Assembly: GCF_009863025.1 (NCBI RefSeq) | Contig: NZ_WWIR01000643.1 | Location: 1-64,000, forward strand | Source: Streptomyces sp. SID4985 | GTDB lineage: Bacteria > Actinomycetota > Actinomycetes > Streptomycetales > Streptomycetaceae | Direction: 5' to 3' | Length of the DNA stretch: 64,000 nt | Shown here: positions 1-64,000 of the stretch, piece after piece | Position numbering within the stretch: position 1 is the stretch's first letter | How the letters are laid out: each line of letters begins with the position of its first letter | Position numbers and translations under genes: made by a program | The notes under the pieces: generated by a model | What the model was told of the DNA's origin: nothing | What the model saw: only the letters and a program-made list of their open reading frames with translations | Database searches by the model: none

Positions 1-250
1 TGTTCCAGGACCTCGATGAGGGCGGCGGTGTCATAGCTGCCGGGCTTGAGATGGAAGCATAGGCGGGCCCCGCGTTCGGGGTCGGTGGAGTGGTATCCCA
101 GGGCCCCGGCCATCGAGGCCCGTTTCCAGTTCAGCCGGTGTCGCAGGAGCGGGGTTCGACCTCGGGGTGCGTAGGTGCGGCGGATCTGGGGCAGCAGGGA
201 GACGCCTGATTCGTCGAGGAACACGATCCAGGCACGTGTGTTCACCGCCC
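1..250 (-). CDS. IS630-family transposase, DDE catalytic part, truncated by window
   Basis: In the -1 frame after the slippery run the minus strand reads AWIVFLDESGVSLLPQIRR, then YAPRGRTPLL. This is the first catalytic-Asp region of the DDE_3 domain of IS630 transposases. The reading frame stays open to position 1. It is probably produced as a fusion with the upstream half by ribosomal frameshifting. Confidence 0.7.
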
Positions 251-790
251 CTTTTTGATGCGCGGCCACTCGTGGGCGATCCAACGGGCGATCTCGGATT
301 CGTCCCTCTCGACGGCCCGCCGCTCAGGTCGCTGCAGACTCCATCCGAGCCGGCCGGTCAGCAGCCGCCACACCGACGCCCTCGACAACGACACGCCCGT
401 CACCCGCTCCACGACGATGCCGACCCGCTCCAGGGTCCACAGGTCGGCTTCGAAACCATGAACCTGGGCTCCCCGTTCCAACGCGACCCGGACCGTCTCG
501 GCCTGGGCGTCATCCAGCTTGGGCGGGCGACCGGTTGCCGCACGGCGTCGCAGTGCATCAGCACCGCCTTCTTCCCATACCCGCCGCCACCGTCGCACGC
601 TCTCGGCACACACACCCACCGCCCGCGCGATCTCCGCATTCGAGACGCCGTCCCCGAACAACTCGACCGCCCGAACTCGCCGCGCTTCCGCCAACTGCGG
701 CCGCGACAACGGAGGAAGAGAGGAACCGACCGCACAGGGAGAAGGTTCATAAGCCACCCCGACAGCCTTCCACCCACACGGCCACCACAC
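242..790 (-). CDS. IS630-family transposase, N-terminal (orfA) part
   Basis: This 182-residue protein contains the helix-turn-helix of IS630 transposases (AEIARAVGVCAESVRRW, about residues 53-69) followed by a second winged-helix segment (VSLSRASVWRLLTGRLGWSL). It ends just after an A5G4 run (complement of 248-256). The catalytic half follows in the -1 frame, which fits the -1 programmed frameshift many IS630 elements use to make the full transposase. A random frameshift cannot be excluded. Confidence 0.75.
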   Translation of the reverse strand: MWWPCGWKAVGVAYEPSPCAVGSSLPPLSRPQLAEARRVRAVELFGDGVSNAEIARAVGVCAESVRRWRRVWEEGGADALRRRAATGRPPKLDDAQAETVRVALERGAQVHGFEADLWTLERVGIVVERVTGVSLSRASVWRLLTGRLGWSLQRPERRAVERDESEIARWIAHEWPRIKKGR

Positions 791-1068
791 CCACCGAACT
801 TACGAAAAGATCAGTAAGGAGGCTTTCGTATGGCCGTTGTTGGTAAGCCGGGCTATCCGTATCTGCGGAATGGCCGGGCGCTGTCAGCGCCGACCGGCAG
901 CAACGGTGGCTCAGCGGAAGGGTCCTCCGGGCGGCCACCACGATCTACCCGGCCCGTGCCCGGACCACAACCGCTGATACCGGCCACCGAAGTAGCCCCC
1001 CAGCCTCCGTCAGCGTTCCCCCGGTCCGCCCGCACCCGATAACCCCGCCCGAGAGGTAGGACTTCCCC

Positions 1069-1521
1069 GTGCTGCAGCACGAACCCGACGTGGCCTTCGG
1101 CCTCCACCCCGACCTCGGCGTCATCGCCGCTGTCGCGGACGACAACCAGTACCTGCTGGCGGTGCTGGACGAGTACGGCTTCAAATACGACGCATCCCTT
1201 GACCTCTCCGTGGTCCCCAGCGAAGTCCCGCACAGCAAGGCCGTTCGCATGGTGGCAGCCCTCACCTGGGAACTGAAGCACTCCGGTTGGATGGTGGACG
1301 TCGCCCCGGCTGTCTCCATGCACACGGTCCTCGACCCCATCCAGCCCTCGGCCGCTGCGCCGACGCGCGCCGCACAGCCTGACAGCACGCCCGAGGAGCG
1401 CACTCGGGCCCGCGCGGCAAGGGCCGCCTCGCCGCAACTCCCCGCAGCCGCACCGTCAAATCCTCCACCCCCAGCACCTCCCACCACAGCGCCCCCGAGG
1501 GGTGCGGGCCGTACCCGCTGA
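1069..1521 (+). CDS. hypothetical element protein with Pro/Ala-rich tail
   Basis: The protein has 150 residues and a GTG start, with GAGAGG about 12 bases upstream. I do not recognise a family. Residues 1-85 look globular, and the rest is Pro/Ala/Arg-rich and ends in GAGRTR. The segment RMVAALTWELKHSGWMVDV resembles AAEMLRAARYSVDL in the next gene, so the two may be distant paralogues. It opens the plus-strand transfer block. Function unknown. Confidence 0.6.
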   Translation: MLQHEPDVAFGLHPDLGVIAAVADDNQYLLAVLDEYGFKYDASLDLSVVPSEVPHSKAVRMVAALTWELKHSGWMVDVAPAVSMHTVLDPIQPSAAAPTRAAQPDSTPEERTRARAARAASPQLPAAAPSNPPPPAPPTTAPPRGAGRTR

Positions 1522-1689
1522 TCCCCGTCATCCCAGCCCCGGTAGCTCGGCCTCGTGGCAATCCCGCTCGAACTCCTCACAACCCTGGTGAAACGGAGCA
1601 CGTACCAGCGTTTTCCGGCCGGGCCAAATCGTGGATGCGGTGAACCCTCTCTCCCTGACGATCCGATCCGCTGCGTTTGGGAGGCCCAC

Positions 1690-2424
1690 GTGCCTGTTCC
1701 TCCGATCACCATCACTGCCGAGTTCAGCGGCAGCGTCGTGGCCAAGGGAGCCACCGACGATCTCTCCGCCTCGCTCCTGAAGCACGCCGGGTTCCAGCAG
1801 ATCGACGACTGGTACGGCCGACGCCATCGCCTGCCCACCACCACCCCCGTCGCCGACAAGGTCGCCATCGCCAGCCACGCGGCCGAGATGCTTCGCGCCG
1901 CCCGCTACAGCGTCGACCTTTCCCCCGCGCTGGACACGGCCCGGATGAGCCCTCCGGCACACCCCCTTGGGCCCTACACCGCTGGAGCGGAACTCCTACA
2001 GATCACGGACCGGATCAGGGCTGCCGAGAACGGCTCCGACCTCCAGCGAGCGGTCGACCACCTCCTTCACCCTGAGCACGGTGCTCTTGAGCGTGTACGG
2101 GAAGCGCTGGAGGCAGCGGGCGAGCAGATCAACGACCTCGACGACGAGTTGTACGCGCTCGCCGACCGGTTCGGCTTCGCCTCGGAGTTCGTCAGCTCGG
2201 CACAGTCGGAACTCATCGGCGCCGAGGCCGAGCTGCGCCGTGTTGGTGACGCGCAGCAGGGCCGGCCCGGGACGCGCTCCCCGAAGCTGACCGAGCATCG
2301 GGGCGCTGCTTTGGCCACGTCGCCGGCTGCGGCGAAGGCCAAGGTCACCCCGGTCCTCGGCGGCGAAGCGGCCCGTTCGAGCGCGGCCGTGCGCCCGCCG
2401 AGCGCTCCGGGTCCTCGGCGGTAA
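1690..2424 (+). CDS. hypothetical element protein, possible paralogue of the previous gene
   Basis: I chose the GTG at 1690 (VPVPPITITAEFSG) because the frame upstream of it reads through an intergenic repeat at 1611-1637. The product has 244 residues. The N-terminal 80 share a weak pattern with the preceding protein, the centre is predicted helical (about 100-180), and the tail is Ala/Pro-rich, ending in GPRR. No catalytic motif is visible. Function unknown. Confidence 0.6.
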   Translation: MPVPPITITAEFSGSVVAKGATDDLSASLLKHAGFQQIDDWYGRRHRLPTTTPVADKVAIASHAAEMLRAARYSVDLSPALDTARMSPPAHPLGPYTAGAELLQITDRIRAAENGSDLQRAVDHLLHPEHGALERVREALEAAGEQINDLDDELYALADRFGFASEFVSSAQSELIGAEAELRRVGDAQQGRPGTRSPKLTEHRGAALATSPAAAKAKVTPVLGGEAARSSAAVRPPSAPGPRR

Positions 2425-2474
2425 TCCGGGTGCTCATCCGGCCTGACCACCCAGACAGCCCACCAGGAGCACTC

Positions 2475-3185
2475 GTGCCCGAGTTCTATCCGAGCATCGG
2501 TGACGCCGTCGGTGCCGCGATGCAGCACAACATCCGGCTAGCCCACGGCCCCGACGAGCCGCTGCAGGTCCGTCACCTGCCCAGCGCTGCCGCCGACCCG
2601 TACTCCGTCCGCGGGATGATCGCCCGCCTCACCGAGGAAGCGACGCCCGACGAGGTGGCGGGGATCCTCGAGGAAGTCAACGGTGCGCTCGTCGGTGCTC
2701 TTCCGCAGCTGACCGAACTGGTCGCCGCTGCCGCCGACTGGACTCGTGTCCGTCTGACGTTCGACGAGCCGTACCACACCCCCACCTGGGAGACCTGGAC
2801 TCGACTGGCCGCCGCCCACGCGATGCTCGGGGACGTTCAGGAGCAGTTGGAGGTCGCCGAGGACGGGGTCGCCGCGTGCCCGGCCCAGCGTTCAGACCCC
2901 CGGCACCACGACAAGGTCCACATCCTGCGGACCCATGAGCTGCTCGACGACGTCTTCGGTGCGGGCCCGGTTGCTGCAGCACCTCCCGCCCGGGATCCGG
3001 ACGCCGACGATCCACGCCGGCGGGCCGTCGGCTCCGTTGGCGAGGTCGTCGAACCCGAGCCCCGGCGTCTGGCCGCCGCTCGCCAAGTCTCGCCAGTCGC
3101 GGCCAAGGCGGGCACCGCCACCAGCGCCCTGGTGCCCGACGCGCCACCCCCGCCTGCGGCACGTCCCGCCGGCCGTCCCCGCTGA
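2475..3185 (+). CDS. hypothetical element protein
   Basis: The GTG start at 2475 has an AGGAG at 2465-2469. The 236-residue protein has a helical middle (about residues 40-150) and a disordered Pro/Ala tail ending in RPAGRPR. The segment WETWTRLAAAHAMLGDVQEQLEVAEDGVAACP looks like one tetratricopeptide-like hairpin. I do not recognise a family. It directly precedes the coupling-protein gene. Confidence 0.6.
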   Translation: MPEFYPSIGDAVGAAMQHNIRLAHGPDEPLQVRHLPSAAADPYSVRGMIARLTEEATPDEVAGILEEVNGALVGALPQLTELVAAAADWTRVRLTFDEPYHTPTWETWTRLAAAHAMLGDVQEQLEVAEDGVAACPAQRSDPRHHDKVHILRTHELLDDVFGAGPVAAAPPARDPDADDPRRRAVGSVGEVVEPEPRRLAAARQVSPVAAKAGTATSALVPDAPPPPAARPAGRPR

Positions 3186-3275
3186 AACGTTCCGCTCGAT
3201 CCACGAGGAGTGAGCCCGTGAGCTGTACGAGAGCCGAGCGCGCCCCGCTCCCGCCCGCTCACCCAAGGAACCGCC

Positions 3276-3716
3276 GTGCCTTCTCCGCGTACCAGCGCGC
3301 CGTCGACCACCACCGGGTCGGACGCGCTCCTCTATCTCCTGTTCGGCGTCCTCGGCGCCGCGATGGTCTTCGGCTCTCTCGCCTGGCTGACCGGTAACCT
3401 CACCAACGTCCTTGTCGGCAGCGGATCGTGGGCCGCGTTCCGTGCCAGCGACGCCCTGCTGCATCCCGGGGTGCTGTGGCCGTCCCTGAGCGCCACCGCG
3501 TTGCTGGCCGGGGCCCGCGTCGTTCCCGGCCTACTCACCCTGGGCCTGATCACTACCGGTCTGGTGCTGTGGATGCGCTGGCGCTCCGGCGCCCAGTCGG
3601 GTCTCGCGCGGAAGGCCGATCTGGTGCCGCTGCTGGACAAGGAGATCACCGCCAAGGCGAAGAGCCTGCGCCCGTCCCTGGGCGGCCGGGAGGGTAAAAG
3701 AGGTCAGTCCCGCTGA
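3276..3716 (+). CDS. type IV coupling protein (VirD4-like), N-terminal membrane part
   Basis: This 146-residue product has two hydrophobic segments (about residues 18-45 and 68-100) and then KAKSLRPSLGG. That is the usual N-terminus of actinobacterial VirD4/TraD-type coupling ATPases. The frame stops at 3714-3716, but the expected continuation (VSPADRGILLG) is present in the +1 frame from about 3703. The two parts were therefore almost certainly one gene, separated by a one-base indel near 3685-3700. Such proteins sit in the membrane and pass relaxase-DNA complexes to a type IV secretion channel. Confidence 0.65.
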   Translation: MPSPRTSAPSTTTGSDALLYLLFGVLGAAMVFGSLAWLTGNLTNVLVGSGSWAAFRASDALLHPGVLWPSLSATALLAGARVVPGLLTLGLITTGLVLWMRWRSGAQSGLARKADLVPLLDKEITAKAKSLRPSLGGREGKRGQSR

Positions 3717-3780
3717 TCGCGGCATCCTGCTCGGCACACTCGTCCCCGGTCGGGCCGAGGTCCGCGCTTCGTGGGAGGAC

Positions 3781-5064
3781 GTGATCGTCGCGATCATGGC
3801 CCCGCGTTCCGGCAAGACGAGCGGACTGGCGATCCCGGCGATTCTCTCGGCGCCCGGCCCGGTCCTGCTCACCAGTAACAAGGCCGCGAACGATGCCTTC
3901 ACCGCCACGGTGGACGCCCGCGCCGAGGTCGGCACGATCTGGACGCTGGACCCCCAGCAGATCGCACACCATCCGCGCGAGATGTGGTGGGACATCCTGG
4001 CCGACGCCCGCGACCTGGCCGGGGCAAAACGCTTGGCCGGGCACTTCGTCGCCGCGAGCGTGGACGAGTCGAGCGGCTCCGACTTCTGGTCCACCGCCGC
4101 CTCGAACACGTTGGGCGCGCTGTTCCTGGCCGCCGCGAGCCACCGGCGGCCGATCACCGATGTCCTGGCCTGGCTCGCCACTCCCGCCGACCGGACCCCG
4201 GTGGACCTGCTCACCGACGCCGGCCACGACGCGGTCGCCGCCCAGCTTCAGGGCACCGTGTCCGGTGCGACCGAGACCCGCGACGGCATCTACGAGACGG
4301 CTCGGCAGTACGCGAGCTGCTTGCTGGACCCGGATGTCGCCGCCTGGGTCACACCGAACGCAGACCTTCCCGAGTTCACGCCGTTCGCCTTCGCCACCTC
4401 CCGCGACACGCTCTACCTCCTGAGCAAGGACGGCGGCGGCAGCGCGAGCGCGATCATCGCGGCGGCGGCCGACGCCGTGATGCGTGCGGCCGTCATCGTC
4501 GCCGAGCGCTCCGGCGGACGGCTCGACCCGCCCGCCCTGTGCGTCCTCGACGAGGCCGCCAACGTGTGCCGCATCTCGGATCTGCCCGACCTCTACAGCC
4601 ACTTGGGCAGCCGGGGCGTCATTCCCATGACGATCCTGCAGTCCTACCGGCAGGGCCAGCGCTGCTGGGGCGAGGCCGGCATGGACGCCCTGTACTCCGC
4701 CGCCACCATCAAGATCATCGGAAGCGGGATCGACGACGCGGACTTCGCCGACCGGCTCAGCAGGCAGGTCGGTGACCACGACGTCCAGACCACCTCGGTG
4801 TCCACCAGCGAGAGCGGCAAGTCCACCTCGGTGAGCATGCGCACCGAGCGGATCCTGCCGCCCGACGCGATCCGCGCCCTCCCCAAGGGGAAGGTGCTGC
4901 TGCTGGCCACCGGCATCCGTGTCGCCATGCTCAACCTCAAACCCTGGTACAAGGAATCCTCCGCCAAGGTGGTCGGCCCGGCCTCCGCGCGCGCCACGCA
5001 GGCGATCACCGAGCGAGCCCTGGCGAAGAGCATCGGGCGCGACGACTTCGGGCTGTCGGCGTGA
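3781..5064 (+). CDS. type IV coupling protein (VirD4-like), ATPase part
   Basis: The product has 427 residues if it starts at the GTG at 3781, but the homologous frame is open back to at least 3700. A Walker A-like motif (APRSGKTS, residues 7-14) and a Walker B-like motif (LCVLDEAANV, about 255-264) mark it as a TraG/VirD4 ATPase. The C-terminal region IRALPKGKVLLL fits the family. It powers DNA or protein substrate transfer at the membrane. The membrane anchor lies in the preceding frame. Without frameshift correction or slippage this product would be cytosolic and probably inactive in conjugation. Confidence 0.75.
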   Translation: MIVAIMAPRSGKTSGLAIPAILSAPGPVLLTSNKAANDAFTATVDARAEVGTIWTLDPQQIAHHPREMWWDILADARDLAGAKRLAGHFVAASVDESSGSDFWSTAASNTLGALFLAAASHRRPITDVLAWLATPADRTPVDLLTDAGHDAVAAQLQGTVSGATETRDGIYETARQYASCLLDPDVAAWVTPNADLPEFTPFAFATSRDTLYLLSKDGGGSASAIIAAAADAVMRAAVIVAERSGGRLDPPALCVLDEAANVCRISDLPDLYSHLGSRGVIPMTILQSYRQGQRCWGEAGMDALYSAATIKIIGSGIDDADFADRLSRQVGDHDVQTTSVSTSESGKSTSVSMRTERILPPDAIRALPKGKVLLLATGIRVAMLNLKPWYKESSAKVVGPASARATQAITERALAKSIGRDDFGLSA

Positions 5065-5291
5065 GCGCGCCCACACCGCGTCCCGGGCGGCTGCCGTGCT
5101 CGCCGGTCGTTCTGCGCGACGGCCGGTGGTGGCTCGTCGGCAGGACCGGCTCGATTCCCGCTTCCGATCCCGCGTTCATCGCTGTGCTGGACGACTTCGC
5201 CCAGGCGATGGCCGCTGCCGACCGGGCGGTCGCCGGACTTCGTGCCCGGCAGAACGGGTCGTGCGCCTCCGGCACGGGAGAGGGACGATGA
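5061..5291 (+). CDS. small hypothetical protein
   Basis: The 76-residue protein starts at a GTG overlapping the stop of the coupling ATPase and ends overlapping the next start (ATGA). This tight packing supports translation coupling. The segment VVLRDGRWWLVGRTGSIPASD looks like a short beta hairpin. I do not recognise a family. Confidence 0.6.
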   Translation: MSAPTPRPGRLPCSPVVLRDGRWWLVGRTGSIPASDPAFIAVLDDFAQAMAAADRAVAGLRARQNGSCASGTGEGR

Positions 5292-6523
5292 CCCCGCTGC
5301 TGCGTGCCGAGCAGGCGGTCCTCGGCTCCGTGCTCCTCGACCCCGCCCAGCTCTCGAACCTGGACTGGCTCGCGCCGGATCACTTCTACCGGCCCATCCA
5401 CCAGGCGCTGTTCGCCGCGCTTCGCAAGCTCCATAGCGACGGCCACCCGGCGGTCGGTGCCGAAAAGCCGGTGCCGATGTCCCCCGCGTGCGGCGCCTGG
5501 CCTGACGACGCCGCCTTCGGCGACAACCCACCGGCCCTGCGCCAGTGGGTGACGGACGCGGTCGACGAGGCCGGCCGCCATGTCCGCGGGCTGACCGCGG
5601 CGTACGCCCACACCCTGATCTCGGCCTGCCCCCGCCCCGAGCACGCCCCCGTGTACGGCCGCATGGTGCTGGAGGGGGCGATCCACCGCACCGTGGCCCA
5701 GCACGCGATCCGCCTGCACCAGGTGGCCCGTGCCGACACCCTGCAGGGAGAGGTCGAAGGCTCGCTGCGGTCGGCGGACATCCTGACCGGCGTCCTCACC
5801 GATCTTGCGCGGCGCTGGGGAACCGACCCCCGCCCGGTCGCGCCTCCCGCTGCACTGACCGCCGCCCTCACCGTGCCACCGGTTCGGGCCGACCTGGTCG
5901 CCGAGGACGAGCGCTTCCTCCTGGCCGTCCTCGCCGAGCAGCGGAGGGCCCTGGACGAGGTCGTGGCCTGGCTGCGGCCGGGGGACTTCGCCGATCCGGC
6001 CCACGGGCAGGTCTACAAGTGCCTCGGCGCGCTGCGTCATCGGGGCGAACCCGTCGACCGGATCACCCTGCTCTGGGAGGCACAGCGGCGTGGGCTTCTG
6101 GCCGACGGCACGCTGTCCGGCGAGCAGCTCACTGCCATCTGCGACGGCATGGTCCCGGGCAGCGCCGGATGGTTTGCGGAGCGGGTGATGCGCTCCTCCC
6201 TGACCCGGACCGCAGCCGCCTCGGCGTGCGCTGTCCGGGCTCTGGCCGAGGACGAAGCCCTGGACCCCGGTCGGCTGATCAACCACGCCCTGCACGTGCT
6301 CGGTCCGCTCGACGAGGTCCACGCCCGCTGGCAGGCCGCGAACGGCAGTCCGGCTCCGAAGCCGCCGACCGCCCTGGCGCCAGGTGGCCCGCCTCCGGGC
6401 CGAGTGCAGGCCGCCCGCGCCCGCAGCATTCCGCACCCGGCCCCAGCGCCCCCGGCCCGGACCAGCCCCGGCCCTGGGCCCGCGCCAATCAGGGCCCGGT
6501 CGCCTGCGCGCGGCCACTCTTAA
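5288..6523 (+). CDS. protein with two DnaB-N-like domains and no helicase core
   Basis: The 411-residue protein repeats a DnaB N-terminal-type fold. The first copy (about residues 1-175) begins AEQAVLGSVLLDPAQLSNL and contains APDHFYRPIHQALFAAL. The second (about 195-345) begins DERFLLAVLAEQRRALDEV and contains LRPGDFADPAHGQVYKCL. Replicative DnaB joins one such domain to a RecA-like ATPase, but no Walker motif occurs here and the end is a Pro/Ala/Arg-rich tail. It could bind primase or helicase, or act as a scaffold in element replication. That role is inference. Confidence 0.7.
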   Translation: MTPLLRAEQAVLGSVLLDPAQLSNLDWLAPDHFYRPIHQALFAALRKLHSDGHPAVGAEKPVPMSPACGAWPDDAAFGDNPPALRQWVTDAVDEAGRHVRGLTAAYAHTLISACPRPEHAPVYGRMVLEGAIHRTVAQHAIRLHQVARADTLQGEVEGSLRSADILTGVLTDLARRWGTDPRPVAPPAALTAALTVPPVRADLVAEDERFLLAVLAEQRRALDEVVAWLRPGDFADPAHGQVYKCLGALRHRGEPVDRITLLWEAQRRGLLADGTLSGEQLTAICDGMVPGSAGWFAERVMRSSLTRTAAASACAVRALAEDEALDPGRLINHALHVLGPLDEVHARWQAANGSPAPKPPTALAPGGPPPGRVQAARARSIPHPAPAPPARTSPGPGPAPIRARSPARGHS

Positions 6524-6570
6524 CCCTCTCAGTCTCGCGCCATGTCCCCTTCCCTCGCTTGGAGTTCACC

Positions 6571-7140
6571 TTGAAGGACACCTCATTTTCCGATGCCGCG
6601 GATCTGCGCGCCACCGCATCAAGCTTCGATGCCGTGCGCGGCGAACTTCCGACTGCCGGGGATCCCGACCGCCCGCTCGACAACGTCACCGTTGGGCGCC
6701 AGCTCTCCGCCGTCGGCACGCTGCTCGCCGAGCTGGCCGACGAGGTCCTCTTCCGTGCCACCCACCAGAGGCGGGACGGGCACACCGGCCCGGCCCTCAT
6801 GGGCTTCGCCGCCGCCGTCAAGCCCGCGTGCCAGGCAGCCTCCGCGCTCGCAGCGGCGGCGCGCCGGCTCGCCGCCCGCGACCATGCCAAGCACCTCGGC
6901 GACGAGCCCGCGCCCGAGGAGTACGACCGGCTGGTGATGAGCAACGCCCTCGGTATCGCGGACGAAGCTCTGCGCGAGACCTCCGAGGACCTTCGCACCG
7001 CAGCGGCGGCGATCTCGCCCTCGACCGCCCGCGCCGAAGCCGCTCGCAGCCGGTCCACGACCGCGGCGCCCTCTCCCACTCCGTCGCCCCCTGCCGTCTC
7101 ACCGGCAGCTCCGCCGGGCCGGCTCGCGCGGGGTCGCTGA
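6571..7140 (+). CDS. hypothetical helical element protein
   Basis: I chose the TTG at 6571 because GGAG lies 9 bases upstream, which gives 189 residues. The body (about 10-145) is Ala-rich and probably all helical. The tail begins RAEAARSRSTTAAPSP and ends LARGR. It is followed after one base by the methyltransferase start. No family recognised. Confidence 0.55.
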   Translation: MKDTSFSDAADLRATASSFDAVRGELPTAGDPDRPLDNVTVGRQLSAVGTLLAELADEVLFRATHQRRDGHTGPALMGFAAAVKPACQAASALAAAARRLAARDHAKHLGDEPAPEEYDRLVMSNALGIADEALRETSEDLRTAAAAISPSTARAEAARSRSTTAAPSPTPSPPAVSPAAPPGRLARGR

Positions 7141-7141
7141 C

Positions 7142-8321
7142 GTGCGCACCACGCACCCGCACCCTCCGCTGATCGGGTCGCTCTGCTCGGGGTACGGCGG
7201 CCTCGACCTGGGCGTGCAGTCCGCTCTCGGCGGCACGCTGGCCTGGCACGCGGAGGTCGATCCGAACGCCTCGCGCATCCTGGCCCGCCACTGGCCGGGC
7301 GTCCCCAACCTGGGCGACATCACCACCGTCGACTGGTCCACCGTGGCCCGGGTGTGCGTCCTGACGGCGGGCTTCCCCTGTCAAAGACGTCTCGGTCGCC
7401 GGCCGCCGGGCCGGACTCAACGCCCATACCCGTTCCGGGCTTTGGCTGCACGTCGCCCGTGCGGTCGAGGTCCTCCGCCCTTGCCTGGTTGTGATCGAGA
7501 ATGTCCGCGGCCTCCTCACCTCCCCCGCCGGTTCCCCTGGCGACGTGGAACCCTGCCCGTGGTGTCTGGGAGACACCCCAGGTCAGCCTCCTCTGCGGGC
7601 ACTTGGTGCCGTACTCGGCTCCCTGGCCGACCTCGGGTACGACACGCGCTGGCGCGTGCTTCGCGCCTCCGACGTCGGAGCCCCGCACCGTCGCGAGCGC
7701 GCTTTCCTCGTCGCCTGGCCCGCCGGGCACCCTGCTCAAGACGCCGACGAGCAACATCGGCAAGAACGGCGGCTCCCAGCACCCGGACAAGAGGAAGAGC
7801 GGGGGGCACGGCCCGAACCTGGCCGACGAGGTCGAGTGGCTGCTGCCGACGCCGAAAGCATCGGACGGGATCAAGGGCTCGCCGAACCAGCGGCACGGCA
7901 ACGGGGACTTGACGCTGCCCAGTGCGGCGGCGTCGCTGCTGCCCACCCCGAGGGCCGGCGACACCGGTGCTCCCAGGCGCCGTCCTCCCTTGTCGGCGGT
8001 GGTCCTGCCGCTCTGGACGGAGGAGTCGCCGCAGGCCGGGGAGCGGAACGGCGATGGGGGCCGTACGCAGCCGCCATCACCCGATGGGAGACGCTGACCC
8101 GTCCCGCGCCCGAGCCCACCGACGCTGGCGGCCGGCTCCGCCCGGACTTCGTGGAGTGGATGCAGGGCCTCGACGCCGGCTGGGTCACCGCCACCCCCGG
8201 GCTCGGGCGTCCGGCGCAGCTCACCGCGCTCGGCAACGGAGTCGTCCCCCAACAAGCGGCACGGGCTCTGCAGTTGCTGGCTCCGCCCTTCCCGCGCTGC
8301 CCTCGCTGCGCGGGCGGGTAG
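7142..8321 (+). pseudogene. DNA (cytosine-5) methyltransferase with three frameshifts
   Basis: C5-methyltransferase motifs are all present but lie in different frames: SLCSGYGGLDLG (motif I), GFPCQ (IV, catalytic Cys), VIENVRGLL (VI), HRRERAF (VIII) and LGNGVVPQQA (X). An extra A near 7382-7386 breaks the frame right after PCQ. An extra G near 7725 and a missing base near 8055 displace the variable segment (LLKTPTSNIGKNGGSQHPDK). No restriction enzyme is adjacent, so it was probably an orphan protective enzyme. It is either decayed or mis-assembled. Confidence 0.75.
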
Positions 8322-8414
8322 CGCTCCCCTACCGGGTTTTCCCGGCCGGGCCAAACCGTGGTTTCTCCGGATCCTCTCGGGCATGTCGCCGTCTCACAGA
8401 TGGAGCACGCCCCG

Positions 8415-9020
8415 ATGTCCGACACCAGCCCGACCACCCCCGGCCCTGAGCCGTTCCGCGTCCCCGACGGGGACCTCGACGACCTCGCCAGCACCCTCGC
8501 CAAGACCATGGCCGAGGTCAGGCAGCACGGCGTCATCCTCGACCGCCTCGGCTCCGAGCCCGATCCCGCACCTGCTGCCGACCAGCAGGCCGACGGCGTT
8601 ACCGGAGCCGAGGCGGCCGGTGCCGAGCAGGGCGACGGCCCCACCTCGGTATTCATCCTCGCCCTGGGCAGCGAGGCGTACGCCGTCGAACTCGCCGCCC
8701 TCACCGACTGGGTGAACTACCTCTTCCTCCCGGTCTACGGCCGCGAGATCAGCACCACTCGTCCATGGTGCGCGCAGTGGCACGAGCACCCCGAGGCCGT
8801 CGCCCGGCTCCACGCGCTCTGGCTCGCGTGGCAGCAGTTCACCGACGTGGAGGCCGGCCTGTCCGGTCCCTCCGCCTGGCACCGCGACCACCTGGATCAG
8901 ACGCTGGCGCACCTGCGTGCCCCCGACGGGCCCTTCGCGGCGTGCACGACGAGCGCGAACCGCCCCAACCACCGCGTGCTGGCCACCCCCGCACCCGAGC
9001 AGGCGGGGGCGGCGGCGTGA
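8415..9020 (+). CDS. DUF4913-family element protein
   Basis: The ATG at 8415 has GGAG nine bases upstream and gives 201 residues. The C-terminal half has the DUF4913 pattern: LTDWVNYLFLPVYGREI, WCAQWHEHPEAVARLHALW and WHRDHLDQTLAHL. DUF4913 proteins are common on actinobacterial plasmids and integrative elements, and their function is unknown. The stop overlaps the next start by four bases. Confidence 0.75.
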   Translation: MSDTSPTTPGPEPFRVPDGDLDDLASTLAKTMAEVRQHGVILDRLGSEPDPAPAADQQADGVTGAEAAGAEQGDGPTSVFILALGSEAYAVELAALTDWVNYLFLPVYGREISTTRPWCAQWHEHPEAVARLHALWLAWQQFTDVEAGLSGPSAWHRDHLDQTLAHLRAPDGPFAACTTSANRPNHRVLATPAPEQAGAAA

Positions 9021-9796
9021 ACGACGACCTCGACTTCGACCTCGGCGATCTCGCGCCCGCCGACGCTGCCTCGGAAGAGGCGATGGAGACGCTTTGGGCC
9101 GGTGACCTGACGGTGCTGTCCCAGCACCACACCGCTCCCCACGGTTCCCACAGCTTCGTCCTCGCCCACGACCGGTCGGTCACGTGGGGGATCCCCGGCG
9201 GACCGCAGGTGGTTGCGATCGCGGTCGCGCGGGACCTCAGCCGGTCCACGTTCACTCTGGAGACGAGCTACCACGCCGCGGCGTCCTTCGCCCAGAACTG
9301 GCTGGTCGAACGCGGCTGTCCGCCCGAGCGGATCGCCCTGGTCGGCGACGAATTCGTGAAGCCCGCCGACGACCTCACGGTCCAGGTCGAACAGCAGATC
9401 CGGGAGTCGGGCACACGCTACGAGGTCCTCGACACCTACACCTCGGACTTTGATCCGGGCGAGACGTGGACGCTGACCCGTGACTCCAGTGCCGCCCAGG
9501 CGCCGGTTCGCGTCTTCCACGAAGAGTGGGACCACGAGGCCGGCACGTACACGATGCGCGAGGGCGCCTTCGCCGATGCCGGTGCCGCCCGCTCCTGGCT
9601 GGACGACCGCGACGGTCCGCTGCCGGAACCGCCGGAGTACAGCGATCACAACGGTGCCGTCGTCCGGGCCCGCATCGCCCGTATCGCGCTCGCCCGGTCG
9701 GCCGATGCCGCCGCGATACAGAAAGCCATCCGCGACACCCCTAACGCACCGCCGGCGGGCCCGGCCCCGCGTCCAGTGCAGGGGAGGCCGCTGTGA
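9017..9796 (+). CDS. hypothetical element protein
   Basis: The 259-residue protein starts at a GTG that overlaps the DUF4913 stop and ends overlapping the next GTG. The N-terminal third is acidic, and the middle alternates strands and helices with no motif I recognise. The C-terminus (RPVQGRPL) follows a Pro/Ala-rich stretch. Overlaps on both sides place it in the same translational unit as its neighbours. Function unknown. Confidence 0.6.
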   Translation: MNDDLDFDLGDLAPADAASEEAMETLWAGDLTVLSQHHTAPHGSHSFVLAHDRSVTWGIPGGPQVVAIAVARDLSRSTFTLETSYHAAASFAQNWLVERGCPPERIALVGDEFVKPADDLTVQVEQQIRESGTRYEVLDTYTSDFDPGETWTLTRDSSAAQAPVRVFHEEWDHEAGTYTMREGAFADAGAARSWLDDRDGPLPEPPEYSDHNGAVVRARIARIALARSADAAAIQKAIRDTPNAPPAGPAPRPVQGRPL

Positions 9797-10263
9797 GCCG
9801 CGCTCGCTTCGCCTTCGCCGCGCACCCTGACGCCATCGCAGACCTGCGAGAACTTCCCTCTGAAATCCGTGACTTGGCGCTGCTGGAGCTGCAGAACCTG
9901 GTCCACGGAAGTGACGACTGCCTGCCGTTGAAGGGCCGCCTCGCCGGCTTCCACAAGGTCTACGTCGACCCGGACGTCGCCTACCGGATGGTCGTCCAGT
10001 TCCGCCCCGCTCCGCCCACCTCGGCGCATACGCGCGAGATCTATCTCGTCGCCGCCGGAAGCCGGAAGGACTACGCGGTCTACCGCTTGGCCCACCTGCG
10101 CACCAGGCCCCAGCACATCGAGACTGACTCCACCGCGGACGCCCGCGTACGGGCCGCCCAGTCCCGGTCGTCGCTCGCCGTCGACCAGCCGACAGCAGGT
10201 CCGGCAACTCCGCCGGCAGCCCCAGTCCCGGCCGCCGGGCCCCGAAAGGTTCCCCAACGATGA
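9793..10263 (+). CDS. RelE/ParE-like fold protein with disordered tail
   Basis: Residues 3-105 resemble RelE/ParE-type toxins: FAFAAHPDAIADLRELPSEI, LKGRLAGFHKVYV, AYRMVVQFR and REIYLVAAGSRKDYAVYRLA. RelE-type proteins usually cleave ribosome-bound mRNA. Here there is no obvious small antitoxin beside it, and a 50-residue Ala/Pro tail follows, so a structural or regulatory role is possible. It overlaps both neighbours by four bases. Toxin activity is inference. Confidence 0.6.
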   Translation: MSRARFAFAAHPDAIADLRELPSEIRDLALLELQNLVHGSDDCLPLKGRLAGFHKVYVDPDVAYRMVVQFRPAPPTSAHTREIYLVAAGSRKDYAVYRLAHLRTRPQHIETDSTADARVRAAQSRSSLAVDQPTAGPATPPAAPVPAAGPRKVPQR

Positions 10264-10928
10264 CCACCCACCGCGCTCCCCTCACCCGTACCGAACTGGC
10301 GGACCTTCTCACCGACGCCGCGCAGAGTGTCTCGGGCATCCTCACCGCCGAGTACCCGACGGCCGTCAGCCGTTCCTACCTGCACCCCGTGCTGGGCGCG
10401 CTGTCCACCGGGCCCCGTGTGGTCGGCGAGCTGAGCGACCGCGTCGAAGAGTTCGTGGCGGCCGAGCCGCGTCCCTCCACGCCGGCGGGCCTGTTCACCC
10501 TGGCCTCCTACGCCTCCGCGCTGGGGTGGCTCACCGAGTCCTTCGCCGAGCTGACCGCCTCGGTCGAGCAGATCTACACCCGCGTGGGCATCCCCACCGA
10601 GCCGCACGGCCCGGTCGTCGCCCCGCCCGACGGCGCCGAACGGGACGGCGAGTCCGGCTTCGCGTTCAGCGCGCTGGAGCTGGCGGCGATCCGTACCGCG
10701 GCCGAGGCCGCCGACCTCGCGCCGGACGACTACGTCGAGGTCCTCTCCGAGTCGCTGCTCGCCGCCTCCCGGATCACCGACGCCTGCGTGGAGATCTCCA
10801 ACGGCCTGCTCGAAGACGCCGCATACGTCCGCGACGAGGCAACCGACCACGTCTGGATCGGCGAAGGCCCCGGCAGCCTGCCCACCCTGGTCCGCTCCCT
10901 GCTCGCCCGGATGGAGGTGGCAGTGTGA
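10260..10928 (+). CDS. hypothetical helical element protein
   Basis: The 222-residue protein has ATGA/GTGA overlaps at both ends. The sequence is predominantly helical and acidic, with no signal peptide, membrane span or catalytic motif. It is one of the few proteins in this block without the Pro/Arg tail. I do not recognise a family. Confidence 0.55.
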   Translation: MTTHRAPLTRTELADLLTDAAQSVSGILTAEYPTAVSRSYLHPVLGALSTGPRVVGELSDRVEEFVAAEPRPSTPAGLFTLASYASALGWLTESFAELTASVEQIYTRVGIPTEPHGPVVAPPDGAERDGESGFAFSALELAAIRTAAEAADLAPDDYVEVLSESLLAASRITDACVEISNGLLEDAAYVRDEATDHVWIGEGPGSLPTLVRSLLARMEVAV

Positions 10929-11740
10929 ACCCCTACGACGCGAACACCCACCCCGGTCCACACCTCGTGGCCGAGACGCTGGGCGTCTCAGACGTCGGCA
11001 CGCTCAACCTCGCGCATCGCCGTGGGGAGCCTTTGTATGGGGCTGCGATACGGGTGATGCAAGCCGCGCACAATCTTGACGAGCGACACGGCCGGGTGAC
11101 GCACGCGGCCCGGTACGCTCGCAGGCTGCTCGAACCCCTCGCGCGCGGCGAACTCGACGGTGCACGCGTCTCGTACGCGATGCTGCAGACTGCGGTCCCA
11201 GAGCTCGGAGACCTTCTTGCCCAGCAGGACCGGGCCCACGATCAGCTCGTCGAGTCCGTTTTCGCATACCAGCGCCTTTTGCCCGGTGCGGGTGCGGCTA
11301 AGCGCTCGGAAGCAGTTGTCCTGGGCAGGCCGGCGCCAACTCCGGACGTGCAGGGCACATCTCTGGCCGAGCCGACTCCTTCCCCTGAACAGCTACAGGC
11401 TCTCGAAGTGATAAAGCGCAGTCGGGCGTGGCTGAAAGAGCGCGTAGTGCGCGCTGGCCTTCGTGTCGCCACCGACGCGGGATCGCGGCGTATCGACCTT
11501 GCCACGGTAATGACGATGTATGACGCGAGATGGGGCGAGCGCGACACCAACACCACTCTGCGCCTCGGGCAGCGGCTTGCGCTCACGGCGCTCGGCGAGG
11601 CGGTTTTCCGCGCCGGATGCGCCACAGATCTCCGCGTTGCCGCAGCTCTGCGTCGTGGTGCGTCAACAAAGGCATCACCGTGTTCACCGACGAACCCGCC
11701 GCCCTCGCCGTCCGGGGCCAAGCACGGCCGTTCCCTCTGA
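10925..11740 (+). CDS. hypothetical element protein
   Basis: The GTG start overlaps the previous stop and gives 271 residues. Two helical halves are joined by a Pro-rich linker (about residues 128-150). The second half ends CATDLRVAAALRRGAS, matching the recurrent tail pattern of this block, then a Pro/Ser-rich end. No known domain. Confidence 0.55.
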   Translation: MNPYDANTHPGPHLVAETLGVSDVGTLNLAHRRGEPLYGAAIRVMQAAHNLDERHGRVTHAARYARRLLEPLARGELDGARVSYAMLQTAVPELGDLLAQQDRAHDQLVESVFAYQRLLPGAGAAKRSEAVVLGRPAPTPDVQGTSLAEPTPSPEQLQALEVIKRSRAWLKERVVRAGLRVATDAGSRRIDLATVMTMYDARWGERDTNTTLRLGQRLALTALGEAVFRAGCATDLRVAAALRRGASTKASPCSPTNPPPSPSGAKHGRSL

Positions 11741-11764
11741 CCCCTTCCTGAAAGAGAACACTCC

Positions 11765-12604
11765 ATGTCCGCCCCCGTACAGCCTGCCTCCTTTTCTATC
11801 GGCTCGGTCGATGCCCAGCGTGTGGAGGACGCGTTGTCCCTGATGGCGCCGAAGTGGACCACCTGGTCGGCGATGACGTTGGCCCAGGCGGGCCGCCCGA
11901 TGCGAGTGCGCGACGTTTCCACCCGACTCCCCTTTGTCAGCGAGCAGTTCGTCGGCAAGCGGTTGGCGACGATGCACTCGGATGGGCTGGTTGTCCGGAC
12001 CGACGACAGCTTTAGGGCCCCGTACCAGCTCAGCACGCTCGGCGAGTCGCTGTCTCCCGTGCACCACGCCTTGTCGGACTGGTCCCAGGCTCACCTGTCG
12101 CTCGGCCCGATGGCCGAAGCCGAGCGGGTCGAGGATGCCCTGCGCCGCCTGCACCTTCGGCATTCCACCGCCGTGATCCAGGTCCTCGACGCGGGCGGCC
12201 CGATGCGGTTCCTCCATATCGCCGAAGAGGTCGACTTGGACCAGGGCTTCATTGGGCACCGACTGCTCCGGCTTCAGGCCGACGGTCTGGTCACGCGCAC
12301 GGGTCCACGCCACGGCGACCCCTACGTGCTGACCGACGCCGGTCAGGCACTGGGGTCGGTCTACGCGAGCGTGGAGCACTGGAGCGAGCCGATCGCCGTG
12401 CGGAGGACGTCGTCGGCGAAGGCCCGTGTCACGGCGGCCACGCGGACCAACATCAGCGTCCCGCTGGCGGCGGAAGGTGCCCGGACCGCGGCGGCCCTGC
12501 GTCGCAGTGCTGCGCCGAGCGCTCTGTTCAGCCATGCGCCGCAACCGCAACCGCGGGTGCCGGCGGCCGTCACCGCCCGATCGGCCCCGGGACGGGGTCG
12601 GTGA
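11765..12604 (+). CDS. tandem HxlR-like winged-helix protein
   Basis: The 279-residue protein holds two HxlR-type winged-helix units in one chain. Unit 1 spans about residues 18-105 (RVEDALSLMAPKWTTWSAM, PYQLSTLGESLSPVHHALSDW). Unit 2 spans about 118-208 (ERVEDALRRLHLRHSTAV, PYVLTDAGQALGSVYASVEHW). HxlR regulators normally dimerise, and this looks like a fused dimer. It probably binds DNA and controls transfer genes. The end is the Ala/Arg/Pro tail (PGRGR). Confidence 0.7.
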   Translation: MSAPVQPASFSIGSVDAQRVEDALSLMAPKWTTWSAMTLAQAGRPMRVRDVSTRLPFVSEQFVGKRLATMHSDGLVVRTDDSFRAPYQLSTLGESLSPVHHALSDWSQAHLSLGPMAEAERVEDALRRLHLRHSTAVIQVLDAGGPMRFLHIAEEVDLDQGFIGHRLLRLQADGLVTRTGPRHGDPYVLTDAGQALGSVYASVEHWSEPIAVRRTSSAKARVTAATRTNISVPLAAEGARTAAALRRSAAPSALFSHAPQPQPRVPAAVTARSAPGRGR

Positions 12605-12724
12605 GGCGAGTGGGGCTCAGAGCCAGAGCCGTCTCGCCACCGCCACTGCGTCCGCGCGCGCTCCGGCCGTACGTTCCGCCGCGCACGCGGACGCGTTCCC
12701 CTCCTACACATCCGGAGCTTCGAC

Positions 12725-13669
12725 ATGCACGACCCTGATGCCCCGTACCGCTACCAAGAGGTGCTGGTCAGCCCCATGTACCTGGCCGGCATGGACGGGA
12801 CCGCCGACGCCAGCTTCGCCCCGGTGGCCCACTGGCCGCACCACCGCCTCGACGAGGGCCCGTGCCAGCTCGTCGTCACATCGCCCGATCACCGGATTCG
12901 GATCGGCTGGTTCGGCGACGACTTCGAGCCGTGGAAGATCACCGCAGCCGAGGAGGCCATTGCCGCGCCGCGCTGGACGGCCACCTTCAACCACGTCACC
13001 CCACCCGAGATCGTCGCCGGGCTCACCGCCGCTCTGGCCCGCGACTACGCCGAGTCCGACGCCTACGACGGCAACGGGCGCTTCCTGGCGCGCCCCTCGT
13101 TGTATTGGCGCGACGCCGTCCAGCCGCTGACCGATGCCGGCTGGACCCGCGACGGCGCGGCCGAGCTGGGCACCGTCGAGATCATCGCTCCCGATGGACA
13201 AGCGGGCGTTCTGATCGACAACCGTCGCCGTGGTGCGGACGCCGAAACTGTCGAGCTGTGGGCCGGACCTCCCGGGTGGGGCACGCGCGCGGAAGCGGTA
13301 TTCACGCGCGGCACCCCGTCTCATCTGATCGCCGCGACGGCAGCCGTCATGGCGGATTCGGCCCCGGTGATCCGTGAACGGCACCAGATCCACCGCGAGA
13401 TGGAGCACCTTGTCACCCTGACTCCGGTCGGCCAGGTCACCGGCCCCCCGCCCGTCCCGCGCGCTCCGACTCCACTCGACGTGCGCCGCACCGCTGTTGT
13501 CCAGGCCGTCCAGCGTGCCCAGCGCGTCCCGCGTACCGCAGCCGACCTCCGGGTCATGGCCGCGCAGAGCCGTACCGCGGGTGCGGCGCAGTACCGGCCG
13601 GGCAACTTCACGCCCGCCGCCGCAGCCGGGCCGCTGGCCGGCGCGGCCGCTCCGCGGCGCAACCGCTGA
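12725..13669 (+). CDS. DUF317 domain protein
   Basis: The 314-residue protein carries two DUF317-like units. The first starts YQEVLVSPMYLAGMDGTAD and has RIRIGWFGDDFEPWKIT. The second contains DAVQPLTDAGWTRDG. DUF317 is a Streptomyces-restricted family of unknown function found on chromosomes and elements. The tail (TAADLRVMAAQSRTAGAAQY, ending RRNR) is the clearest example of the shared C-terminal pattern in this block. Confidence 0.75.
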   Translation: MHDPDAPYRYQEVLVSPMYLAGMDGTADASFAPVAHWPHHRLDEGPCQLVVTSPDHRIRIGWFGDDFEPWKITAAEEAIAAPRWTATFNHVTPPEIVAGLTAALARDYAESDAYDGNGRFLARPSLYWRDAVQPLTDAGWTRDGAAELGTVEIIAPDGQAGVLIDNRRRGADAETVELWAGPPGWGTRAEAVFTRGTPSHLIAATAAVMADSAPVIRERHQIHREMEHLVTLTPVGQVTGPPPVPRAPTPLDVRRTAVVQAVQRAQRVPRTAADLRVMAAQSRTAGAAQYRPGNFTPAAAAGPLAGAAAPRRNR

Positions 13670-13732
13670 TCACCGAACCTGCCTTGGGCCCAGCCCTGCG
13701 GCCCGCGCCCCCTGTCCCACGGGAGTTCCGTC

Positions 13733-14221
13733 ATGCCCACCGCCACCGCGCTCGACCAGGCCACCGCCATGATCGAGAAGACGTGGGGTCAGCCCATCGA
13801 GATCCTGGAAGTCCTCGCGGTCCGTCGCCCAAGCGACGATCCCGTCCTGCGCTCGGCCATGCATGTCCGCGCGGCTCTGGCCATCACCGACAACGCGGTG
13901 AGCGCGCACCAAACCCGTCTGCATGCCCTTACCCGACCCGGCTACGTACCGGCCTTCTTCGAACTGGAACGGATCACCAGCTCGGCGGCCGATCTTCGCG
14001 TCGCCCATGCGGAGAGCCAGACGTACCTGCAGTCGATCAGGCGCGTGGTGGAAGCCCGCGAAGCCGCCGTGCCCGCCGCCCCGGCCCCGGCGGCTCGCCT
14101 GGCCCAGGCCGCTGTCGCCCGCTCCGGGCACACGCCGCACCACCCTGGCCACGCGCCCGGCCCGCCAGCTCCTTCGGCGGCGGTCGGGCCGTCGGCGCCC
14201 GCTGCGGGGCCGCGTCGCTGA
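13733..14221 (+). CDS. hypothetical element protein
   Basis: The 162-residue protein has a helical body with SAADLRVAHAESQTYLQSI, related to the recurrent tail motif, and a Pro/Ala end closing in GPRR. Its start is preceded by GGGAG about 8 bases upstream. No known domain. It is the last of the run of tailed proteins. Confidence 0.55.
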   Translation: MPTATALDQATAMIEKTWGQPIEILEVLAVRRPSDDPVLRSAMHVRAALAITDNAVSAHQTRLHALTRPGYVPAFFELERITSSAADLRVAHAESQTYLQSIRRVVEAREAAVPAAPAPAARLAQAAVARSGHTPHHPGHAPGPPAPSAAVGPSAPAAGPRR

Positions 14222-14226
14222 ACGGG

Positions 14227-14493
14227 TCAGGCGAGGTCCTCGTCGCGGCGGGCGTCCTTGGTACGCGCGCCCACCGCGCGGGCCAGCTCCTCCACCGTCA
14301 ACTCGACGCGCCGGCCTTCCGCTGCCCGGCGCTCCACGACCGTCTCCTCGTCGGGCCACCTGTCCGGCTGCGCGCCGACGCCCCACTGGCCGTCGGCGAC
14401 CATGGCAATGTCGCCCACGGTCCACGGCCGCCCGGCGGCCCGGATCTTGCGCTCCAGCCCGGCGCCGTCCCAGTGTCTGCTCGCCTCTGCCAC
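14227..14493 (-). CDS. small hypothetical protein, opposite strand
   Basis: I chose the GTG at 14493 because GGGGGAG lies just upstream, giving 88 residues. The sequence RPWTVGDIAMVADGQWGVGA and the Arg/Glu-rich helical end look like a real folded domain. It is the only minus-strand gene in this block and converges with the upstream gene, five bases apart. Function unknown. Confidence 0.5.
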   Translation of the reverse strand: MAEASRHWDGAGLERKIRAAGRPWTVGDIAMVADGQWGVGAQPDRWPDEETVVERRAAEGRRVELTVEELARAVGARTKDARRDEDLA

Positions 14494-14711
14494 CCCTGCT
14501 CCCCCTTCGATGCCGTGTGGCCGTCGCCGCAACCCAGGTACGACAACCGCGTTCGCCGATCCATTCCCCGGCCGTCGCACCGTGCGGACGGTGGCGAGTT
14601 CGCCCACGGCAGACGCCATCTGCGGGGAAACGACTACGTACTTCGGCATACGGCATGTCAACGTACGGATGTCGGGAAAAACCCGCAGGTCAACGAAGGG
14701 ATCGTCCAACC

Positions 14712-15059
14712 GTGAACGCCTCTGCCGCCCTCCTGCCCGCCGTCGTCCGCCCCGCCGTGGAAGACCGCCACTGGCTCTCGACCGACCACTGCGCGGCCCC
14801 GGTGCTCGACCTCCTCGGCGGCCTCGGCTGGTCGGTCGTCGACACCCCGGAGGCCAACGTCCACGCGACCAGCCCGGACGGCCACGTCTACGTCGGCTGG
14901 CTCCCCGAGGACGCCACCGCCTGGAAGCGCGGCATCGTCTGGCAGGTCCGCGTACAGCCCGCCGAAGGCCAGGCGTGGGTCCAGGAGTTCGGTCACCACA
15001 CCCCGGCCGAGGCGGTCGCCGGATTCCTCGCCGCCCTCGTCGCCCACTCCCCGCGCTGA
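14712..15059 (+). CDS. DUF317-like small protein
   Basis: The 115-residue protein matches a single DUF317-type unit: APVLDLLGGLGWSVVDTPEA, HVYVGWLPEDATAWKRGIVW and HHTPAEAVAGFLAAL. The start is the GTG at 14712. A strong GC-rich hairpin follows the stop and is the likely terminator. Function unknown. Confidence 0.65.
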   Translation: MNASAALLPAVVRPAVEDRHWLSTDHCAAPVLDLLGGLGWSVVDTPEANVHATSPDGHVYVGWLPEDATAWKRGIVWQVRVQPAEGQAWVQEFGHHTPAEAVAGFLAALVAHSPR

Positions 15060-15072
15060 CCGCTGAACCGCC

Positions 15073-15097
15073 GGGGCGGGCCGTGGCGGCCCGCCCC
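15073..15097 (+). terminator. perfect 11-bp hairpin after DUF317 gene
   Basis: GGGGCGGGCCG and CGGCCCGCCCC pair perfectly around a TGG loop, 13 bases after the stop. There is no U-tract, as is common for Streptomyces terminators. Confidence 0.6.
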
Positions 15098-15172
15098 GTT
15101 CACCGGCGCTCGTGCCGATCCGCACCCCCGGCGGACCAACCAATCCCCCTGCTCTTGCATGAAGGGCATCAA

Positions 15173-15538
15173 ATGACCATCTACCCTGACGACCTCACCA
15201 GGTTCACGCACCAGTTCGTTGGCTTCAGCACCGTCGCGTTCGCGGCTTACGATTCCATCGCGGGCTCCGGCATCACCTCCGGTCTCAACCTGCTCGCCTG
15301 CGGGGTGTCGGTGGTGTACACCGTCGGTCGCGGCCAGGACTACCTTCGCCGCAGGGACACCCGGGTCGTCGCCTACCTCTCCGAGAACCCAGGCACTCCT
15401 CTCACCAAGATCAGCGCCGCCACCAAGCTGAGCGAGGAAACGGTCGCCAGCTCGCTGCAGCGCCTGGTCGCCGACGGCCTGGTCGTACGGGAGAGCGGCG
15501 CCACCCCTCCCACCCGCTCTTACAGCCTGACCCGCTGA
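15173..15538 (+). CDS. small winged-helix regulator
   Basis: The 121-residue protein has a hydrophobic N-terminal region (about residues 15-50) and a C-terminal winged helix: VVAYLSENPGTPLTKISAAT, ETVASSLQRLVADGLVVRE. That resembles MarR or ArsR-type DNA-binding domains. The N-terminal half may be a membrane-associated or dimerising segment. It could be a local regulator of the transfer block. Target unknown. Confidence 0.6.
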   Translation: MTIYPDDLTRFTHQFVGFSTVAFAAYDSIAGSGITSGLNLLACGVSVVYTVGRGQDYLRRRDTRVVAYLSENPGTPLTKISAATKLSEETVASSLQRLVADGLVVRESGATPPTRSYSLTR

Positions 15539-15604
15539 CTCTGCCTCCCTGGAGCCACCGGCTCCGGGGACTCGCTCGCTTCCCCGTCCAGGGAGTTCCG
15601 ACCC

Positions 15605-15844
15605 ATGCGCATGCTCCTGGCCTCCCGGCCCGGCTACCGCCGAAAGTGCGCCTACGCCCGACGCTGCACCTGCTACTACCTGCCCGGTCGATACGGCCGC
15701 CGGGCCAAGACCCTCCGCCGCCGCGCCACCCGTCACGCCGAACGACGCCGGTGGCAGCGCGACCTCGCCAACGGATCCCTAGAAGGCGTTCAAGCACCGG
15801 AAGGTGCGCCTGCCACCTTGAAGGAAAGGATCGACAGAACATGA
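15605..15844 (+). CDS. small basic protein
   Basis: The 79-residue, strongly basic protein has Cys residues in CAYARRCTCYY and an Arg-rich helix. Small basic Cys proteins of this shape are common in Streptomyces elements. Their role is unknown, and nucleic-acid binding is only a guess. It overlaps the next start. Confidence 0.5.
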   Translation: MRMLLASRPGYRRKCAYARRCTCYYLPGRYGRRAKTLRRRATRHAERRRWQRDLANGSLEGVQAPEGAPATLKERIDRT

Positions 15845-16017
15845 CTCGGGACAAAATGATGACTCGGCGCGGGAAGCGGCGCTTCGACTGCTGCTCGGGG
15901 CACAACCCGGATTCCTACCACCATGGGCGTGAACGCGCCCGTGAGGCCCGCGAGTGGCGGCAGGACATCATCTCGGATCTCCCGCACGGGATACGTGGCC
16001 CCGTCCAGCTGCCCTGA
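15841..16017 (+). CDS. very small hypothetical protein
   Basis: The 58-residue reading frame starts at an ATG overlapping the previous stop by four bases and contains RRFDCCSGHNPDSYHHGRER. The overlap and the His/Cys cluster favour a real gene. No family recognised. Confidence 0.4.
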   Translation: MTRDKMMTRRGKRRFDCCSGHNPDSYHHGRERAREAREWRQDIISDLPHGIRGPVQLP

Positions 16018-16120
16018 CGCGCACTCTTACGGCCCGCGACAGCTCGTGCGCCCCGACACCTCCTCCGAGCACCCGCCGGTCCAGACGTTTCTTGTCCCCA
16101 CCCATGAGGAGCCGCTCTCC

Positions 16121-16375
16121 ATGTCCTTCCGTGCCCCGCTCACCGACCACCACGCCGATGGCACGCTCTGCCCGGCCAACCACAAGCACACCAGCTCCGG
16201 CAAGCCGCTCCACGCCCACTGCCCCGGCCGCGCATACACGCAGGCCGTCTGCTCGTGCGGCAACTGGGAGATGAAGCAACGCGGCAAGGGCTACGTCAAC
16301 GAGTGCCGCAGACGGCATCTCGCCACTCACGCCGAAGGGCCGAGGGTCGACCTTCTCCGCCTCGACGCTGTCTGA
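16121..16375 (+). CDS. small Cys/His-rich protein
   Basis: The 84-residue protein has GGAG at the expected place before the ATG at 16121. It contains CPANHKHTSSGK, HCPGRAYTQAVCSCGNW and NECRRRHLATH, which is enough Cys/His for a zinc site. Probably a small metal-binding or DNA-binding protein. Function unknown. Confidence 0.55.
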   Translation: MSFRAPLTDHHADGTLCPANHKHTSSGKPLHAHCPGRAYTQAVCSCGNWEMKQRGKGYVNECRRRHLATHAEGPRVDLLRLDAV

Positions 16376-16427
16376 CGCGCTGCCACCAGTCCGGTCCCGA
16401 ACTCCCGTACCGCTCCCGGAGATCCTC

Positions 16428-16640
16428 TTGCCCAAGTACCTGACCGTCGGCCACCTGCTCCGCCAGCTTCAGGACCTTGACCCCGGCCTGCCGGTCCGCC
16501 TCGCCATCAACCCCGACTTCCCCTTCGCCCACTACGTGGGGGCCAACGTCGTCGTCCAGAACGGCATGGCGTTCATCGCCGACGACGGCCAGGAGGACTA
16601 CCTCCCGGCGGGGGTACGTGACGCCCTCGACTGGTCCTGA
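16428..16640 (+). CDS. small hypothetical protein
   Basis: The 70-residue protein starts with TTG after CGGAGATCC and reads LTVGHLLRQLQDLDPGLPVR, a pattern seen in many short phage and plasmid proteins. No function can be assigned. Confidence 0.55.
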   Translation: MPKYLTVGHLLRQLQDLDPGLPVRLAINPDFPFAHYVGANVVVQNGMAFIADDGQEDYLPAGVRDALDWS

Positions 16641-16720
16641 CCAGTCACACCAACGCCGAGGAGGCTCCTATCTCGTCGCGATCCCGCCCTTCGTCCGTCC
16701 TCCCGCTGCACGGCCTCGCC

Positions 16721-17059
16721 GTGCACCCCATGCCGGACGGCGTGCACGGCGCGCTGGTCCGGCGCGTCTCGGCCCGGCCCGACGGTCCTCTCGACGTCAC
16801 GTGGGTCACCGACGGAACCCCCAGACTCCCCCTCGGCCGCATCCGCCTCCACTGGACACCTGCCGCCCGTGGGGGCTGGGACGTCACCGCCCACCTGGGC
16901 CTGGCCACCAGCGAGGTGCACCTCGCCTCCTGGCCCGCCGCCCCGGACGACTGGCCGCGACTGATCCGCCCGACCATCCACGAGGTCATCGGCCTGTGCG
17001 CCGCCCTCGCGTTCGCGACCGACGCCCTCGACCTCTCGAATCACCTCGCCGAGGTCTGA
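16721..17059 (+). CDS. hypothetical protein
   Basis: The 112-residue product from the GTG at 16721 has beta-rich then helical character. A strong GAGGAGG at 16660-16666 has no standard start at proper spacing, and the frame is open back to it. The true N-terminus may therefore be about 18 residues longer with a rare start codon. Function unknown. Confidence 0.5.
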   Translation: MHPMPDGVHGALVRRVSARPDGPLDVTWVTDGTPRLPLGRIRLHWTPAARGGWDVTAHLGLATSEVHLASWPAAPDDWPRLIRPTIHEVIGLCAALAFATDALDLSNHLAEV

Positions 17060-17072
17060 CCGACCACCGCAG

Positions 17073-17108
17073 AAGGCCGCCCCGCGCCGATCAGGCAGGG
17101 GCGGCCTT
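17073..17108 (+). terminator. perfect 11-bp hairpin
   Basis: AAGGCCGCCCC pairs with GGGGCGGCCTT over a 14-base loop, 14 bases after the preceding stop. Probably the terminator for the preceding small genes. Confidence 0.6.
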
Positions 17109-17151
17109 GCGTGCGTTGCGTACGCTCATCCCGATGAACGAGGAGGACACG

Positions 17152-17388
17152 ATGGTCGACGACCAGCAGCTCTGGGGCTACACGGAGGTCGCCGCTCACC
17201 TGGGCATCAGCGTCGGCGCCGCCCGCAGCCGCAAGAGCCGGGGCACCCTGCCCGCGCCCGACGACGACAGCGTGCCGGACCGACCCCGCTGGAAGCCCGC
17301 CACGCTCCGGGGCTGGAAGCCGGTCGGTCGAGGATTCCGTAGCGACCTGCACGGCCCGCCCCCGCACGAGATCACCCCATCCGCCTGA
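17152..17388 (+). CDS. AlpA/MerR-like helix-turn-helix protein
   Basis: The ATG at 17152 has GAGGAGG five bases upstream and gives 78 residues. The segment LWGYTEVAAHLGISVGAARS followed by PDRPRWKPATLRGW is the MerR/AlpA-type single helix-turn-helix used by excisionase-like and small regulatory proteins. It probably binds DNA, in control of the element or as an accessory factor. Confidence 0.65.
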   Translation: MVDDQQLWGYTEVAAHLGISVGAARSRKSRGTLPAPDDDSVPDRPRWKPATLRGWKPVGRGFRSDLHGPPPHEITPSA

Positions 17389-17420
17389 CCAGCACGCGCA
17401 CCCGCTCATACGCTGCCGCC

Positions 17421-17654
17421 ATGACATCCGACTCGCCGATGCCGGCCCCGCCGTTTCCTTCGCCCACCAACGCTGTGCTCCGGGTGATCGTCGGCAACGC
17501 CATCGACTCGATCCGCAGCGGCCAAGCCTCGGTGGAGGAGGCGATCCTGCACACGGCCGTCCACGGCTGGTACGAGGGCCATGTTGAGGGTGAGGACGCG
17601 TGCCCTGGGTGCGACTTCCGGGGTGGACTGCCGAAGAACAGCAACCGCTCCTGA
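17421..17654 (+). CDS. small CxxC protein
   Basis: The 77-residue protein contains VEEAILHTAVHGWYEGHVEG and EDACPGCDFRGG, so it may bind zinc through one CxxC with other ligands. No family recognised. It closes the plus-strand block. Confidence 0.55.
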   Translation: MTSDSPMPAPPFPSPTNAVLRVIVGNAIDSIRSGQASVEEAILHTAVHGWYEGHVEGEDACPGCDFRGGLPKNSNRS

Positions 17655-17678
17655 CCCCCGTCAGGGGTAACGGGGTGC

Positions 17679-17700
17679 ACGTTGACGTCGACGTCAACGT
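17679..17700. promoter_or_regulatory. 22-bp perfect palindrome
   Basis: ACGTTGACGTCGACGTCAAC plus GT reads the same on both strands. It lies between convergent small genes, just past the plus-strand block. It could be an operator or another protein-binding site. No binding protein can be named. Confidence 0.5.
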
Positions 17701-17738
17701 CCCCGAACGCGATCACGGCGCCGACTTCGAACATCCGC

Positions 17739-17927
17739 TCACGCCAGGTCGGTGCCCAGCTCGGTCTCAGGTCGGCATTTGAGACAGGGCTCGAAGGCCG
17801 GGTCAGTGAGTGCGGCTCGCGCCTCATCGGCTCGCACTCGGCGCGACGGTTCAGCGATTCTCTTGCAGGCGGCCCGATGGACAATCGCGAAGCCGGGATC
17901 ATCTGCGCTGTGTGCCTGCTGGACCAC
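17739..17927 (-). CDS. small CxxC protein, start uncertain
   Basis: The minus strand encodes VQQAHSADDPGFAIVHRAAC, then ALTDPAFEPCLKCRPETELG. This His/Cys pattern is common in short actinobacterial phage and plasmid proteins. The frame is open upstream to about 17980 with protein-like sequence, so the GTG at 17927 is only the minimal start. Function unknown. Confidence 0.5.
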   Translation of the reverse strand: MVQQAHSADDPGFAIVHRAACKRIAEPSRRVRADEARAALTDPAFEPCLKCRPETELGTDLA

Positions 17928-18005
17928 GTACTCGCCCGCCCGAGCCGACCGCGCAAAAGGAGCAGGGAGCGGGCCAACAGCTCCCTTGGCTCTGCGCGTC
18001 GGGTG

Positions 18006-18164
18006 CTACGGTCGATCGCGCTGCTCCGCCCGTGCGAGGGCCTGCCGCACCTCGGCGAGCTGTAGGGACAGGTAGGTGTTGATCGTCTCGTTCTCGGCGA
18101 TCTGCCGCTCGACGTGCGCGAGGATCATCCGGCGACGGGGAACATCCTCAGGCAGCTCGGCCAT
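18006..18164 (-). CDS. small helical protein, second of a two-gene unit
   Basis: The 52-residue protein starts MAELPEDVPRRRMILAHVER and continues as one helix. Its ATG overlaps the end of the upstream gene by 17 bases in another frame, suggesting translational coupling. It resembles small accessory or antitoxin-sized proteins. No function can be assigned. Confidence 0.5.
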   Translation of the reverse strand: MAELPEDVPRRRMILAHVERQIAENETINTYLSLQLAEVRQALARAEQRDRP

Positions 18165-18351
18165 GACGAGCACCCTGCAGCGCCGCCCAGGCTCCGGTGC
18201 TGCGACCCAGCCAGTGCTCGTGGACCAGCGCCTTCGCGGACAGGGCGAGCAGCCGTCGTCGCAGCGCCGTGCTCGGCCGGATGCTGAGCTGGCGGTAGAC
18301 GTCGTGCCACTCCTCGTGCACAGCGGAGCGATCGGTGGGAAGGTTGCTCAT
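18148..18351 (-). CDS. small helical protein, first of a two-gene unit
   Basis: The 67-residue protein (MSNLPTDRSAVHEEWHDVYR) starts at 18351, with an alternative Met three codons earlier. It is helical and basic and overlaps the next gene. The segment AKALVHEHWLGRSTGAWAAL is echoed by EKAVIETHWLTRRPTALALR in a remnant at 18403-18510, so a related gene once lay upstream. Function unknown. Confidence 0.5.
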   Translation of the reverse strand: MSNLPTDRSAVHEEWHDVYRQLSIRPSTALRRRLLALSAKALVHEHWLGRSTGAWAALQGARHGRAA

Positions 18352-19187
18352 ACTTCGCATTAGAGCATGTGTTCGATTTAACGTGCTCCCTGAACCCGGC
18401 CGTCACAGGGCTCGGCGATAGCGCTGCGCGGCGTCGCGCAGCGCGAGGGCGGTGGGCCGCCGCGTCAGCCAGTGGGTCTCGATGACGGCCTTCTCGGTGA
18501 TCGCGTCCTCCACGGGGACGGGCGTTGCGGCCGGTCTCCGTCGCGCCGATGGCGTCGACGACCCTCTTACTGGTCGAGGGGATCGGCGAGCTGCACACAG
18601 CACTCGGGCAGGTGCCCGCGGCGGCGCGCTGGTTCCGGCGTCCGGCCTGGCGAGCGTGGCGCCGTCGAGCTGGCGTCCGGCGTCAGCCGGTCAACGCTCC
18701 CCGCCGCAACCGACGGCGTGCCCAGCCGCATGAGGTGGCCTCTTACGAAGTCGCCGCCGCGCAGGCCCCGTTGGGTGACCACGCTGGCGCCATGTGCCAT
18801 GAGCGGGTTGCCGACTCGGCGCTCGCCCGGCCAGGGCGAGCGCCGGATTACTCATACTTGTTCACTCGAAAGAGTGAACCGGGCGGAGGGTGCCTGGGGT
18901 GGCTTTCAGTGCGGTGTGCGGATTTTCGCACTGCCGGTGACAGGTTCTGTTCACGCGCGCCCAGTTGCTTCAAATCCTGAGCGGGAATGTGTGAATGATT
19001 TCGCCACGCGGGCTAGGCCCGAGGAGAGTTCTGCTCCGCTTTCACGGCTATCACCCCAGTCGGCAGGCCGCCTGCTGCCACTACTGTCCAGACAGGCACG
19101 GAAAAGGACTCCGAGATTGGTTGGTGCCCGCCTCGGAGCCCCCTTCCTCCGCGCCGGACCAGTGCCATTCGACCTGAGGAGAAGTCA
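18352..19187. other. no confident gene; remnant and hairpin
   Basis: The minus strand at 18403-18510 carries a short remnant similar to the neighbouring 67-residue protein. A perfect 8-bp stem with a GAAA loop sits at 18860-18879. Open frames here lack ribosome-binding sites and protein-like composition. Confidence 0.5.
18860..18879. promoter_or_regulatory. 20-bp inverted repeat with GAAA loop
   Basis: GTTCACTC-GAAA-GAGTGAAC forms a perfect 8-bp stem with a stable tetraloop. It could be an operator or an RNA hairpin. No gene starts immediately after it. Confidence 0.4.
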
Positions 19188-19454
19188 ATGATCCAGCACG
19201 TCCGCCGAAAGTTGACCAACACCCTTCCGGCGGTGCCAGACATTACCATTCCGGTTTCGCACGCCCTGCAAACCGCCGTGAAGAGTGTATTTATCCTGCG
19301 GATTCGGCTCGCGGCCGCACTCACGGTCGGATTGACTGTCGCGTCCCTGGTCCGGCCGGAGTCGGTGCCCGTGAAGGTTCTGCTCACCGTCTCGGTCACC
19401 CTGTGCGCCGACCGCAGCGGTCTGACGTTCTACAAGGTCAGCCGCTACCGCTGA
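19188..19454 (+). CDS. small membrane-associated hypothetical protein
   Basis: The 88-residue protein has GAGGAGAAG directly upstream of the ATG and a strong terminator after the stop, so it is probably expressed. Residues 30-75 (FILRIRLAAALTVGLTVASL) are hydrophobic and may span or touch the membrane. No family recognised. Confidence 0.55.
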   Translation: MIQHVRRKLTNTLPAVPDITIPVSHALQTAVKSVFILRIRLAAALTVGLTVASLVRPESVPVKVLLTVSVTLCADRSGLTFYKVSRYR

Positions 19455-19513
19455 CTGGCGTCTGCCGCCGGCCATCGCGCAGGTTCGCGCGGTGGCCGAC
19501 GGTGAGGTCCCGC

Positions 19514-19543
19514 GCGGGGGCACGGTCAATCCCGTGCCCCCGC
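19514..19543 (+). terminator. perfect 12-bp hairpin terminator
   Basis: GCGGGGGCACGG pairs with CCGTGCCCCCGC around a 6-base loop, about 60 bases after the preceding gene. Confidence 0.65.
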
Positions 19544-20300
19544 AAGCGCGTTGCCTGGGACGCGTGGTGAAAGTGCCGAAGCTCTCCGGTGGACGATCAA
19601 GCAGGGCTTCCGCCGTCCGCTGCCGCGAACGGACAACGGGCGCGATCGTTGGTCATGCAGGTTGAGGTGTTGAACGCCCCATGCGCCGCTGGCCGAAGCC
19701 GCCTCCTCGGCCATCCGTCCCGAACGCTGCGCGTTCTGCTCGTAGTTCGCGGTCGTCGCCGCCAACAGCGGATCGGCCGGAAGTCGCGTGGCATATACGG
19801 TTCCGGGCGACCTGGCCGCCCAAAGGCCTGCCCTCTGCCCTGCGCGGTTCCCGCGACCTTCGCCTTGCATCGAACAGACAGCGTTCGAGCGTGTTCGGGT
19901 GGTGTACCGGCCCCTTCCTGTCGCAGAGGCGAACGCCCCGCTGCTGCGGCACCGGACTGAATTCTCAGCGACTCCGGCCGACCGCGTCCTGGGAATGCCG
20001 CCCGCTACCTGCGAGCTGCTGCGACACCAGGTCCTTTCAAATGTCATCAACAGGGGGCATATGCCCGTGTCGGATGCCGCCTGACCTGCGGGTGTGCGCC
20101 GGAGCACATCTGCCACGGTGATGCAAGTTTTGCTCCCGAACGCGTTTCGCTCGTTGGGGCTTATGGGTAGCCCTGGAGCGGACTGACCTCTTAATATGTG
20201 ATCTCTACCTTCGGAGAGCCGCTGAACTTGTGGCGAGTCATGCGGCCGGGAGCGTGGGGAGTAGCCCATCCTTGACCTCAGCAAACCCAGCGTTGCACGC
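19544..20300. other. no confident gene
   Basis: Open frames on both strands have no ribosome-binding site or domain pattern. The last 30 bases encode in-frame sequence (LDLSKPSVAR) that belongs to the N-terminus of the next gene but has no standard start after the TAG at 20262. Confidence 0.5.
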
Positions 20301-21092
20301 ATGTATGACTACCTTCTTGGCGGGACCGATAACTATCAGGTAGATCGGGAAGCCTGCGAAGAATTACTGAGACTTGCCCCGAGCACCCGCGACATCGCTC
20401 TCATCAATAGGGCATTTCTTGTCCGTGCCGTCCGCTACCTCGCCCGGGAACGCGGGGTCCGCCGATTTCTCGACCACGGATCAGGGTTGCCCACCAGCCC
20501 GAATGTCCACGAGGTCGCCCAGGCGGTGGACCGGTCGTGCGAAGTCGTCTACATAGACAATGATCCTGTCGTGGCCGCGCACGGGAACATGTCCCTGGCC
20601 GAGGATCCTTCCACCACCGCCGTCCTGGAAATGGACATGCGGGAGACGGACAGAATCTTCGCATCGCCCCAGGTGGAACGCCTCTTGCGGGGAGAACAAC
20701 CCGTCGCGGCACTCTTCGTGTCGGTACTTCACTGCATCCCAGACACCGACGACCCGTGGGATCTGGTCCGCCGCGTCGCCGACCGGCTACCTGACGGCAG
20801 CTACATGGTCATCTCACAGCTCGCCAGTGACAATCCAGACCTCCGCGCGTCGATCACCAGCTTCATGGACGCGGCCACGGGCGGTAACTGGGGCGAGGTC
20901 CGCTCTCTGGAAGAGGTCAACCGCTTCTTCGAGGGCTTCGAACTACTGGAGACCCTGGACAACAAACCGGTGGAGGTCTCCCTCTGGCACCCCGACAGTG
21001 ACTTGGCGCCTCGCCAGAAGAGCAAAGAGTGGATCGAGTACGGAGGAGTTGCGCTCGTCAAGAAAGCCCGAGATGGCGATCTCAGTCGGTGA
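20301..21092 (+). CDS. DUF574-family SAM-dependent methyltransferase
   Basis: The 263-residue protein matches the actinobacterial methyltransferase family PF04672 (DUF574). MYDYLLGGTDNYQVDREACE is the family's N-terminal signature, FLDHGSGLPTSPNVHEVAQ the SAM-binding loop, and VVYIDNDPVV the second motif. Family members normally have about 12 more residues before this Met. They are present here in frame but without a usable start, so the protein may be N-terminally trimmed. Substrate unknown. Its 3' end overlaps the convergent regulator gene by 11 bases. GC content is lower than in the transfer block. Confidence 0.8.
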   Translation: MYDYLLGGTDNYQVDREACEELLRLAPSTRDIALINRAFLVRAVRYLARERGVRRFLDHGSGLPTSPNVHEVAQAVDRSCEVVYIDNDPVVAAHGNMSLAEDPSTTAVLEMDMRETDRIFASPQVERLLRGEQPVAALFVSVLHCIPDTDDPWDLVRRVADRLPDGSYMVISQLASDNPDLRASITSFMDAATGGNWGEVRSLEEVNRFFEGFELLETLDNKPVEVSLWHPDSDLAPRQKSKEWIEYGGVALVKKARDGDLSR

Positions 21093-22020
21093 GCTTCTCG
21101 ATGTAGTGCTTGAGCACATCCATGGTCTCCTCCTTACCGCAGGCGTCGACCCACAGATCGTCCAATGAGGCCATGTAGGCTTCGATCTCTGCCTCATCAG
21201 TGATCAGCTCGCCGCCGCGGTTTCGGTTCTCCAGATAGACCAACCGACCCCTCTCCCCGTCGAACGGCTTGAGCAGGGTCATCGCGTTGTGGAGGGCCGA
21301 ACCCGCGCTGGGGGCGGAATCCAGCAGAACGCGTAGCCGTACTCGGGGCTTATTCTCCGCCACGTTGTACAAGTGCCGGAGCTGCTCCCGCATGGCGACC
21401 CGACCGCCCCGCTGGATGCGCAGGCACGATTCGGCCATCACCGCCTCGTACAGCGGGGCGCGGTCCCCGTCGAGGAGGTTCTGGCGTCGCATCCGGAACT
21501 CAAGGCGCTCGTGGACTTCCTTCTCCAGTTGCCGCCGCCGGCCCTCGTCGGGCTGCTTGCGCGCGAAGTCCCACATCAGCGCCTGGGCGTAGGCGCGGGT
21601 CTGGAGCATCCCAGGAACGTTGGTCTCGTGGTAGCCCCTGATGAGCTTGGCGTTTGTTTCGATCGCCGACAGCGACCGGAACGCCTCGGAGGAACCGCGG
21701 GGCGGCGCCCACCCCGGCGTCTCCTTGGCCCGCTCCAGGTTCTCCAGCGCCTCGTCGATGTCCCCCTGGGGTGCTTCGTAATAGCGAAGCAGCGCCAGGA
21801 CCTTCTCGGGCTTCATCTCGACGTTGGCGTTCTCAAGGCGGCTGAGCGTCGCCACGGAGCCGACCTCCGGAACCGCGGCGATGACATCGGTCTGAGACCG
21901 GTTGCCGCGGTACTTCAGGAGCATGTCAGCGACGGCCCGCTCAAGAGGATGAGCGGACCGCTGCGGCCTTTTCCCATCAGGGTTGGGCACTGACGCGAGA
22001 TGACGACGGGACAAGTCCAA
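21082..22020 (-). CDS. XRE-family regulator with DUF5753 domain
   Basis: The 312-residue protein begins with a helix-turn-helix (about residues 28-85: NRSQTDVIAAVPEVGSVATL) followed by the DUF5753 domain. Such XRE-DUF5753 proteins pair with DUF397 proteins in Streptomyces. Some are described as toxin-antitoxin-like Scr1 systems and others control development. Here the DUF397 gene lies upstream rather than downstream. The regulator probably binds the palindrome before the pair. Confidence 0.8.
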   Translation of the reverse strand: MDLSRRHLASVPNPDGKRPQRSAHPLERAVADMLLKYRGNRSQTDVIAAVPEVGSVATLSRLENANVEMKPEKVLALLRYYEAPQGDIDEALENLERAKETPGWAPPRGSSEAFRSLSAIETNAKLIRGYHETNVPGMLQTRAYAQALMWDFARKQPDEGRRRQLEKEVHERLEFRMRRQNLLDGDRAPLYEAVMAESCLRIQRGGRVAMREQLRHLYNVAENKPRVRLRVLLDSAPSAGSALHNAMTLLKPFDGERGRLVYLENRNRGGELITDEAEIEAYMASLDDLWVDACGKEETMDVLKHYIEKLTD

Positions 22021-22110
22021 CTCCCTTACCGTGCGCGGCGCTTTGTGCCGCCCATGTAATCAGAAGATGGAGGGCGCGAAGCCCCGTCCGCAACCCGTGT
22101 CCGTGGTATT

Positions 22111-22344
22111 TCAGACAGTCATGGGATCGAACTCGCCCTTCTTGGTCCCGTCGACGAACGCGGCCAACTCGGACCGCGTGAAGATCAGTGCAGGACCCTG
22201 GGGGTCAAGGGACTGCCGCATGGCGATGTTCTCACCAAGGTCGGCAAGTTCCACGCAATCGTCCCTACCGTCACTCGCGGACGCCTTCACCCACTGCGCC
22301 CCGGCCAGCTCGCCGGCGGGCATCCCGCTGTAGATACGCTGCAT
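22111..22344 (-). CDS. DUF397 protein
   Basis: The 77-residue protein has the DUF397 pattern: GAQWVKASASDGRDDCVELA followed by IAMRQSLDPQGPALIFTRSE. DUF397 proteins are small partners of XRE-DUF5753 regulators. It is transcribed first in this pair, 90 bases before the regulator, from a promoter region holding a long palindrome. Confidence 0.8.
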   Translation of the reverse strand: MQRIYSGMPAGELAGAQWVKASASDGRDDCVELADLGENIAMRQSLDPQGPALIFTRSELAAFVDGTKKGEFDPMTV

Positions 22345-22902
22345 TCTCGTTCTCTCTTTCTGTTCCTGACCAGCACAAACCGCCTGGCCTCACGCGCCGG
22401 ACCCCAAACCGGGCGCCCCGTTTTCACTCGCCCGTGAAAATTTCACGGGTCGGTGAGAATGGATGGAATGCTAGACCCAGATCGGCAGGTATCGCTGTCC
22501 CTCGAAAGGGTGTTCTCGCAAGCATTGAAAGCCTAAGTATGATCGGAATATGTTCCTATGCAGGGCTGAGGGAGAATGACCTGAGATGATCTGTGGGCAG
22601 AGCTGGATTCTGAAAACCAGCCCTGACGGCGCGGCTGGTCAAATACAATCTTTGGCCGTTCTTTCGCGCACCCAGGCGCTGCCCTCTCGCCCACGTGTCG
22701 ACTTCCGTAGTTCTTTTGGGTCATGGCCGGGCTACCCGTTCTTGGCACTGGAGGATGGCCCGCGGCAGGGACTTCCAAAGTGCGATGACGCAGCGCGCCA
22801 GTCGTCGGGTGGTGCAATTTCGCGCAATTCGCTGGTCGCCCCGGCGGCCCCCCGCTCACACTCGCGGTGACCCGTCGACCTCGTGGGAGGCGAACGTCCG
22901 TG
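22345..22902. other. regulatory gap, otherwise no gene
   Basis: It contains the palindrome at 22431-22449 upstream of the DUF397 gene and lower-GC sequence. No open frame has both a ribosome-binding site and protein-like composition. Confidence 0.5.
22431..22449. promoter_or_regulatory. palindromic operator candidate for the DUF397/XRE pair
   Basis: CCCGTGAAA-A-TTTCACGGG is perfect, and an imperfect outer repeat (TTTTCAC and GTGAGAA) extends it to about 39 bp. It lies about 90 bases upstream of the DUF397 start, a natural place for autoregulation by the XRE protein. Confidence 0.55.
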
Positions 22903-23199
22903 ATGTTCCTGGTAGTGATCGGCTCCTGGCGGGTGCGCGTCGCGCTGGTGTAGCTGGCGCATCATGCCGCTCTGCCCGCCGCCCCGATGGCCGTGCTCGG
23001 CGTCTGGGCGGCGCTGGGCCGGGGTGTACCGCTACTGGTGGCCGTCGTCGCCTGGTGGACCACGTCGGCGCTGCTGCTGCTCAAAGCCGCTGGAGGACGG
23101 CTGCACCGGGAACTCGACGGCGCGGGCATCCCTTGCTACTGGTGCCCGGCCGGCGTCACGCTCCCTGGTCCGGACGCCAGTACCGGCGCGCCGTCGTGA
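22903..23199 (+). pseudogene. small membrane protein with in-frame stop
   Basis: An ATG after GGGAGG opens MFLVVIGSWRVRVALV and hits TAG at 22951. The same frame continues with clearly protein-like sequence (MAVLGVWAALGRGVPLLVAV, then CYWCPAG) to 23199. If the TAG were sense it would encode about 98 residues with one or two membrane spans. A shorter restart at 22987 is possible. Confidence 0.5.
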
Positions 23200-23292
23200 G
23201 TACCCCGCCGGTGACGCTGCTGGCGAGGCCGCCGCCTTCTTGAGCGGACCATCCCGGTCGCGAAAGCGCCCCGGTCACCGTAGACCGGACTC

Positions 23293-24305
23293 ATGGTGCT
23301 GCGACCCCCGGTGGAGCCGATGCTCGCGTAGGCGCGCGACCAGTTGCCGCCGCGCGGCGCGCTGGGGGATCTCTGCTTCCAGCCGAAGTTCGACGGCTAC
23401 CGCACCCTGCTGTTCACCCCGAGCGCCGCGGTCGAGTCGGTGCTGCTCCAGTCCCGGCGCGGCGCGCTGATCCAGAACCGCTTCCCCGACCTCGTCCGCG
23501 CGGCCGCTGCCCTGCCCGACGGCCTGGTGCTCGACGGCGAGCTGGTCGTCTGGGTCGAGGGCAACCTGTCGTTCGAGGCGGTGCAGCGCCGCACGGCCGC
23601 CGGCGCCCGGAACGCCGCGCAGCTCGCCATGCAGTTTCCTGCGCACTTCATCGCCTTCGACGTTCTCCAGGCGGATGACCAGGAGCTGCTCGCGGAGCCG
23701 TACGCCCGGCGGCGCGCCCTGCTGGAGGAGCTGTTCGCCGCGCACGCCGTCGGACCACCGTGGACGCTCTGCCCGGAGACGGACGATATCCGCGTCGCGC
23801 AGGACTGGCTTACCTCCTGGACCGACGTGCCCGGCGTCGAAGGCATCGTCATCCGCGCCCGCAAGCAGCGCTATCTCCCCGGCGCTCGCGGCTGGTACAA
23901 GATCCGCTGCAGGAACACCACCGAGCCATCATCGGCGCCATCACCGGCACACTGGCACGCCCCCAGGCCCTCGTCCTCGGTCGCCGCGACCAAGTGGGCG
24001 TGCTGCGCACCGTCGCCCGCAGCACGCAACTGCATCCCGACCAGGCCCGGCACATCGGCGCCCGGCTCACGGCCGCGTGGCCCGGACACGCCTGGGAGGG
24101 GGTGCGGTTCACGACCTCGTGGCAGTCTCACACGCCGCTGGACGTCACCCTCGTCGAACCCGACCTCGTGGCCGAGATCGTCGTGGACACCGCGCAGTCC
24201 GGCGGCGTGTGGCGACACGCCGTCCGGTTCGCCCGGCTCCGCGAGGACATGACACCCGCCGACGTCCTCGCGTTCGGTGAGGGCGCCGGCGCTGGGGGGT
24301 TGTAG
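23293..24305 (+). pseudogene. ATP-dependent DNA ligase with nonsense codon and frameshift
   Basis: Sequence homologous to LigD/LigC-type ATP-dependent ligases begins MVLRPPVEPMLA, followed by an in-frame TAG (about 23329). It continues with FQPKFDGYR (KxDG adenylation motif, nucleophile Lys), LVLDGELVVW and GVEGIVIRARKQRYLPGARG. After WYKIR the frame shifts by a missing base near 23925, and the C-terminal OB-fold part (AIIGAITGTLARPQALVLGR) lies in another frame. The gene cannot make an intact enzyme. Confidence 0.75.
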
Positions 24306-24377
24306 CTGCCTGAGGCCGAGTGGCGTCCGGCGACCGCCATGATCTCGTACAAGAAGCACATGCATCCGGCGGGCAAC

Positions 24378-24410
24378 GCCGGGGAGGTTCCGGTCTGCCG
24401 AACCTCCGGC
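24378..24410. terminator. hairpin between convergent genes
   Basis: CGCCGGGGAGGTTC and GAACCTCCGGCG pair with a 2-base bulge, between the ligase remnant and the minus-strand operon end. Confidence 0.45.
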
Positions 24411-24428
24411 GTTTGGCGCTCCGCTCTC

Positions 24429-24821
24429 CTACTCCAGGTAGGTACCGGCCAGGGCCCCGTCGAAGCCGTGCGCGGCGAGGCAGCGCTCGACGCTGGGGTA
24501 GTTCGTGACGTCCGGGCTGTCGATCAGTGCGTCGAAGTCGGCGCGGCTGATTTCGGGTTCGAGCCACTGGTTGCTGCACCGGCAGCGGATCCAGACGTTG
24601 CGGCCGCGGTTGATGAGCATCCAGTCGCGTCGGGCGCGGCAGGCCGTGCACGTCGCGGGGATGCCGCCGAAGGCCAGCTCGTGTGGGTGGCTGAGGCAGC
24701 GGGTCGCGCCAGGACCGGTGGCCGGCTGCATCTCGTATTCGAGTCGCAGCAGAGGGTCGGTGCCGTCGGGGAGGACGGGCGGCTCGGTGGTCGGGTCGGT
24801 GGTTCTGAGCACGGGCGTCAT
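24429..24821 (-). CDS. zinc-ribbon-like hypothetical protein
   Basis: The 130-residue protein has two Cys pairs (CTACRARRDW and WIRCRCSNQW) that could hold zinc, and an acidic C-terminus. It lies downstream of the relaxase in the same orientation, separated by 106 bases, and is probably the last gene of the mobilization operon. No specific family recognised. Confidence 0.6.
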   Translation of the reverse strand: MTPVLRTTDPTTEPPVLPDGTDPLLRLEYEMQPATGPGATRCLSHPHELAFGGIPATCTACRARRDWMLINRGRNVWIRCRCSNQWLEPEISRADFDALIDSPDVTNYPSVERCLAAHGFDGALAGTYLE

Positions 24822-24927
24822 CTCCCGATCGTGGGCCTTCTGATTTCATCCGTAACAGCCCGAGGAGGGGGCTGTCCAGGTATTTCGTTGGGGCCAGTGG
24901 ACGGCTGGTCGGTCTCCTGGACCCTGC

Positions 24928-26688
24928 TCAGCGGCGTGTTGGGCAGCCGCGCGGTTCCGGGACGGCAGGCCGGACCGCCGCTGTGGGTGCGTTCCGTTCG
25001 CTGATGCGGTTGGTCGAGGTGTTGGTCGGGCGGGTGGCCGCCTGCGGGCGACGGGGGGCTTCGCCGGGGTGGGCGGGGAGCCGGGCGATCCGGCGCAGGC
25101 GCCAGACCAGGACGTCGTTCACGTCCGCGGCGGTGTCGAGTTCGCGCATGTCGATGGCCTGCCGCAGGAGGTTCTCGGGGTCGTACCCCGCCTGCTCGGC
25201 CTGCGCAAGGGTAGCGATCAGGGCGTCGTCCTTGGTGGACGTGCTGTCTGCTCCCAGCTCCCGCTCCGGCAGAGCTGCCCGGATGGTGGTCTCGTGGGTT
25301 CGGCGGTCGGCCTCGGGGAGGGCACGGCCTTGCTCGCTCAGCACTCGCATCGGCGTGGTGGCGGCCTGGCGATAGGCGGCGCGCAGGTGCTCGGCGGCCT
25401 GTCGGGAGGCGTGGGCCTGCTGGGCGTGACTGCGGGCGGAGTGCCAGCGTGCGGCGGCGAGGGTGACCAGGACCAGCGTGGAGAGGAGCATGGCGGTGGT
25501 GCCGCCGTCCTCGCCCCAGCCGAGAGCACGGTCGGCCCGGACGATCCCTCGAGCGGCCGAGCGGAGGGCCCGGGTGTCGGCACGTTCTGCTCGGACGTGG
25601 CTGCGGGTCGCGCGCTCGAAGGCCCGGGCGGCGGCGGCCAGCTCGGCGCGGGTGGCGGCCGGGGAGGTCTGGGCGAGGGCATCCAGGAGCTCTCCGACAC
25701 CGACGAGCTGGGCGGCGGCTTCGTCGTCATCGCCGTCGAGAAGGGATGCGGCGTGCTCGGCGATGCCGGTAGCGCTGCGTCGCTCCCTGGCGGGCGGCGA
25801 CCAGCTCGCCTGCCCGCCGACAGCCGAAGGCGTCGTTCGCTCGACGGTGCCGTCGGCCAACCGGCGGCGGATCTTCGGGAGGGACAGGTCGGGGGCCAGC
25901 TTGGAGCCGGAATACCAGACCGGTTCACCGCTGCGGTTGCGGTCACCAGGCAGGGCGACGGTGTAGCCGAGCGCGTCGCGGGACGGAGCGTCGCGCATCT
26001 TCACGCGCAGACCCGCCGCGCGGAGCCGGGCGAAGAACTCCTTCTCGTCGCGCGCTCCCGCGACTGCCTGGCGGACGGCTTCGCGAAGCGTCTCGCGGGC
26101 GGTGTCGGGGCGGCCGGTGCGTTCGGCCTTGAACCTCTCTGCGCTCGTGGGGTTCTTCGCTGCGGTGCCGTCGCCGGCGTTGAGGCGGCGCAGGCCCATC
26201 TCCTTCTCGATGCGGCGGCATTCGGCCTGGGCCTTGTTGAAGTCGTAGTTCAGGCGAGGGTTTCGGAGGTCGCCTCGGACCAGGGTGGCGACGATGTGGA
26301 TGTGGTCCTCTGCGTGACGGACCGCGATCCACCGGCAGCCGTCGGGGTCGCCGTCCGGGGCGATGCCGGTGGCGTGGACGATGCGCTGGGCGATGGCGTT
26401 CCATTCCTCGTCGGAGAACCGCCGGTCGCCGGGAGCGGTCCGCACCGAGCAGTGCCACACGTGCTTGGCGGGCGCGCGGTCGCCAGCCTGCTTGACCCGA
26501 AGGTCAAGCGCGGCGGTGAGACGGGCGAGGGCTACCTTCGGGTCGGTGTCGCGACCGGGGTCGGGGGCGAAGCCGTCCCAGGAGCCGACGAGGTGCGCGT
26601 CGGTGTGCTCCTCGCGCCGGCCGGGGCCGTAGAGGTAGACGAGGAGACCGTGAGTGCGCGAACCGCGTCCGATGTCGGGAACCATCAC
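24928..26688 (-). CDS. relaxase (MobA/VirD2-like)
   Basis: The 586-residue protein has the relaxase pattern. The HUH-type metal site is H125 with H129-x-H131 (EDHIHIVATLV), preceded by WHCSVRTAPGDR and followed by RNPRLNYDFNKAQAECRRIE. It should nick one strand at oriT, stay linked to the 5' end and pilot it to the coupling protein. The catalytic Tyr is probably Y18 or Y20 near the N-terminus. The C-terminal half holds a long helical region and one hydrophobic segment. Its start overlaps the MobC stop by four bases. Confidence 0.85.
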   Translation of the reverse strand: MMVPDIGRGSRTHGLLVYLYGPGRREEHTDAHLVGSWDGFAPDPGRDTDPKVALARLTAALDLRVKQAGDRAPAKHVWHCSVRTAPGDRRFSDEEWNAIAQRIVHATGIAPDGDPDGCRWIAVRHAEDHIHIVATLVRGDLRNPRLNYDFNKAQAECRRIEKEMGLRRLNAGDGTAAKNPTSAERFKAERTGRPDTARETLREAVRQAVAGARDEKEFFARLRAAGLRVKMRDAPSRDALGYTVALPGDRNRSGEPVWYSGSKLAPDLSLPKIRRRLADGTVERTTPSAVGGQASWSPPARERRSATGIAEHAASLLDGDDDEAAAQLVGVGELLDALAQTSPAATRAELAAAARAFERATRSHVRAERADTRALRSAARGIVRADRALGWGEDGGTTAMLLSTLVLVTLAAARWHSARSHAQQAHASRQAAEHLRAAYRQAATTPMRVLSEQGRALPEADRRTHETTIRAALPERELGADSTSTKDDALIATLAQAEQAGYDPENLLRQAIDMRELDTAADVNDVLVWRLRRIARLPAHPGEAPRRPQAATRPTNTSTNRISERNAPTAAVRPAVPEPRGCPTRR

Positions 26689-27350
26689 AGCCGCCCGGTC
26701 ACCAGGTCGTTGGCTGCGTCGTCCACGCGACCAAGGAGCCGGGTCAACAGGCCAAGAGCGTGACCGAGTTCGCCGGAGCGAGGCTGTCCGCCGGAGTTGA
26801 GGACGTAGGCGATCTGGTTGATGTTGTTGCCGATCCGGGCCAGGGCGGTGCGCAGCGCGGCCAGCTCGTCGATGGCCGTGTCGAGTCGTTCGTTGGTGTG
26901 CAGGGCGGTCGAACCGCGGGCGACGGCGAGGCCAGCGGCGGCAAGGAAGCGGGCGACGGTGACGCCGCGCAGCGCGGCGGCGACGGCGATCTCGGAGTGC
27001 TCGTCGTCGGACAGGCGGGTGGTCGTCTTGCGGGTGCGCTCGCTCGGGTTACGGCTGCGGCGGCGCGGCTTGCGGTCGGGGAACGCGGGCGTGCTCGGGC
27101 TCGGCTGCTCGCGGTGGTCGTCGCGGTCGGCTTCTCCCCCGGTGACCGGCGCCCCCTGGTGCCGGTTGCCCGGTTGGTCCCCGAGCGCCCTCGCTCGGGG
27201 ACCAACCGGGCCTCCCCCGCCCCCTGGGGCGGGGGCAAGTGCGTACGACGGGCCGTAGGACCGTCGTACGCGATAGCTTGCTCCGCCAGGAGCCGTCGCG
27301 GGGTCACGCTGCTGTCCGGCGGTGGTCACCGCCGGGTCGTCGGTGGTCAA
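26685..27350 (-). CDS. mobC: MobC-like relaxosome accessory protein
   Basis: The C-terminal half (about residues 105-220) matches MobC/MbeC: TRLSDDEHSEIAVAAALRGV (ribbon-helix-helix-like), then ALARIGNNINQIAYVLNSGG. MobC proteins bind oriT and help relaxase nick. The first 80 residues are low-complexity and are encoded across the oriT-like hairpins at 27169-27271. No standard start lies downstream of the hairpins, so either this N-terminus is real or a rare start is used. It overlaps the upstream gene by four bases. Confidence 0.75.
   Translation of the reverse strand: MTTDDPAVTTAGQQRDPATAPGGASYRVRRSYGPSYALAPAPGGGGGPVGPRARALGDQPGNRHQGAPVTGGEADRDDHREQPSPSTPAFPDRKPRRRSRNPSERTRKTTTRLSDDEHSEIAVAAALRGVTVARFLAAAGLAVARGSTALHTNERLDTAIDELAALRTALARIGNNINQIAYVLNSGGQPRSGELGHALGLLTRLLGRVDDAANDLVTGRL
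27169..27271. other. candidate oriT: three consecutive perfect hairpins
   Basis: Hairpin 1 (27169-27210) has 19-bp perfect arms (CCCGGTTGGTCCCCGAGCG) with a CCCT loop. Hairpin 2 (27214-27235) has 10-bp arms (CCCCCGCCCC) with a CT loop. Hairpin 3 (27241-27271) has 11-bp arms (GCGTACGACGG). They lie at the head of the mobC-relaxase operon, where oriT regions are usually found. The nick site is not identifiable by eye. Confidence 0.65.
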
Positions 27351-27571
27351 CGGCTCGTCTCCGGGTCCTGCGCCTGGATTTCGCGGACGAGTTCCTCGAT
27401 CCAGTCCATGGCCAGGACGGGATGGTGGAGCGTCCAGGGGCGGCTGTTGGGGGTTCGCTGCACGGTCCAGGTGGTGTCGGGACCGGACTGTGCGCGGTGA
27501 AGGTGACCGCGCTGGTGAAGGACGGTCAGCCAGGAGTCGACCTCGGTGGGCGTGGCCGGGCGCGTACGCAT
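27347..27571 (-). CDS. small protein upstream of mobC
   Basis: I chose the ATG at 27571 (MRTRPATPTEVDSWLTVLHQ) with GGAG 10 bases upstream, giving 74 residues. A start at 27655 would add 28 disordered residues. The pattern RTPNSRPWTLHHPVLAMDWI suggests a small folded domain. It overlaps the MobC start by four bases, so it belongs to the mobilization operon. Function unknown. Confidence 0.55.
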   Translation of the reverse strand: MRTRPATPTEVDSWLTVLHQRGHLHRAQSGPDTTWTVQRTPNSRPWTLHHPVLAMDWIEELVREIQAQDPETSR

Positions 27572-27624
27572 GGTGGGGGTTCTCCGGGTGGCTTCGGGAG
27601 GTTGGCGGGCGTATGCCCGGGGCG

Positions 27625-28295
27625 GGTGACCGGCCGGGATGTCCGGCTCGGTCACCCGCTCCGTGGCGTCCGGTCAGTTCCGGGCGGAGGTGACCGGCTG
27701 ACGGTGCTGCTCGCGGAGCTGGGCCATCAGGGCGGTCAGGGTGTCGCTGGACAGCGGGATCTGCTGACCGCGGATCGCCTGGGCGACCACCTTGCGGGTC
27801 AGCTTGTCCTCGGCCCTGACCGCCGACCGGGCGATGTTCAGCAGCTCCTCGGTGTCCGGGTCAGGCCGCCGGCCACCGGGCGTCCGGGTGGCTTGGTCAG
27901 TGACCGGTGGGACGGTGACCGCCGTCGGGCTGCTCTGGCCGCCGGTTACCGGGGCGGTGTCCTCGGGGCGGTCACTGACCGGCCGCACGCTGTCCGGCTG
28001 TCCGGGCAGGTCAGCGCCCTCGTGCGCCCGAACGCGGTCACCGGTGACCGGGTGGCTGTTGTCCGCCGGGCTCGTGTCCCCGGTCAGTGACCGGGGGGCG
28101 GAGAGCTTCTTGTCCAGGGACAGCGGCGGCCGGTCGGTCAGGGCAGTGACCGGGTGACCGGCCTTGACCTGACCGGCCGCCGACTGCTGCTGGCCGACCC
28201 GGTCAGTCCGGGTGACCTCGACGACGTGGCCTCCCTCGGTCTGACCGGGGTGACCGGCCTGACCGGCGTCCTCGCGGTCACTGCCCTTGACCGGC
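27625..28295. repeat. dense TGACCG/CGGTCA repeat cluster
   Basis: By eye I count about 25 copies of TGACCG or its complement in 670 bases. Several are paired as palindromes: CGGTCACTGACCG at 27969, CGGTCACCGGTGACCG at 28035 and CGGTCAGTGACCG at 28081. They cover the hydrophilic C-terminal half of the DUF2637 gene and its downstream gap, where they are read as PVTGDR- and TDRP-like residues. Confidence 0.7.
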
Positions 28296-28726
28296 CCCCG
28301 GGCGATGAGGATGTAGAGGTGCACCGCTCCGGCCAGGGCCAGCGGAGCGATGGTGGACAGCACCGCGACCACCGTGTCGCCGAGCCGGAGGCCGGTGCCG
28401 GTGACCGCCTCCTCGTTGAGCCGTACCGCGTGCAGCGCGTTGGCCCAGATGCTGGCGGCGGTGGCCGTGCCGAAGAGCGTCCAGACGTAGAGCCGGGCGC
28501 GCAGCGGTGCGTCGCGCAGGACCAGGAGCGCTCGTACGCCGTAGGCGATGAACCCGTCGATCACCAGCGGGAAGGTGTAGGTCAGGAACCCGCGGATGTG
28601 GATGGCGATGGCCATCTGCTGGAGGGCGTCGTACGACAGCGCGCATCCCGCGCTGCCCAGGGCGATGATGACCACGCGGTCCCAGCCGGATATGTGCGCC
28701 GTCTTCGGTGCAGTCGCGGTGGTCAT
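27674..28726 (-). CDS. DUF2637/SpdB-like membrane protein
   Basis: The 350-residue protein has four predicted membrane segments in residues 14-150 (including FLTYTFPLVIDGFIAYGVRA and LSTIAPLALAGAVHLYILIA), typical of the DUF2637 family that includes plasmid spread proteins (SpdB). The remaining 200 residues are hydrophilic, low-complexity sequence encoded by TGACCG repeats, then a helical end. Spd proteins act in spreading transferred DNA within Streptomyces mycelium. A similar role is likely here. Confidence 0.75.
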   Translation of the reverse strand: MTTATAPKTAHISGWDRVVIIALGSAGCALSYDALQQMAIAIHIRGFLTYTFPLVIDGFIAYGVRALLVLRDAPLRARLYVWTLFGTATAASIWANALHAVRLNEEAVTGTGLRLGDTVVAVLSTIAPLALAGAVHLYILIARGPVKGSDREDAGQAGHPGQTEGGHVVEVTRTDRVGQQQSAAGQVKAGHPVTALTDRPPLSLDKKLSAPRSLTGDTSPADNSHPVTGDRVRAHEGADLPGQPDSVRPVSDRPEDTAPVTGGQSSPTAVTVPPVTDQATRTPGGRRPDPDTEELLNIARSAVRAEDKLTRKVVAQAIRGQQIPLSSDTLTALMAQLREQHRQPVTSARN

Positions 28727-29286
28727 GCCGCCGTCCCGAAGTCGTCGCGGCCCAGGTTCTCTCCGTGGGCGTGGAGCGGGACGTCCTTCCGGGTCTGGGC
28801 CAGGCCCCGGTTGCGCAAGGCACGGCCGGCTTTGCGGAGCAGCTTCTGGGCGTGTTCCTCGGTGATCTTCAACAGCCAGGCCAGGCGCTCTGCGGACAGT
28901 CCGTGCCGGTAGGCGGCGTAGACGACCGCGCGGCGTTCGGTCTTGGTGAGGTGGATGTCGCGCCCGGCGAGCGTGTCGTTGACGCGGCTGTAGTCGAGGC
29001 GGTTGGCGAGTTTCTCCTGCAGCGGCTGCCGTTCTTCCTCTGTCATGCCGCCACGGATCCCGTGGGAGTCGCCGGTTTCGAGGGCGGCGTCGAGGCAGGT
29101 GCGGCGGACCGGGCACTGGCCGCACAGCGCCGTCGCGGCGGCGATCTTCCCGGTCTCGTCGGGGTTCGGGAAGAAAATGTCGGGGTCCACGTCGTTGTAT
29201 TTGGTGCTCTGGCAGACGGCCTGGTCCTGCCAGGTCTGGTCGCCGAGCGACCGGTGGCGGGCAGGGCTGATCTTCGTGGTGGTCAT
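28723..29286 (-). CDS. WhiB-family iron-sulfur regulator
   Basis: I chose the ATG at 29286 because GGAG lies 10 bases upstream, giving 187 residues. The four WhiB cysteines are C25, C55, C58 and C64, followed by the turn GIRGG (76-80). The C-terminal half adds a second helical region (KTERRAVVYAAYRHGLSAER) resembling a sigma-factor-like helix-turn-helix, longer than in classical WhiB proteins. It likely controls the mobilization operon. Its end overlaps the DUF2637 start by four bases. Confidence 0.85.
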   Translation of the reverse strand: MTTTKISPARHRSLGDQTWQDQAVCQSTKYNDVDPDIFFPNPDETGKIAAATALCGQCPVRRTCLDAALETGDSHGIRGGMTEEERQPLQEKLANRLDYSRVNDTLAGRDIHLTKTERRAVVYAAYRHGLSAERLAWLLKITEEHAQKLLRKAGRALRNRGLAQTRKDVPLHAHGENLGRDDFGTAA

Positions 29287-29404
29287 GCGGTATTGCTCCG
29301 ATCGCTCTCCGCGCGCAGGGGCGTCGGCGGAGGGGTGCGCTGGGTCGGGGAAGTGCATGGGCGGCGCGCTGTGCGCGCGGCCCGGCGCGGCGGCCGGCGG
29401 TGGG

Positions 29405-30112
29405 TCAGGCGGCGGCGCTATAGCGTCTGCGGTCGACCGGCTCGAACTCGACGCGGCGGGTCATCTGGGAGAGCCTGCTGGTGACGCGGTCGCCGAGGTA
29501 GGACCGCAGGTCCCTGATTGCCAGGTTGGTGGTGATCAAGGTGGGGAGTTCGTAGTTGTATCGGCGGTTGATCAGCCGGTACGTCACTTCCTCGACCCAC
29601 TCCGACGCCTTGGCCGCGCCGAGATCGTCCAGGATCAGCAGCGGCACCCGGCTGTAGGCGGCCAACATGCGCTCGCTGTCCGTGTCGGAGCCCGGCCGAA
29701 GCTCGGCATAGAGGTCGGCGGCGGTGGTCGCCTTCCAGCGCACACCGACCCCGTTCTGCACCAGCAGTCGGACCGCGCCGTACGCCTGGTGGGTCTTGCC
29801 CGCGCCGACCACCCCGGCCATCAGCAGGCTGGGCCCGGTCGTGACCTGGCGCCGGGCTCCCCGGCCCGGAGCGACGGCTGCCTCGGCGACATCCCGGACC
29901 CAGTCCAGGACCTTGGGGTGGTCGGCGACGGCCGCCTGGTAACGCGGGGGCATACCGGCCGACAGGGCCTCCAGCGGGGAGACCGGCTCCGGCTCGTCAG
30001 GCAGTGCCGCGACGGCGGCCGGGTCGATGTTGCGAGCGGCCAGGATCCGGTCCATCCGGTCCAGGGTGCCCGCGCTGCCAAGAGTCTGCGGTTCGCGGTT
30101 ACGGGCGCGCAT
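29405..30112 (-). CDS. DnaC/IstB-like helicase-loader ATPase
   Basis: The 235-residue AAA+ protein has Walker A GVVGAGKTH (about 100-108), Walker B LLILDDLGAAK and the sensor region LPTLITTNLAIRDLRSYLGD. It should load the replicative helicase DnaB at the element's origin. Its start overlaps the stop of the Rep-like gene (TGATG), as loader-initiator pairs often do. Confidence 0.8.
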   Translation of the reverse strand: MRARNREPQTLGSAGTLDRMDRILAARNIDPAAVAALPDEPEPVSPLEALSAGMPPRYQAAVADHPKVLDWVRDVAEAAVAPGRGARRQVTTGPSLLMAGVVGAGKTHQAYGAVRLLVQNGVGVRWKATTAADLYAELRPGSDTDSERMLAAYSRVPLLILDDLGAAKASEWVEEVTYRLINRRYNYELPTLITTNLAIRDLRSYLGDRVTSRLSQMTRRVEFEPVDRRRYSAAA

Positions 30113-31125
30113 CACAGCTCCTCGGCGTAGGCCGCAGCAGCGTCGACCGGGTTCGTCCACGCCCGGTGAGCGGGCACGCCAGGCCGACTTCCCGGCCGCG
30201 CCAAACCGCCGGGGCGTCCGTTCATGGCCTCGTTGACCATGCTGGCCAGCACACTCGGGTGCTTGGGGTTGACCGCGAAGTTCGCCAGCCCGGCCCGGAT
30301 GTACTCCGGGGCGATGCCCTCCCCCAGGAGCTTCTTGATGATCCGCCCGAGGTGCCCCAGCACCTCGTTGGGTGGGCGCTCCGCGCAGACGGCGACGTAC
30401 TCCCCGACGAGCTGGTCAGTGGAGACGCCGGCTGCGGGCGCCGTGCGCCCCGTAGGGAAAGAAGATCCAGGATCCAAGATCCTAGATCCAGGCGCCGAGC
30501 CCTCGCCGAGGCTTCGGGGAACATTCGGCGAGCCCTCGGAGGATGCGTCCTGACCTGCGCTTTCCGTTCCATCCGGACTAGAAGTACCGCCCGCCTTGTC
30601 GGCCGTCCTCTGCCGGTCGGCAGAAGCCCCACCCCCGTGCCGGGGAGGCGTCGAGGCGGTCTTGGCGGGCAGGTCGAGCCCTCGGGGAACGTTCGGCGAG
30701 GTCTCGGCGAGCCCTCCCGGACAGGTGCCCTCGGTCTGCTTGGTGCAGGCGCCCTTGCACGGGGCGCACCGGTCGGTGGCCTGGTGCTGCGGGCAGGAGG
30801 GCAGGCGCGACTGGCTCGGCTTGTCGATCTTCTGGTGCGCGGACCAGGTCACGATGTGGAGGTACCGGCGGCCGTCGCAGCCCGTGTACCGGCAGATCAG
30901 GCCGGCGTTCGCCAGCTGGTGGAGGTCGTCTTCGACGTGGACCGAGGTGTGCTCGGCGCGCAGGGGCCAGAGAACCCCCGCAATGATCGCCGCGTTGTCA
31001 CGGTGGCGACCGTGGTCGTCGGCCTGGGTGAGCAGGCCGAAGAAGGTCCTCTCGGCCGCTACCGTCACTGCGGCGAGCGACTCGCTGGTGAAAGCTTCCG
31101 GCTTGATCGTTCGTATCCTCGCCAT
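30112..31125 (-). CDS. replication-initiation-like protein
   Basis: The 337-residue protein begins ARIRTIKPEAFTSESLAAVT, a winged-helix N-terminus typical of actinobacterial phage and plasmid replication proteins. It continues with ADDHGRHRDNAAIIAGVLWP and LICRYTGCDGRRYLHIVTW. A Cys cluster (CPQHQATDRCAPCKGAC) may bind zinc. The C-terminal DnaD-like region (about 245-310) would contact the loader. Short tandem repeats inside the gene may be the origin. Confidence 0.7.
   Translation of the reverse strand: MARIRTIKPEAFTSESLAAVTVAAERTFFGLLTQADDHGRHRDNAAIIAGVLWPLRAEHTSVHVEDDLHQLANAGLICRYTGCDGRRYLHIVTWSAHQKIDKPSQSRLPSCPQHQATDRCAPCKGACTKQTEGTCPGGLAETSPNVPRGLDLPAKTASTPPRHGGGASADRQRTADKAGGTSSPDGTESAGQDASSEGSPNVPRSLGEGSAPGSRILDPGSSFPTGRTAPAAGVSTDQLVGEYVAVCAERPPNEVLGHLGRIIKKLLGEGIAPEYIRAGLANFAVNPKHPSVLASMVNEAMNGRPGGLARPGSRPGVPAHRAWTNPVDAAAAYAEEL
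30464..30491. repeat. four tandem 7-bp GATCCxx units (iteron-like)
   Basis: GATCC recurs at exactly 7-base spacing at 30464, 30471, 30478 and 30485, inside the Rep-like gene. Nearby, GGGGAACRTTCGGCGAG occurs twice (about 30516 and 30684). Confidence 0.55.
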
Positions 31126-31126
31126 G

Positions 31127-31453
31127 TCAGCGGCCCTGGCCGACGGCGACCAGGTCGCTGCGAGTGAGGGCGGCATCGGTGAGGCGGAAGGTGTGCGGTC
31201 GCGTCCAGTCAACCTCCGGCCAGACGCGCAGGATCCAGCGGGCCGCGACCCTGGCGGTGGTGCGGCTCACCTCCATGGTCTTCCCGGCCTCGTCCTTCAC
31301 GACGACGTACAGGTGGGGCCACGCCTGCTTCGGGTCGGTGAGGCTGACCCGGATGGTGGCCGCGCCAGGGATCATGTCGGCGAGCTGAGTGGCGAGGCGG
31401 CGCTGGCGGCCGGTGTCCGGGCAGGCCGGGGTTCCGCTCGGCATGGCGAGCAT
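31127..31453 (-). CDS. hypothetical protein at head of replication operon
   Basis: The ATG at 31453 has GGAG six bases upstream and gives 108 residues. It contains PGAATIRVSLTDPKQAWPHL and TTARVAARWILRVWPEVDW, with no known domain. It directly precedes the Rep-like gene and follows the inverted repeat at 31529, so it is the first gene of the operon. Function unknown. Confidence 0.6.
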   Translation of the reverse strand: MLAMPSGTPACPDTGRQRRLATQLADMIPGAATIRVSLTDPKQAWPHLYVVVKDEAGKTMEVSRTTARVAARWILRVWPEVDWTRPHTFRLTDAALTRSDLVAVGQGR

Positions 31454-31528
31454 GCGATACTCCGTTGTTCGTAGGAGCGCGGTGTGGCGGTCTCGTGCTA
31501 GAAGCCCTGCCACCCGCGTGATGTGAAT

Positions 31529-31548
31529 TGGCACCTCTTGAGGTGCCA
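31529..31548. promoter_or_regulatory. 20-bp inverted repeat, operator candidate
   Basis: TGGCACCTC-TT-GAGGTGCCA is perfect. It sits about 75 bases upstream of the replication/mobilization operon, as expected for a repressor site. Confidence 0.55.
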
Positions 31549-32194
31549 GCCGGCGCTTGGGAGTTGGTATCTCCCGGGCGCCGGTTTCAGTTGTCGAGCC
31601 ATGTCACGGGCTGCGCGCTCACATTCGCCCCACCTCTTCTCTGGTGCTCCTTCTATCCCTTACCGGGCGCCCCCCGGGGACGACGAACATACGCACGAAC
31701 CGCTTCAAGATCCAGACGTGATTCCCAAACCGTGGACTGACTGCAGACAGTTACCGGGCGATCCTGTGCCGTAGACCCATTAGGGCGGGGCGCGCGTTCA
31801 ATCTCGCGTCAGGGCGCACAAGTACCGCGGTTTCCTCGAACGTCGAGAGCGCGCCCAAATGTCTGAATTGGTAGCGGCTGTCCGGCATTCAGCGCAGCGG
31901 ATGTGCGACACGGACCAGGCGTTTTCAGGTTCGCCTACTTTCCGGCCGAAGATCGAATACTGCGCATAGATATGACATGCCCCCTTGAGAGAATGTGGCT
32001 TGCACCACATGACACGGCACACCCTCACACCAGTAGAGGCAGGATGGGCCCGACCCGAAACAGGTGACGTACGCGTCATACGGAAGCGCACCGACGAGGA
32101 AAAACCTTCCATACGCGTGATCGACACGTCAAACTGGTGTTTATCGCGAGTTAGGGTGGCTACAGTGGCGACGGAGTCCACCCAGGAAAGGATC
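31549..32194. other. long divergent regulatory gap
   Basis: It separates the minus-strand replication operon from the plus-strand EspR-like operon. GC content falls and no open frame looks coding. Imperfect inverted sequences around ACGCGTCATACGGAAG (32070) and CTTCCATACGCGTGAT (32107) lie upstream of the EspR-like start and could be its operators. Confidence 0.5.
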
Positions 32195-32635
32195 ATGAAA
32201 AAGTCGACCGAAGGCCATGTGAACCCCAAGGGGCTCATGGACCGCCTAAACCGCCTGTTCGATACGGTGCACCCGCCCGACCGCGGGCCCTACAGCAATG
32301 CTGAAGTAGCCGAACTCATGGAGCAGCGCGGGCTGGGCAAGCTGTCCGCACAGTATCTATGGCTCTTGCGGACCGGGCAGCGCGATAATCCGACGAAGCG
32401 TCACCTCGAAGCGCTCGCAGGGTTTTTCGGAGTAGACCCCTCTTATTGGTTCGACGACGCCGTCGCCGAAAAGACAGTTCAAGAACTTGAGTTGCTCGCA
32501 CTGCTTCGTGACGCAAAGATCAAGAACGTTCTACTTCGCCTATCCGATGTCTCCGCGGACGGCAGGGACGCCGTGTTGGGGATCGTTGAGAGCGTTCGAA
32601 AGTCCGAGGGGTTGCCGCCCTCAACTGACGCGTGA
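32195..32635 (+). CDS. EspR-like XRE regulator
   Basis: The ATG at 32195 has AAAGGA upstream and gives 146 residues. LMDRLNRLFDTVHPPDRGPY followed by SAQYLWLLRTGQRDNPTKRH and ALAGFFGVDPSYWFDD closely matches the EspR family of mycobacterial nucleoid-associated regulators. It probably forms dimers that bind and bridge several sites. It leads an operon with a peptidase, a membrane protein and an amidase. Confidence 0.8.
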   Translation: MKKSTEGHVNPKGLMDRLNRLFDTVHPPDRGPYSNAEVAELMEQRGLGKLSAQYLWLLRTGQRDNPTKRHLEALAGFFGVDPSYWFDDAVAEKTVQELELLALLRDAKIKNVLLRLSDVSADGRDAVLGIVESVRKSEGLPPSTDA

Positions 32636-32671
32636 ATCAGTCGTAGTTCAGTAAGTGATCAAGGAAACGTA

Positions 32672-33184
32672 ATGTGGTCTGCACGTAGGCTGCGCCGGCC
32701 TGACCTATTGGCCGAGCTGAGGCTCCCACACGTCACCAATATTCGCGATCTCAGCGACGAGGTCTCACGCCGCACGGGAAGAACGGTGGTCCTCGAGCCT
32801 CGGGAACAGGCGCCCTCCGTGTGCGGGGCATGCGCCGTCACGGAGAGTGCCGTCCATGTGTTCTACGACCCGCGGACCAGCTCTCTGCACCAGGACCACA
32901 TCATCGCCCACGAGTTCAGCCACTTGCTGCTCGGCCATCACGAGAGGCGCCCGACGTCCGCACTCTCCTCAACGATCTTCACCAACATCGACTTGGCCAC
33001 TGTGCAGATGATGCTGGGCCGCACCAAGTACGAAGAGGACGAGGAGCGGGACACCGAACTCCTTGCCTCGCTGCTCCAGCGCAAGATCATCGACCGGTGG
33101 TTGCGCAGCGACGAGTCGTCCGGAGACGAAGTGCAGGACCGGGTCGCACACACCCTTCTGCGTCGACGGGAGGCCCGGACGTGA
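32672..33184 (+). CDS. ImmA/IrrE-type metallopeptidase
   Basis: The 170-residue protein has the zinc-peptidase motif HEFSH (residues 80-84) with GHH following, the ImmA/IrrE signature. Such enzymes cleave XRE-type repressors to switch on element genes. The adjacent EspR-like protein is the obvious candidate partner, by inference. Its stop overlaps the next GTG by four bases. Confidence 0.8.
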   Translation: MWSARRLRRPDLLAELRLPHVTNIRDLSDEVSRRTGRTVVLEPREQAPSVCGACAVTESAVHVFYDPRTSSLHQDHIIAHEFSHLLLGHHERRPTSALSSTIFTNIDLATVQMMLGRTKYEEDEERDTELLASLLQRKIIDRWLRSDESSGDEVQDRVAHTLLRRREART

Positions 33185-34389
33185 AGGACCTACTCCATCC
33201 GATCAGCCTCGTCGTCGCGACGCTCGGCTTCCTCTGCCTGCTGCGTGACGTACCGACCCGGCGCCGCGATGCCGCCTCCACCGCGCTGGCCGCCGTCTTC
33301 CTGCTGTCGGGGCTGTCCTTCCTGTTCTCCATCACGTCGATGTGGAACTACCTCGACCACGTGCTCGGCACCGTCAACATCTCCGTGCCCCTCGCGCAGG
33401 GCTGCGTGGTCGCGCTCCTGGCCTGCCAGCAGGTGGTCCTCACCTATTGGGGTTCACCGCCCGAGGTCGCCCGCCGCCGGAGCCATTCGTGGCTCTGGGC
33501 CTGCTTCGCGGTGATCGCCGGATTGCTGGTGCTGTTCGCCCTGTTGACGCCCAGCGCGCCGCACCCGATCGACTTCACGCTCTACTACGCGCACGACGCT
33601 TGGTACGCCACGTACCTCACCCTGTATGTCACGGCTTACACCATCGGAGAACTGTTCCTCGCCGGCTCCTGCTGGCGTCTGGCTCGCCGTAGCGCGCGCA
33701 GGTCTGTCCGCGTCGGACTGCGTATCGTAGCCCTGGGCGCGACCGTCACTCTCGGATATAGCATGGTGCGCATCGGCGACGTGATCGCCACCGCACTCGG
33801 CACCTCCCTTACCGACTGGGAGGCGTTCGCCTGGGCCTGTGGCGACATTGGCGCCATGCTCACACTCATCGGCTGGCTCGTACCAACCATCAGCGACCAG
33901 GCTCAGAGCGTCCAGTACCGGATCAAGCAGTACCGCAGCTACCACGGCCTGCGCCCGCTATGGCAGGCGTTCTACAGCGAAGCACCCGAGATCGAGCTGC
34001 CGATCCACCGCGTCGACCGGGCCCAGAGGCGTCGCTTCCGCCGCATCTCGATCCGTCTTTATCGGCGGGTCATCGAAGTCCGGGATGGCCGGTTCATGAT
34101 CCGTCAGTACCTCGACGTCGCCGTCCGCGACGCCAGCGAAGCCCACCACCGGGCCCGAGGGCTACGGGGCCAAGAGCTGTTGGCCGCCGTGACGGCCGAC
34201 CAGATCCTTGCCGGCATAGCTGCTCGGGCTAAAGGCACTCGCCCGAAGCCTGTCAGGCTCGCCGAATTCGCCGACTCCGAACGTCAGCCCAGCCGACCCA
34301 TGGACGACATCGACGCTCTTCTCGACGTCGCTCGTCACCTGGCCTACCGGCCCGCACGAGCCCCCTACCTTGAGCGAGTCTTCGCATGA
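33181..34389 (+). CDS. MAB_1171c-family membrane protein (putative transporter)
   Basis: The 402-residue protein has about seven membrane segments in residues 1-235 and a soluble C-terminal domain (about 245-400, SVQYRIKQYRSYHGLRPLWQ). This arrangement matches actinobacterial proteins annotated as MAB_1171c-type putative transporters, which commonly sit beside XRE and ImmA genes. Substrate and mechanism are unknown. The soluble tail may sense or regulate. It overlaps both neighbours by four bases. Confidence 0.75.
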   Translation: MKDLLHPISLVVATLGFLCLLRDVPTRRRDAASTALAAVFLLSGLSFLFSITSMWNYLDHVLGTVNISVPLAQGCVVALLACQQVVLTYWGSPPEVARRRSHSWLWACFAVIAGLLVLFALLTPSAPHPIDFTLYYAHDAWYATYLTLYVTAYTIGELFLAGSCWRLARRSARRSVRVGLRIVALGATVTLGYSMVRIGDVIATALGTSLTDWEAFAWACGDIGAMLTLIGWLVPTISDQAQSVQYRIKQYRSYHGLRPLWQAFYSEAPEIELPIHRVDRAQRRRFRRISIRLYRRVIEVRDGRFMIRQYLDVAVRDASEAHHRARGLRGQELLAAVTADQILAGIAARAKGTRPKPVRLAEFADSERQPSRPMDDIDALLDVARHLAYRPARAPYLERVFA

Positions 34390-35810
34390 CGGCCGACCTC
34401 ACCCACCAGCCCGCGCACGTCCAGCTCCAAGCCTTGCACCGCCGCGAGATCTCCAGCCGCGAGCTGCTCGACCTCCACCTGGCCGAGATCGACGCGGGCG
34501 ATATCAACGCGGTCGTCACCCGCGACGACAATGCGGCCCGAGCCGCCGCGAGCGCGGCCGACGAACGCCGCGCCCGGAACGCGAGCACCGGCATCCTCGA
34601 CGGCCTTCCCCTCACCATCAAGGACAGCTTCGAAACCGACGGACTCCGCACCACCAGCGGCTCGGAAGACCTGGCGAACTACGTACCCGCACGCGATGCC
34701 GACGCAGTCGCCCGGCTTCGCCACCAAGGCGCTGTCATCATGGGCAAGACGAACGTCCCGGCTTACTGCCAGGACCTGCACACCGAGAACAGCCTGTTCG
34801 GCCGCACACTCAACCCCCACGACCCCAAGCGCACCGTCGGCGGCTCCTCCGGCGGCCCCGCCGCAGCCGTCGCCGCGTACCTGACCCCTGCCGACCTCGG
34901 CAGTGACCTCGCCGGCTCCCTCCGGCTACCCGCTCACTACTGCGGCGTCTACGGCCTGCGGCCCACCCACGGACTCATCCCAGCGCGCGGCCACATCCCG
35001 CGCCCGCCTGGATGGATCACCAGCAGCGACATGGTCACCCCAGGCCCTTTGGCCCGCCACCCCCGCGACCTCGGCCTGCTCCTCGACGCGCTGACGACAC
35101 CGGCGCCCGCCGAGAACAACCCCTGGAGCATCGCACTGCCCACGGCACGCCGCCCAGCCGGCCAGCTCCGCGTGGCGGTATGGGCTGATGACGCGAGCTG
35201 CCCAGTCGATCGTGACACCGCCAAAGCTCTCGCCGCCGTCGAGCACGCGCTGGCCTCCGCCGGCACGGGCGTCCACCGCACCGCCGGACCGGTCGGCTTC
35301 GCCGACTCTCTCCGCCTCTTCGAGCAACTCCTCCACGCCACCGCGACAGCGACCACCGCCGACGATGCCGGCGCGGCCGAACTCGCCGCAGCACGTGCCC
35401 TGCACGAGGACGACGCGAGCCCACGGGCCGTCTTCCTCCGCCACCGCACGCAGACACATCGTGCGTGGCTCCGCGCCAACGAGGAGCGCCTGCGGCTTCG
35501 GGAGACGTGGCACCGGTTCTTCACCAACGCCCAGTACGACGTCCTCATCACCCCCGCCGCTCCCACCGCGGCGATCCCGGCCGACACCCGCTCTCTCACG
35601 GTCCACGGCGTCGAACGAAGCTTCTTCGATCAGACCGGCTGGGCCAACCTCACCAGCCACATCGGCTTGCCCAGCCTCGTCGTACCTGTTGGCCGAAACG
35701 CTGACGGCCTCCCCATGGGCGTACAGCTCGTGGGACCGGCGCACGCGGACCGGACCCTGCTCGCCATGGCCGAGGACTTGATGTCGTACCTCGAAGCGGC
35801 GGTCGGATAA
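34386..35810 (+). CDS. amidase-signature-family hydrolase
   Basis: The 474-residue protein has the catalytic triad of the amidase signature family: K79 (LTIKDS), the cis-Ser in GGSSGG (152-157) and nucleophile S178 in GSDLAGSLR. Most relatives have GSDxGGSxR, so A176 is unusual. It should hydrolyse an amide, substrate unknown. ATGA coupling to the membrane protein suggests the two act on the same compound or signal. Confidence 0.8.
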   Translation: MTADLTHQPAHVQLQALHRREISSRELLDLHLAEIDAGDINAVVTRDDNAARAAASAADERRARNASTGILDGLPLTIKDSFETDGLRTTSGSEDLANYVPARDADAVARLRHQGAVIMGKTNVPAYCQDLHTENSLFGRTLNPHDPKRTVGGSSGGPAAAVAAYLTPADLGSDLAGSLRLPAHYCGVYGLRPTHGLIPARGHIPRPPGWITSSDMVTPGPLARHPRDLGLLLDALTTPAPAENNPWSIALPTARRPAGQLRVAVWADDASCPVDRDTAKALAAVEHALASAGTGVHRTAGPVGFADSLRLFEQLLHATATATTADDAGAAELAAARALHEDDASPRAVFLRHRTQTHRAWLRANEERLRLRETWHRFFTNAQYDVLITPAAPTAAIPADTRSLTVHGVERSFFDQTGWANLTSHIGLPSLVVPVGRNADGLPMGVQLVGPAHADRTLLAMAEDLMSYLEAAVG

Positions 35811-36039
35811 GGGCCTCGGGGAACATCGGTACAGCGGTTTGTCGATGGGAACGATCACGGTCTGGGCGGTGCGAGTGTGCTGACCCGGTTCTCGTACGCG
35901 CGGCGGGCCTTGCGCCGGACCGGAACCGCGAGACACCCTGGGCGCCGTCGAGCGACTGGCAGCGGTGAGGCTGGCAGCGCATGGCGGGGACGGCGCACAG
36001 GGTGTAGCTCTGGCCGCACCATACGGTCATCCCCTGGTC

Positions 36040-36440
36040 GAGCGCGGCCTGCTGAGCGGGGTCCAGTTCGGTGGTGCGGAGGAAGTCGGCGACCTTGTCG
36101 AGGGCGACCGGCAGCTCTGGGGCGGGGGCGCCCCCCTCGCTGGTGACGTGGTCGGGCAGGATGTCGGCGACGGCCGAGCAGATCGCGCCGCGGCTGACGC
36201 CGTGGTCGCGAGCAAGGACGGCGATCGAACGGCCCTCCAGGAGGAGGTACGGACGGTGTCGGCCGCCGCGGCCGGGATAGCCGGGCGGCGCCCGTCTTTG
36301 CTGCCCTTTGCCTCGGCTGCCCGCAGCCCGTCGTAGGTCAGCTCGCGCCGGAGTTCGCCGACGGCGGCAAGGATCTGCACTATGAACTGCACGGTGGTCG
36401 GCAGCTCGCCAGTGCGCGGGTGGCGATGCCGTCGCATTGC
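36040..36440 (-). pseudogene. serine recombinase/resolvase remnant
   Basis: One minus-strand frame reads VQFIVQILAAVGELRRELTY, then GLRAAEAKGSKDGRRPA, the linker after the catalytic domain of Tn3-type resolvases. The helix-turn-helix (LLEGRSIAVLARDHGVSRGA) follows in a different frame, so at least one indel separates them. The catalytic N-terminus is missing. Confidence 0.6.
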
Positions 36441-36656
36441 TGGATCTCGATGATCTCCGGAATCAGCCCGACGGCCGCGTAAGGGGTGGTAGTCGCCGTC
36501 ATGCGGTGGCGCCTCCGCGTTTGCCCACCGTCATTTTGGAAGGTCGGCCGGACGGTACCAAAAGTCGGGCCAACGGGATTGCGTGAGAGAGCACCGAGTC
36601 GAGGTTTAGCGAGCGGATGGGAGGCGTCTTCGTTCGCCGTGCCGCACGATTTTAAT

Positions 36657-37226
36657 CTAGACGTCAGATGCCACTGATGATGGGCGCGTTAGCGCCCATG
36701 AGGCCCAGGCATTGGCTCCTTTCGGCGTGATGAGGACTGCGCGCACGTCGGCATCGTTGGTGATGAGTGTCAACGCGGTTCCGCCGCACGGGATGTCTAC
36801 ATGTGTTTTCTTCGCACCGTCCACCAAGATTTTGGTGACAGTGAGTGACCCAGTTCCATAGCAGCGTAAGGCCAGGACATCTTGCGGGTAATTGATACGC
36901 TCAGGGGTTCCAGTAGAAGTAAGCCCGGAGCGAATCGTCTGGCTCTTAGATGGCAGGTCGGCAAGGAACATTTTCTGAAGCTCCTTGTGAACAGCCTCCG
37001 CGACATCCCTGTCACTTGCCTGGGTGGCGGGGTGGATGTCCGCGGCCTTGGTAAGGAAGAAGACGCCAATGCAGGCGGCTACGAGGGCAGCAACCACAGC
37101 GATGGGTGACTGAGGGAGTTGGGAGTAGCGCCGGTCATCGGAGGTGGAGGGGGTGTACGTGTAGGTTTCCGGGTAGTTCCACCGAGTAGGCCGTTGGTGA
37201 CGCGACTCTCTCACGGAGGTCTCCAT
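36657..37226 (-). CDS. membrane-anchored hypothetical protein
   Basis: The 189-residue protein has a cytosolic N-terminus, one membrane span (about 42-61, SPIAVVAALVAACIGVFFLT) and an outer domain with two Cys (LRCYGTGS, HVDIPCGGT) that could form a disulfide. Lower GC than its neighbours suggests separate acquisition. It lies 47 bases downstream of an XRE regulator gap in the same orientation. Function unknown. Confidence 0.6.
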   Translation of the reverse strand: METSVRESRHQRPTRWNYPETYTYTPSTSDDRRYSQLPQSPIAVVAALVAACIGVFFLTKAADIHPATQASDRDVAEAVHKELQKMFLADLPSKSQTIRSGLTSTGTPERINYPQDVLALRCYGTGSLTVTKILVDGAKKTHVDIPCGGTALTLITNDADVRAVLITPKGANAWASWALTRPSSVASDV

Positions 37227-37273
37227 TTCGATGAGGGACGGCTGACGCCGGCCTCTCGTCGGAGACGAAGCGG

Positions 37274-38116
37274 TCAGCCGTAAGCGGTAATAGCTTTCGC
37301 CAGTAGTGGAACTGCCGAGCCGTACGTTGCGGCGAGTTCGCTTAGGTGCTGGAAGTCGTCCAGGTACCGCTTCACCTCGTGCTGCTGTTTGAGGGTAAGG
37401 AAGGCGGAGACAATTTCCACCTGGACGGTTTTGTCGTCGAAGATCCAGAAGTCGTGAGCTTTGTGTGCGGCTCCTCTGGCGGCGTCACGCGGGATGATGC
37501 CGAGGCTGACGCTGGAATAGTCGGCCACTTGAATGAGGCGAGTGAGCTGGTTGAGCATCACGGAGCGTTCGGCGTATCTGGTATAGAGAACGTCTTCCTC
37601 AAGGAGGATGCGGAACTGACCGCTGCGAAGGTACTTCTGCTTCGCTGCTCGAATCGCAACAGCAGTTTCGAAGTCTTCGTCGCTGAGTCCGCGACGCGTA
37701 CGGATACCGCTAAGGACGGCGCGGGTGTAGTCCTCTGTCTGAAATGGTCCGGGGATGTAACTGAGGGCGTACGCCTTATACCGCTTCGTTTCTTCCCACA
37801 AGGGGATTACGACTTCTTGCGCTTTGGCCAGGCCGTTCTTCTCCAGTTCACGCCATTCCACATGCATGGTGGCGATGGTTTCGAGGGCAACGATCATCTC
37901 GGGGGCTTCTCCTGGTTGGCCACAGGCTGCGGTCCAGGCCCTGATGTCATCCGCACTGGCGGAGATTTGCCCGTTTTCAATGCGACTGACTTTGGACGGG
38001 TGCCAGCCGCAGATCGCGGCCAGGGTCTTTCCGGTGAAGTCCTTGTTCGTCCGCAGGGTGCGGAGCTTGTTGCCGAGGTCGCGGCGCGCACGCTGGACGC
38101 TTTCGGGTTGAGGCAT
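37274..38116 (-). CDS. XRE-family regulator with DUF5753 domain
   Basis: The 280-residue protein has a clear helix-turn-helix (DFTGKTLAAICGWHPSKVSR, about residues 25-45) and a DUF5753 tail (YALSYIPGPFQTEDYTRAVL). It is the second Scr1-type regulator in the window. Its usual DUF397 partner is absent, but a short conserved-type gene precedes it. Low GC points to a recent cargo segment. Confidence 0.8.
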   Translation of the reverse strand: MPQPESVQRARRDLGNKLRTLRTNKDFTGKTLAAICGWHPSKVSRIENGQISASADDIRAWTAACGQPGEAPEMIVALETIATMHVEWRELEKNGLAKAQEVVIPLWEETKRYKAYALSYIPGPFQTEDYTRAVLSGIRTRRGLSDEDFETAVAIRAAKQKYLRSGQFRILLEEDVLYTRYAERSVMLNQLTRLIQVADYSSVSLGIIPRDAARGAAHKAHDFWIFDDKTVQVEIVSAFLTLKQQHEVKRYLDDFQHLSELAATYGSAVPLLAKAITAYG

Positions 38117-38195
38117 GACGCACAGTGTGCCGCCACGCCTCTACTGCGAACCAACCGGCGAGATCAGCAGTTTTGACGATGTTTCAGTTGGCTTC

Positions 38196-38447
38196 CTAGT
38201 GTTCGTCCGCCGGGCTCGGTGCGCCGGCTTGCGGGGCGCTTTCGGCGCCCGGGAACAGTCGAAGCAGTCGCGGCGGGAACTCGACGATCGTCTCGTGGTC
38301 CGGGATCGTGATGCCTGCCAACCTGGCGGCGGCGTCCGTCACGCGCCACCCCTGGAGCAGGTAACTGTGCGTCTCGTCGTCGTAATACAAGGTGGGCGAC
38401 CCGTTGTTCGGGCTCTCCGGGTCCTTGCAGAGCAGATGCAGGGCCAC
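38196..38447 (-). CDS. small protein upstream of XRE regulator
   Basis: The GTG at 38447 has GGAGG four bases upstream and gives 83 residues: VALHLLCKDPESPNNGSPTL, then SYLLQGWRVTDAAARLAG. Short proteins of this type are common beside XRE-DUF5753 regulators in Streptomyces and may be the functional partner. No biochemical role is known to me. Confidence 0.65.
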   Translation of the reverse strand: MALHLLCKDPESPNNGSPTLYYDDETHSYLLQGWRVTDAAARLAGITIPDHETIVEFPPRLLRLFPGAESAPQAGAPSPADEH

Positions 38448-38913
38448 TAGTCCTCCGTTGACTTCGTGGGGGAGTTGACACCACGAGCGTGATCGACAGC
38501 GGAGCGTGAGCGAAAGAGAATTGCGCAAGATTGCTTCATGATCAACTTTGAGAGGGGGAATTGTGTGCAATATTGCAGAGTGTGATGTTCATCGCATCTC
38601 GGGGATATCTGTCCCGGCCGCAGGCTGACATCTGATGGCAGTCAGCGGGCGCGCGAGCGATCAGGCTCTTGAGAGCGCGTCCACATTCGTCTGCTCCGAG
38701 ATCGAAGCGGTGTTCGTAGCGGTCGGGGGCGCGCCTTGGAGGAGATGCATGCTTCGGTCCCTGCCGCCTCGCCGTCATGTTGGCTTTCGCCGTGACGGAC
38801 GGCCGATATACCCCATTCTCGGTGCCTCCTCGGAGGGCGAGACGAACGACCAGCTCGACGACGGCCCGGACGGCGGCCAGGAGCAGCAAGTTACCTTCGC
38901 TCAGGATCAGCTA
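38448..38913. other. intergenic, no confident gene
   Basis: This stretch lies between the small regulator-linked gene and the left end of an IS5-type element. Open frames here have no ribosome-binding site. The first 100 bases hold the promoter of the minus-strand gene. Confidence 0.45.
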
Positions 38914-39758
38914 GGGGCTGTCCCGTAAATGATCTTCCGGTTGTCTCAAGCATGGTTGGCCGCCGTGCGGCCCGCTTGCTTATCCAGCGAGGGCGAGGTT
39001 GTGCATCCGGGCGATGCCGAGCATGGCGTGGTGGACGCCGTCGCCTTTGAGGCCGCAGTCGCGAAGGATCTTCCACGTCTTCATGCGGGCGAAGACGTGC
39101 TCGACGCGGGCGCGGACCCGTTTGTGGGACTGGTTGTGTTCCTCTTTCCAGTCTGGGAGTCCGGCCTGGCCGCGCCCGCGGCGGTGCGGGATGACGAGTC
39201 CGGTGCCCGGTAGCCGCCGTCGGCGATCGTGACGGTGTTGCCGACGGCAGCCTTGGCGCCGGATTCCTCCCATGCCTTGCAGTCGTTGCGGTTCCCGGCG
39301 AGCGGGCGGCCGACCACGACGACCCGGCGGGTGTCGGCGTCGATGACGATCTGGCGGTTGGTGGAGTACCGGTAGTTCTTCGACCGCTCGGCGATGGTGT
39401 GGTCACGGGTGGGGACCAGGGTGCCGTCCACGATGAGCACGGTGTCCTTGGCGAACCGCTTGCGGGGCTGAAGGGCGAGCATCGGCCCCAGGTGGTCGAT
39501 GATCCGGTCCGCCGCGGACTTCGAGACTCCGAACAGCGGGGTGAGCTGCCGCATGGTCAGCTTCGTGCGCCAGTAGGCTGCGACCAGCAGGGCCCTGTCC
39601 TCCAGCGGAAGGCTCCAGGGCCGGCCCCTGCGAACCGCGTCCGCACCCTCGCGCCGCAACACCGTCACCAGCTTCCCGAAGGCACGCGGGCTCAGCCCGG
39701 AGAACGGGGCTATCCAGGAAGGCTCCGACGCCGTGATCACACCAGTCACTGCGTGATC
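38914..39758 (-). mobile_element. truncated IS5-family insertion sequence
   Basis: One end starts GGGGCTGTCCCGTAAATGAT, typical of Streptomyces IS5-type ends, preceded by CTA. The matching end beyond the transposase start is missing: only GTGATCATT is left at 39750-39758 before unrelated sequence. The transposase is also frameshifted, so the element is dead. Confidence 0.65.
38980..39740 (-). pseudogene. IS5-family transposase, frameshifted
   Basis: The first frame carries the helix-turn-helix and the catalytic start (MRQLTPLFGVSKSAADRIID, VLIVDGTLVPTRDHT, NRQIVIDADTRRVVVVGRPL) up to IADGGYR. A missing G near 39210 moves the rest (GTGLVIPHRR, HKRVRARVEHVFARMKTWKI) to another frame. Restoring one base would rebuild a complete DDE_Tnp_4-type transposase. 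Confidence 0.7.
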
Positions 39759-40209
39759 ATTCCACTGCTTCAGGTTCCCCCTGCTCGAACGCAATGCGAC
39801 AGCGTTCTACCTGGTCGGCCACCTGCTCCATGTACCAGCGCATGATCTCGTAGGGGACGACGCGCTCGTCAGGGCTCCAGACTCGGAGGGTCGGTTGCAG
39901 ATTCGGGTCCTCGTCCGGGACATGTGTCACCAAGAAGGCAGCGCCAGGCAAGTGGGTCACCGCGGCGTCGGGGTTCTCGGGTCCCTCGGCCGACGCCGGC
40001 TTAGCTTCGCTCAGTTCCACGGCCCAGGCGTCGTCGGGCAAGGCGTAGTGGAACAGGACGGCGTAGTGGCGACCTGCGTGCTCTTTGAGTTCCCATGGCA
40101 TGTCGGCAGGCTGCCACAGATGCCCTGTTGGAGGCTCGCGGGTATCCCGGGTCTCACCTGGGTGCAACCCGTCCAGCGTTTGCGGGACAACCCTTACGAG
40201 CTCGTGCAT
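39757..40209 (-). CDS. hypothetical protein truncated between two insertion sequences
   Basis: The body (VVPQTLDGLHPGETRDTREP onward, about 145 residues) looks like a real globular protein. The first six codons (MHELVR) come from the terminal repeat of the neighbouring IS and the TTA duplication. The stop codon lies at the junction with the truncated IS5 element. Original N- and C-termini are therefore both lost. Family not recognised. Confidence 0.55.
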   Translation of the reverse strand: MHELVRVVPQTLDGLHPGETRDTREPPTGHLWQPADMPWELKEHAGRHYAVLFHYALPDDAWAVELSEAKPASAEGPENPDAAVTHLPGAAFLVTHVPDEDPNLQPTLRVWSPDERVVPYEIMRWYMEQVADQVERCRIAFEQGEPEAVE

Positions 40210-41246
40210 GGTTGGCGGTAGCGCGTCGAGGGGTGTGAACTGGTCCGGTGTTCACACTCGTACATCGGTCGTGTGGGTGACTGCTTGCTGGTGGGAGAGC
40301 AGTGCGGCGACGGCTTGGATGGTGTCGCTCATGTGCTCGCGGCGGCCGTGGTGACGGGCGAGGGCTTTCCAGTTCTTCAGGTGGGCGATGCCGTGCTCGA
40401 CACGGATGCGGCGTGAGGAGTGGGCCTTACGCCGTTGTTCGTGGATCTCCTCGTACCAGTCGGGGGCGTTCTTCTTGAACTTGCGGTGCGGCGGGGTGAC
40501 CACACGTCCGCCGGTCTGGGCGCCCAGGCCCTGGTATCCGGCATCGGCGAGGATCTCTACCGCAGGACCATCGGTCAGTAGTCTGACCAGGCCCAACTTG
40601 CGGGCGTGGGTGATGTCCGCGCAGCTCGCGGGCTCGGCCGAACTGCAGTAGAGCAGGCGCCCATCAGCGTCCGTGAGGACCATGGACTTCACGGCGTTCT
40701 GTTTGTTCTTGCCCGAGATGAACTTGTCCCGGTCCTTGTGTCCGGCCGCCGGTCGACGGACACGGATCTCGGTACCGTCGATGATCCCCGACTTCCCGTT
40801 CTCTCCCAGGTGGTTGACCACGTCGGCGAGCGTATGGAGTCGAAGGCCGGGCGTGACGGTGCAGCCCCGCTGGGCCAGTAGCGGCCGTAGTTCACCGATT
40901 GCGCGCGTGATCGTGGAGCGGTCGACGGCGAACCAGCAGGCCAGCACGTCGTGGGTGGCGCCGTGACGGAGATGGACCAGCGTGGCCAGGAGCCGGTCGA
41001 TGAACACGAGCTTGTGCTTGGCGCCAGCGCCAACTGCTCGCCAGCGTGGCCGCGAGCGGAGTGCTTCCTGGTGCTGTTCGTGCCACAACGGACCGATCTC
41101 CGCTACGAGTTCGGCGATCACCTCAGGATCCAGCCCGGTGATCTGCCGACTGCGGATGATCGCTACACGCGTCCGGTTCCCCACCACACAGGCCATGATC
41201 GACGATCAAGGTCTCGACGCGCTACCGCCAACCATGCACGAGCTCG
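40197..41246 (-). mobile_element. intact IS5-family insertion sequence, 1,050 bp
   Basis: Perfect 34-bp terminal inverted repeats (starting CGAGCTCGTGCATGGTTGGC) bound the element at 40197-40230 and 41213-41246. A TTA target duplication flanks it (40194-40196 and 41247-41249). It carries one transposase gene. Everything needed for movement appears present. Confidence 0.9.
40252..41196 (-). CDS. IS5-family transposase (DDE_Tnp_4 type)
   Basis: The 314-residue protein has an N-terminal helix-turn-helix (THDVLACWFAVDRSTITRAI) and a DDE_Tnp_4 core: SGIIDGTEIRVRRP (first Asp), LADAGYQGLG (second Asp), RIRVEHGIAHLKNWKAL (Glu). The length is full for the family and the frame is unbroken. It should catalyse cut-and-paste movement of the surrounding IS. 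Confidence 0.9.
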   Translation of the reverse strand: MACVVGNRTRVAIIRSRQITGLDPEVIAELVAEIGPLWHEQHQEALRSRPRWRAVGAGAKHKLVFIDRLLATLVHLRHGATHDVLACWFAVDRSTITRAIGELRPLLAQRGCTVTPGLRLHTLADVVNHLGENGKSGIIDGTEIRVRRPAAGHKDRDKFISGKNKQNAVKSMVLTDADGRLLYCSSAEPASCADITHARKLGLVRLLTDGPAVEILADAGYQGLGAQTGGRVVTPPHRKFKKNAPDWYEEIHEQRRKAHSSRRIRVEHGIAHLKNWKALARHHGRREHMSDTIQAVAALLSHQQAVTHTTDVRV

Positions 41247-41255
41247 TTAGGCAAG

Positions 41256-42127
41256 ATGCTCGCCCGTGAAAAGGCGCAGGGTGAACGGGCCGCGATCAAG
41301 CGCCTGTTGAGCCAGCTCAGGTTCGACAACCCCGAAGGCGCTGACGGAATTCGTTGCCGCCCAGCGCGAGGCCGAGCAGGCCGCACTGTCAGAGGTGGAG
41401 GGGCGAGAACAGGCGGCGGCCTACGGGAGTTGCAGGCTGCCCGCCGGGAGGAGCAGGCAGCCGAGCGGGAACGAGCGGCGCTTCGCCGAGCCGCGCTGGT
41501 CGCGCTCGGCGCCGAAAACGATGACTTGGTGGACGCCGAGCGCCTGCTGGCCGTGGGCGACGCCGGTGCCTGGTACTGGAGTTCAGCGACTCCTCCGCCC
41601 GCTAATCCGGGCCACAGCTATGGGCGACCACGCCCCCTGAACTTCGTGGGCGACATCGCCTCCGTGGGCGGTGTGCGGATTCCGGCCGCAGCGTCCACGG
41701 GGACACGCGCCTGTCCATCCAGCCCGTCTCGACGTACGAGTACACCATCGCCAACCGCGAGTGGTTGGCTTTCCCCCCCAGCACCGACTCCGTCGACACC
41801 ATCACCCTCGTCCTCTCCCTGTTCACCGAGGGCACGCACTACGTCTGCGGCGACCGCTGCGACTCGTATGGCCGGGTGCTGGCCGACGTCCCGGTCGGCC
41901 GAGTCGCGGAGTCCGGCCCGTACGGGCCGTACGACCCCGACGCGCACTGCGGACGCCAGATCCTGCGGCTTCGTGATCGCCAAGGCCCCGTTCGCGCCGG
42001 GCCAGACACAGGTACCGACCGCGCTCCTGCGGCACGACGTGGTGAAGGCGTCGAAGGTGCCCGGGGCATCGACGTGTCCCAGCTAACGGCAGATCGAGGA
42101 GGTTCGGCAGGCCCCCGCCCCGGATGA
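41256..42127 (+). pseudogene. degraded gene right of the IS
   Basis: Coding-like sequence is spread over frames. EKAQGERAAIKRLLSQLRFD continues as ALTEFVAAQREAEQAALSEV only after removing a base near 41335, and then ELQAARREEQAAERERAALR in a third arrangement. Further on, YTIANREWLAFPPSTDSVDT and VLSLFTEGTHYVCGDRCDSY read in yet another frame. The family is not recognised. It was probably a coiled-coil-containing protein disrupted by indels. Confidence 0.5.
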
Positions 42128-42234
42128 CACGTGTAACAACGAAGATGAACAGGGCGGGGAGTTGATTCAGTGCGTGTGGCTGAGTCCGGCGCGCCGTTAC
42201 CGATGGCAATGCGGGGCATGAGCCCAAGCAAGTG

Positions 42235-42444
42235 TCAGTCAGGGGAGTTTTCAACCTCGTGTGGGCCGTCCTCGGGTGGGGCCGGTACGAGTTCGTCGGG
42301 GGCGTAGACCTCGGGCCCCGCCTGGGGAAAGTTGACGATCACCTCTCCATACGCGGTGATCATGACCACTTTCCCGATGGGATCTTCGGGGTGGTCGCTG
42401 TCGCCGACGGGCGTGACACGGTCTCCGACGGACCACTGAGACAT
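42235..42444 (-). CDS. small SH3/KOW-like protein
   Basis: The 69-residue protein reads WSVGDRVTPVGDSDHPEDPI, then GEVIVNFPQAGPEVYAPDEL, a five-strand barrel pattern. GAGAGG precedes the ATG. Function unknown. Confidence 0.6.
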   Translation of the reverse strand: MSQWSVGDRVTPVGDSDHPEDPIGKVVMITAYGEVIVNFPQAGPEVYAPDELVPAPPEDGPHEVENSPD

Positions 42445-42474
42445 CTGCCCACCTCTCGGTTCGCGCCGGGCGAC

Positions 42475-43014
42475 TCAGTCCTTGGCACACCCGGCCGCGC
42501 CCACGTGCCCCGACACCCAATACGCGGTGATGACGCCCTTGATGCCGTTGTTCTTGCCGCCGTAGACGAAGTCATTGCCGTCCTCGACTACGCACATCGT
42601 CCGCTTCTTGCCACCCGAGGTGTATTTATACGTGCTTACCATTCCACCACGATACGGAAATGACTTACTGCCCTTGCTGAAATTGTTGTGTGCTTTTTCC
42701 CAGAGCTTCACCGCGGCAGCGTCCACAGGATGATTCGTCTTGTTGTTGGTGCTGCCGCCCTTGGAGATGTGCTTGTAGCCGAACCTCGAGTTCCCCTCTC
42801 GCAGCAGGGAGCCCCCAAAGCCCGCGCCTTTGAACCAGAGGATGACCCGTGCCGCCCCAGGGCCGTCTTCCGCCCGGCAATCGAAGCCGTCGCAATCCCA
42901 GCCGGGAGGCTTCGGCACCACGCGATACGAACTGTCCCGCGGCGGCACAGCAGAACCAACCGCGACGGACGAGACCGTGCACAACAGGACAACGCCGGTG
43001 ATCGCAGAGCGCAT
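42475..43014 (-). CDS. secreted hypothetical protein, possibly a nuclease-like toxin
   Basis: The ATG at 43014 has GGAGAG upstream. Residues 1-21 form a Sec-type signal peptide (ending near VAVGSA), and the mature part has about 155 residues. Four Cys (in CDGFDC, TMCVV and AAGCAKD) could form disulfides. The segment RFGYKHISKGGSTNNKTNHP with later Lys/His/Thr residues recalls BECR-fold ribonuclease toxins. That resemblance is weak and needs a structure search. Confidence 0.55.
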   Translation of the reverse strand: MRSAITGVVLLCTVSSVAVGSAVPPRDSSYRVVPKPPGWDCDGFDCRAEDGPGAARVILWFKGAGFGGSLLREGNSRFGYKHISKGGSTNNKTNHPVDAAAVKLWEKAHNNFSKGSKSFPYRGGMVSTYKYTSGGKKRTMCVVEDGNDFVYGGKNNGIKGVITAYWVSGHVGAAGCAKD

Positions 43015-43293
43015 GGAGCACTCTCCTCGGGCAATGGGACGTACGCGACGGCAGACGCGACTTCCGCACGGTAGTTCCCGGCCTCGTGGAAGGTGGCCGA
43101 ACGGTACTGTGGCCACACTCGAAGGGCGTATCAGCGGGCGGTCCGTAGCCGTCGCTGTCGGTAAAGGCACCATGCTGGCGCGCCTTCGGCTGGTCGAGTA
43201 GGGCGCGATAGGCCGAGCTGAAACGAGCGACCGCGCGATCGTCACTTGCGAGGTGGTGGCACTGCGGGTGGGCAGGAGGGCAGGATCAGCGTC

Positions 43294-44325
43294 ATGAAGA
43301 TTCTGGTGCTTGGCGGAACCTGGTTTCTCGGACGGGCAGTTGCCCAAGCCGCACTCGATCGCGGGTGGTCTGTAGACGCCTTCAACAGGGGAAGGTCCGG
43401 CACCGCGCCGGACGGATCGCACGAGATTCACGGAGATCGCACCGTGCGCGAGGACCTGGTGCGATTGGGGCAACAGGGACCTTGGGACGCCGTGATCGAT
43501 ACCTCGGCCTCCGAGCTTGCCCCGCGCGACGTGCTGGAGGGGGCACGGGCGTTGGAACCCGTGGCGCGGAAGTATGTCTATATCTCGACCGTGAACGCCT
43601 ACCGCGGCTGGCCGAACGAGCCGCTTACGGAATCCTCGGAGTTGCTCGACGCACCGGCTGATGCCGACGTGAACTATGGGCGACTACCCGCGAACTGGGA
43701 CGGGCCCGACTGGTACTACGGTCGGCAGAAGGCTGGCGCCGAGCACGCGGCGAAGGAGGCGTTCGGAGCGCCCCGTGTCTCGATCCTGCGGCCTGGCGTA
43801 ATCCTGGGGCCCGGAGAATACGTGGGCCGCCTTCCTTGGTGGCTGCAGCGGGCTTCGAAGGGTGGAGCGATCCTTGCTCCTGGCGCCCCGAGTAAGACGA
43901 TCCAACCGGTGGACGTGCGGGACGTGGCGGCCTTCGCGCTGGACCAGGCTGCTTCGTCAAGCGGTAGTGAGTTCAATGTGACCGCACCGTTGGACCACGA
44001 CACCATGGGCGGCTTTCTCGGCGCCTGCGTCGATGCGACGGGGGGTGCCGGCGAACTTGTGTGGGCGCCTGATGATCTTCTCGTCGCGCACGGCGTGCAG
44101 CAATGGACCGAGCTGCCGCTCTGGCGCACCCACGCGGGCGTGTGGAACGTCGATTCCTCTGGCGCGCAGGCGGCAGGTCTCCGATGCCGACCTCTTGCGG
44201 AGACCGTTCGCGATACGTGGGAATGGATGCAGTCTGGCGGGGTGCCCGTCGAGCATCCGCGTTGGGCCGAGCACGGGATCTCTCCGGAGAAGGAGGCAGC
44301 GATCCTTGCCGACTTGGGCCTCTGA
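43294..44325 (+). CDS. NAD-dependent epimerase/dehydratase family protein
   Basis: The 343-residue protein has the extended SDR fold. The dinucleotide loop is GGTWFLG (residues 8-14), the active site has YVYISTVNAY with Tyr near YYGRQKAG, and the substrate part contains PGVILGPGEYVGRLPWWL. The reaction is probably on a sugar nucleotide or similar, but the substrate cannot be told. It converges with the regulator gene, three bases apart. Confidence 0.75.
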   Translation: MKILVLGGTWFLGRAVAQAALDRGWSVDAFNRGRSGTAPDGSHEIHGDRTVREDLVRLGQQGPWDAVIDTSASELAPRDVLEGARALEPVARKYVYISTVNAYRGWPNEPLTESSELLDAPADADVNYGRLPANWDGPDWYYGRQKAGAEHAAKEAFGAPRVSILRPGVILGPGEYVGRLPWWLQRASKGGAILAPGAPSKTIQPVDVRDVAAFALDQAASSSGSEFNVTAPLDHDTMGGFLGACVDATGGAGELVWAPDDLLVAHGVQQWTELPLWRTHAGVWNVDSSGAQAAGLRCRPLAETVRDTWEWMQSGGVPVEHPRWAEHGISPEKEAAILADLGL

Positions 44326-44328
44326 AGG

Positions 44329-45669
44329 TCAGCCTTCGATGGCCAGGGGGGCCGCTGCTCCGAGCCTGTTCGCTGATGCTTCCCTGGTGAAGTCCTCGAT
44401 GCGTTCACCGAGTTGGACGGCCTCAGGGGCACCCCGGAAATCAGCTTGACTCAAGTTGCCTCGGATTGCGGCCATGCGTTCAAGAGTCCCAGCTCCACGC
44501 CATTCGGTCGGCACGGAAAAGGCGGGCTCAAGGGCAGCTTGAACCCCATCAAGCTCGCCCCGCAGGAGCCGCGCTCGGGCAAGGTCCACGTGCGCCTGGG
44601 TCGAGATGAGCAGCGGACGCTGGTCTTCGGGCTTGGCGCCGAGGAGCCGGAGGGCACTCTCCGCGGCCTTCTCGGCGCCGTCTGCATCACCGAGCAAGAG
44701 GTAGGTGGTGGCATTGCTCATGGCTACGCGGTCACTCGGAAAGCCGAACTCCCCACCGATGTCGTCGTGCAGCTCATCCCGCGTACCGGTGCTCTGGTCG
44801 AGCGCGCTCCGCACCGCCCTCTCGGCGGCGACCTGGTTGCCCAGATGCCCGTAGGCGCGCCCCTCGATCACGAGCAGACGCGTCATGGCGGTGTCACCGA
44901 GCCCACCGAACTGCTGTGCTGTCCGGACGAGGCGGACTGCCTCCGCCGGGCGACCGCCCCAGAAGGCCAGGAACGCGAGCGCACCATGGGCGTACGCCTG
45001 GAGCGGCCCGTGCTCGATCACCTGACCGTACAGCGCCGCGGTACGGGACAGGGAGACAGCCGCTGGAAGAGACCCCAGGTCAAACGAGATGGCGGACAGA
45101 ATGGCAGCCGACTGACCGGCTGCCAGGTACGCCCGTGCCCGCTGACGGGGCACCTGCGTTCGTTCGAGCATCGACTGCGCGATGTCCAACAGCTCTTTCG
45201 ACCTGCGGTAGACCTCTACGGGCGACGTTCGGTTGTATCCGCGCGCAAGGGCGACGACGTCGTCGTCAAGCTGGTCGAGGGTCATGTCCGGCACGCTGAG
45301 GGAGGCGGCGTCCCCAGCATGCGCGGCGGCGTCCCGAGCAGTCATTGCTAGATCACTCTCATTGATCGTAGGTGCGTACTTCCCCGCGACATCCGGCGGC
45401 AGTTCGTTCGGCGGGCTGAGCAGATCGCGGACGGTATATCCGAACATGTACTCAAGGACGGCCGGTGCCGGGTGGTTGGGTAACCCCTTCACGCGCCCTG
45501 CCGTCCACCGGCGGAATGTCTGTTCCTCCACCGTCGCCGTGGAAGGAGGTTCGCCGGCCGCGGCAGCTAGCTCCCGTGCCGCCTTCTCGTACTCCCGTTT
45601 GAACCTGTCGTACGTCCAGCCGCGTTCCCAGACCAGCAGTTGGAGCAGCGTCCGCGCCCGCGCTCTCAT
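44329..45669 (-). CDS. regulator with N-terminal DNA-binding domain and TPR-like repeats
   Basis: I chose the ATG at 45669 (MRARARTLLQLLVWERGWTY) with GGAAG upstream, giving 446 residues. The N-terminal 100 residues look like a divergent helix-turn-helix region (TFRRWTAGRVKGLPNHPAPA). The remainder is tetratricopeptide-like (residues about 150-430). Such proteins are common regulators next to Streptomyces accessory metabolism. It is divergent from the HATPase gene across a strong hairpin. Confidence 0.7.
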   Translation of the reverse strand: MRARARTLLQLLVWERGWTYDRFKREYEKAARELAAAAGEPPSTATVEEQTFRRWTAGRVKGLPNHPAPAVLEYMFGYTVRDLLSPPNELPPDVAGKYAPTINESDLAMTARDAAAHAGDAASLSVPDMTLDQLDDDVVALARGYNRTSPVEVYRRSKELLDIAQSMLERTQVPRQRARAYLAAGQSAAILSAISFDLGSLPAAVSLSRTAALYGQVIEHGPLQAYAHGALAFLAFWGGRPAEAVRLVRTAQQFGGLGDTAMTRLLVIEGRAYGHLGNQVAAERAVRSALDQSTGTRDELHDDIGGEFGFPSDRVAMSNATTYLLLGDADGAEKAAESALRLLGAKPEDQRPLLISTQAHVDLARARLLRGELDGVQAALEPAFSVPTEWRGAGTLERMAAIRGNLSQADFRGAPEAVQLGERIEDFTREASANRLGAAAPLAIEG

Positions 45670-45965
45670 CTCCACGACTTCCTTCCAGCTGGAGGTAACG
45701 AAGGAGGCCCGTTCGGCCTGGATAAGCCCTGCCATCCAACTATCGCCCAACTTCGGCCAGGGGTTGAGATCTTGGGGGCAAGTGGGGTCCAGATGACATG
45801 TCGGTGATACCTGCGCCACCCGGCGCGGTTCAGGTGATACCCCACGTGACATGGCGGGACCGGCTCCTCAGGGGAAACCTTGATCTCCCCTCACCGTCTC
45901 CGGGCCGCGAGTCCCGGAGACGGTGAGGTCCGGTTTGCCGTCCCCACGAAGCCGAGGCCACCACC
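45670..45965. other. divergent promoter region
   Basis: The region lies between the TPR regulator and the HATPase gene. It holds a 16-bp perfect hairpin at 45889-45928 and probably both promoters. No coding frame is convincing. Confidence 0.5.
45889..45928. promoter_or_regulatory. 16-bp perfect inverted repeat
   Basis: CCTCACCGTCTCCGGG pairs with CCCGGAGACGGTGAGG over an 8-base loop. It is 38 bases upstream of the HATPase start, so it may be an operator or a leader attenuator. Confidence 0.6.
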
Positions 45966-46442
45966 ATGAGCCAGAGCACCGCCGCCCTGGAACCGGAGCG
46001 CACAGAGCCCGTGTGCCACCGTCCTGCCGCTCAACGCGCAGAGGCGGACGTGCCGCTGGAAGAGCACGTTTTTCAAGCGGTGTTCCGGCCTCACCTGTCC
46101 ATGGTCGCGGACATGCGGCTGTCGACGGCGGCCGTCTTGCGGCGGGCTGGGTTGCCGCGATGGCTCATCAGCAACGTGGTCCTGGCGGTGTCGGAACTCG
46201 TGACCAACGCGATTGAGCACGGTCAGGGTGTCGTCAAGCTGGCGATCCACGTCGCCGAGGACCTTGTCCTGGTCTCGGTGATCGACAAGAACCCGGCCCC
46301 GGCGGTGCTGAGGCAGGCGGAGCCGGACGACACCTCTGGTCGCGGCCTCCTTCTTGTTCAGGCTCTGGCCGACGCATGGGGCAGCGGGGGGCAGGAGACG
46401 TGGTGCGAGTTCCGCCGCTCCCCGAAAGGCAGGGCCGCATGA
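45966..46442 (+). CDS. RsbW-like ATP-binding regulatory protein
   Basis: The 158-residue protein is a stand-alone GHKL ATPase domain. The N box is VLAVSELVTNAIEHG (about 75-89) and the G box TSGRGLLLVQ (about 122-131). Streptomyces has many such anti-sigma-type kinases. It is translationally coupled to the next gene (ATGA) and likely regulates the downstream cassette. Confidence 0.75.
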   Translation: MSQSTAALEPERTEPVCHRPAAQRAEADVPLEEHVFQAVFRPHLSMVADMRLSTAAVLRRAGLPRWLISNVVLAVSELVTNAIEHGQGVVKLAIHVAEDLVLVSVIDKNPAPAVLRQAEPDDTSGRGLLLVQALADAWGSGGQETWCEFRRSPKGRAA

Positions 46443-46939
46443 ACTCGGCACCGGTCCAGTCGTCCGACGAGGAGTTCGCGCGTGGGGCAGGTCAGTTACT
46501 CGCGTCGTTACGTGCTTCGTTCCTTCACGACGAGGACCTGGAGAATGATCTCGACGCGATCCTCGGCGCTACCGCCGGCCCGATGGGTGTGGCTGGCGCC
46601 GGATGTCAGCGCGCACGTCGCAAGAGCCTGTTTCGCCGCCACGTCCGCGCAGCTGGCGAAATGCCGACGCCGCCTGACAACGCAGCCGTGCACGAGTTGG
46701 GGTGCGCCGTAACCCGCCTGGATCGAACGCTGGGTCAACTCGTTGGCATCGCGAAGAGCCGTCTGGGAACGCCGCCGAGTCTGGACGTCGGTCTGGTCAT
46801 CCTGCGCGCGAACGACGTGCGCAGCGCCCAGCTGTGCCCCGTAGGGGAGTTCAAGGACGATCTCGCGCATCTGCGTCGATTGGCGATGGCGGCCTCCGAT
46901 CTCCTCGACCTGCTGAGCGATGAGGAGGACGGCTGGTGA
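46439..46939 (+). CDS. hypothetical helical protein (possibly DUF6415-like)
   Basis: The 166-residue protein is helical: DEDLENDLDAILGATAGPMG, SLFRRHVRAAGEMPTP, AVTRLDRTLGQLVGIAKSRL. The layout recalls DUF6415 proteins that occur near Streptomyces biosynthetic genes, but I am not sure. It overlaps both neighbours by four bases. Confidence 0.55.
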   Translation: MNSAPVQSSDEEFARGAGQLLASLRASFLHDEDLENDLDAILGATAGPMGVAGAGCQRARRKSLFRRHVRAAGEMPTPPDNAAVHELGCAVTRLDRTLGQLVGIAKSRLGTPPSLDVGLVILRANDVRSAQLCPVGEFKDDLAHLRRLAMAASDLLDLLSDEEDGW

Positions 46940-47304
46940 GCCTGCTGCCATGTCGGTTCTGGTGCCACACCGACACTTCCGTGGAGACGCTACCCGACGA
47001 CCAGACCGTGGAGACGCCGGAGGACGCAGTCCACTGGGTCCGCGAGTCCGTCCGGGGCGTCTTCCTCTCCTTTGACCGTCGCGTGTTCCACCGGACGTGG
47101 GGGTGGCTCGGAGACCACCGGGCCGTGGACGCCGGAATCGTCCACCTTCAGGGGGGACGACCCTACGAGTTCGCCGTGAAGGTTCGAATGGGCCGTTGGC
47201 GGTGGAGCGCGCACCCGGTTCGGGTACTCCCGCTCGCCACCCTGTGCGGGCGTCCGGTCAACTCCAGTTCCAGCAGGCCCTCCGTCGTGTCGGAGGCGTC
47301 ATGA
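46936..47304 (+). CDS. hypothetical protein
   Basis: The 122-residue protein starts at an overlapping GTG. It contains DAVHWVRESVRGVFLSFDRR and YEFAVKVRMGRWRWSAHPVR, suggesting a small alpha/beta domain. Family unknown. It overlaps the GntR-like gene by four bases, so it belongs to the same operon. Confidence 0.55.
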   Translation: MSLLPCRFWCHTDTSVETLPDDQTVETPEDAVHWVRESVRGVFLSFDRRVFHRTWGWLGDHRAVDAGIVHLQGGRPYEFAVKVRMGRWRWSAHPVRVLPLATLCGRPVNSSSSRPSVVSEAS

Positions 47305-48548
47305 CATTCGAGATCGACACGACCTACAAGGACCTCCGCCGCGGTCTCTCTCAACTCGCCCGACTAGGAGTCGAGTCCAGTGATCCTGCTGACACGACGG
47401 ATGAGAGGCAGCAGGCCCAGGACCTGGTGGACTTGTGGCTGCCGCTCGCCGAGACCCGTCTACGCGAGGCCGCCGAATCGCCGTCGGATCAGGCGCGCTG
47501 GCGCAAGGCCATCCAGGGCGTGGCACCCCCCGAGGAACCGAACGCCGAGGGGGCGGAGGCCGAGGGGGCGGAGGCCGAGGGGGCGGAGGCCGAGTCGGAC
47601 TTCGTGGCCTTCCTCAGCGGCGCGCGTGTCCTTCTGCGCTGCCTGCTGGATGCTGAGCGGCCCGGCCCGCAGGTCGTCGCCATCGCTGACCGCGTACGGA
47701 AGTTGATCAAGGATGGCGAGTACCCCGCTGGGTCATGGCTGAATGTCAGTCGCATCGCCACCGAGGCCGGGTGCATGGCGGTATCAGTCGAGCGTGCGCG
47801 CGTTGCTCTCCGCGACCTTGAGGCTGAGGGGCTCATCACCTTCAACCCCTCGTCCAGTCGGCCGCGTGTCGTGGGAGAAGCCAAGGAACCCGACCAGCCG
47901 ACCCGGATCGCGGGTTGGCTTCGTGTGCTCATAGCCGAGGGCGTATATCCCCCATATTCCAACCTTCCTACGGGCGTGCAGCTGGCGCGCGCTCTGGCCA
48001 CGCAGCCGAGAGACGTCACAGCAGCGATGCGCATCCTCGCCACCGAGAAGATCCTGAACTACCGCCCCAACATGCGCAGGCTGAGAAAGCCCTGGCCGCC
48101 CACCGATGTTGCGCCGCCCCCGGAGATCGCAGATCTGGCGCAGAAGTTACGCGGCCTCGTGGCCGGGGACCTGGATCTCAGTCCCTCGAACGTCCGGATC
48201 GTCTGCCAGCGCGCGAGGAACTGGTGGCGGTGCCGAATCACGCCTCCTGTCGACCAGCTGGAGGTCACCTTCCGCACGCTGGTCGGCGCGGCCTCGCACC
48301 TCTTCACGCTCTTGGAGACGCGGCCCGCGTACCAGGACATGGACACGCTGCTGCGGCGCACGGCCGTCACCGCCCTCGTGGAGCTGCCGGATGACTTCCA
48401 GGAGCGCGTGTGGCGGACGGCATGCCTGGCCGTCGCGGTGCTCGAACTCCAGGAAGTCGCAACCGCGTTGGCGAGGCGCAGGGAGTACATCCGCCAGGTG
48501 GTGGGTCCGGACCGAGGTGCTACCGGAGGCTGCATCTTTCCCATCTGA
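47301..48548 (+). CDS. tandem GntR-type winged-helix regulator
   Basis: The 415-residue protein has two GntR-like winged helices: one at about 140-195 (IADRVRKLIKDGEYPAGSWL, VERARVALRDLEAEGLITF) and one at about 205-258 (AGWLRVLIAEGVYPPYSNLP, AAMRILATEKILNY). Before them lies an acidic GAEAE repeat made by three 15-bp tandem units (about 47548-47595). The C-terminal 150 residues are helical and unassigned. It is probably the cassette's transcriptional regulator. Confidence 0.7.
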   Translation: MTFEIDTTYKDLRRGLSQLARLGVESSDPADTTDERQQAQDLVDLWLPLAETRLREAAESPSDQARWRKAIQGVAPPEEPNAEGAEAEGAEAEGAEAESDFVAFLSGARVLLRCLLDAERPGPQVVAIADRVRKLIKDGEYPAGSWLNVSRIATEAGCMAVSVERARVALRDLEAEGLITFNPSSSRPRVVGEAKEPDQPTRIAGWLRVLIAEGVYPPYSNLPTGVQLARALATQPRDVTAAMRILATEKILNYRPNMRRLRKPWPPTDVAPPPEIADLAQKLRGLVAGDLDLSPSNVRIVCQRARNWWRCRITPPVDQLEVTFRTLVGAASHLFTLLETRPAYQDMDTLLRRTAVTALVELPDDFQERVWRTACLAVAVLELQEVATALARRREYIRQVVGPDRGATGGCIFPI

Positions 48549-48587
48549 GATACCCATCAACGAACCTGAACGAAAGGTAATTTCATA

Positions 48588-49046
48588 GTGAATAGCATGA
48601 TGCCCATCCTGCTGGCCGGTCTGGCCATCGCCGGTGTCGGCGTTCTCCGCCTCGTGCAGGCGGAGAGGCACCAGCGGCAGCGGAACATCCTGGCGACGAC
48701 CCAGATGGATCAGGAGTGGCGGCGCCACCTGGAGAGCGACCCCGAGTTGCTGAAGCTCTGGGCCCCCGAAGGCGATGACGCCATGGGCCTCGGCCAGTAC
48801 GCCCGAGTCCTGAGCGCCAACCAGCTCGTCTGCGCGCTCGCCGCCCGCTACAAGGTGGGCCTCCTGGACGCGGCCACGCTGCGTGTTCAGGCCCACTGGC
48901 TGATGTCCCGTTCAATCGGCCGCGACTACTGGGACGAGTGCAGGGCGCTCCGCGACGCCGAGGCCCTCGACCGGTTCGACCGTCGCTTCAACCGGATCTT
49001 GAACGACGAGTTCGTCCCTCGTTCGAAGGCCGACACCATCGCCTGA
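48588..49046 (+). CDS. DUF6082-like membrane-anchored protein
   Basis: The 152-residue protein starts at GTG 48588 and has one N-terminal membrane segment (MPILLAGLAIAGVGVLRLV). A cytosolic helical domain follows (EWRRHLESDPELLKLWAPEG, YWDECRALRDAEALDRFDRR). This layout is typical of the Streptomyces DUF6082 family. Function unknown. Confidence 0.65.
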   Translation: MNSMMPILLAGLAIAGVGVLRLVQAERHQRQRNILATTQMDQEWRRHLESDPELLKLWAPEGDDAMGLGQYARVLSANQLVCALAARYKVGLLDAATLRVQAHWLMSRSIGRDYWDECRALRDAEALDRFDRRFNRILNDEFVPRSKADTIA

Positions 49047-49061
49047 AACAGCCTGATTGCG

Positions 49062-49184
49062 GTGCTGAGCACCACCTCTGATCTCCGCGCTGAGCTCACC
49101 GCCACGCGCGGGCATTCCCCCCTGCCGCCGGGCGACCATCCCTCCCTCGGCCTCGGCGGCAGGGGCACCACCTCGACGCCGTAG
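49062..49184 (+). CDS. possible 40-residue peptide before the radical SAM gene
   Basis: A GTG-started frame encodes a 40-residue peptide (VLSTTSDLRAELTATRGHSP, then a Gly/Thr/Ser-rich end). It lies 31 bases before the radical SAM start. No convincing ribosome-binding site precedes it, so it may be chance. Listed because such peptides can be modification substrates. Confidence 0.2.
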   Translation: MLSTTSDLRAELTATRGHSPLPPGDHPSLGLGGRGTTSTP

Positions 49185-49214
49185 CAGATTCATCACCTCC
49201 CTAGGAGATATTCA

Positions 49215-50279
49215 ATGCTCAAGTCCGTCCGCCACCTGGAAGAGGTGGCCCGCGAGTGGACGATCAACCCCGAGGACGTCCTGCTGATCGCGCTGAACAG
49301 CTGTGGAGCGCGCTCGCCGTTGGACAAGCCGCGCATGAGGTTCCAACTGGCACTCGACTCCCGGCCGGCCGACCCGTCGTACCTGATCCTCTCTCTGGGG
49401 CGCGAGGACTCGCCCTTCGAGGTCGACGAGCACGAGCTGCGACTGCACGGTGAGCGGGTCGGCTCGATCAGCGGCATCGAGGACGATGACGCCGTGCTGG
49501 GCTACTGGCGCAACGGCACGAAGATGCTCACGCTGAACTCGAACCAGCGCTCCCAGTGCACCGGCTGCACGTTCTGCCCGAACACGCTGGAGGGGGCCTC
49601 GGACCCGGCGATCCGCGAACTCGACCTGCCCGGCTACTTCGCTACGCTCGCGGCGAACTCGGGGATGGCGGATCTGTCAGGGGTGGAGACCGTGACGGTG
49701 TGCACGGGCTGCTTCCTCTACGAGCATCTGGCGCTGGAGCACCTGGAGGGCGTGCGCGCCGCCATGCGGAGCACTGACTGCGAGGGCACGCTGCACTTCC
49801 TGTCGTCGGTCCTCACCACCGCCGAGGGCTTGGACCGGGCCGCCGATGTCGGACCGTTCCATCTGACGCTGACGGTGGAGTGCTTCACCAACAGGGCCAA
49901 CATCCTGAAGCAGTCCAAGGCCGCGCTGAGCGTCGACCAGATGGTCGAGACGCTGGGGGCGGCGAAGGAGCGGGGCATCACCACGGACTTCACCTACATC
50001 GTCGGCCTGGACCCGATCGAGGAGGCGCTGGAGAACCTGAAGCGGCTGGTACCCGTGACCACGACGTTCCCGCGGTTCCAGACGTATCAGGCGCACAACC
50101 CGTACATGGACGTCTACCGCACGCCCGGCTCGGACACGATCGACTGGAACCTCTCGATGCGCCGCACGGTCGAGGAGCTGTTCTTGGACACCGGCCTGCG
50201 CCCGCAGTGGTGGCAGAACTACCGCTCCCCGTGGGCCTACACCTTCGGCCAGGAGCCGCTGACCGGGGCACGGATCTGA
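49215..50279 (+). CDS. radical SAM-like enzyme with CX2CX2C motif
   Basis: The 354-residue protein has AGGAG upstream of the ATG. Cys115, Cys118 and Cys121 (QCTGCTFCPN) should bind the 4Fe-4S cluster, although the spacing is one residue shorter than the canonical CX3CX2C. A second CTGC follows at 163-166. The C-terminal part (TLTVECFTNRANILKQSKAA, GITTDFTYIVGLDPIEEALE) fits a radical SAM barrel. There is no SPASM or B12 domain. Substrate unknown. It starts a seven-gene cassette and overlaps the next start by one base. Confidence 0.75.
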   Translation: MLKSVRHLEEVAREWTINPEDVLLIALNSCGARSPLDKPRMRFQLALDSRPADPSYLILSLGREDSPFEVDEHELRLHGERVGSISGIEDDDAVLGYWRNGTKMLTLNSNQRSQCTGCTFCPNTLEGASDPAIRELDLPGYFATLAANSGMADLSGVETVTVCTGCFLYEHLALEHLEGVRAAMRSTDCEGTLHFLSSVLTTAEGLDRAADVGPFHLTLTVECFTNRANILKQSKAALSVDQMVETLGAAKERGITTDFTYIVGLDPIEEALENLKRLVPVTTTFPRFQTYQAHNPYMDVYRTPGSDTIDWNLSMRRTVEELFLDTGLRPQWWQNYRSPWAYTFGQEPLTGARI

Positions 50280-51442
50280 TGGCCGGGTCAATCAACTGCA
50301 CCGGCTCGGTCGTGCGGGCGGTGCGCGTGTGGCCGGTGGCGGGACAGACCGCCGGGCTGCCTGACTCGCTGCCTGATCCGATCGCCGCGGTCGCGGTGCC
50401 CCCGGCGGGGCCGTCGTGGCCGGAGCACCGGACCAGGTTCGCGGTCGAGGTGGTCGGCGACGGGGCGTCGGGCTGGCACGCTCCCGTGGGTGAGGCCGTG
50501 GCGCGGCTCGTCGTGGACACCCTCGCCGACGGGGTGGTGGGGCACGACGCGGCGGCACCACGCAAGCTCGCCTACCGGCCGCGAGCGAGCCGGCACCAAC
50601 AGGGAGCGCACGCGCGCCAGGCCGTGTCGGCCGTCGAGCTGGCGTGCTGGGACCTTGCCTCCCGGGTATCGGGACGTACGGTGCCGGAGCTGCTGGGTGG
50701 CACGGTGCGGGCGCACGTGCCGGTGTACGCGTCCGCGCTCGGTTTGGACACTGCCCACCCCGAGGCGGTGAAAGCGGCGGCGTGGATCTCCGAGCAGGGG
50801 TTCTGGGGTCAGAAGTGGCCGCTCACCAAGGAGTTGCTGCGTCAGGGTCCCGGGGCCGTCGCGCGGGTACTCGGGACCTTACGGGAGGCAGCGGGCGAGT
50901 GCCGGTTCATGGTCGACGGGCTCAGACGCTGTCGGCTGGACCAAGCACTCGCTTTGCTGCCGATCCTCGCGGACCTTCGCGTCGCCTTCGCAGAGGAGCT
51001 GCTGGAGCCGGGCGGCTTCGCCTGGGCGCGGGTGCGGGCGGCTGGAGCCGGGGTGCCTATGGCGGCCGGCGAACATGCGGTTGATGAGCACGAGCAGACT
51101 CGGCTCCTGGCCGGCGGTGCGGTGGACGTGTGGCAGACCGACCCGGGATGGTCGGGCGGCCTGGCCCGTTCCCTGCACACCGTCGAGGTCGCCGCCGACC
51201 TGGGGATCCCGACGTTCCCACACGGCGACCGGCTGTGGGCGGCGCTCGCGCTGGCCGGCGCGTGCTGCCGGGACAAGGTCCCTGCGGTGGAGTGGCACCT
51301 GACGCTGGAGCCGCTGCGGCAGCGGGTGTTCACTGATCCGGCCGCTGTCGAGGCGGGGATGCTGCCGTCCGGGCCCGGGATCGGGCTCGCCCCGACCCCG
51401 GTCACCACGTCGCCTCTTCCGGCGTGGACGGTCGGGTCATGA
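50279..51442 (+). CDS. enolase-superfamily enzyme (mandelate racemase/sugar-acid dehydratase type)
   Basis: The 387-residue protein has the capping domain (HARQAVSAVELACWDLASRV) and barrel of the mandelate racemase/muconate lactonizing group. Likely metal ligands are D213, E239 or E240, and E265. K179 (GQKWP) and H315 (FPHGD) are candidate acid/base residues, as in rhamnonate-type dehydratases. It should abstract a proton alpha to a carboxylate and probably dehydrates a sugar-acid-like substrate. It overlaps the HAD gene start by four bases. Confidence 0.75.
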   Translation: MAGSINCTGSVVRAVRVWPVAGQTAGLPDSLPDPIAAVAVPPAGPSWPEHRTRFAVEVVGDGASGWHAPVGEAVARLVVDTLADGVVGHDAAAPRKLAYRPRASRHQQGAHARQAVSAVELACWDLASRVSGRTVPELLGGTVRAHVPVYASALGLDTAHPEAVKAAAWISEQGFWGQKWPLTKELLRQGPGAVARVLGTLREAAGECRFMVDGLRRCRLDQALALLPILADLRVAFAEELLEPGGFAWARVRAAGAGVPMAAGEHAVDEHEQTRLLAGGAVDVWQTDPGWSGGLARSLHTVEVAADLGIPTFPHGDRLWAALALAGACCRDKVPAVEWHLTLEPLRQRVFTDPAAVEAGMLPSGPGIGLAPTPVTTSPLPAWTVGS

Positions 51443-52149
51443 CCGGCCCGATGGCATGGTCCGGGGTGCGGGCGGTCTGCTTCGACCTGGGCGGCACGCT
51501 GGTGCGGCCCGAGCCGGTGGCGACGACCGGCCAGGTCGCGGAGGTGTTGGGCATCTCCCTGGAGGAGGCCCGCGCCCTGATGGGCAAGGGCGCCAAGCGG
51601 CGCCTGGTCAGCCCGCGGGACCTGGCGCACGAACTCGCGGACCACTTCGGTCGCAGCGCGTTGGCCGGCCCGCTCGCCGAGGTGTTGGAGCGGGCGCGGT
51701 GCCGGGCCGAGGACCCGCAGCTCTACCCGGAGGTGCCGGACACGCTGGTCGCTTTGCGGGAGCGAGGCTTCGCCTTGTTCGCCATGACCAACGCGCTCGG
51801 CTCATCGGTGCCCGAGCAGGAGCCGGAAGTCTTCCGCACGCTGCTGGACGGGGTCTTCTACTCGGCGCGCACCGGCGCGATCAAGCCCGAGCGTGAGGCG
51901 TTCGCCGCTGTCGAGCGCGCCAGCGGGCTCCGGCCGGAAGAGCTGCTGCACGTCGGTGACTCGGTGGACGCCGACGTGCGGGGAGCCTCGTCGGCCGGGT
52001 GGCTGACGGCCTGGCTGGACCGGCACCGCGCACCCGAAGGGCTGGTGCCCGCCGCGAGTACGCCGCGCCTGCACTCCCTCGATTCCCTCTCCCTGCTGCT
52101 GCCCACCCATTCGGGCAGCAGCACGATCGCACCGGAGGTGGCCGGCTGA
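51439..52149 (+). CDS. HAD-family hydrolase
   Basis: The 236-residue protein has HAD motif I with nucleophile D16 (FDLGGTLV), motif II (MTNA), motif III (KPER) and motif IV (GDSVDADV). G18 replaces the usual second Asp of phosphatases, which is seen in part of the family and leaves phosphatase activity less certain. It most likely removes phosphate, or handles a related group, from a cassette intermediate. Overlaps on both sides show tight coupling. Confidence 0.8.
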   Translation: MTGPMAWSGVRAVCFDLGGTLVRPEPVATTGQVAEVLGISLEEARALMGKGAKRRLVSPRDLAHELADHFGRSALAGPLAEVLERARCRAEDPQLYPEVPDTLVALRERGFALFAMTNALGSSVPEQEPEVFRTLLDGVFYSARTGAIKPEREAFAAVERASGLRPEELLHVGDSVDADVRGASSAGWLTAWLDRHRAPEGLVPAASTPRLHSLDSLSLLLPTHSGSSTIAPEVAG

Positions 52150-53306
52150 TGGAGCCGTCCCGTACACCCCGTTCGGCAACACCTTCCGTCCACACCCCAC
52201 TCACGCCGTCCGTGCCGCTGTTCGATGCGAGCCAGCTTCCGCTGCGCACCTGGTGCGAGGGCAGCCGCGAGGACGCCGTCACCGGTCTGGTCGCGTTCCC
52301 CGACTTCCACAGCCACATCCCGCGCTGCCTGGCCGCGGCCCTCGACAGCGGGCGCCTGGTCGCCCTGGCGATCGGGGACGTCGACGGGCTGAAGGACCAC
52401 GTGGAGCGGACGAACTCCACCAACCCCGCCTCCTACGGGCACCTGGCTGGCAACGAGGTCATGGCGACCGTGGGGGCCACGACCCGCGCATGGTTCCACG
52501 AGCAGCCCTTCAACTCCGGGTGCGCGGCGACGTTCGGCGGAGACGAAGTCATCCTCGCGGCGGTTGTGGAAGACGCCGACCAGTTCCATCAGGCCCTAGG
52601 CACGCTGCGTGACCGGCTCGGTGCCGCGCTCCCGGTGACCGTCTCCTTTGCCCTCGCGTTCGTCGTCGGCAGCGACCTGCCGTCCGAGCGGGATCGCGGC
52701 TGGAATCACCACTTCACCAACGTGCTGCTGGCGACGGTCGACCGGACGTTGTTCACGCACAAGGCGGCACGCCGCGCAGGCGGCAACGACGGCGGCATCA
52801 TCGCCGTTACCCGGCCGCCACAGCATCGAGAACCTGCGGAGACGGGAACCGGCCCCTCACCGCTCCTCCCGATGCCGGTCGGCACCGAGATCATGCGTGT
52901 CATGGCCCGCCCGGCCCGAGTCGGCGGCAGAGACTTCCTGCTGCTGCCCTGCCGCGGGCCGATCGGCCAGCGCGGTACCCGGCTCCGCATCACCTTCCCC
53001 ACCGGCACGTCCAAGACCGTCGTCGCCTACGCGCTGCGCGGCCAGGCCGCGGTGCCGTACACCGCCGTCGCCACCGGCGTGACAAGAGTGCCGCTGACGG
53101 TGCAGGCGGTACGGGACCGCACGCCCCGCAGCGTGCCCCTGGACCTGGCGACCGCGCTGGAGCGGGCAGGGCTGGACTGGACGGCGGTCCCCGCCCACGA
53201 ACAGGCACAGATTCTCCAACTGATCAAGGAGGCCGGAACGTTGGAGATCCGGGCCGGACGGATCACCGCTGCCGTGGATACGGTCGCCGCGCGGAAGGGC
53301 CGCTGA
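52149..53306 (+). CDS. GGDEF-domain protein with C-terminal YdeI/DUF1905-like domain
   Basis: The 385-residue protein has a GGDEF domain at about 44-205. It includes TGLVAFPDFHSHI, IGDVDGLKDHVE (D77, D79), GHLAGNEVM and GGDEV (130-134), so residues for diguanylate cyclase activity look kept. The C-terminal 120 residues (TAVATGVTRVPLTVQAVRDR, PLDLATALERAGL, IRAGRITAAVDTV) resemble DUF1905/YdeI proteins. There is no sensor or membrane domain. Its presence inside a metabolic operon is odd. Confidence 0.7.
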   Translation: MEPSRTPRSATPSVHTPLTPSVPLFDASQLPLRTWCEGSREDAVTGLVAFPDFHSHIPRCLAAALDSGRLVALAIGDVDGLKDHVERTNSTNPASYGHLAGNEVMATVGATTRAWFHEQPFNSGCAATFGGDEVILAAVVEDADQFHQALGTLRDRLGAALPVTVSFALAFVVGSDLPSERDRGWNHHFTNVLLATVDRTLFTHKAARRAGGNDGGIIAVTRPPQHREPAETGTGPSPLLPMPVGTEIMRVMARPARVGGRDFLLLPCRGPIGQRGTRLRITFPTGTSKTVVAYALRGQAAVPYTAVATGVTRVPLTVQAVRDRTPRSVPLDLATALERAGLDWTAVPAHEQAQILQLIKEAGTLEIRAGRITAAVDTVAARKGR

Positions 53307-53307
53307 A

Positions 53308-55461
53308 GTGACCGACACCGTACTGCCTCCCGGCCTCGCCGTCGCAGGGCCCGAGGGCTTCCCCGGCTGGAGCCACGCCGTCCGGCACGCGACGGACCGC
53401 GTGCCGGATGACGCCGTCAACTCCGCCTGGCGAGCACTCAATTACCTGTGTACCGCACAGCTCTACCTGCGCGACAACGTCCTGCCGGTCCGCGCCCTCC
53501 GAGCGGACGACGTGAAGGAGTCCCCAAGTGGACACTGGGGTGTGTGTCCTCCGGTCAACTGGATGCTTGCCCATCTCGGACCGATCACCGCCTGGCGGCC
53601 GCCCGGCAGCGAGGTGCTGACCGTCCACGGTGCCGGGCACGCCAGCCCTTCCGTACTCGCCCACGCCTACCTCACCAAGACCGTCGCCCTGACCGGCAAC
53701 GACCCATGCTGGTCGGCAGCGGAGCTGCAAGCGCTGGCCGCAGGCTTCCCGCACACCCGGACCTACGGCGGGGAGATCACCCCGCTCATCCCCGGCGTGC
53801 GCTACACCGGTGGCCAGCTCGGGCCGGCACTCGCTGTCGCGCAAGGCATGGTCCTCGATGCCCCACACCGGCTCGTGGTGCCGCTCCTCGGCGACGGAGA
53901 GCTGGAGACCGGCGCAGCGTCAGCCGCGTGGATGGCCCGGCGCGCGCTGATCGGATCGGGCCTCCACGGCGCGGTGCTGCCCGTCGTGCTCGCCAACGGC
54001 CTGCGGATGGGCTCCCCCTCGGTGCTGGCCGGTCTCAACGAGGACGAGGTGCGTGCGTACTTCACGGGCCTGGGGTACGAGCCGTTCCTTCACGACGGTT
54101 CCGATGTGCGCGGCTTCCGGCGGGTCCTCGCCGAGGCGCTCGCACGGTTGCGCCCACTCGGGCTCGCCGGTCCTCAGCCGGTACTCGTCCTGACCATGCC
54201 TAAGGGGGCAACCGGGCCCGAGCAGATCGCCGGGCACTGGATCGCCGGAACTCCTGCGGTTCACAAAACCCCGCTGAAGGACCCCCGGCACGACCGGGAG
54301 GAGTTCGAGGCCCTCAAGGCGTGGCTTGCGTCGTACAAGCCGTCGGAACTGTTCACCGAGGACGGCCAGCCCTGCGGGCTCGTCCGTCAGGCCCTGCCCC
54401 ACCCGGTACCCCGATCCCGCCCGGCCCCGCCGGTCGCACCGCTCACGGTCCGGGGCTTCGCTGAATGGCCGCTGATCAGCGCCGTGATCCGCGAGCGCGC
54501 GGCGGCGGGAGGCTTTCGGTTGTTCAGCCCCGACGAGGCCGCCTCGAACCGGCTGCACCTGGCCACCGACGGCCGTGGAACACCGCAATGGGCGAACGAG
54601 ATCCTCAACGAGGAGATCTGTCACGCCTGGCTCCAGGGCTACACCGAGACCGGCCGGGACGCACTGCTGGCCACCTACGAGGCGTTCGCCGCAGTCAACA
54701 CCAGCCTGCTCGTCCAGCACCTCAAGCACTGCAGCGCACGGGCCGCCACCAGCGCTGTCGGGCTGCCGAGCGTCAACTACCTGATCACCTCACTGGGCTG
54801 GCGCAACACCTACACGCACCAGAATCCGGGGCTCGTCTCCGCGATGCTGGAGACGGAAAACCCGGCCGTCCACGTCTACACACCCGCCGACGCCACCCGG
54901 GCGGCCGCGATCCTCGCCGTCATGCTCACCGAGCGCGACCGGGTGAACTTCCTGGTCGCCGACAAGCACCACACGCTCACGTTCCCGCCGGACACCCTGC
55001 GCGACGAGCTGACCGACGGGGCCGCGATCTGGCCCCACCTGAGCACCTTCGGCGCTGAAGACCCGGACATCGTCCTCGCCTCCGCCGGGGACGTCGCAGC
55101 GCGCGAACTCTCTGCGGCCGCCGAGCGAATCGCCGCTGAACGCCCTGGTCCACGCATCCGCTACGTGAGCATCAACGACCTCACCGTCCTCGGCGCACCG
55201 GACACCTGGTCTGCCGCCCTGACCGACCGCGCCTTCTCGCAGCTCTTCCCCGAGAACGTCCCCCTGCTGCTGGCCACCGTCACACAGGCCCCAGCTGTAC
55301 GGGCGCTGCTCGCCGCCCGCGGTGAAACCGCCCGGTTCCGCGTGGTCGGCTACCGCGACCCCGGCCGCCCTCTGCCCCCGACCGACCTGCTGGAGCACTG
55401 CGGCATGTCCGCCGCACAGCTCGCCGCCCAGGCGACCTCGATGCTCAAGGAGCCACGATGA
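53308..55461 (+). CDS. divergent phosphoketolase
   Basis: The 717-residue protein follows the D-xylulose-5-phosphate/fructose-6-phosphate phosphoketolase layout: GHWGVCPPVNWMLAHL, HGAGHASPSVLAHAYL, TPP motif LLGDGELETGAASAAW, LFSPDEAASNRLHLATDGRG, and DPDIVLASAGDVAARELSAA. It is shorter than typical enzymes (about 790-800) and key segments are altered (for example GAGHAS for GPGHGG, and HQNPG for HQDPG). The canonical reaction gives acetyl phosphate and an aldose phosphate. Here the substrate may differ. Confidence 0.8.
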   Translation: MTDTVLPPGLAVAGPEGFPGWSHAVRHATDRVPDDAVNSAWRALNYLCTAQLYLRDNVLPVRALRADDVKESPSGHWGVCPPVNWMLAHLGPITAWRPPGSEVLTVHGAGHASPSVLAHAYLTKTVALTGNDPCWSAAELQALAAGFPHTRTYGGEITPLIPGVRYTGGQLGPALAVAQGMVLDAPHRLVVPLLGDGELETGAASAAWMARRALIGSGLHGAVLPVVLANGLRMGSPSVLAGLNEDEVRAYFTGLGYEPFLHDGSDVRGFRRVLAEALARLRPLGLAGPQPVLVLTMPKGATGPEQIAGHWIAGTPAVHKTPLKDPRHDREEFEALKAWLASYKPSELFTEDGQPCGLVRQALPHPVPRSRPAPPVAPLTVRGFAEWPLISAVIRERAAAGGFRLFSPDEAASNRLHLATDGRGTPQWANEILNEEICHAWLQGYTETGRDALLATYEAFAAVNTSLLVQHLKHCSARAATSAVGLPSVNYLITSLGWRNTYTHQNPGLVSAMLETENPAVHVYTPADATRAAAILAVMLTERDRVNFLVADKHHTLTFPPDTLRDELTDGAAIWPHLSTFGAEDPDIVLASAGDVAARELSAAAERIAAERPGPRIRYVSINDLTVLGAPDTWSAALTDRAFSQLFPENVPLLLATVTQAPAVRALLAARGETARFRVVGYRDPGRPLPPTDLLEHCGMSAAQLAAQATSMLKEPR

Positions 55462-56309
55462 CCACCACCCCGGCCGTTCCCGATCCCGCGCAGCTGGCCG
55501 CGTTCGACCGCGACGGCTTCCTCATCCTGCGGGACGCTCTCACCCCCGATGACCGCCACCACGCCGCCGACGCCGCCGCGCATCTCCTGAACGGTGACCG
55601 GACGGTGGGCCGCGACCGCTCAGTCGACGGCAAGGACGGCTTCCGCGGGGTCGTCGCCCTGGACGACGCCTTCCTCCCGCTCGTCACCAACCCGGGCGTC
55701 CTGCCCACGGTCGTGGCGCTGCTCAGCCCCAACATCCACCTGATGTCGAGCAACCTGATCGCCATGCCGTCCCTGCCGGACGAGGAGCGCACCATCCGCG
55801 TGCCCGCCCGGCACGGCTGGCACCGCGACATGTCCTCCACCCTGGCCGACCTCGGCATCGAAGGCACCCCCCGCCTCGCGATCAAGGTCGCGTACTTCCT
55901 CACCGACCCCGGCCCGGATGCCGGCTTCACCATGTTCGTACCCGGCAGCCACACCCGCACCGGGCCTGTCACCGTGCCCCCGGGCGACATCGACCCGCCC
56001 GGCGCCCTCACCCCGGGCATCGGGCAGTACGACGTGGTCCTCTTCGAGAACCGCACCTGGCACGCTGGCGGCCTCAATCGCTCCGGCCGCACCCGGCTGG
56101 CCGTGATGATGCAGTACGGCTACCGGTGGCTCAACGCCGTAGACGACCCCTCCCCCACCTTGCTGGACCGCGCGAACCTCGGGGCCGTCGAACGGCAACT
56201 CCTCGGCGCGCGGGACCGCAACCCCGACGGCTCCGTCGCCCGCGAAGGCTCCGGCGGACGCCCCCTGACCGACTGGTGGCAGCACCTGAACACCACCCCG
56301 GCCCGCTGA
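55458..56309 (+). CDS. phytanoyl-CoA-dioxygenase-family Fe(II)/2-oxoglutarate oxygenase
   Basis: The 283-residue protein has the iron site H122-x-D124 (HGWHRDMS) and H202 (RTWHAGG). R211 or R213 (SGRTRLAVMM) binds 2-oxoglutarate. The N-terminus QLAAFDRDGFLILRDAL is typical of PhyH proteins. It should hydroxylate, desaturate or otherwise oxidise a pathway intermediate. It overlaps the phosphoketolase stop by four bases. Confidence 0.85.
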   Translation: MTTTPAVPDPAQLAAFDRDGFLILRDALTPDDRHHAADAAAHLLNGDRTVGRDRSVDGKDGFRGVVALDDAFLPLVTNPGVLPTVVALLSPNIHLMSSNLIAMPSLPDEERTIRVPARHGWHRDMSSTLADLGIEGTPRLAIKVAYFLTDPGPDAGFTMFVPGSHTRTGPVTVPPGDIDPPGALTPGIGQYDVVLFENRTWHAGGLNRSGRTRLAVMMQYGYRWLNAVDDPSPTLLDRANLGAVERQLLGARDRNPDGSVAREGSGGRPLTDWWQHLNTTPAR

Positions 56310-56353
56310 CCGATCTCCGACGCCCGACCGCACCACCACGAGAGACTGGAACC

Positions 56354-57160
56354 GTGACCTCCTCCCCCTACACGCCCGAAGAACTGTTCGCGTCCACCGC
56401 GCCGTACTACGCCCGCTACCGCCCCGGCTACGCGCCGGAGTTCTACGAACTCCTCACCGAGCGCTTCCACCTGGACGGCACCCAGCGCGCCCTCGACCTC
56501 GGCTCCGGCCCCGGCATCCTCGCCCTGGAACTCGCGCCCCTCCTCGGCCAGGTCGTCGCGGTCGACCCCGAGAAGGGAATGCTCGAAGAGGGCCGCCGCC
56601 TGGCCGCCGAGCGCGGCATCACCAACATCGACTGGCGCGAGGGCGACTCCACCACCCTCCCGGCCATGTCCATCGGACCCGTACTACTGACCGTCATGGG
56701 CGCCGCGTACCACTGGATGGACCGCGAACAGGTCCCACGCGACCTGGACCGCATCATCGAGCCCGCCGGCGCGATCGTCCTCGCCTCCGGCGGCGCCCCC
56801 GGCGACGTCGCCCCCGCACCGTGGCGAGAGGTGGTCGACCGGGTACGTACGCGCTACCTCGGCCCCGAACGCCGGGCCGGCAAGGGCACCTACTCCCACC
56901 CCAAGGAACGCCACCAGGACGTCCTCGCCCGCAGCCCGTTCTCCCAGATCGAGATCGACCGCTGGGACTACACCCTCACCCGCACCGTCGACGAGGTCAT
57001 CGGCTGGGTCTTCAGCCTCTCGTACTCCAGCCCCGCCCAACTCGGCAACAAGAAGGATGCCTTCGAGGAAGACCTGCGCAAGGCACTGCTCGACTTCGCC
57101 CCCTCCGGACGGTTCGACGAGACCATCCGCACGGAGGCCGTGATCGCGACCAGGCCCTGA
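56354..57160 (+). CDS. class I SAM-dependent methyltransferase
   Basis: The 268-residue protein has motif I LDLGSGPG (48-55), motif II VVAVDPEKGML and the substrate-entry region YYARYRPGYAPEFYELL. GAAYHWMDREQ is typical of small-molecule methyltransferases. The start is the GTG at 56354, 44 bases after the dioxygenase. It is the last gene of the cassette and may add the final methyl group. Acceptor atom unknown. Confidence 0.8.
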   Translation: MTSSPYTPEELFASTAPYYARYRPGYAPEFYELLTERFHLDGTQRALDLGSGPGILALELAPLLGQVVAVDPEKGMLEEGRRLAAERGITNIDWREGDSTTLPAMSIGPVLLTVMGAAYHWMDREQVPRDLDRIIEPAGAIVLASGGAPGDVAPAPWREVVDRVRTRYLGPERRAGKGTYSHPKERHQDVLARSPFSQIEIDRWDYTLTRTVDEVIGWVFSLSYSSPAQLGNKKDAFEEDLRKALLDFAPSGRFDETIRTEAVIATRP

Positions 57161-57399
57161 TCGAAAGCGGCCCGCCGGTCACACCACTCTCGACCGGTCA
57201 GACACGAAGGCGCGCAGCCCTCCTGATTCCGGCCGGAACTCCTTCTCGCCGGAAACGGGCCGGATGCGCCAAGGCACCTGAACCGATAGGTTTTTCGAGG
57301 GAGTTACTGTTGTCCGGACTTCGAGCCCGGCATCACGTGCCGACGCCGGCGGTACGAGTGGTGAGCCCGCGGGAGGCCGACCGCCGATGGTCGGGGGCG

Positions 57400-57720
57400 T
57401 CACGTGGCGACCAGGGCGGCGGCCAAAAGCAGTTCGGCGATGTCACCGCCGTAGTACATGGTCTCGGCACCTGCCCGCACCTGGGGGATGACGGCAGGAT
57501 GTCGGCCCACAAGCCGCAGTACATCATCTGGGCGACGACCGCGTGGGCGGCGATGGCGACGCCCGGGCAGGCCAGCCGTACGCGCACGCCTGGCCGTGAG
57601 GGGTCGGGCTCTGCGATGGCGTAGGCGAGAATCGCGAAGCTGCCCGTGGACAGCGCCGACGCGACCGCGAGGTGCGCGATCATGCGCGCGGGCGGACTGT
57701 GGTGCACGGTGGCCATCGCC
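57400..57720 (-). pseudogene. CtaG-like copper/cytochrome oxidase assembly protein remnant
   Basis: The minus strand encodes ATVHHSPPARMIAHLAVASA, FAILAYAIAEPDPSRPGVRV and VAIAAHAVVAQMMY, then after a shift in a CCCCC run near 57490, TMYYGGDIAELLLAAALVAT. This is the C-terminal membrane part of a CtaG-type protein. The N-terminal spans are absent. Confidence 0.55.
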
Positions 57721-57838
57721 CATCTCCGCCCCTGGTCCCGGACTCCGCTGGAGATGGCCCAGCCGCAGCCTCCCTCCTCCACGGCTCGCTCGCGCGTGCG
57801 GGTCCGCCACCCGCCCCAGCGGCGGTCGGTGAGCACGG

Positions 57839-58357
57839 GTCAGGACAGCGCGAAGTAGCGCAGCCACACGTAGGCCAAAGAGACGGTCAGAGTAACGGCG
57901 GTGACGACCAGGCCGTACTTGGTGAACCCTGGCCCTGCTGGTGGTGATCGTCGGTGGCCTCACGCTGACGCTGACCGCGCTCGCCGTACGGCTGCACATC
58001 GGCATCCCGGGCGCCGACTCCACGCAGATCGCCGACATCGCACACGCCGCGACCGGACCGGGCCGGCTGTACGGCGCCTTCCAGCTCACCAGCTCGCTCC
58101 TGCTGCTCGCCGCCGCCAGCTCCTCCTTCCAGGCCGGCCCGGGTCTGCTCAAGGCACTGTCCGGCACCCCCGACAAGCCCGGTGTGCCGCCTCTGGTGCT
58201 CGCCCGGACCGACCGCCACCACACCCCCTACTGGTCCGTGCTGGTCTACCTGGTCGCGGCCACGCTCCTCATCGCCGTGGACCTCTACGCCCGCCGGAAC
58301 CGGGCCGGCCGTCCCACTGGCATCGAGAACGTCGAGGCGCAGGCGGAAGGGGCTTGA
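57839..58357. pseudogene. APC-type amino-acid permease fragments in opposite orientations
   Basis: On the plus strand, 57926-58357 encodes VVIVGGLTLTLTALAVRLHI, SSSFQAGPGLLKALSG and ARTDRHHTPYWSVLVYLVAA, the middle of an APC permease. On the minus strand, 57839-57925 encodes FTKYGLVVTAVTLTVSLAYV and a stop, the C-terminus of the same kind of protein. The two pieces meet back to back near 57925. Confidence 0.5.
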
Positions 58358-58486
58358 ACAGGGCTCAGGTCAGGGTCGGCTGGGGCACGATACACGGAGC
58401 GGCATTATCACCTGATCCCTGCCGCTCCAAAACCTGACCGTTGCGGACACTCGATCCTCCGTCTTATCTCATCCCGAGGACCGCGT

Positions 58487-58672
58487 ATGCCCGCACAGTT
58501 CATGAACGCCAAGCAGACGGCTGAATATCTGAACATGTCCATGACCTGGGTCTATCGGGATGCGCCGAAACTCGGGCTTACTCCTTACAAGTTCGGACGC
58601 GGACGCAGCGCCAAACTGCAGTTCAAGATCACCGACGTGCGGGCCTGGGCTCAGCAGCAGAAGCTCGGCTGA
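58487..58672 (+). CDS. xis: excisionase-like helix-turn-helix protein
   Basis: The 61-residue protein has one MerR/AlpA-type helix-turn-helix: MNAKQTAEYLNMSMTWVYRD, then YKFGRGRSAKLQFKITDVRA. It lies next to the integrase in convergent orientation, separated by a hairpin. Proteins of this type act as recombination directionality factors, helping the integrase excise the element. Confidence 0.75.
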   Translation: MPAQFMNAKQTAEYLNMSMTWVYRDAPKLGLTPYKFGRGRSAKLQFKITDVRAWAQQQKLG

Positions 58673-58684
58673 ACCTTGTCCACG

Positions 58685-58716
58685 GGGGCCCTGGCCGCTC
58701 TTGCGGTCAGGGCCCC
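58685..58716. terminator. bidirectional hairpin between xis and int
   Basis: GGGGCCCTGGCCGC and GCGGTCAGGGCCCC pair nearly perfectly (one G-T). It ends both convergent genes. Confidence 0.65.
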
Positions 58717-58724
58717 TCTACCTG

Positions 58725-59879
58725 TCAGGCCGCGAGCGCCATGTCCAGCACCTGGGCTGCCTTACCGATCGACCCCGGCATCAGGTGCCGGTAGATCTTA
58801 AACGTCACATCGAGGCTCTTGTGGCCCATCCACTCGGCGACGTCGGTGATCGGGATGCCGTTGCTCAGGCAGTTCGATGCGAAGAAGTGACGGTTGCCGT
58901 AGAGGACCATCCCTTCCGGGATGTCCACCTCCTCTGACGCCTTGACCTTCTTCCACTGGTTGTCCATCGCCCAGTACGGGTACGGCTTGCGGGGATCGGT
59001 TGGCTGCCGCAAGAGGTAGCCGTCATACGTACCGTACTTCCCGGCATACCACTCGATCGTCTCCCTGATGCGAGCAGGCAGAGGTACGTCTCGGTACTCC
59101 CCGACCTTCCGGTGCTTAAGCGGTCCGTAGCGCCTGGTGGATACGACGACCTGCTCACTGACCCGGTACACGTCGTCAGCCACGATGTTGTTGATGTTCA
59201 CTGCGGATGCCTCGCCGTTACGCAGACCGCAGCCACTCATCAGGTCGACGATCAGCATGAAGGCGTCATCGCCTGCCGCGCGTATCCCGCGGAGCTGTTC
59301 GAGGGACGGGATGACGGCTCGCGCCGGATCGTACTGCGGCGGTTTCACACCGAGCAGGGGGTTGTCGGGGAAGATCCCCAGCCGGTGGGCGTCCAGAAGG
59401 ATCGCACGGAGCTTGTCGAACGCGTTGGCCTGAGTCGGAAGCCCCGTTTGCATGCGCTCCATGGTGCGGATGAAGTGGTCCACCACCTTGTGGTCGAACG
59501 AGTTCATCCGCCGGCTGCCGAGCGCTGGATAGAGGTGATGCTCCAGGAGCGACTCAAGGTGCCTCACCGAGGCGACGGCCAGATGTCGTTGACCGGCCTT
59601 CCACTCCTCGACGTACTCCTCGAAGCGCATCGCGCCGTACTTCTGGATGCGCTCCGCCTTCGTCTGGGACTGCCGACTGGCCTTCTTCTCGTTGTAGATA
59701 TCGGTCAAGCGCGTGATCGCCTTGTCCTGCGTGGCGAACCCGGCCTCCTCGGTCTGCCTGCCCGCTGCGTTGCGATACCGGATCTTGTAGTCGTGCGGGC
59801 ACTTCGACCAACGAGATTGAGGGTGCTCGCAGTCCTTGAAGAAGGTGCCCATACCGCGAGCAAGTGTGCGTGCTGCCAT
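58725..59879 (-). CDS. int: tyrosine site-specific integrase
   Basis: The 384-residue protein has a SAM-like core-binding domain (about 85-180) and the catalytic domain with R220 (GCGLRNGEA), R330, H353 (MGHKS) and nucleophile Y363 (KIYRH). The usual box II HxLR is YGNR here, so the first catalytic His is replaced by Y327 while the following H331 is kept. It should integrate and excise the element. Its 5' end faces the attachment site next to the interrupted permease gene. Confidence 0.9.
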   Translation of the reverse strand: MAARTLARGMGTFFKDCEHPQSRWSKCPHDYKIRYRNAAGRQTEEAGFATQDKAITRLTDIYNEKKASRQSQTKAERIQKYGAMRFEEYVEEWKAGQRHLAVASVRHLESLLEHHLYPALGSRRMNSFDHKVVDHFIRTMERMQTGLPTQANAFDKLRAILLDAHRLGIFPDNPLLGVKPPQYDPARAVIPSLEQLRGIRAAGDDAFMLIVDLMSGCGLRNGEASAVNINNIVADDVYRVSEQVVVSTRRYGPLKHRKVGEYRDVPLPARIRETIEWYAGKYGTYDGYLLRQPTDPRKPYPYWAMDNQWKKVKASEEVDIPEGMVLYGNRHFFASNCLSNGIPITDVAEWMGHKSLDVTFKIYRHLMPGSIGKAAQVLDMALAA

Positions 59880-59934
59880 GTAGCGCTGACTCCTGGGCGT
59901 CCGATGCTGACTTTTTGCTGACGCCCGAGGGTGC

Positions 59935-59985
59935 GCGATACCTCTGACCTGGGGTGAACCGCTATCTACGTGGTATGTAGAGAAA
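59935..59985. other. right attachment site region (attR candidate)
   Basis: The permease reading frame ends unnaturally (LIFLYIPRR and stop) at 59962 next to the integrase. The crossover core should lie in or just beside GTAGAGAAAGATCAGGACGA (59966-59985), where permease-coding sequence begins. The partner site is outside the window. Confidence 0.6.
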
Positions 59986-60375
59986 GATCAGGACGACGAT
60001 CAGCGGCACCGAGCGGAACAGCCAGACGTACGTCCAGCTCACCACGCGCAGCACCGGGCTCCCGGAGAGCCGTCCGAGGGCGAGCACGACGCCGCCCAAC
60101 AGCCCGAGTACGGCGGCCAGTCCGGTCACTTCGAGGGTGACCAGGAGTCCGTCGAGGACGGCGGGCCGCAGGAACCAGTAGCGGAAACGGTCCCATTGGT
60201 AGAAGGGATTGGTGGCCAGGCCGTGCCCGATCTGGGCGACCAGTACGAGGACGACGACGGTGGCGATCCAGCGTCCGGGCCTGAACAGAGGCTGAACTCG
60301 CTGAACCTGAAGCTTTTTTGATGTGATGCCAGATTGGGGCGCGGCGGTGACGACAGTGCCTGGTGGTTCGCTCAT
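59962..60375 (-). pseudogene. amino-acid ABC transporter permease, 3' truncated by the element
   Basis: The 137-residue fragment has the N-terminus and first spans of a polar amino-acid-type permease: WFLRPAVLDGLLVTLEVTGL, GVVLALGRLSGSPVLRVVSW and RSVPLIVVLIF. The EAA loop and later spans are missing. A short leader peptide gene upstream (60525-60671) suggests regulation linked to sulfur or amino-acid supply. Function is probably lost unless the element excises. Confidence 0.8.
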
Positions 60376-60524
60376 GGGAGGGCGGCTCCGGCGGATTCGG
60401 GTGTCCCGGGGATGCGCGGGGCCGTACGGCGGTCACGACGACGGCGTACGGCACACGGCGAGGCGGACGGCACACCGGTGAGCGGGGTGCGTCACGCGGA
60501 AACGCGGAAAGGAAAGGCGGGCTG

Positions 60525-60671
60525 TCAGCCCTGGCAGCGGCCCGGCGCCGTACACAGCGCGCTGCTGACCCGGAGCAGATCGACGGCGCGGTCGGCGACG
60601 AGGAGCCCGGCGCACGCCGGGACGCGACGGCCGTGGGAGCGGCCGTGGGCCGTCCTGGGGGTCGCGTTCAT
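60525..60671 (-). CDS. short leader peptide (RVSSAxC type)
   Basis: The 48-residue peptide contains VADRAVDLLRVSSALC. Many Streptomyces genes for sulfur and amino-acid metabolism are preceded by short peptides with this LLRVSSA pattern, which probably act in translational control. It lies 150 bases upstream of the permease fragment in the same orientation. Confidence 0.6.
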   Translation of the reverse strand: MNATPRTAHGRSHGRRVPACAGLLVADRAVDLLRVSSALCTAPGRCQG

Positions 60672-60893
60672 GGCGTCACCTGTTCACTGTCCAGGCCCTG
60701 CGGGGCCCCTCGCGCTTACCGAAGTCGTCGTCGGTCCGGTCGTCACCTGGGGCACCCCACCGCGATGCGAGGGTTGCCGGTCAGCGAGCCAGGGCTTGGC
60801 GCTGACGCTCATGACCGTTCTGTGCGGCAAGTAAGGCATTCGGCCGCTCGAATGTCAACGGTCGTCCGGCAGTTGGATGCTGCCGGACCGCTC

Positions 60894-61811
60894 TCACCTG
60901 CGTGGAGTGCGCGGGAGGTCGGCGGAGTGGGCGGCCCAGTCCAGGATCTGGACAGCGGCACCGGCCGCTTCGAGACCCTGGCAGTGGCCGTGGTGCCTGC
61001 GGGCGATGCCGTCGAGGTCGAGATGGGTGCCGAAGGCGGGGTGGGCGGCGAGTCGGCGGGCGTACGACCAGAGGGCCGGGTGGTCCGCGATGCGGTGGAC
61101 GGCGGAGGCGTCGAGGTGGCAGCGGTGGACGGTGTCGAGCTGGACCAGACAGACCCAGAGGTGGATGTCGGCGGCCGTGATCCGCCCGTCGACCAAGTAC
61201 TCCTCGCCGGTCAGCCAGCGTTCGAGGCGGCCCAGGGCGTCCAGCAGGCCGTCGAGCGCGGCGGCGCGGGCTGCGGGGGCGGTGTCGGCGGCCCCCGCGT
61301 ACTGCGCGCTCTGCTCGATCTCCTCGGCGCAGAGGCGTTCGACGGCCCCGATGGTGGACTCCCAGCCCGCGGGGTGGAGGGGATCACCGTGGTGCGGGAG
61401 GCGGTCGAGGTCGCGCAGGATGTCGGGGGCGTGGGCGCTGACGATGCGGCCGGACCAGTCGTCGCTGAGCACGGGGTCGTGGGCGGGGCCGGTGTAGCGG
61501 TGGGCGCTGGCGTCGTACAGCGGGCGCAGCGCCGCGTGTCCGCCTCCGGGACAGTCGGGGACGGCGGACAGCAGGGTGACCGGACAGGTGTCGCCGAGGC
61601 CGAGGAGGCTGTGACCGATGGCGAGCCGGAGGCCGTCGGCGCAGGCGGTGGAGAGGTGGAGCCGGTAGCGGTGCGGGGCGGCGTAGTGGCCGCTGCGCGC
61701 GTCCCGGCCGATGCGGCCCCGGAAGGGCGCGACGGCGGTGCGGTGCGCGGACGGGGCAGCGGCGAGCGGGGTGGAGGACAGCGGAGCGGAGGACAGCGGA
61801 GTGATGGACAT
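60894..61811 (-). CDS. glutathione S-transferase C-terminal-domain protein (glutathionyl-hydroquinone-reductase-like)
   Basis: The 305-residue protein resembles the YqjG/ECM4 group: RYRLHLSTACADGLRLAIGH, HRYTGPAHDPVLSDDW, IVSAHAPDILRDL and the C-terminal domain GEEYLVDGRITAADIHLWVC. Relatives usually have CPWA at the active Cys, but here it is CADG. Streptomyces lacks glutathione, so mycothiol or another thiol would be the partner. A leader peptide gene precedes it. Confidence 0.7.
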   Translation of the reverse strand: MSITPLSSAPLSSTPLAAAPSAHRTAVAPFRGRIGRDARSGHYAAPHRYRLHLSTACADGLRLAIGHSLLGLGDTCPVTLLSAVPDCPGGGHAALRPLYDASAHRYTGPAHDPVLSDDWSGRIVSAHAPDILRDLDRLPHHGDPLHPAGWESTIGAVERLCAEEIEQSAQYAGAADTAPAARAAALDGLLDALGRLERWLTGEEYLVDGRITAADIHLWVCLVQLDTVHRCHLDASAVHRIADHPALWSYARRLAAHPAFGTHLDLDGIARRHHGHCQGLEAAGAAVQILDWAAHSADLPRTPRR

Positions 61812-61902
61812 ACGTCTCCCCTGGGTGGACGGGCACGCGGAGATGCGCGCGACGGCGGAAACGGCGTCGGTGGGGGCGTCGTCGCCCCGGTGGGAAAAAG
61901 CG

Positions 61903-62043
61903 TCAGACCAGGCTGATCGCGCTGGACACGCGCAGGAGGTCGATGTGCCGACGGGAGGTGAGCAGGGGGGACTTGACGATCCGGAGGGGCACGCACGACG
62001 CCCTGCGGCCCATCGGGCCGGAGACCGTCACCAGGCGCACCAT
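61903..62043 (-). CDS. short leader peptide (RVSSAxS type)
   Basis: The 46-residue peptide ends LTSRRHIDLLRVSSAISLV, the same pattern as the peptide before the ABC permease. It is 92 bases upstream of the transferase gene and likely part of its control. Confidence 0.6.
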   Translation of the reverse strand: MVRLVTVSGPMGRRASCVPLRIVKSPLLTSRRHIDLLRVSSAISLV

Positions 62044-62201
62044 GTTTCCCTACCTGTTCACTAGGCTTCCCTGGGGGGAGTGTCGGGGCGGTCCGGCGCG
62101 GCGTCAAGAGGGCGTTCACGCCCGATGACCTCTTTCCGCTCTGTTCAGCGGGCCGCCGGTGGTGTTGGGTGACCCCGGGACTCTCGGGAAAGGCGACCAC
62201 T

Positions 62202-62828
62202 GTGTGGATCATGGGTTTTCTGGCGGCCGCCCTGCTGGTCGCGCTGACTCCTGGGGCCAACAATCTCCTGGCCCTGCGCCATGGCATGGCGCGCGGTTTC
62301 CTCGCCTCGATGACCGGCGTCTGCGGCCGTCTCGTCGCCTTCGCCGTCCTGGTCCTCGCGGTCGTGGCCGGTCTCGGCCCCCTGCTGTCGGCCTCGGAGT
62401 GGGCGCTGACGGCCATCAAGTGGGCGGGCGTCGCCTACCTCCTCTACCTGGGCGTCACCATCCTCTGGACGAGCTTCCGCCAGGGCGGCGGCGGCCCCCT
62501 CGATCCGCCCACCGACGACCGGCCGCCGCTGAACTCCCTGGCCCGCAAGGAGTTCTGGGTCGCCATCACCAACCCGAAGGCCATCCTGGTCTTCACCGCC
62601 TTCGTCCCCCAGTTCGTCACCCCCGCCCACGGCTCCGTCACCGCCCAACTGGCCACCCTCGGCGCCGCCTACCTCGCCGCCGAGGCGACCGCCGCGGCCG
62701 TCTTCGCGGCGGCGGGCACGGCGATGGGAGCGATCCGCCTGAGCCGCCGCGCCCACCGCCGCCTGGACCGGGCGACGGGCGGGGTGCTGCTGGGCATGGC
62801 GGGAGTACTCGCGGCGGAGTCCGCTTGA
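62202..62828 (+). CDS. LysE-family exporter
   Basis: I chose the GTG at 62202 because GGGAAAGG lies about 8 bases upstream. A GTG at 62169 would add 11 residues. The 208-residue protein has six predicted spans and the family signature ALTPGANNLLALRHGMARGF near the N-terminus and NPKAILVFTAFVPQFV in the middle. LysE/RhtB proteins export amino acids or related metabolites. It overlaps the next gene by four bases. Confidence 0.85.
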   Translation: MWIMGFLAAALLVALTPGANNLLALRHGMARGFLASMTGVCGRLVAFAVLVLAVVAGLGPLLSASEWALTAIKWAGVAYLLYLGVTILWTSFRQGGGGPLDPPTDDRPPLNSLARKEFWVAITNPKAILVFTAFVPQFVTPAHGSVTAQLATLGAAYLAAEATAAAVFAAAGTAMGAIRLSRRAHRRLDRATGGVLLGMAGVLAAESA

Positions 62829-63436
62829 ACGGGGCACCGACGTCGCCGATCCGCCTTCCGCTCGACGAGCAACTCGACTGCCTGCGCGCGGTGTTGTCGC
62901 GCAACGAGATCCTGACGGAAGTACTCGACCGCGCCGCGAAGCTGGATCTGCCCGGCTGGTACGTGACGGCCGGCTGTCTGTTCCAGACCGTGTGGAACGT
63001 CGCCACGGACCGGCCGCCGACCGAGGGCATCAAGGACTACGACCTCTTCTACTTCGACGCCGGTGACCTGTCCTGGGCGGCCGAGGACGCGGTGATCCGG
63101 GCCGGTCGCGAGGTCTTCGCGGGACTGTCGGCGGAGGTGGAGATCCGCAACGAGGCGCGCGTCCACCTCTGGTACGAGGAGAAGTTCGGCGTGCCCTGTC
63201 CGCCGCACGACTCCACCGAGGCGGCCATCGACAGCTTCGCCGCGACGACGTGCTGTCTCGGGGTGCGGGTGGAGCCCGACGGGCGGTGGCGCGTGTACGC
63301 CCCGCACGGGCTGTCGGACGTGTTCGGCCTGGTCGTGCGGCCGAACCCGGTGCTGGCCCCGCGGTCGGTCTACGAGACGAAGACCGCGCGGTGGCGGGAG
63401 CAGTGGCCCGGGCTGACGGTCCTGGACTGGCCGTAG
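62825..63436 (+). CDS. nucleotidyltransferase-family protein
   Basis: The 203-residue protein uses a TTG start overlapping the exporter stop. WYVTAGCLFQTVWNVATDRP, IKDYDLFYFDAGDLSWAAED and RNEARVHLWYEEKFG match the PF06042-type family related to nucleotidyltransferases, with the Asp pair in KDYDLFYF as candidate metal ligands. Physiological substrate unknown. Confidence 0.75.
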   Translation: MNGAPTSPIRLPLDEQLDCLRAVLSRNEILTEVLDRAAKLDLPGWYVTAGCLFQTVWNVATDRPPTEGIKDYDLFYFDAGDLSWAAEDAVIRAGREVFAGLSAEVEIRNEARVHLWYEEKFGVPCPPHDSTEAAIDSFAATTCCLGVRVEPDGRWRVYAPHGLSDVFGLVVRPNPVLAPRSVYETKTARWREQWPGLTVLDWP

Positions 63437-63445
63437 CATCGGCCC

Positions 63446-64000
63446 ATGAGCCAAGTCCTCACCATCGCCCGTCCGCCCGGCGTCCGGGGAGTCCGGCTGG
63501 AGACCGGGCGGGGCGTCTTCGCCGCGCTCGCCGCCGTGCCCACGGGCTCCGCGCGACGCGGTACCGCGCTGCTCGTACCGGGGTTCAACGGCAGCAAGGA
63601 GGACTTCCTGCCGCTGCTCCCGGGGCTGAGCGAGGCGGGGTACGCGGTGTACGCCGTGGACCAGCGCGGGCAGTACGAGACGGGTCCGGCGTCCGTCGCC
63701 CCGGCCTACGACAGCGACTCCGCCGCAGCGGACGCGGTGTCGCTCGCCGAGGCGCTCGACGCGGGTCCCGTGCATCTGGTGGGGCACTCCTACGGCGGCC
63801 TGGTGTCGCGCCTCGCCGTACTCAACCACGTTGCCCCCGAGACCACTTGGGCCTCCCTCACACTGATGAACTTCGGCCCGGCGGAGGTCGGGACACCCAC
63901 GCGGGAGCGGCTGGAGCTACTCCTCGACGCCCTCGGCAGCATGGCCGTACCCGCCCTGTGGCCGTATCTCCGCCCCGCCGAGGACGGCATCCCCGCGGAC
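63446..64000 (+). CDS. alpha/beta hydrolase, cut by window end
   Basis: The start is the ATG at 63446 and 185 codons are visible. ALLVPGFNGSKEDFLPLLPG is the oxyanion region, YAVDQRGQYETG follows, and LVGHSYGG is the nucleophile elbow (GxSxG). The remaining catalytic residues lie beyond the window. Substrate unknown. Confidence 0.85.
   Translation, partial: MSQVLTIARPPGVRGVRLETGRGVFAALAAVPTGSARRGTALLVPGFNGSKEDFLPLLPGLSEAGYAVYAVDQRGQYETGPASVAPAYDSDSAAADAVSLAEALDAGPVHLVGHSYGGLVSRLAVLNHVAPETTWASLTLMNFGPAEVGTPTRERLELLLDALGSMAVPALWPYLRPAEDGIPAD

Follow-up and report, generated by a model that had tools for sequence, protein, structure and literature searches.

Radical SAM enzymes such as LipA, HydG, PylB, MqnE and viperin share a barrel and a CX3CX2C cluster motif, and other cluster spacings also exist in the radical SAM superfamily. 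The XFP phosphoketolases of PDB entries 3ahc and 8io8 combine three XFP domains in chains of 796 to 845 residues, and the galactonate and rhamnonate dehydratases of the mandelate racemase (MR) subgroup of the enolase superfamily have D/E/E metal ligands, a lysine and a His-Asp dyad. Known nucleoside and phosphonate clusters do not, to our knowledge, fit the gene set described here. Because standard cluster finders need a PKS, NRPS, terpene or RiPP core, this family would probably escape them. Finally, in the Hypr GGDEF domains, which synthesize cGAMP, the aspartate that reads the base is replaced within a GGDE-containing domain (PMC6456294).

We analyzed a window of 64,000 nucleotides from Streptomyces sp. 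SID4985, that is, the whole stretch of contig NZ_WWIR01000643.1 under study. The original prediction placed at positions 49215 to 57160 seven tightly joined genes whose combination matched no described pathway. All seven were located there, on the + strand, in the order radical SAM (rSAM), MR-type enolase, HAD hydrolase, GGDEF-YdeI fusion, phosphoketolase, PhyH dioxygenase and methyltransferase, and the remeasured junctions were overlaps of 1 to 4 nt or, in two cases, short gaps (1 nt and 44 nt). Comparably small overlaps were seen again in other copies. In the Pfam scan, the enolase, HAD, XFP, PhyH and methyltransferase matches passed their cut-offs, and none of the seven proteins showed a core domain typical of PKS, NRPS or terpene clusters, in line with the prediction. 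The open-access literature yielded no described cluster with this gene set, MIBiG and most subscription papers lying outside the search. Within this scope, the two outcomes that would have refuted the prediction, absence of co-occurrence elsewhere and identity with a described cluster, did not arise. In three other copies, the DNA homology begins at the rSAM start codon and breaks off no more than 4 nt from the stop codon of the methyltransferase gene, indicating that the cassette is a discrete module. Its genes are under purifying selection (dN/dS 0.13 to 0.66). We consider it probable, without being certain, that the cassette is an undescribed, diversifying and mobile gene cluster whose enzymes build a small methylated metabolite from a sugar or sugar acid; its substrates, product, reaction order and co-transcription are inferred.

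The first gene (49215..50279) encodes a protein with an N-terminal beta-rich region and a CX2CX2C cluster motif. Its match to PF04055 (26.4 bits) remained under the Pfam gathering cut-off of 29.5, and NCBIfam gave no assignment. The structural matches of its AF2 model (pLDDT 91) were rSAM enzymes (Z 12 to 14.2), indicating that the rSAM TIM-barrel fold is present. LipA, HydG, PylB, MqnE and viperin share this barrel (Z 13 to 14), but they differ from the cassette protein in their CX3CX2C motif, and the latter has its own N-terminal region and belongs to no NCBIfam family. CX2CX2C was found in 48/48 aligned rSAM rows and the canonical CX3CX2C in none. Two patterns, C[VT]GCx[FW]CPN and W[EQ][CN]YR[PS][LP]W, served to pick the loci, and for rows that entered through the first of these the count is biased; rows without P at 122 or without N at 123 (16 each) cannot fit this pattern, and their spacing is still CX2CX2C. 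On the basis of the predicted structure, the protein is a non-canonical radical SAM enzyme, for which the 4Fe-4S cluster and SAM cleavage are inferred. An arsinothricin-type rSAM was ruled out by the motif, since ArsL has CX3CX2C (PMC8552651). A low-E sequence match to PDB 7bid (chain v31WRAP-T) contained no single passing stretch and was not reproduced by profile search. A viral or phage origin was dropped, as viral-contig and phage collections held no rSAM relative.

The fifth gene (53308..55461, GTG start, 1 nt after the GGDEF-YdeI gene) encodes a TPP enzyme whose XFP_N, XFP and XFP_C domains all exceeded the Pfam cut-offs (209, 111 and 82 bits). H76, H111, D196, N230, K299 and H319 were conserved in 47/47 homologues, H504 and K553 in 46 and E458 in 44; we take these residues to have the catalytic and TPP-binding roles of their counterparts in XFP structures. 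The three domains, the histidines, the TPP ligands and the lysine are common to the cassette enzyme and to 3ahc and 8io8, whereas its length is only 717 residues and its substrate is not established. It forms a divergent cassette-type clade: its identity to the remaining listed Streptomyces XFPs is about 34 to 38%, and a gap separates the scores of 389 and 328 bits. Judged by its sequence, it is a member of the phosphoketolase family; acetyl phosphate formation from Xu5P or F6P is inferred only.

The enolase superfamily protein of the MR subgroup (50279..51442; PF13378, 103 bits; PF02746, 28 bits) overlaps the rSAM gene by 1 nt. Its lysine, D/E/E ligands and His-Asp dyad, presumably metal ligands and bases as in the family at large, are kept in 58 or 59 of 59 homologues. 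It has these residues in common with the galactonate and rhamnonate dehydratases but falls far under every NCBIfam cut-off (best 78 versus 311 bits). The HAD-IA hydrolase that follows (51439..52149; PF00702, 68 bits; 4 nt overlap with the enolase gene) has a glycine at nucleophile +2. The nucleophile aspartate and this glycine were found in 61/61 homologues, the lysine and the motif IV aspartate each in 60/61, and the protein likely acts as a phosphatase, as far as can be predicted from these residues. Duplicate loci do not enter any of the active-site counts, nor do proteins with fewer than 500 (XFP), 300 (enolase), 180 (HAD and PhyH) or 200 residues (methyltransferase).

Taken together, the conserved active sites of the phosphoketolase, the enolase and the HAD protein fit the predicted use of a sugar phosphate or sugar acid, while substrate and product are still inferences. 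The same enzymes could be degradative, the operon then serving the catabolism of some unusual sugar or sugar acid. Indeed, both the MR-type enolase and the phosphoketolase families have many catabolic members, and one sister cluster type carries an amino-acid permease. This possibility is nevertheless very unlikely: a Pfam search of the seven genes revealed neither an aldolase nor a kinase or importer for sugars, an rSAM, a PhyH, a methyltransferase and a YdeI domain would be unexpected in catabolism, and the distribution described below is patchy.

The PhyH-type Fe(II)/2-oxoglutarate dioxygenase (55458..56309; PF05721, 51 bits; 4 nt overlap with the phosphoketolase gene) keeps its His-Asp-His triad (H122, D124, H202) and its 2OG arginine (R213) in 48 or 49 of 49 homologues. 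After 44 nt, a gene with a GTG start encodes a class I SAM-dependent methyltransferase (56354..57160; PF13649, 48 bits); in two Patescibacteria loci (L111 and L113), a match to the same methyltransferase family also lies beside the rSAM.

The fourth gene (52149..53306, 1 nt overlap with the HAD gene) had no Pfam match at E 0.01, and its GGDEF domain was far under the NCBIfam cut-off; profile and fold searches support the GGDEF domain, which is fused to a YdeI/OmdA-like domain. The latter was named from weak OmdA matches in 7/18 homologues of the C-terminal part (best E 0.0024), the first member scoring 13.4 bits against a Pfam gathering score of 25.6, and from the match of the C-terminal half to stand-alone YdeI-like proteins (hhalign, 98.7%). 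In 21/21 loci examined, the GDVD and GGDE[VI] motifs were present (GGDEV in the window), and the guanine-reading aspartate of GHxxGD was replaced by asparagine (18), cysteine (2) or alanine (1). The base-reading role of this position is taken from PMC6456294. The cassette domain resembles the Hypr enzymes in this replacement but has Asn, Cys or Ala where they have Ser or Thr, and GGDE[VI] instead of GGDE[F/Y]; unlike them, it is fused to or lies beside a YdeI-like domain, and its activity can at most be inferred.

These intact GGDE[VI] and metal-aspartate motifs would suit a regulator, and rSAM relatives occur in CPR/DPANN genomes, so that the cassette might instead make a cofactor-like or signalling compound for intracellular use. 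We regard this as quite unlikely, because the cassette is patchy and dispensable, has no obvious client enzyme, and lacks its GGDEF protein in those clusters that carry YrdC. The altered base-reading residue could, conversely, point to a modified nucleotide or nucleoside of the antibiotic or antiviral type, similar to the ddhNTP of viperin, rather than to a sugar-derived compound. Viperin is among the rSAM structural matches (Z 13.1), nucleoside hydrolase and pyrF-annotated genes adjoin the Nocardia copy, Nudix and HD genes occur in other cluster types, and the setting is mobile and in places plasmid-borne. However, viperin did not score above LipA, HydG, PylB or MqnE, no PADLOC model matched the rSAM, the rSAM has no relatives in the phage or viral-contig collections, and the phosphoketolase and the enolase would have no obvious role. 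A nucleotide product thus appears unlikely, and a sugar-derived metabolite remains the reading that we prefer. Separately, a defence system was rejected, PADLOC having matched only 1/7 proteins, the methyltransferase, which hit mad2 through its methyltransferase domain.

The grouping of these genes is not due to chance, as they recur together elsewhere. The same order is found in other Streptomyces, Streptacidiphilus and Actinomadura, which answers the recurrence check proposed with the prediction, and rearranged forms occur in many other actinomycetes. Among 54 Actinomycetes loci found via the rSAM, 53 had the enolase, 51 each the HAD protein, the YdeI-like domain and the methyltransferase, and 48 the phosphoketolase. 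These counts include partial matches (enolase in L056 and L063, PhyH in L056, methyltransferase in L104 at 72 bits, and a broken phosphoketolase in L122 at 140 bits), and the proteins behind the partner profile HMMs came for the most part from these very loci. Most of the set is present in a Thaumarchaeota-labelled MAG, and one Treponema carries rSAM-phosphoketolase-HAD. The two Treponema genes after the HAD (366 and 261 aa) had no Pfam match, and the two genes that follow them match ABC transporter families. Candidatus Calidifonticultor (Actinomycetota, class Humimicrobiia) has the rSAM, a methyltransferase and a split TPP pair, with no other partner; this locus (L105) lies on a 3.7 kb contig, shared with L135, and was excluded from the 54. 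Around distant relatives of the rSAM in CPR/DPANN most partners are missing, which argues against an exclusive link between the rSAM and this pathway.

The rSAM was detected in 26/392 Streptomyces genomes and, at a stricter E-value, in 3/396 genomes sampled across the phylum, a patchy distribution. In each of the 16 genomes (out of the 392) with a cassette-type phosphoketolase, this gene sits in a cassette or in the remains of one; the rSAM is present in 15, and in the sixteenth (G075) a GGDEF-YdeI remnant adjoins the phosphoketolase. Eleven of the 26 rSAM-positive genomes gave no cassette-type phosphoketolase match; in some of them the locus is truncated, has a deletion or reaches the end of its contig (not all were inspected). 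The closest relative (98% in the rSAM) has an internal deletion in the phosphoketolase and another strain an enolase-PhyH deletion, indicating that the function is dispensable.

Distance matrices correlated with that of the rSAM for the enolase (0.96, 54 loci), methyltransferase (0.92, 50 loci), HAD (0.91, 54 loci), phosphoketolase (0.76, 44 loci) and PhyH (0.61, 46 loci), and 0/500 permutations were as high for any of them; broken and cut loci were removed by hand, leaving 44 to 54. A flanking ATPase used as a control also correlated (0.54, 0/500 permutations, 12 loci only), and part of the signal therefore reflects shared descent. Accessory genes vary by cluster type (creatininase, YrdC, Nudix, HD, permease, a weakly ATP-grasp-like protein and extra rSAMs), resembling clusters whose products diversify.

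The predicted location on a mobile element is supported by the neighbouring genes. The window encodes a TraG/VirD4-type coupling protein (3781..5064, + strand; PF12696, 117 bits), a relaxase (24928..26688, - strand; PF03432, 37 bits) and the tyrosine integrase of the surrounding element (58725..59879, - strand; PF00589, 43 bits), which has one match in its own genome, as well as an excisionase-like HTH_17 protein (58487..58672, + strand) with a weak match under the cut-off (PF12728, E 1.4e-4). No repeats of at least 17 nt were found between 57101-60600 and 36001-49214, and the element ends were not located. Some copies are plasmid-borne, among them a copy with all seven genes in Streptomyces sp. 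NBC_01216, and the set moves jointly between soil bacteria. Upstream, outside the sharp module, lies an accessory GntR-type regulator (47298..48548, + strand; PF00392 in two stretches), which among the compared loci is shared with the closest relative only.

We propose the following steps; each is an inference from active-site conservation, and their order is tentative. The enolase would abstract an alpha proton from a sugar carboxylate, for dehydration or epimerisation, and the phosphoketolase would convert a 2-keto sugar phosphate, through an acyl-TPP, into an acyl phosphate or acyl-transfer product and a shortened aldose phosphate. The HAD protein would remove phosphate, the non-canonical rSAM would perform the key C-H radical step, the PhyH enzyme may hydroxylate and the methyltransferase may cap the product. 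The GGDEF-YdeI protein could be a nucleotide-using enzyme or a regulator of the pathway; YrdC is present in the clusters without a GGDEF domain. No exporter was found among the seven genes; the product is probably diffusible.

A broader and more doubtful proposal, which we hold only tentatively, is a new pathway class. In it, a CX2CX2C rSAM family of actinomycetes, a spirochaete, CPR and DPANN archaea would act on what a TPP enzyme produces, this enzyme being the phosphoketolase or, in some lineages, a split pair resembling decarboxylases; where YrdC is missing, a GGDEF domain of changed base specificity would have been recruited as a pathway enzyme. The cassette would contribute an rSAM family whose cluster spacing is unusual, a phosphoketolase that seems to serve specialised metabolism and perhaps also a GGDEF domain employed outside c-di-GMP signalling. 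Given its sharp borders and only seven genes, the whole cassette could be expressed and its product identified.

The region 49215-57160 was found to be filled by seven genes on the + strand, in which neighbours overlap by 1, 4, 1 and 4 nt or are spaced by gaps of 1 and 44 nt, in line with the original prediction of seven genes with 1-4-base overlaps or tiny gaps. Enolase (MR_MLE), HAD, phosphoketolase (XFP_N, XFP, XFP_C), PhyH and class I methyltransferase domains scored above the Pfam cut-offs, the radical SAM (rSAM) protein scored slightly under its own (26.4 vs 29.5 bits), and the fourth gene gave no Pfam match at E 0.01. An AlphaFold2 model of the rSAM protein (pLDDT 91) matched LipA, HydG, PylB, MqnE, viperin and BioB at Z 12-14. 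Since these matches are spread over several rSAM enzymes, the modeled fold is that of an rSAM enzyme, with no subfamily standing out. In the fourth protein, profile and fold searches revealed a GGDEF domain (model pLDDT 74), and hhalign (98.7%) related its C-terminal half to the stand-alone YdeI-like proteins of sister clusters, 7/18 of which weakly matched Pfam OmdA. Together, these searches supported the enzyme families named earlier. A domain search of the seven proteins found no amino-transfer, glycosyl-transfer or assembly-line enzymes.

The cassette is a self-contained module that recurs. When the window was compared by blastn with the copies from Streptomyces sp. WZ.A104 (L055), a plasmid of Streptomyces sp. 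NBC_01216 (L028) and S. nymphaeiformis (L057), each gave a single stretch, always beginning at the rSAM start codon (49215) and stopping at 57156, 57158 and 57164, respectively; the methyltransferase stop is at 57160. In the nearest relative, Streptomyces sp. LaPpAH-108 (L054; rSAM 98%), homology to the window spans 43249 to 57314 and is interrupted in the phosphoketolase. Here, at 14094-15635 of L054, an internal deletion takes out a stretch holding conserved active-site residues, and the six other genes match full-length. An intra-cassette deletion was also seen in Streptomyces sp. NBRC 110035 (L056, 6430-8192), where the enolase start joins the PhyH end and rSAM and methyltransferase remain. 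Besides the cassette and an integrase, the window carries genes for a TraG-type coupling protein (3781-5064) and a relaxase (24928-26688), which agrees with the mobile element proposed before. On a Streptomyces avidinii plasmid (L032), the cassette is preceded at a distance of about 7 kb by a group of type I-U CRISPR-Cas genes (151-5042).

The original prediction had raised the question of whether the ordered set recurs in genome collections. The rSAM was matched in 26/392 Streptomyces genomes (some as fragments), in 8 plasmid records and, with its profile at a stricter E-value, in 3/396 genomes sampled across the phylum, including the window's own. A genome-contig scan yielded 71 loci: 54 titled Actinomycetes, one from Candidatus Calidifonticultor (also Actinomycetota), one from a Thaumarchaeota-labelled MAG and 15 from CPR, DPANN, Treponema, Nitrospinota, Bacilli and Erysipelotrichaceae. 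Using profile HMMs on six-frame translations and counting partial matches, we found enolase in 53 of the 54 Actinomycetes loci, HAD, YdeI-like and methyltransferase in 51 each, phosphoketolase in 48, PhyH in 43, YrdC in 32, creatininase in 22 and GGDEF in 16. The cassette does recur, its core partners being present in 48-53 of these loci. Among the six loci without phosphoketolase, L063, L090 and L115 run into the end of their contig, L056 and L072 lost the gene inside a longer contig, and L104 has a truncated rSAM. GGDEF and YrdC were mutually exclusive (16 vs 32 loci, none with both), as if one replaced the other (L071-L101 versus L054-L070 and L102); six loci had neither (L056, L063, L090, L104, L115, L122). 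Four layouts were recurrent: A, the arrangement of the window; N, on Nocardia pNF1, with two extra rSAMs and a second methyltransferase; B, rSAM-XFP-ENO-YdeI-HAD-MT-creatininase-PhyH-YrdC; and C, rSAM-ENO-YdeI-HAD-MT-PhyH-YrdC-XFP-PhyH. A Mycobacterium plasmid copy reads GGDEF-rSAM-ENO-HAD-XFP.

Judged by its sequence, the phosphoketolase forms a cassette-specific clade. XFP was matched in 317/392 Streptomyces genomes, at 389 bits or more in only 16; the next-best match, of the ordinary type, scored 328 bits. Fifteen of these 16 genomes carry rSAM, and in the sixteenth (G075) a truncated phosphoketolase adjoins a GGDEF-YdeI remnant. In the other direction, a match to the cassette-type enzyme was absent from 11/26 genomes with the rSAM; among those inspected, a subset of the 11, several hold a truncated rSAM, a copy that has a deletion or the end of a contig. 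Residues that we take from family knowledge to be catalytic were kept in phosphoketolase (H76, H111, D196, N230, K299 and H319, 47/47), enolase (K, D, E, E, D and H, 58-59/59), HAD (nucleophile Asp and Gly at +2, 61/61) and PhyH (triad and Arg, 48-49/49). When the window was compared with eight other copies, dN/dS was 0.13-0.66 for each gene measured (the L062 methyltransferase is cut off), and the cassette genes are, by these measures, maintained. Pairwise distances correlated with those of rSAM for enolase (0.96), methyltransferase (0.92), HAD (0.91), phosphoketolase (0.76) and PhyH (0.61), with 0/500 permutations as high for any partner. A flanking ATPase, used as a control on 12 loci, likewise gave 0.54 and 0/500, so common descent contributes to these correlations. 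In its phosphoketolase, type A resembles type C (50-52%) more than type N (47-49%). In its rSAM the order is reversed, with type N (55-58%) ahead of type C (39-41%); partners thus appear to have been swapped between types.

More distant relatives were also found. The Thaumarchaeota-labelled MAG (L099; misbinning possible) holds HAD, MT, creatininase, XFP, rSAM, PhyH, ENO and YrdC in 12 kb, without a match to the YdeI profile. G500 (L136), from another family of the phylum, has creatininase, XFP, rSAM, PhyH, YrdC, ENO, HAD and MT, and matches YdeI weakly (19 bits); one search gave the rSAM match with a single in-frame TGA, while a second search placed model positions 27-357 on a single open frame. 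In Treponema lecithinolyticum (L109), rSAM-XFP-HAD are contiguous and ABC transporter genes lie farther downstream. Among the CPR, DPANN and Calidifonticultor loci with neighbours examined, rSAM adjoins a methyltransferase in L105, L107, L108, L110, L111 and L113, of the cassette family in L111 and L113 (110-199 bits); genes of phosphatase families (PHP, His_Phos) or other genes also stand next to it in these loci. Split TPP decarboxylase-like pairs occur in L105, L111 and L113. In the two Patescibacteria loci, L111 (2452-4405) and L113 (8040-9999), the pair and the methyltransferase precede rSAM, and L113 has an APH-type kinase, a PHP-domain protein and a glycosyltransferase upstream. A protein weakly resembling DAC (DisA nucleotide-binding) adjoins rSAM in a Micrarchaeota MAG, and a relative lies downstream of rSAM in a Nitrospinota MAG (L124, 11136-11681; L110, 6271-6672). 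On this weak similarity, a nucleotide-signalling-like fold may again stand beside an rSAM of this family.

The rSAM itself is unusual. The motif CX2CX2C was present in 48/48 aligned rows and CX3CX2C in none; to our knowledge, such spacing has not been reported for any rSAM family. The window protein matched nothing in NCBIfam, and the 48 members gave only stray weak matches, each confined to a single member. The literature retrieved for the motif concerned mainly ferredoxins and other Fe-S work. In the GGDEF domain, GDVD and GGDE[VI] were retained in 21/21 loci examined, and alignment to SadC placed Asn (18), Cys (2) or Ala (1) where canonical enzymes have the guanine-reading Asp. In Hypr GGDEFs, Ser at this site broadens base specificity (PMC6456294). 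By analogy with this different substitution, the cassette domain, if active, may use a nucleotide other than the canonical one. A cassette making an intracellular signal or a modified nucleotide could be envisaged here, and both are less likely than our best reading, a biosynthetic pathway.

In this biosynthetic pathway, whose reaction order is only proposed, the enolase would carry out proton chemistry on a sugar acid, the phosphoketolase would use TPP to cleave a C-C bond and yield an acyl phosphate, the HAD would remove phosphate, the rSAM would carry out a radical step, PhyH would hydroxylate and the methyltransferase would methylate. Catabolism by the same enzymes is again the less likely alternative. 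In the open-access literature, of which listings and abstract starts were available, we found no apparent description of this gene set, in agreement with the original prediction. Because most subscription work lies outside this search, the novelty of the set is likely but not proven. As for the biosynthetic pathway in the other cassette types, their accessory genes suggest that the related products are modified further.
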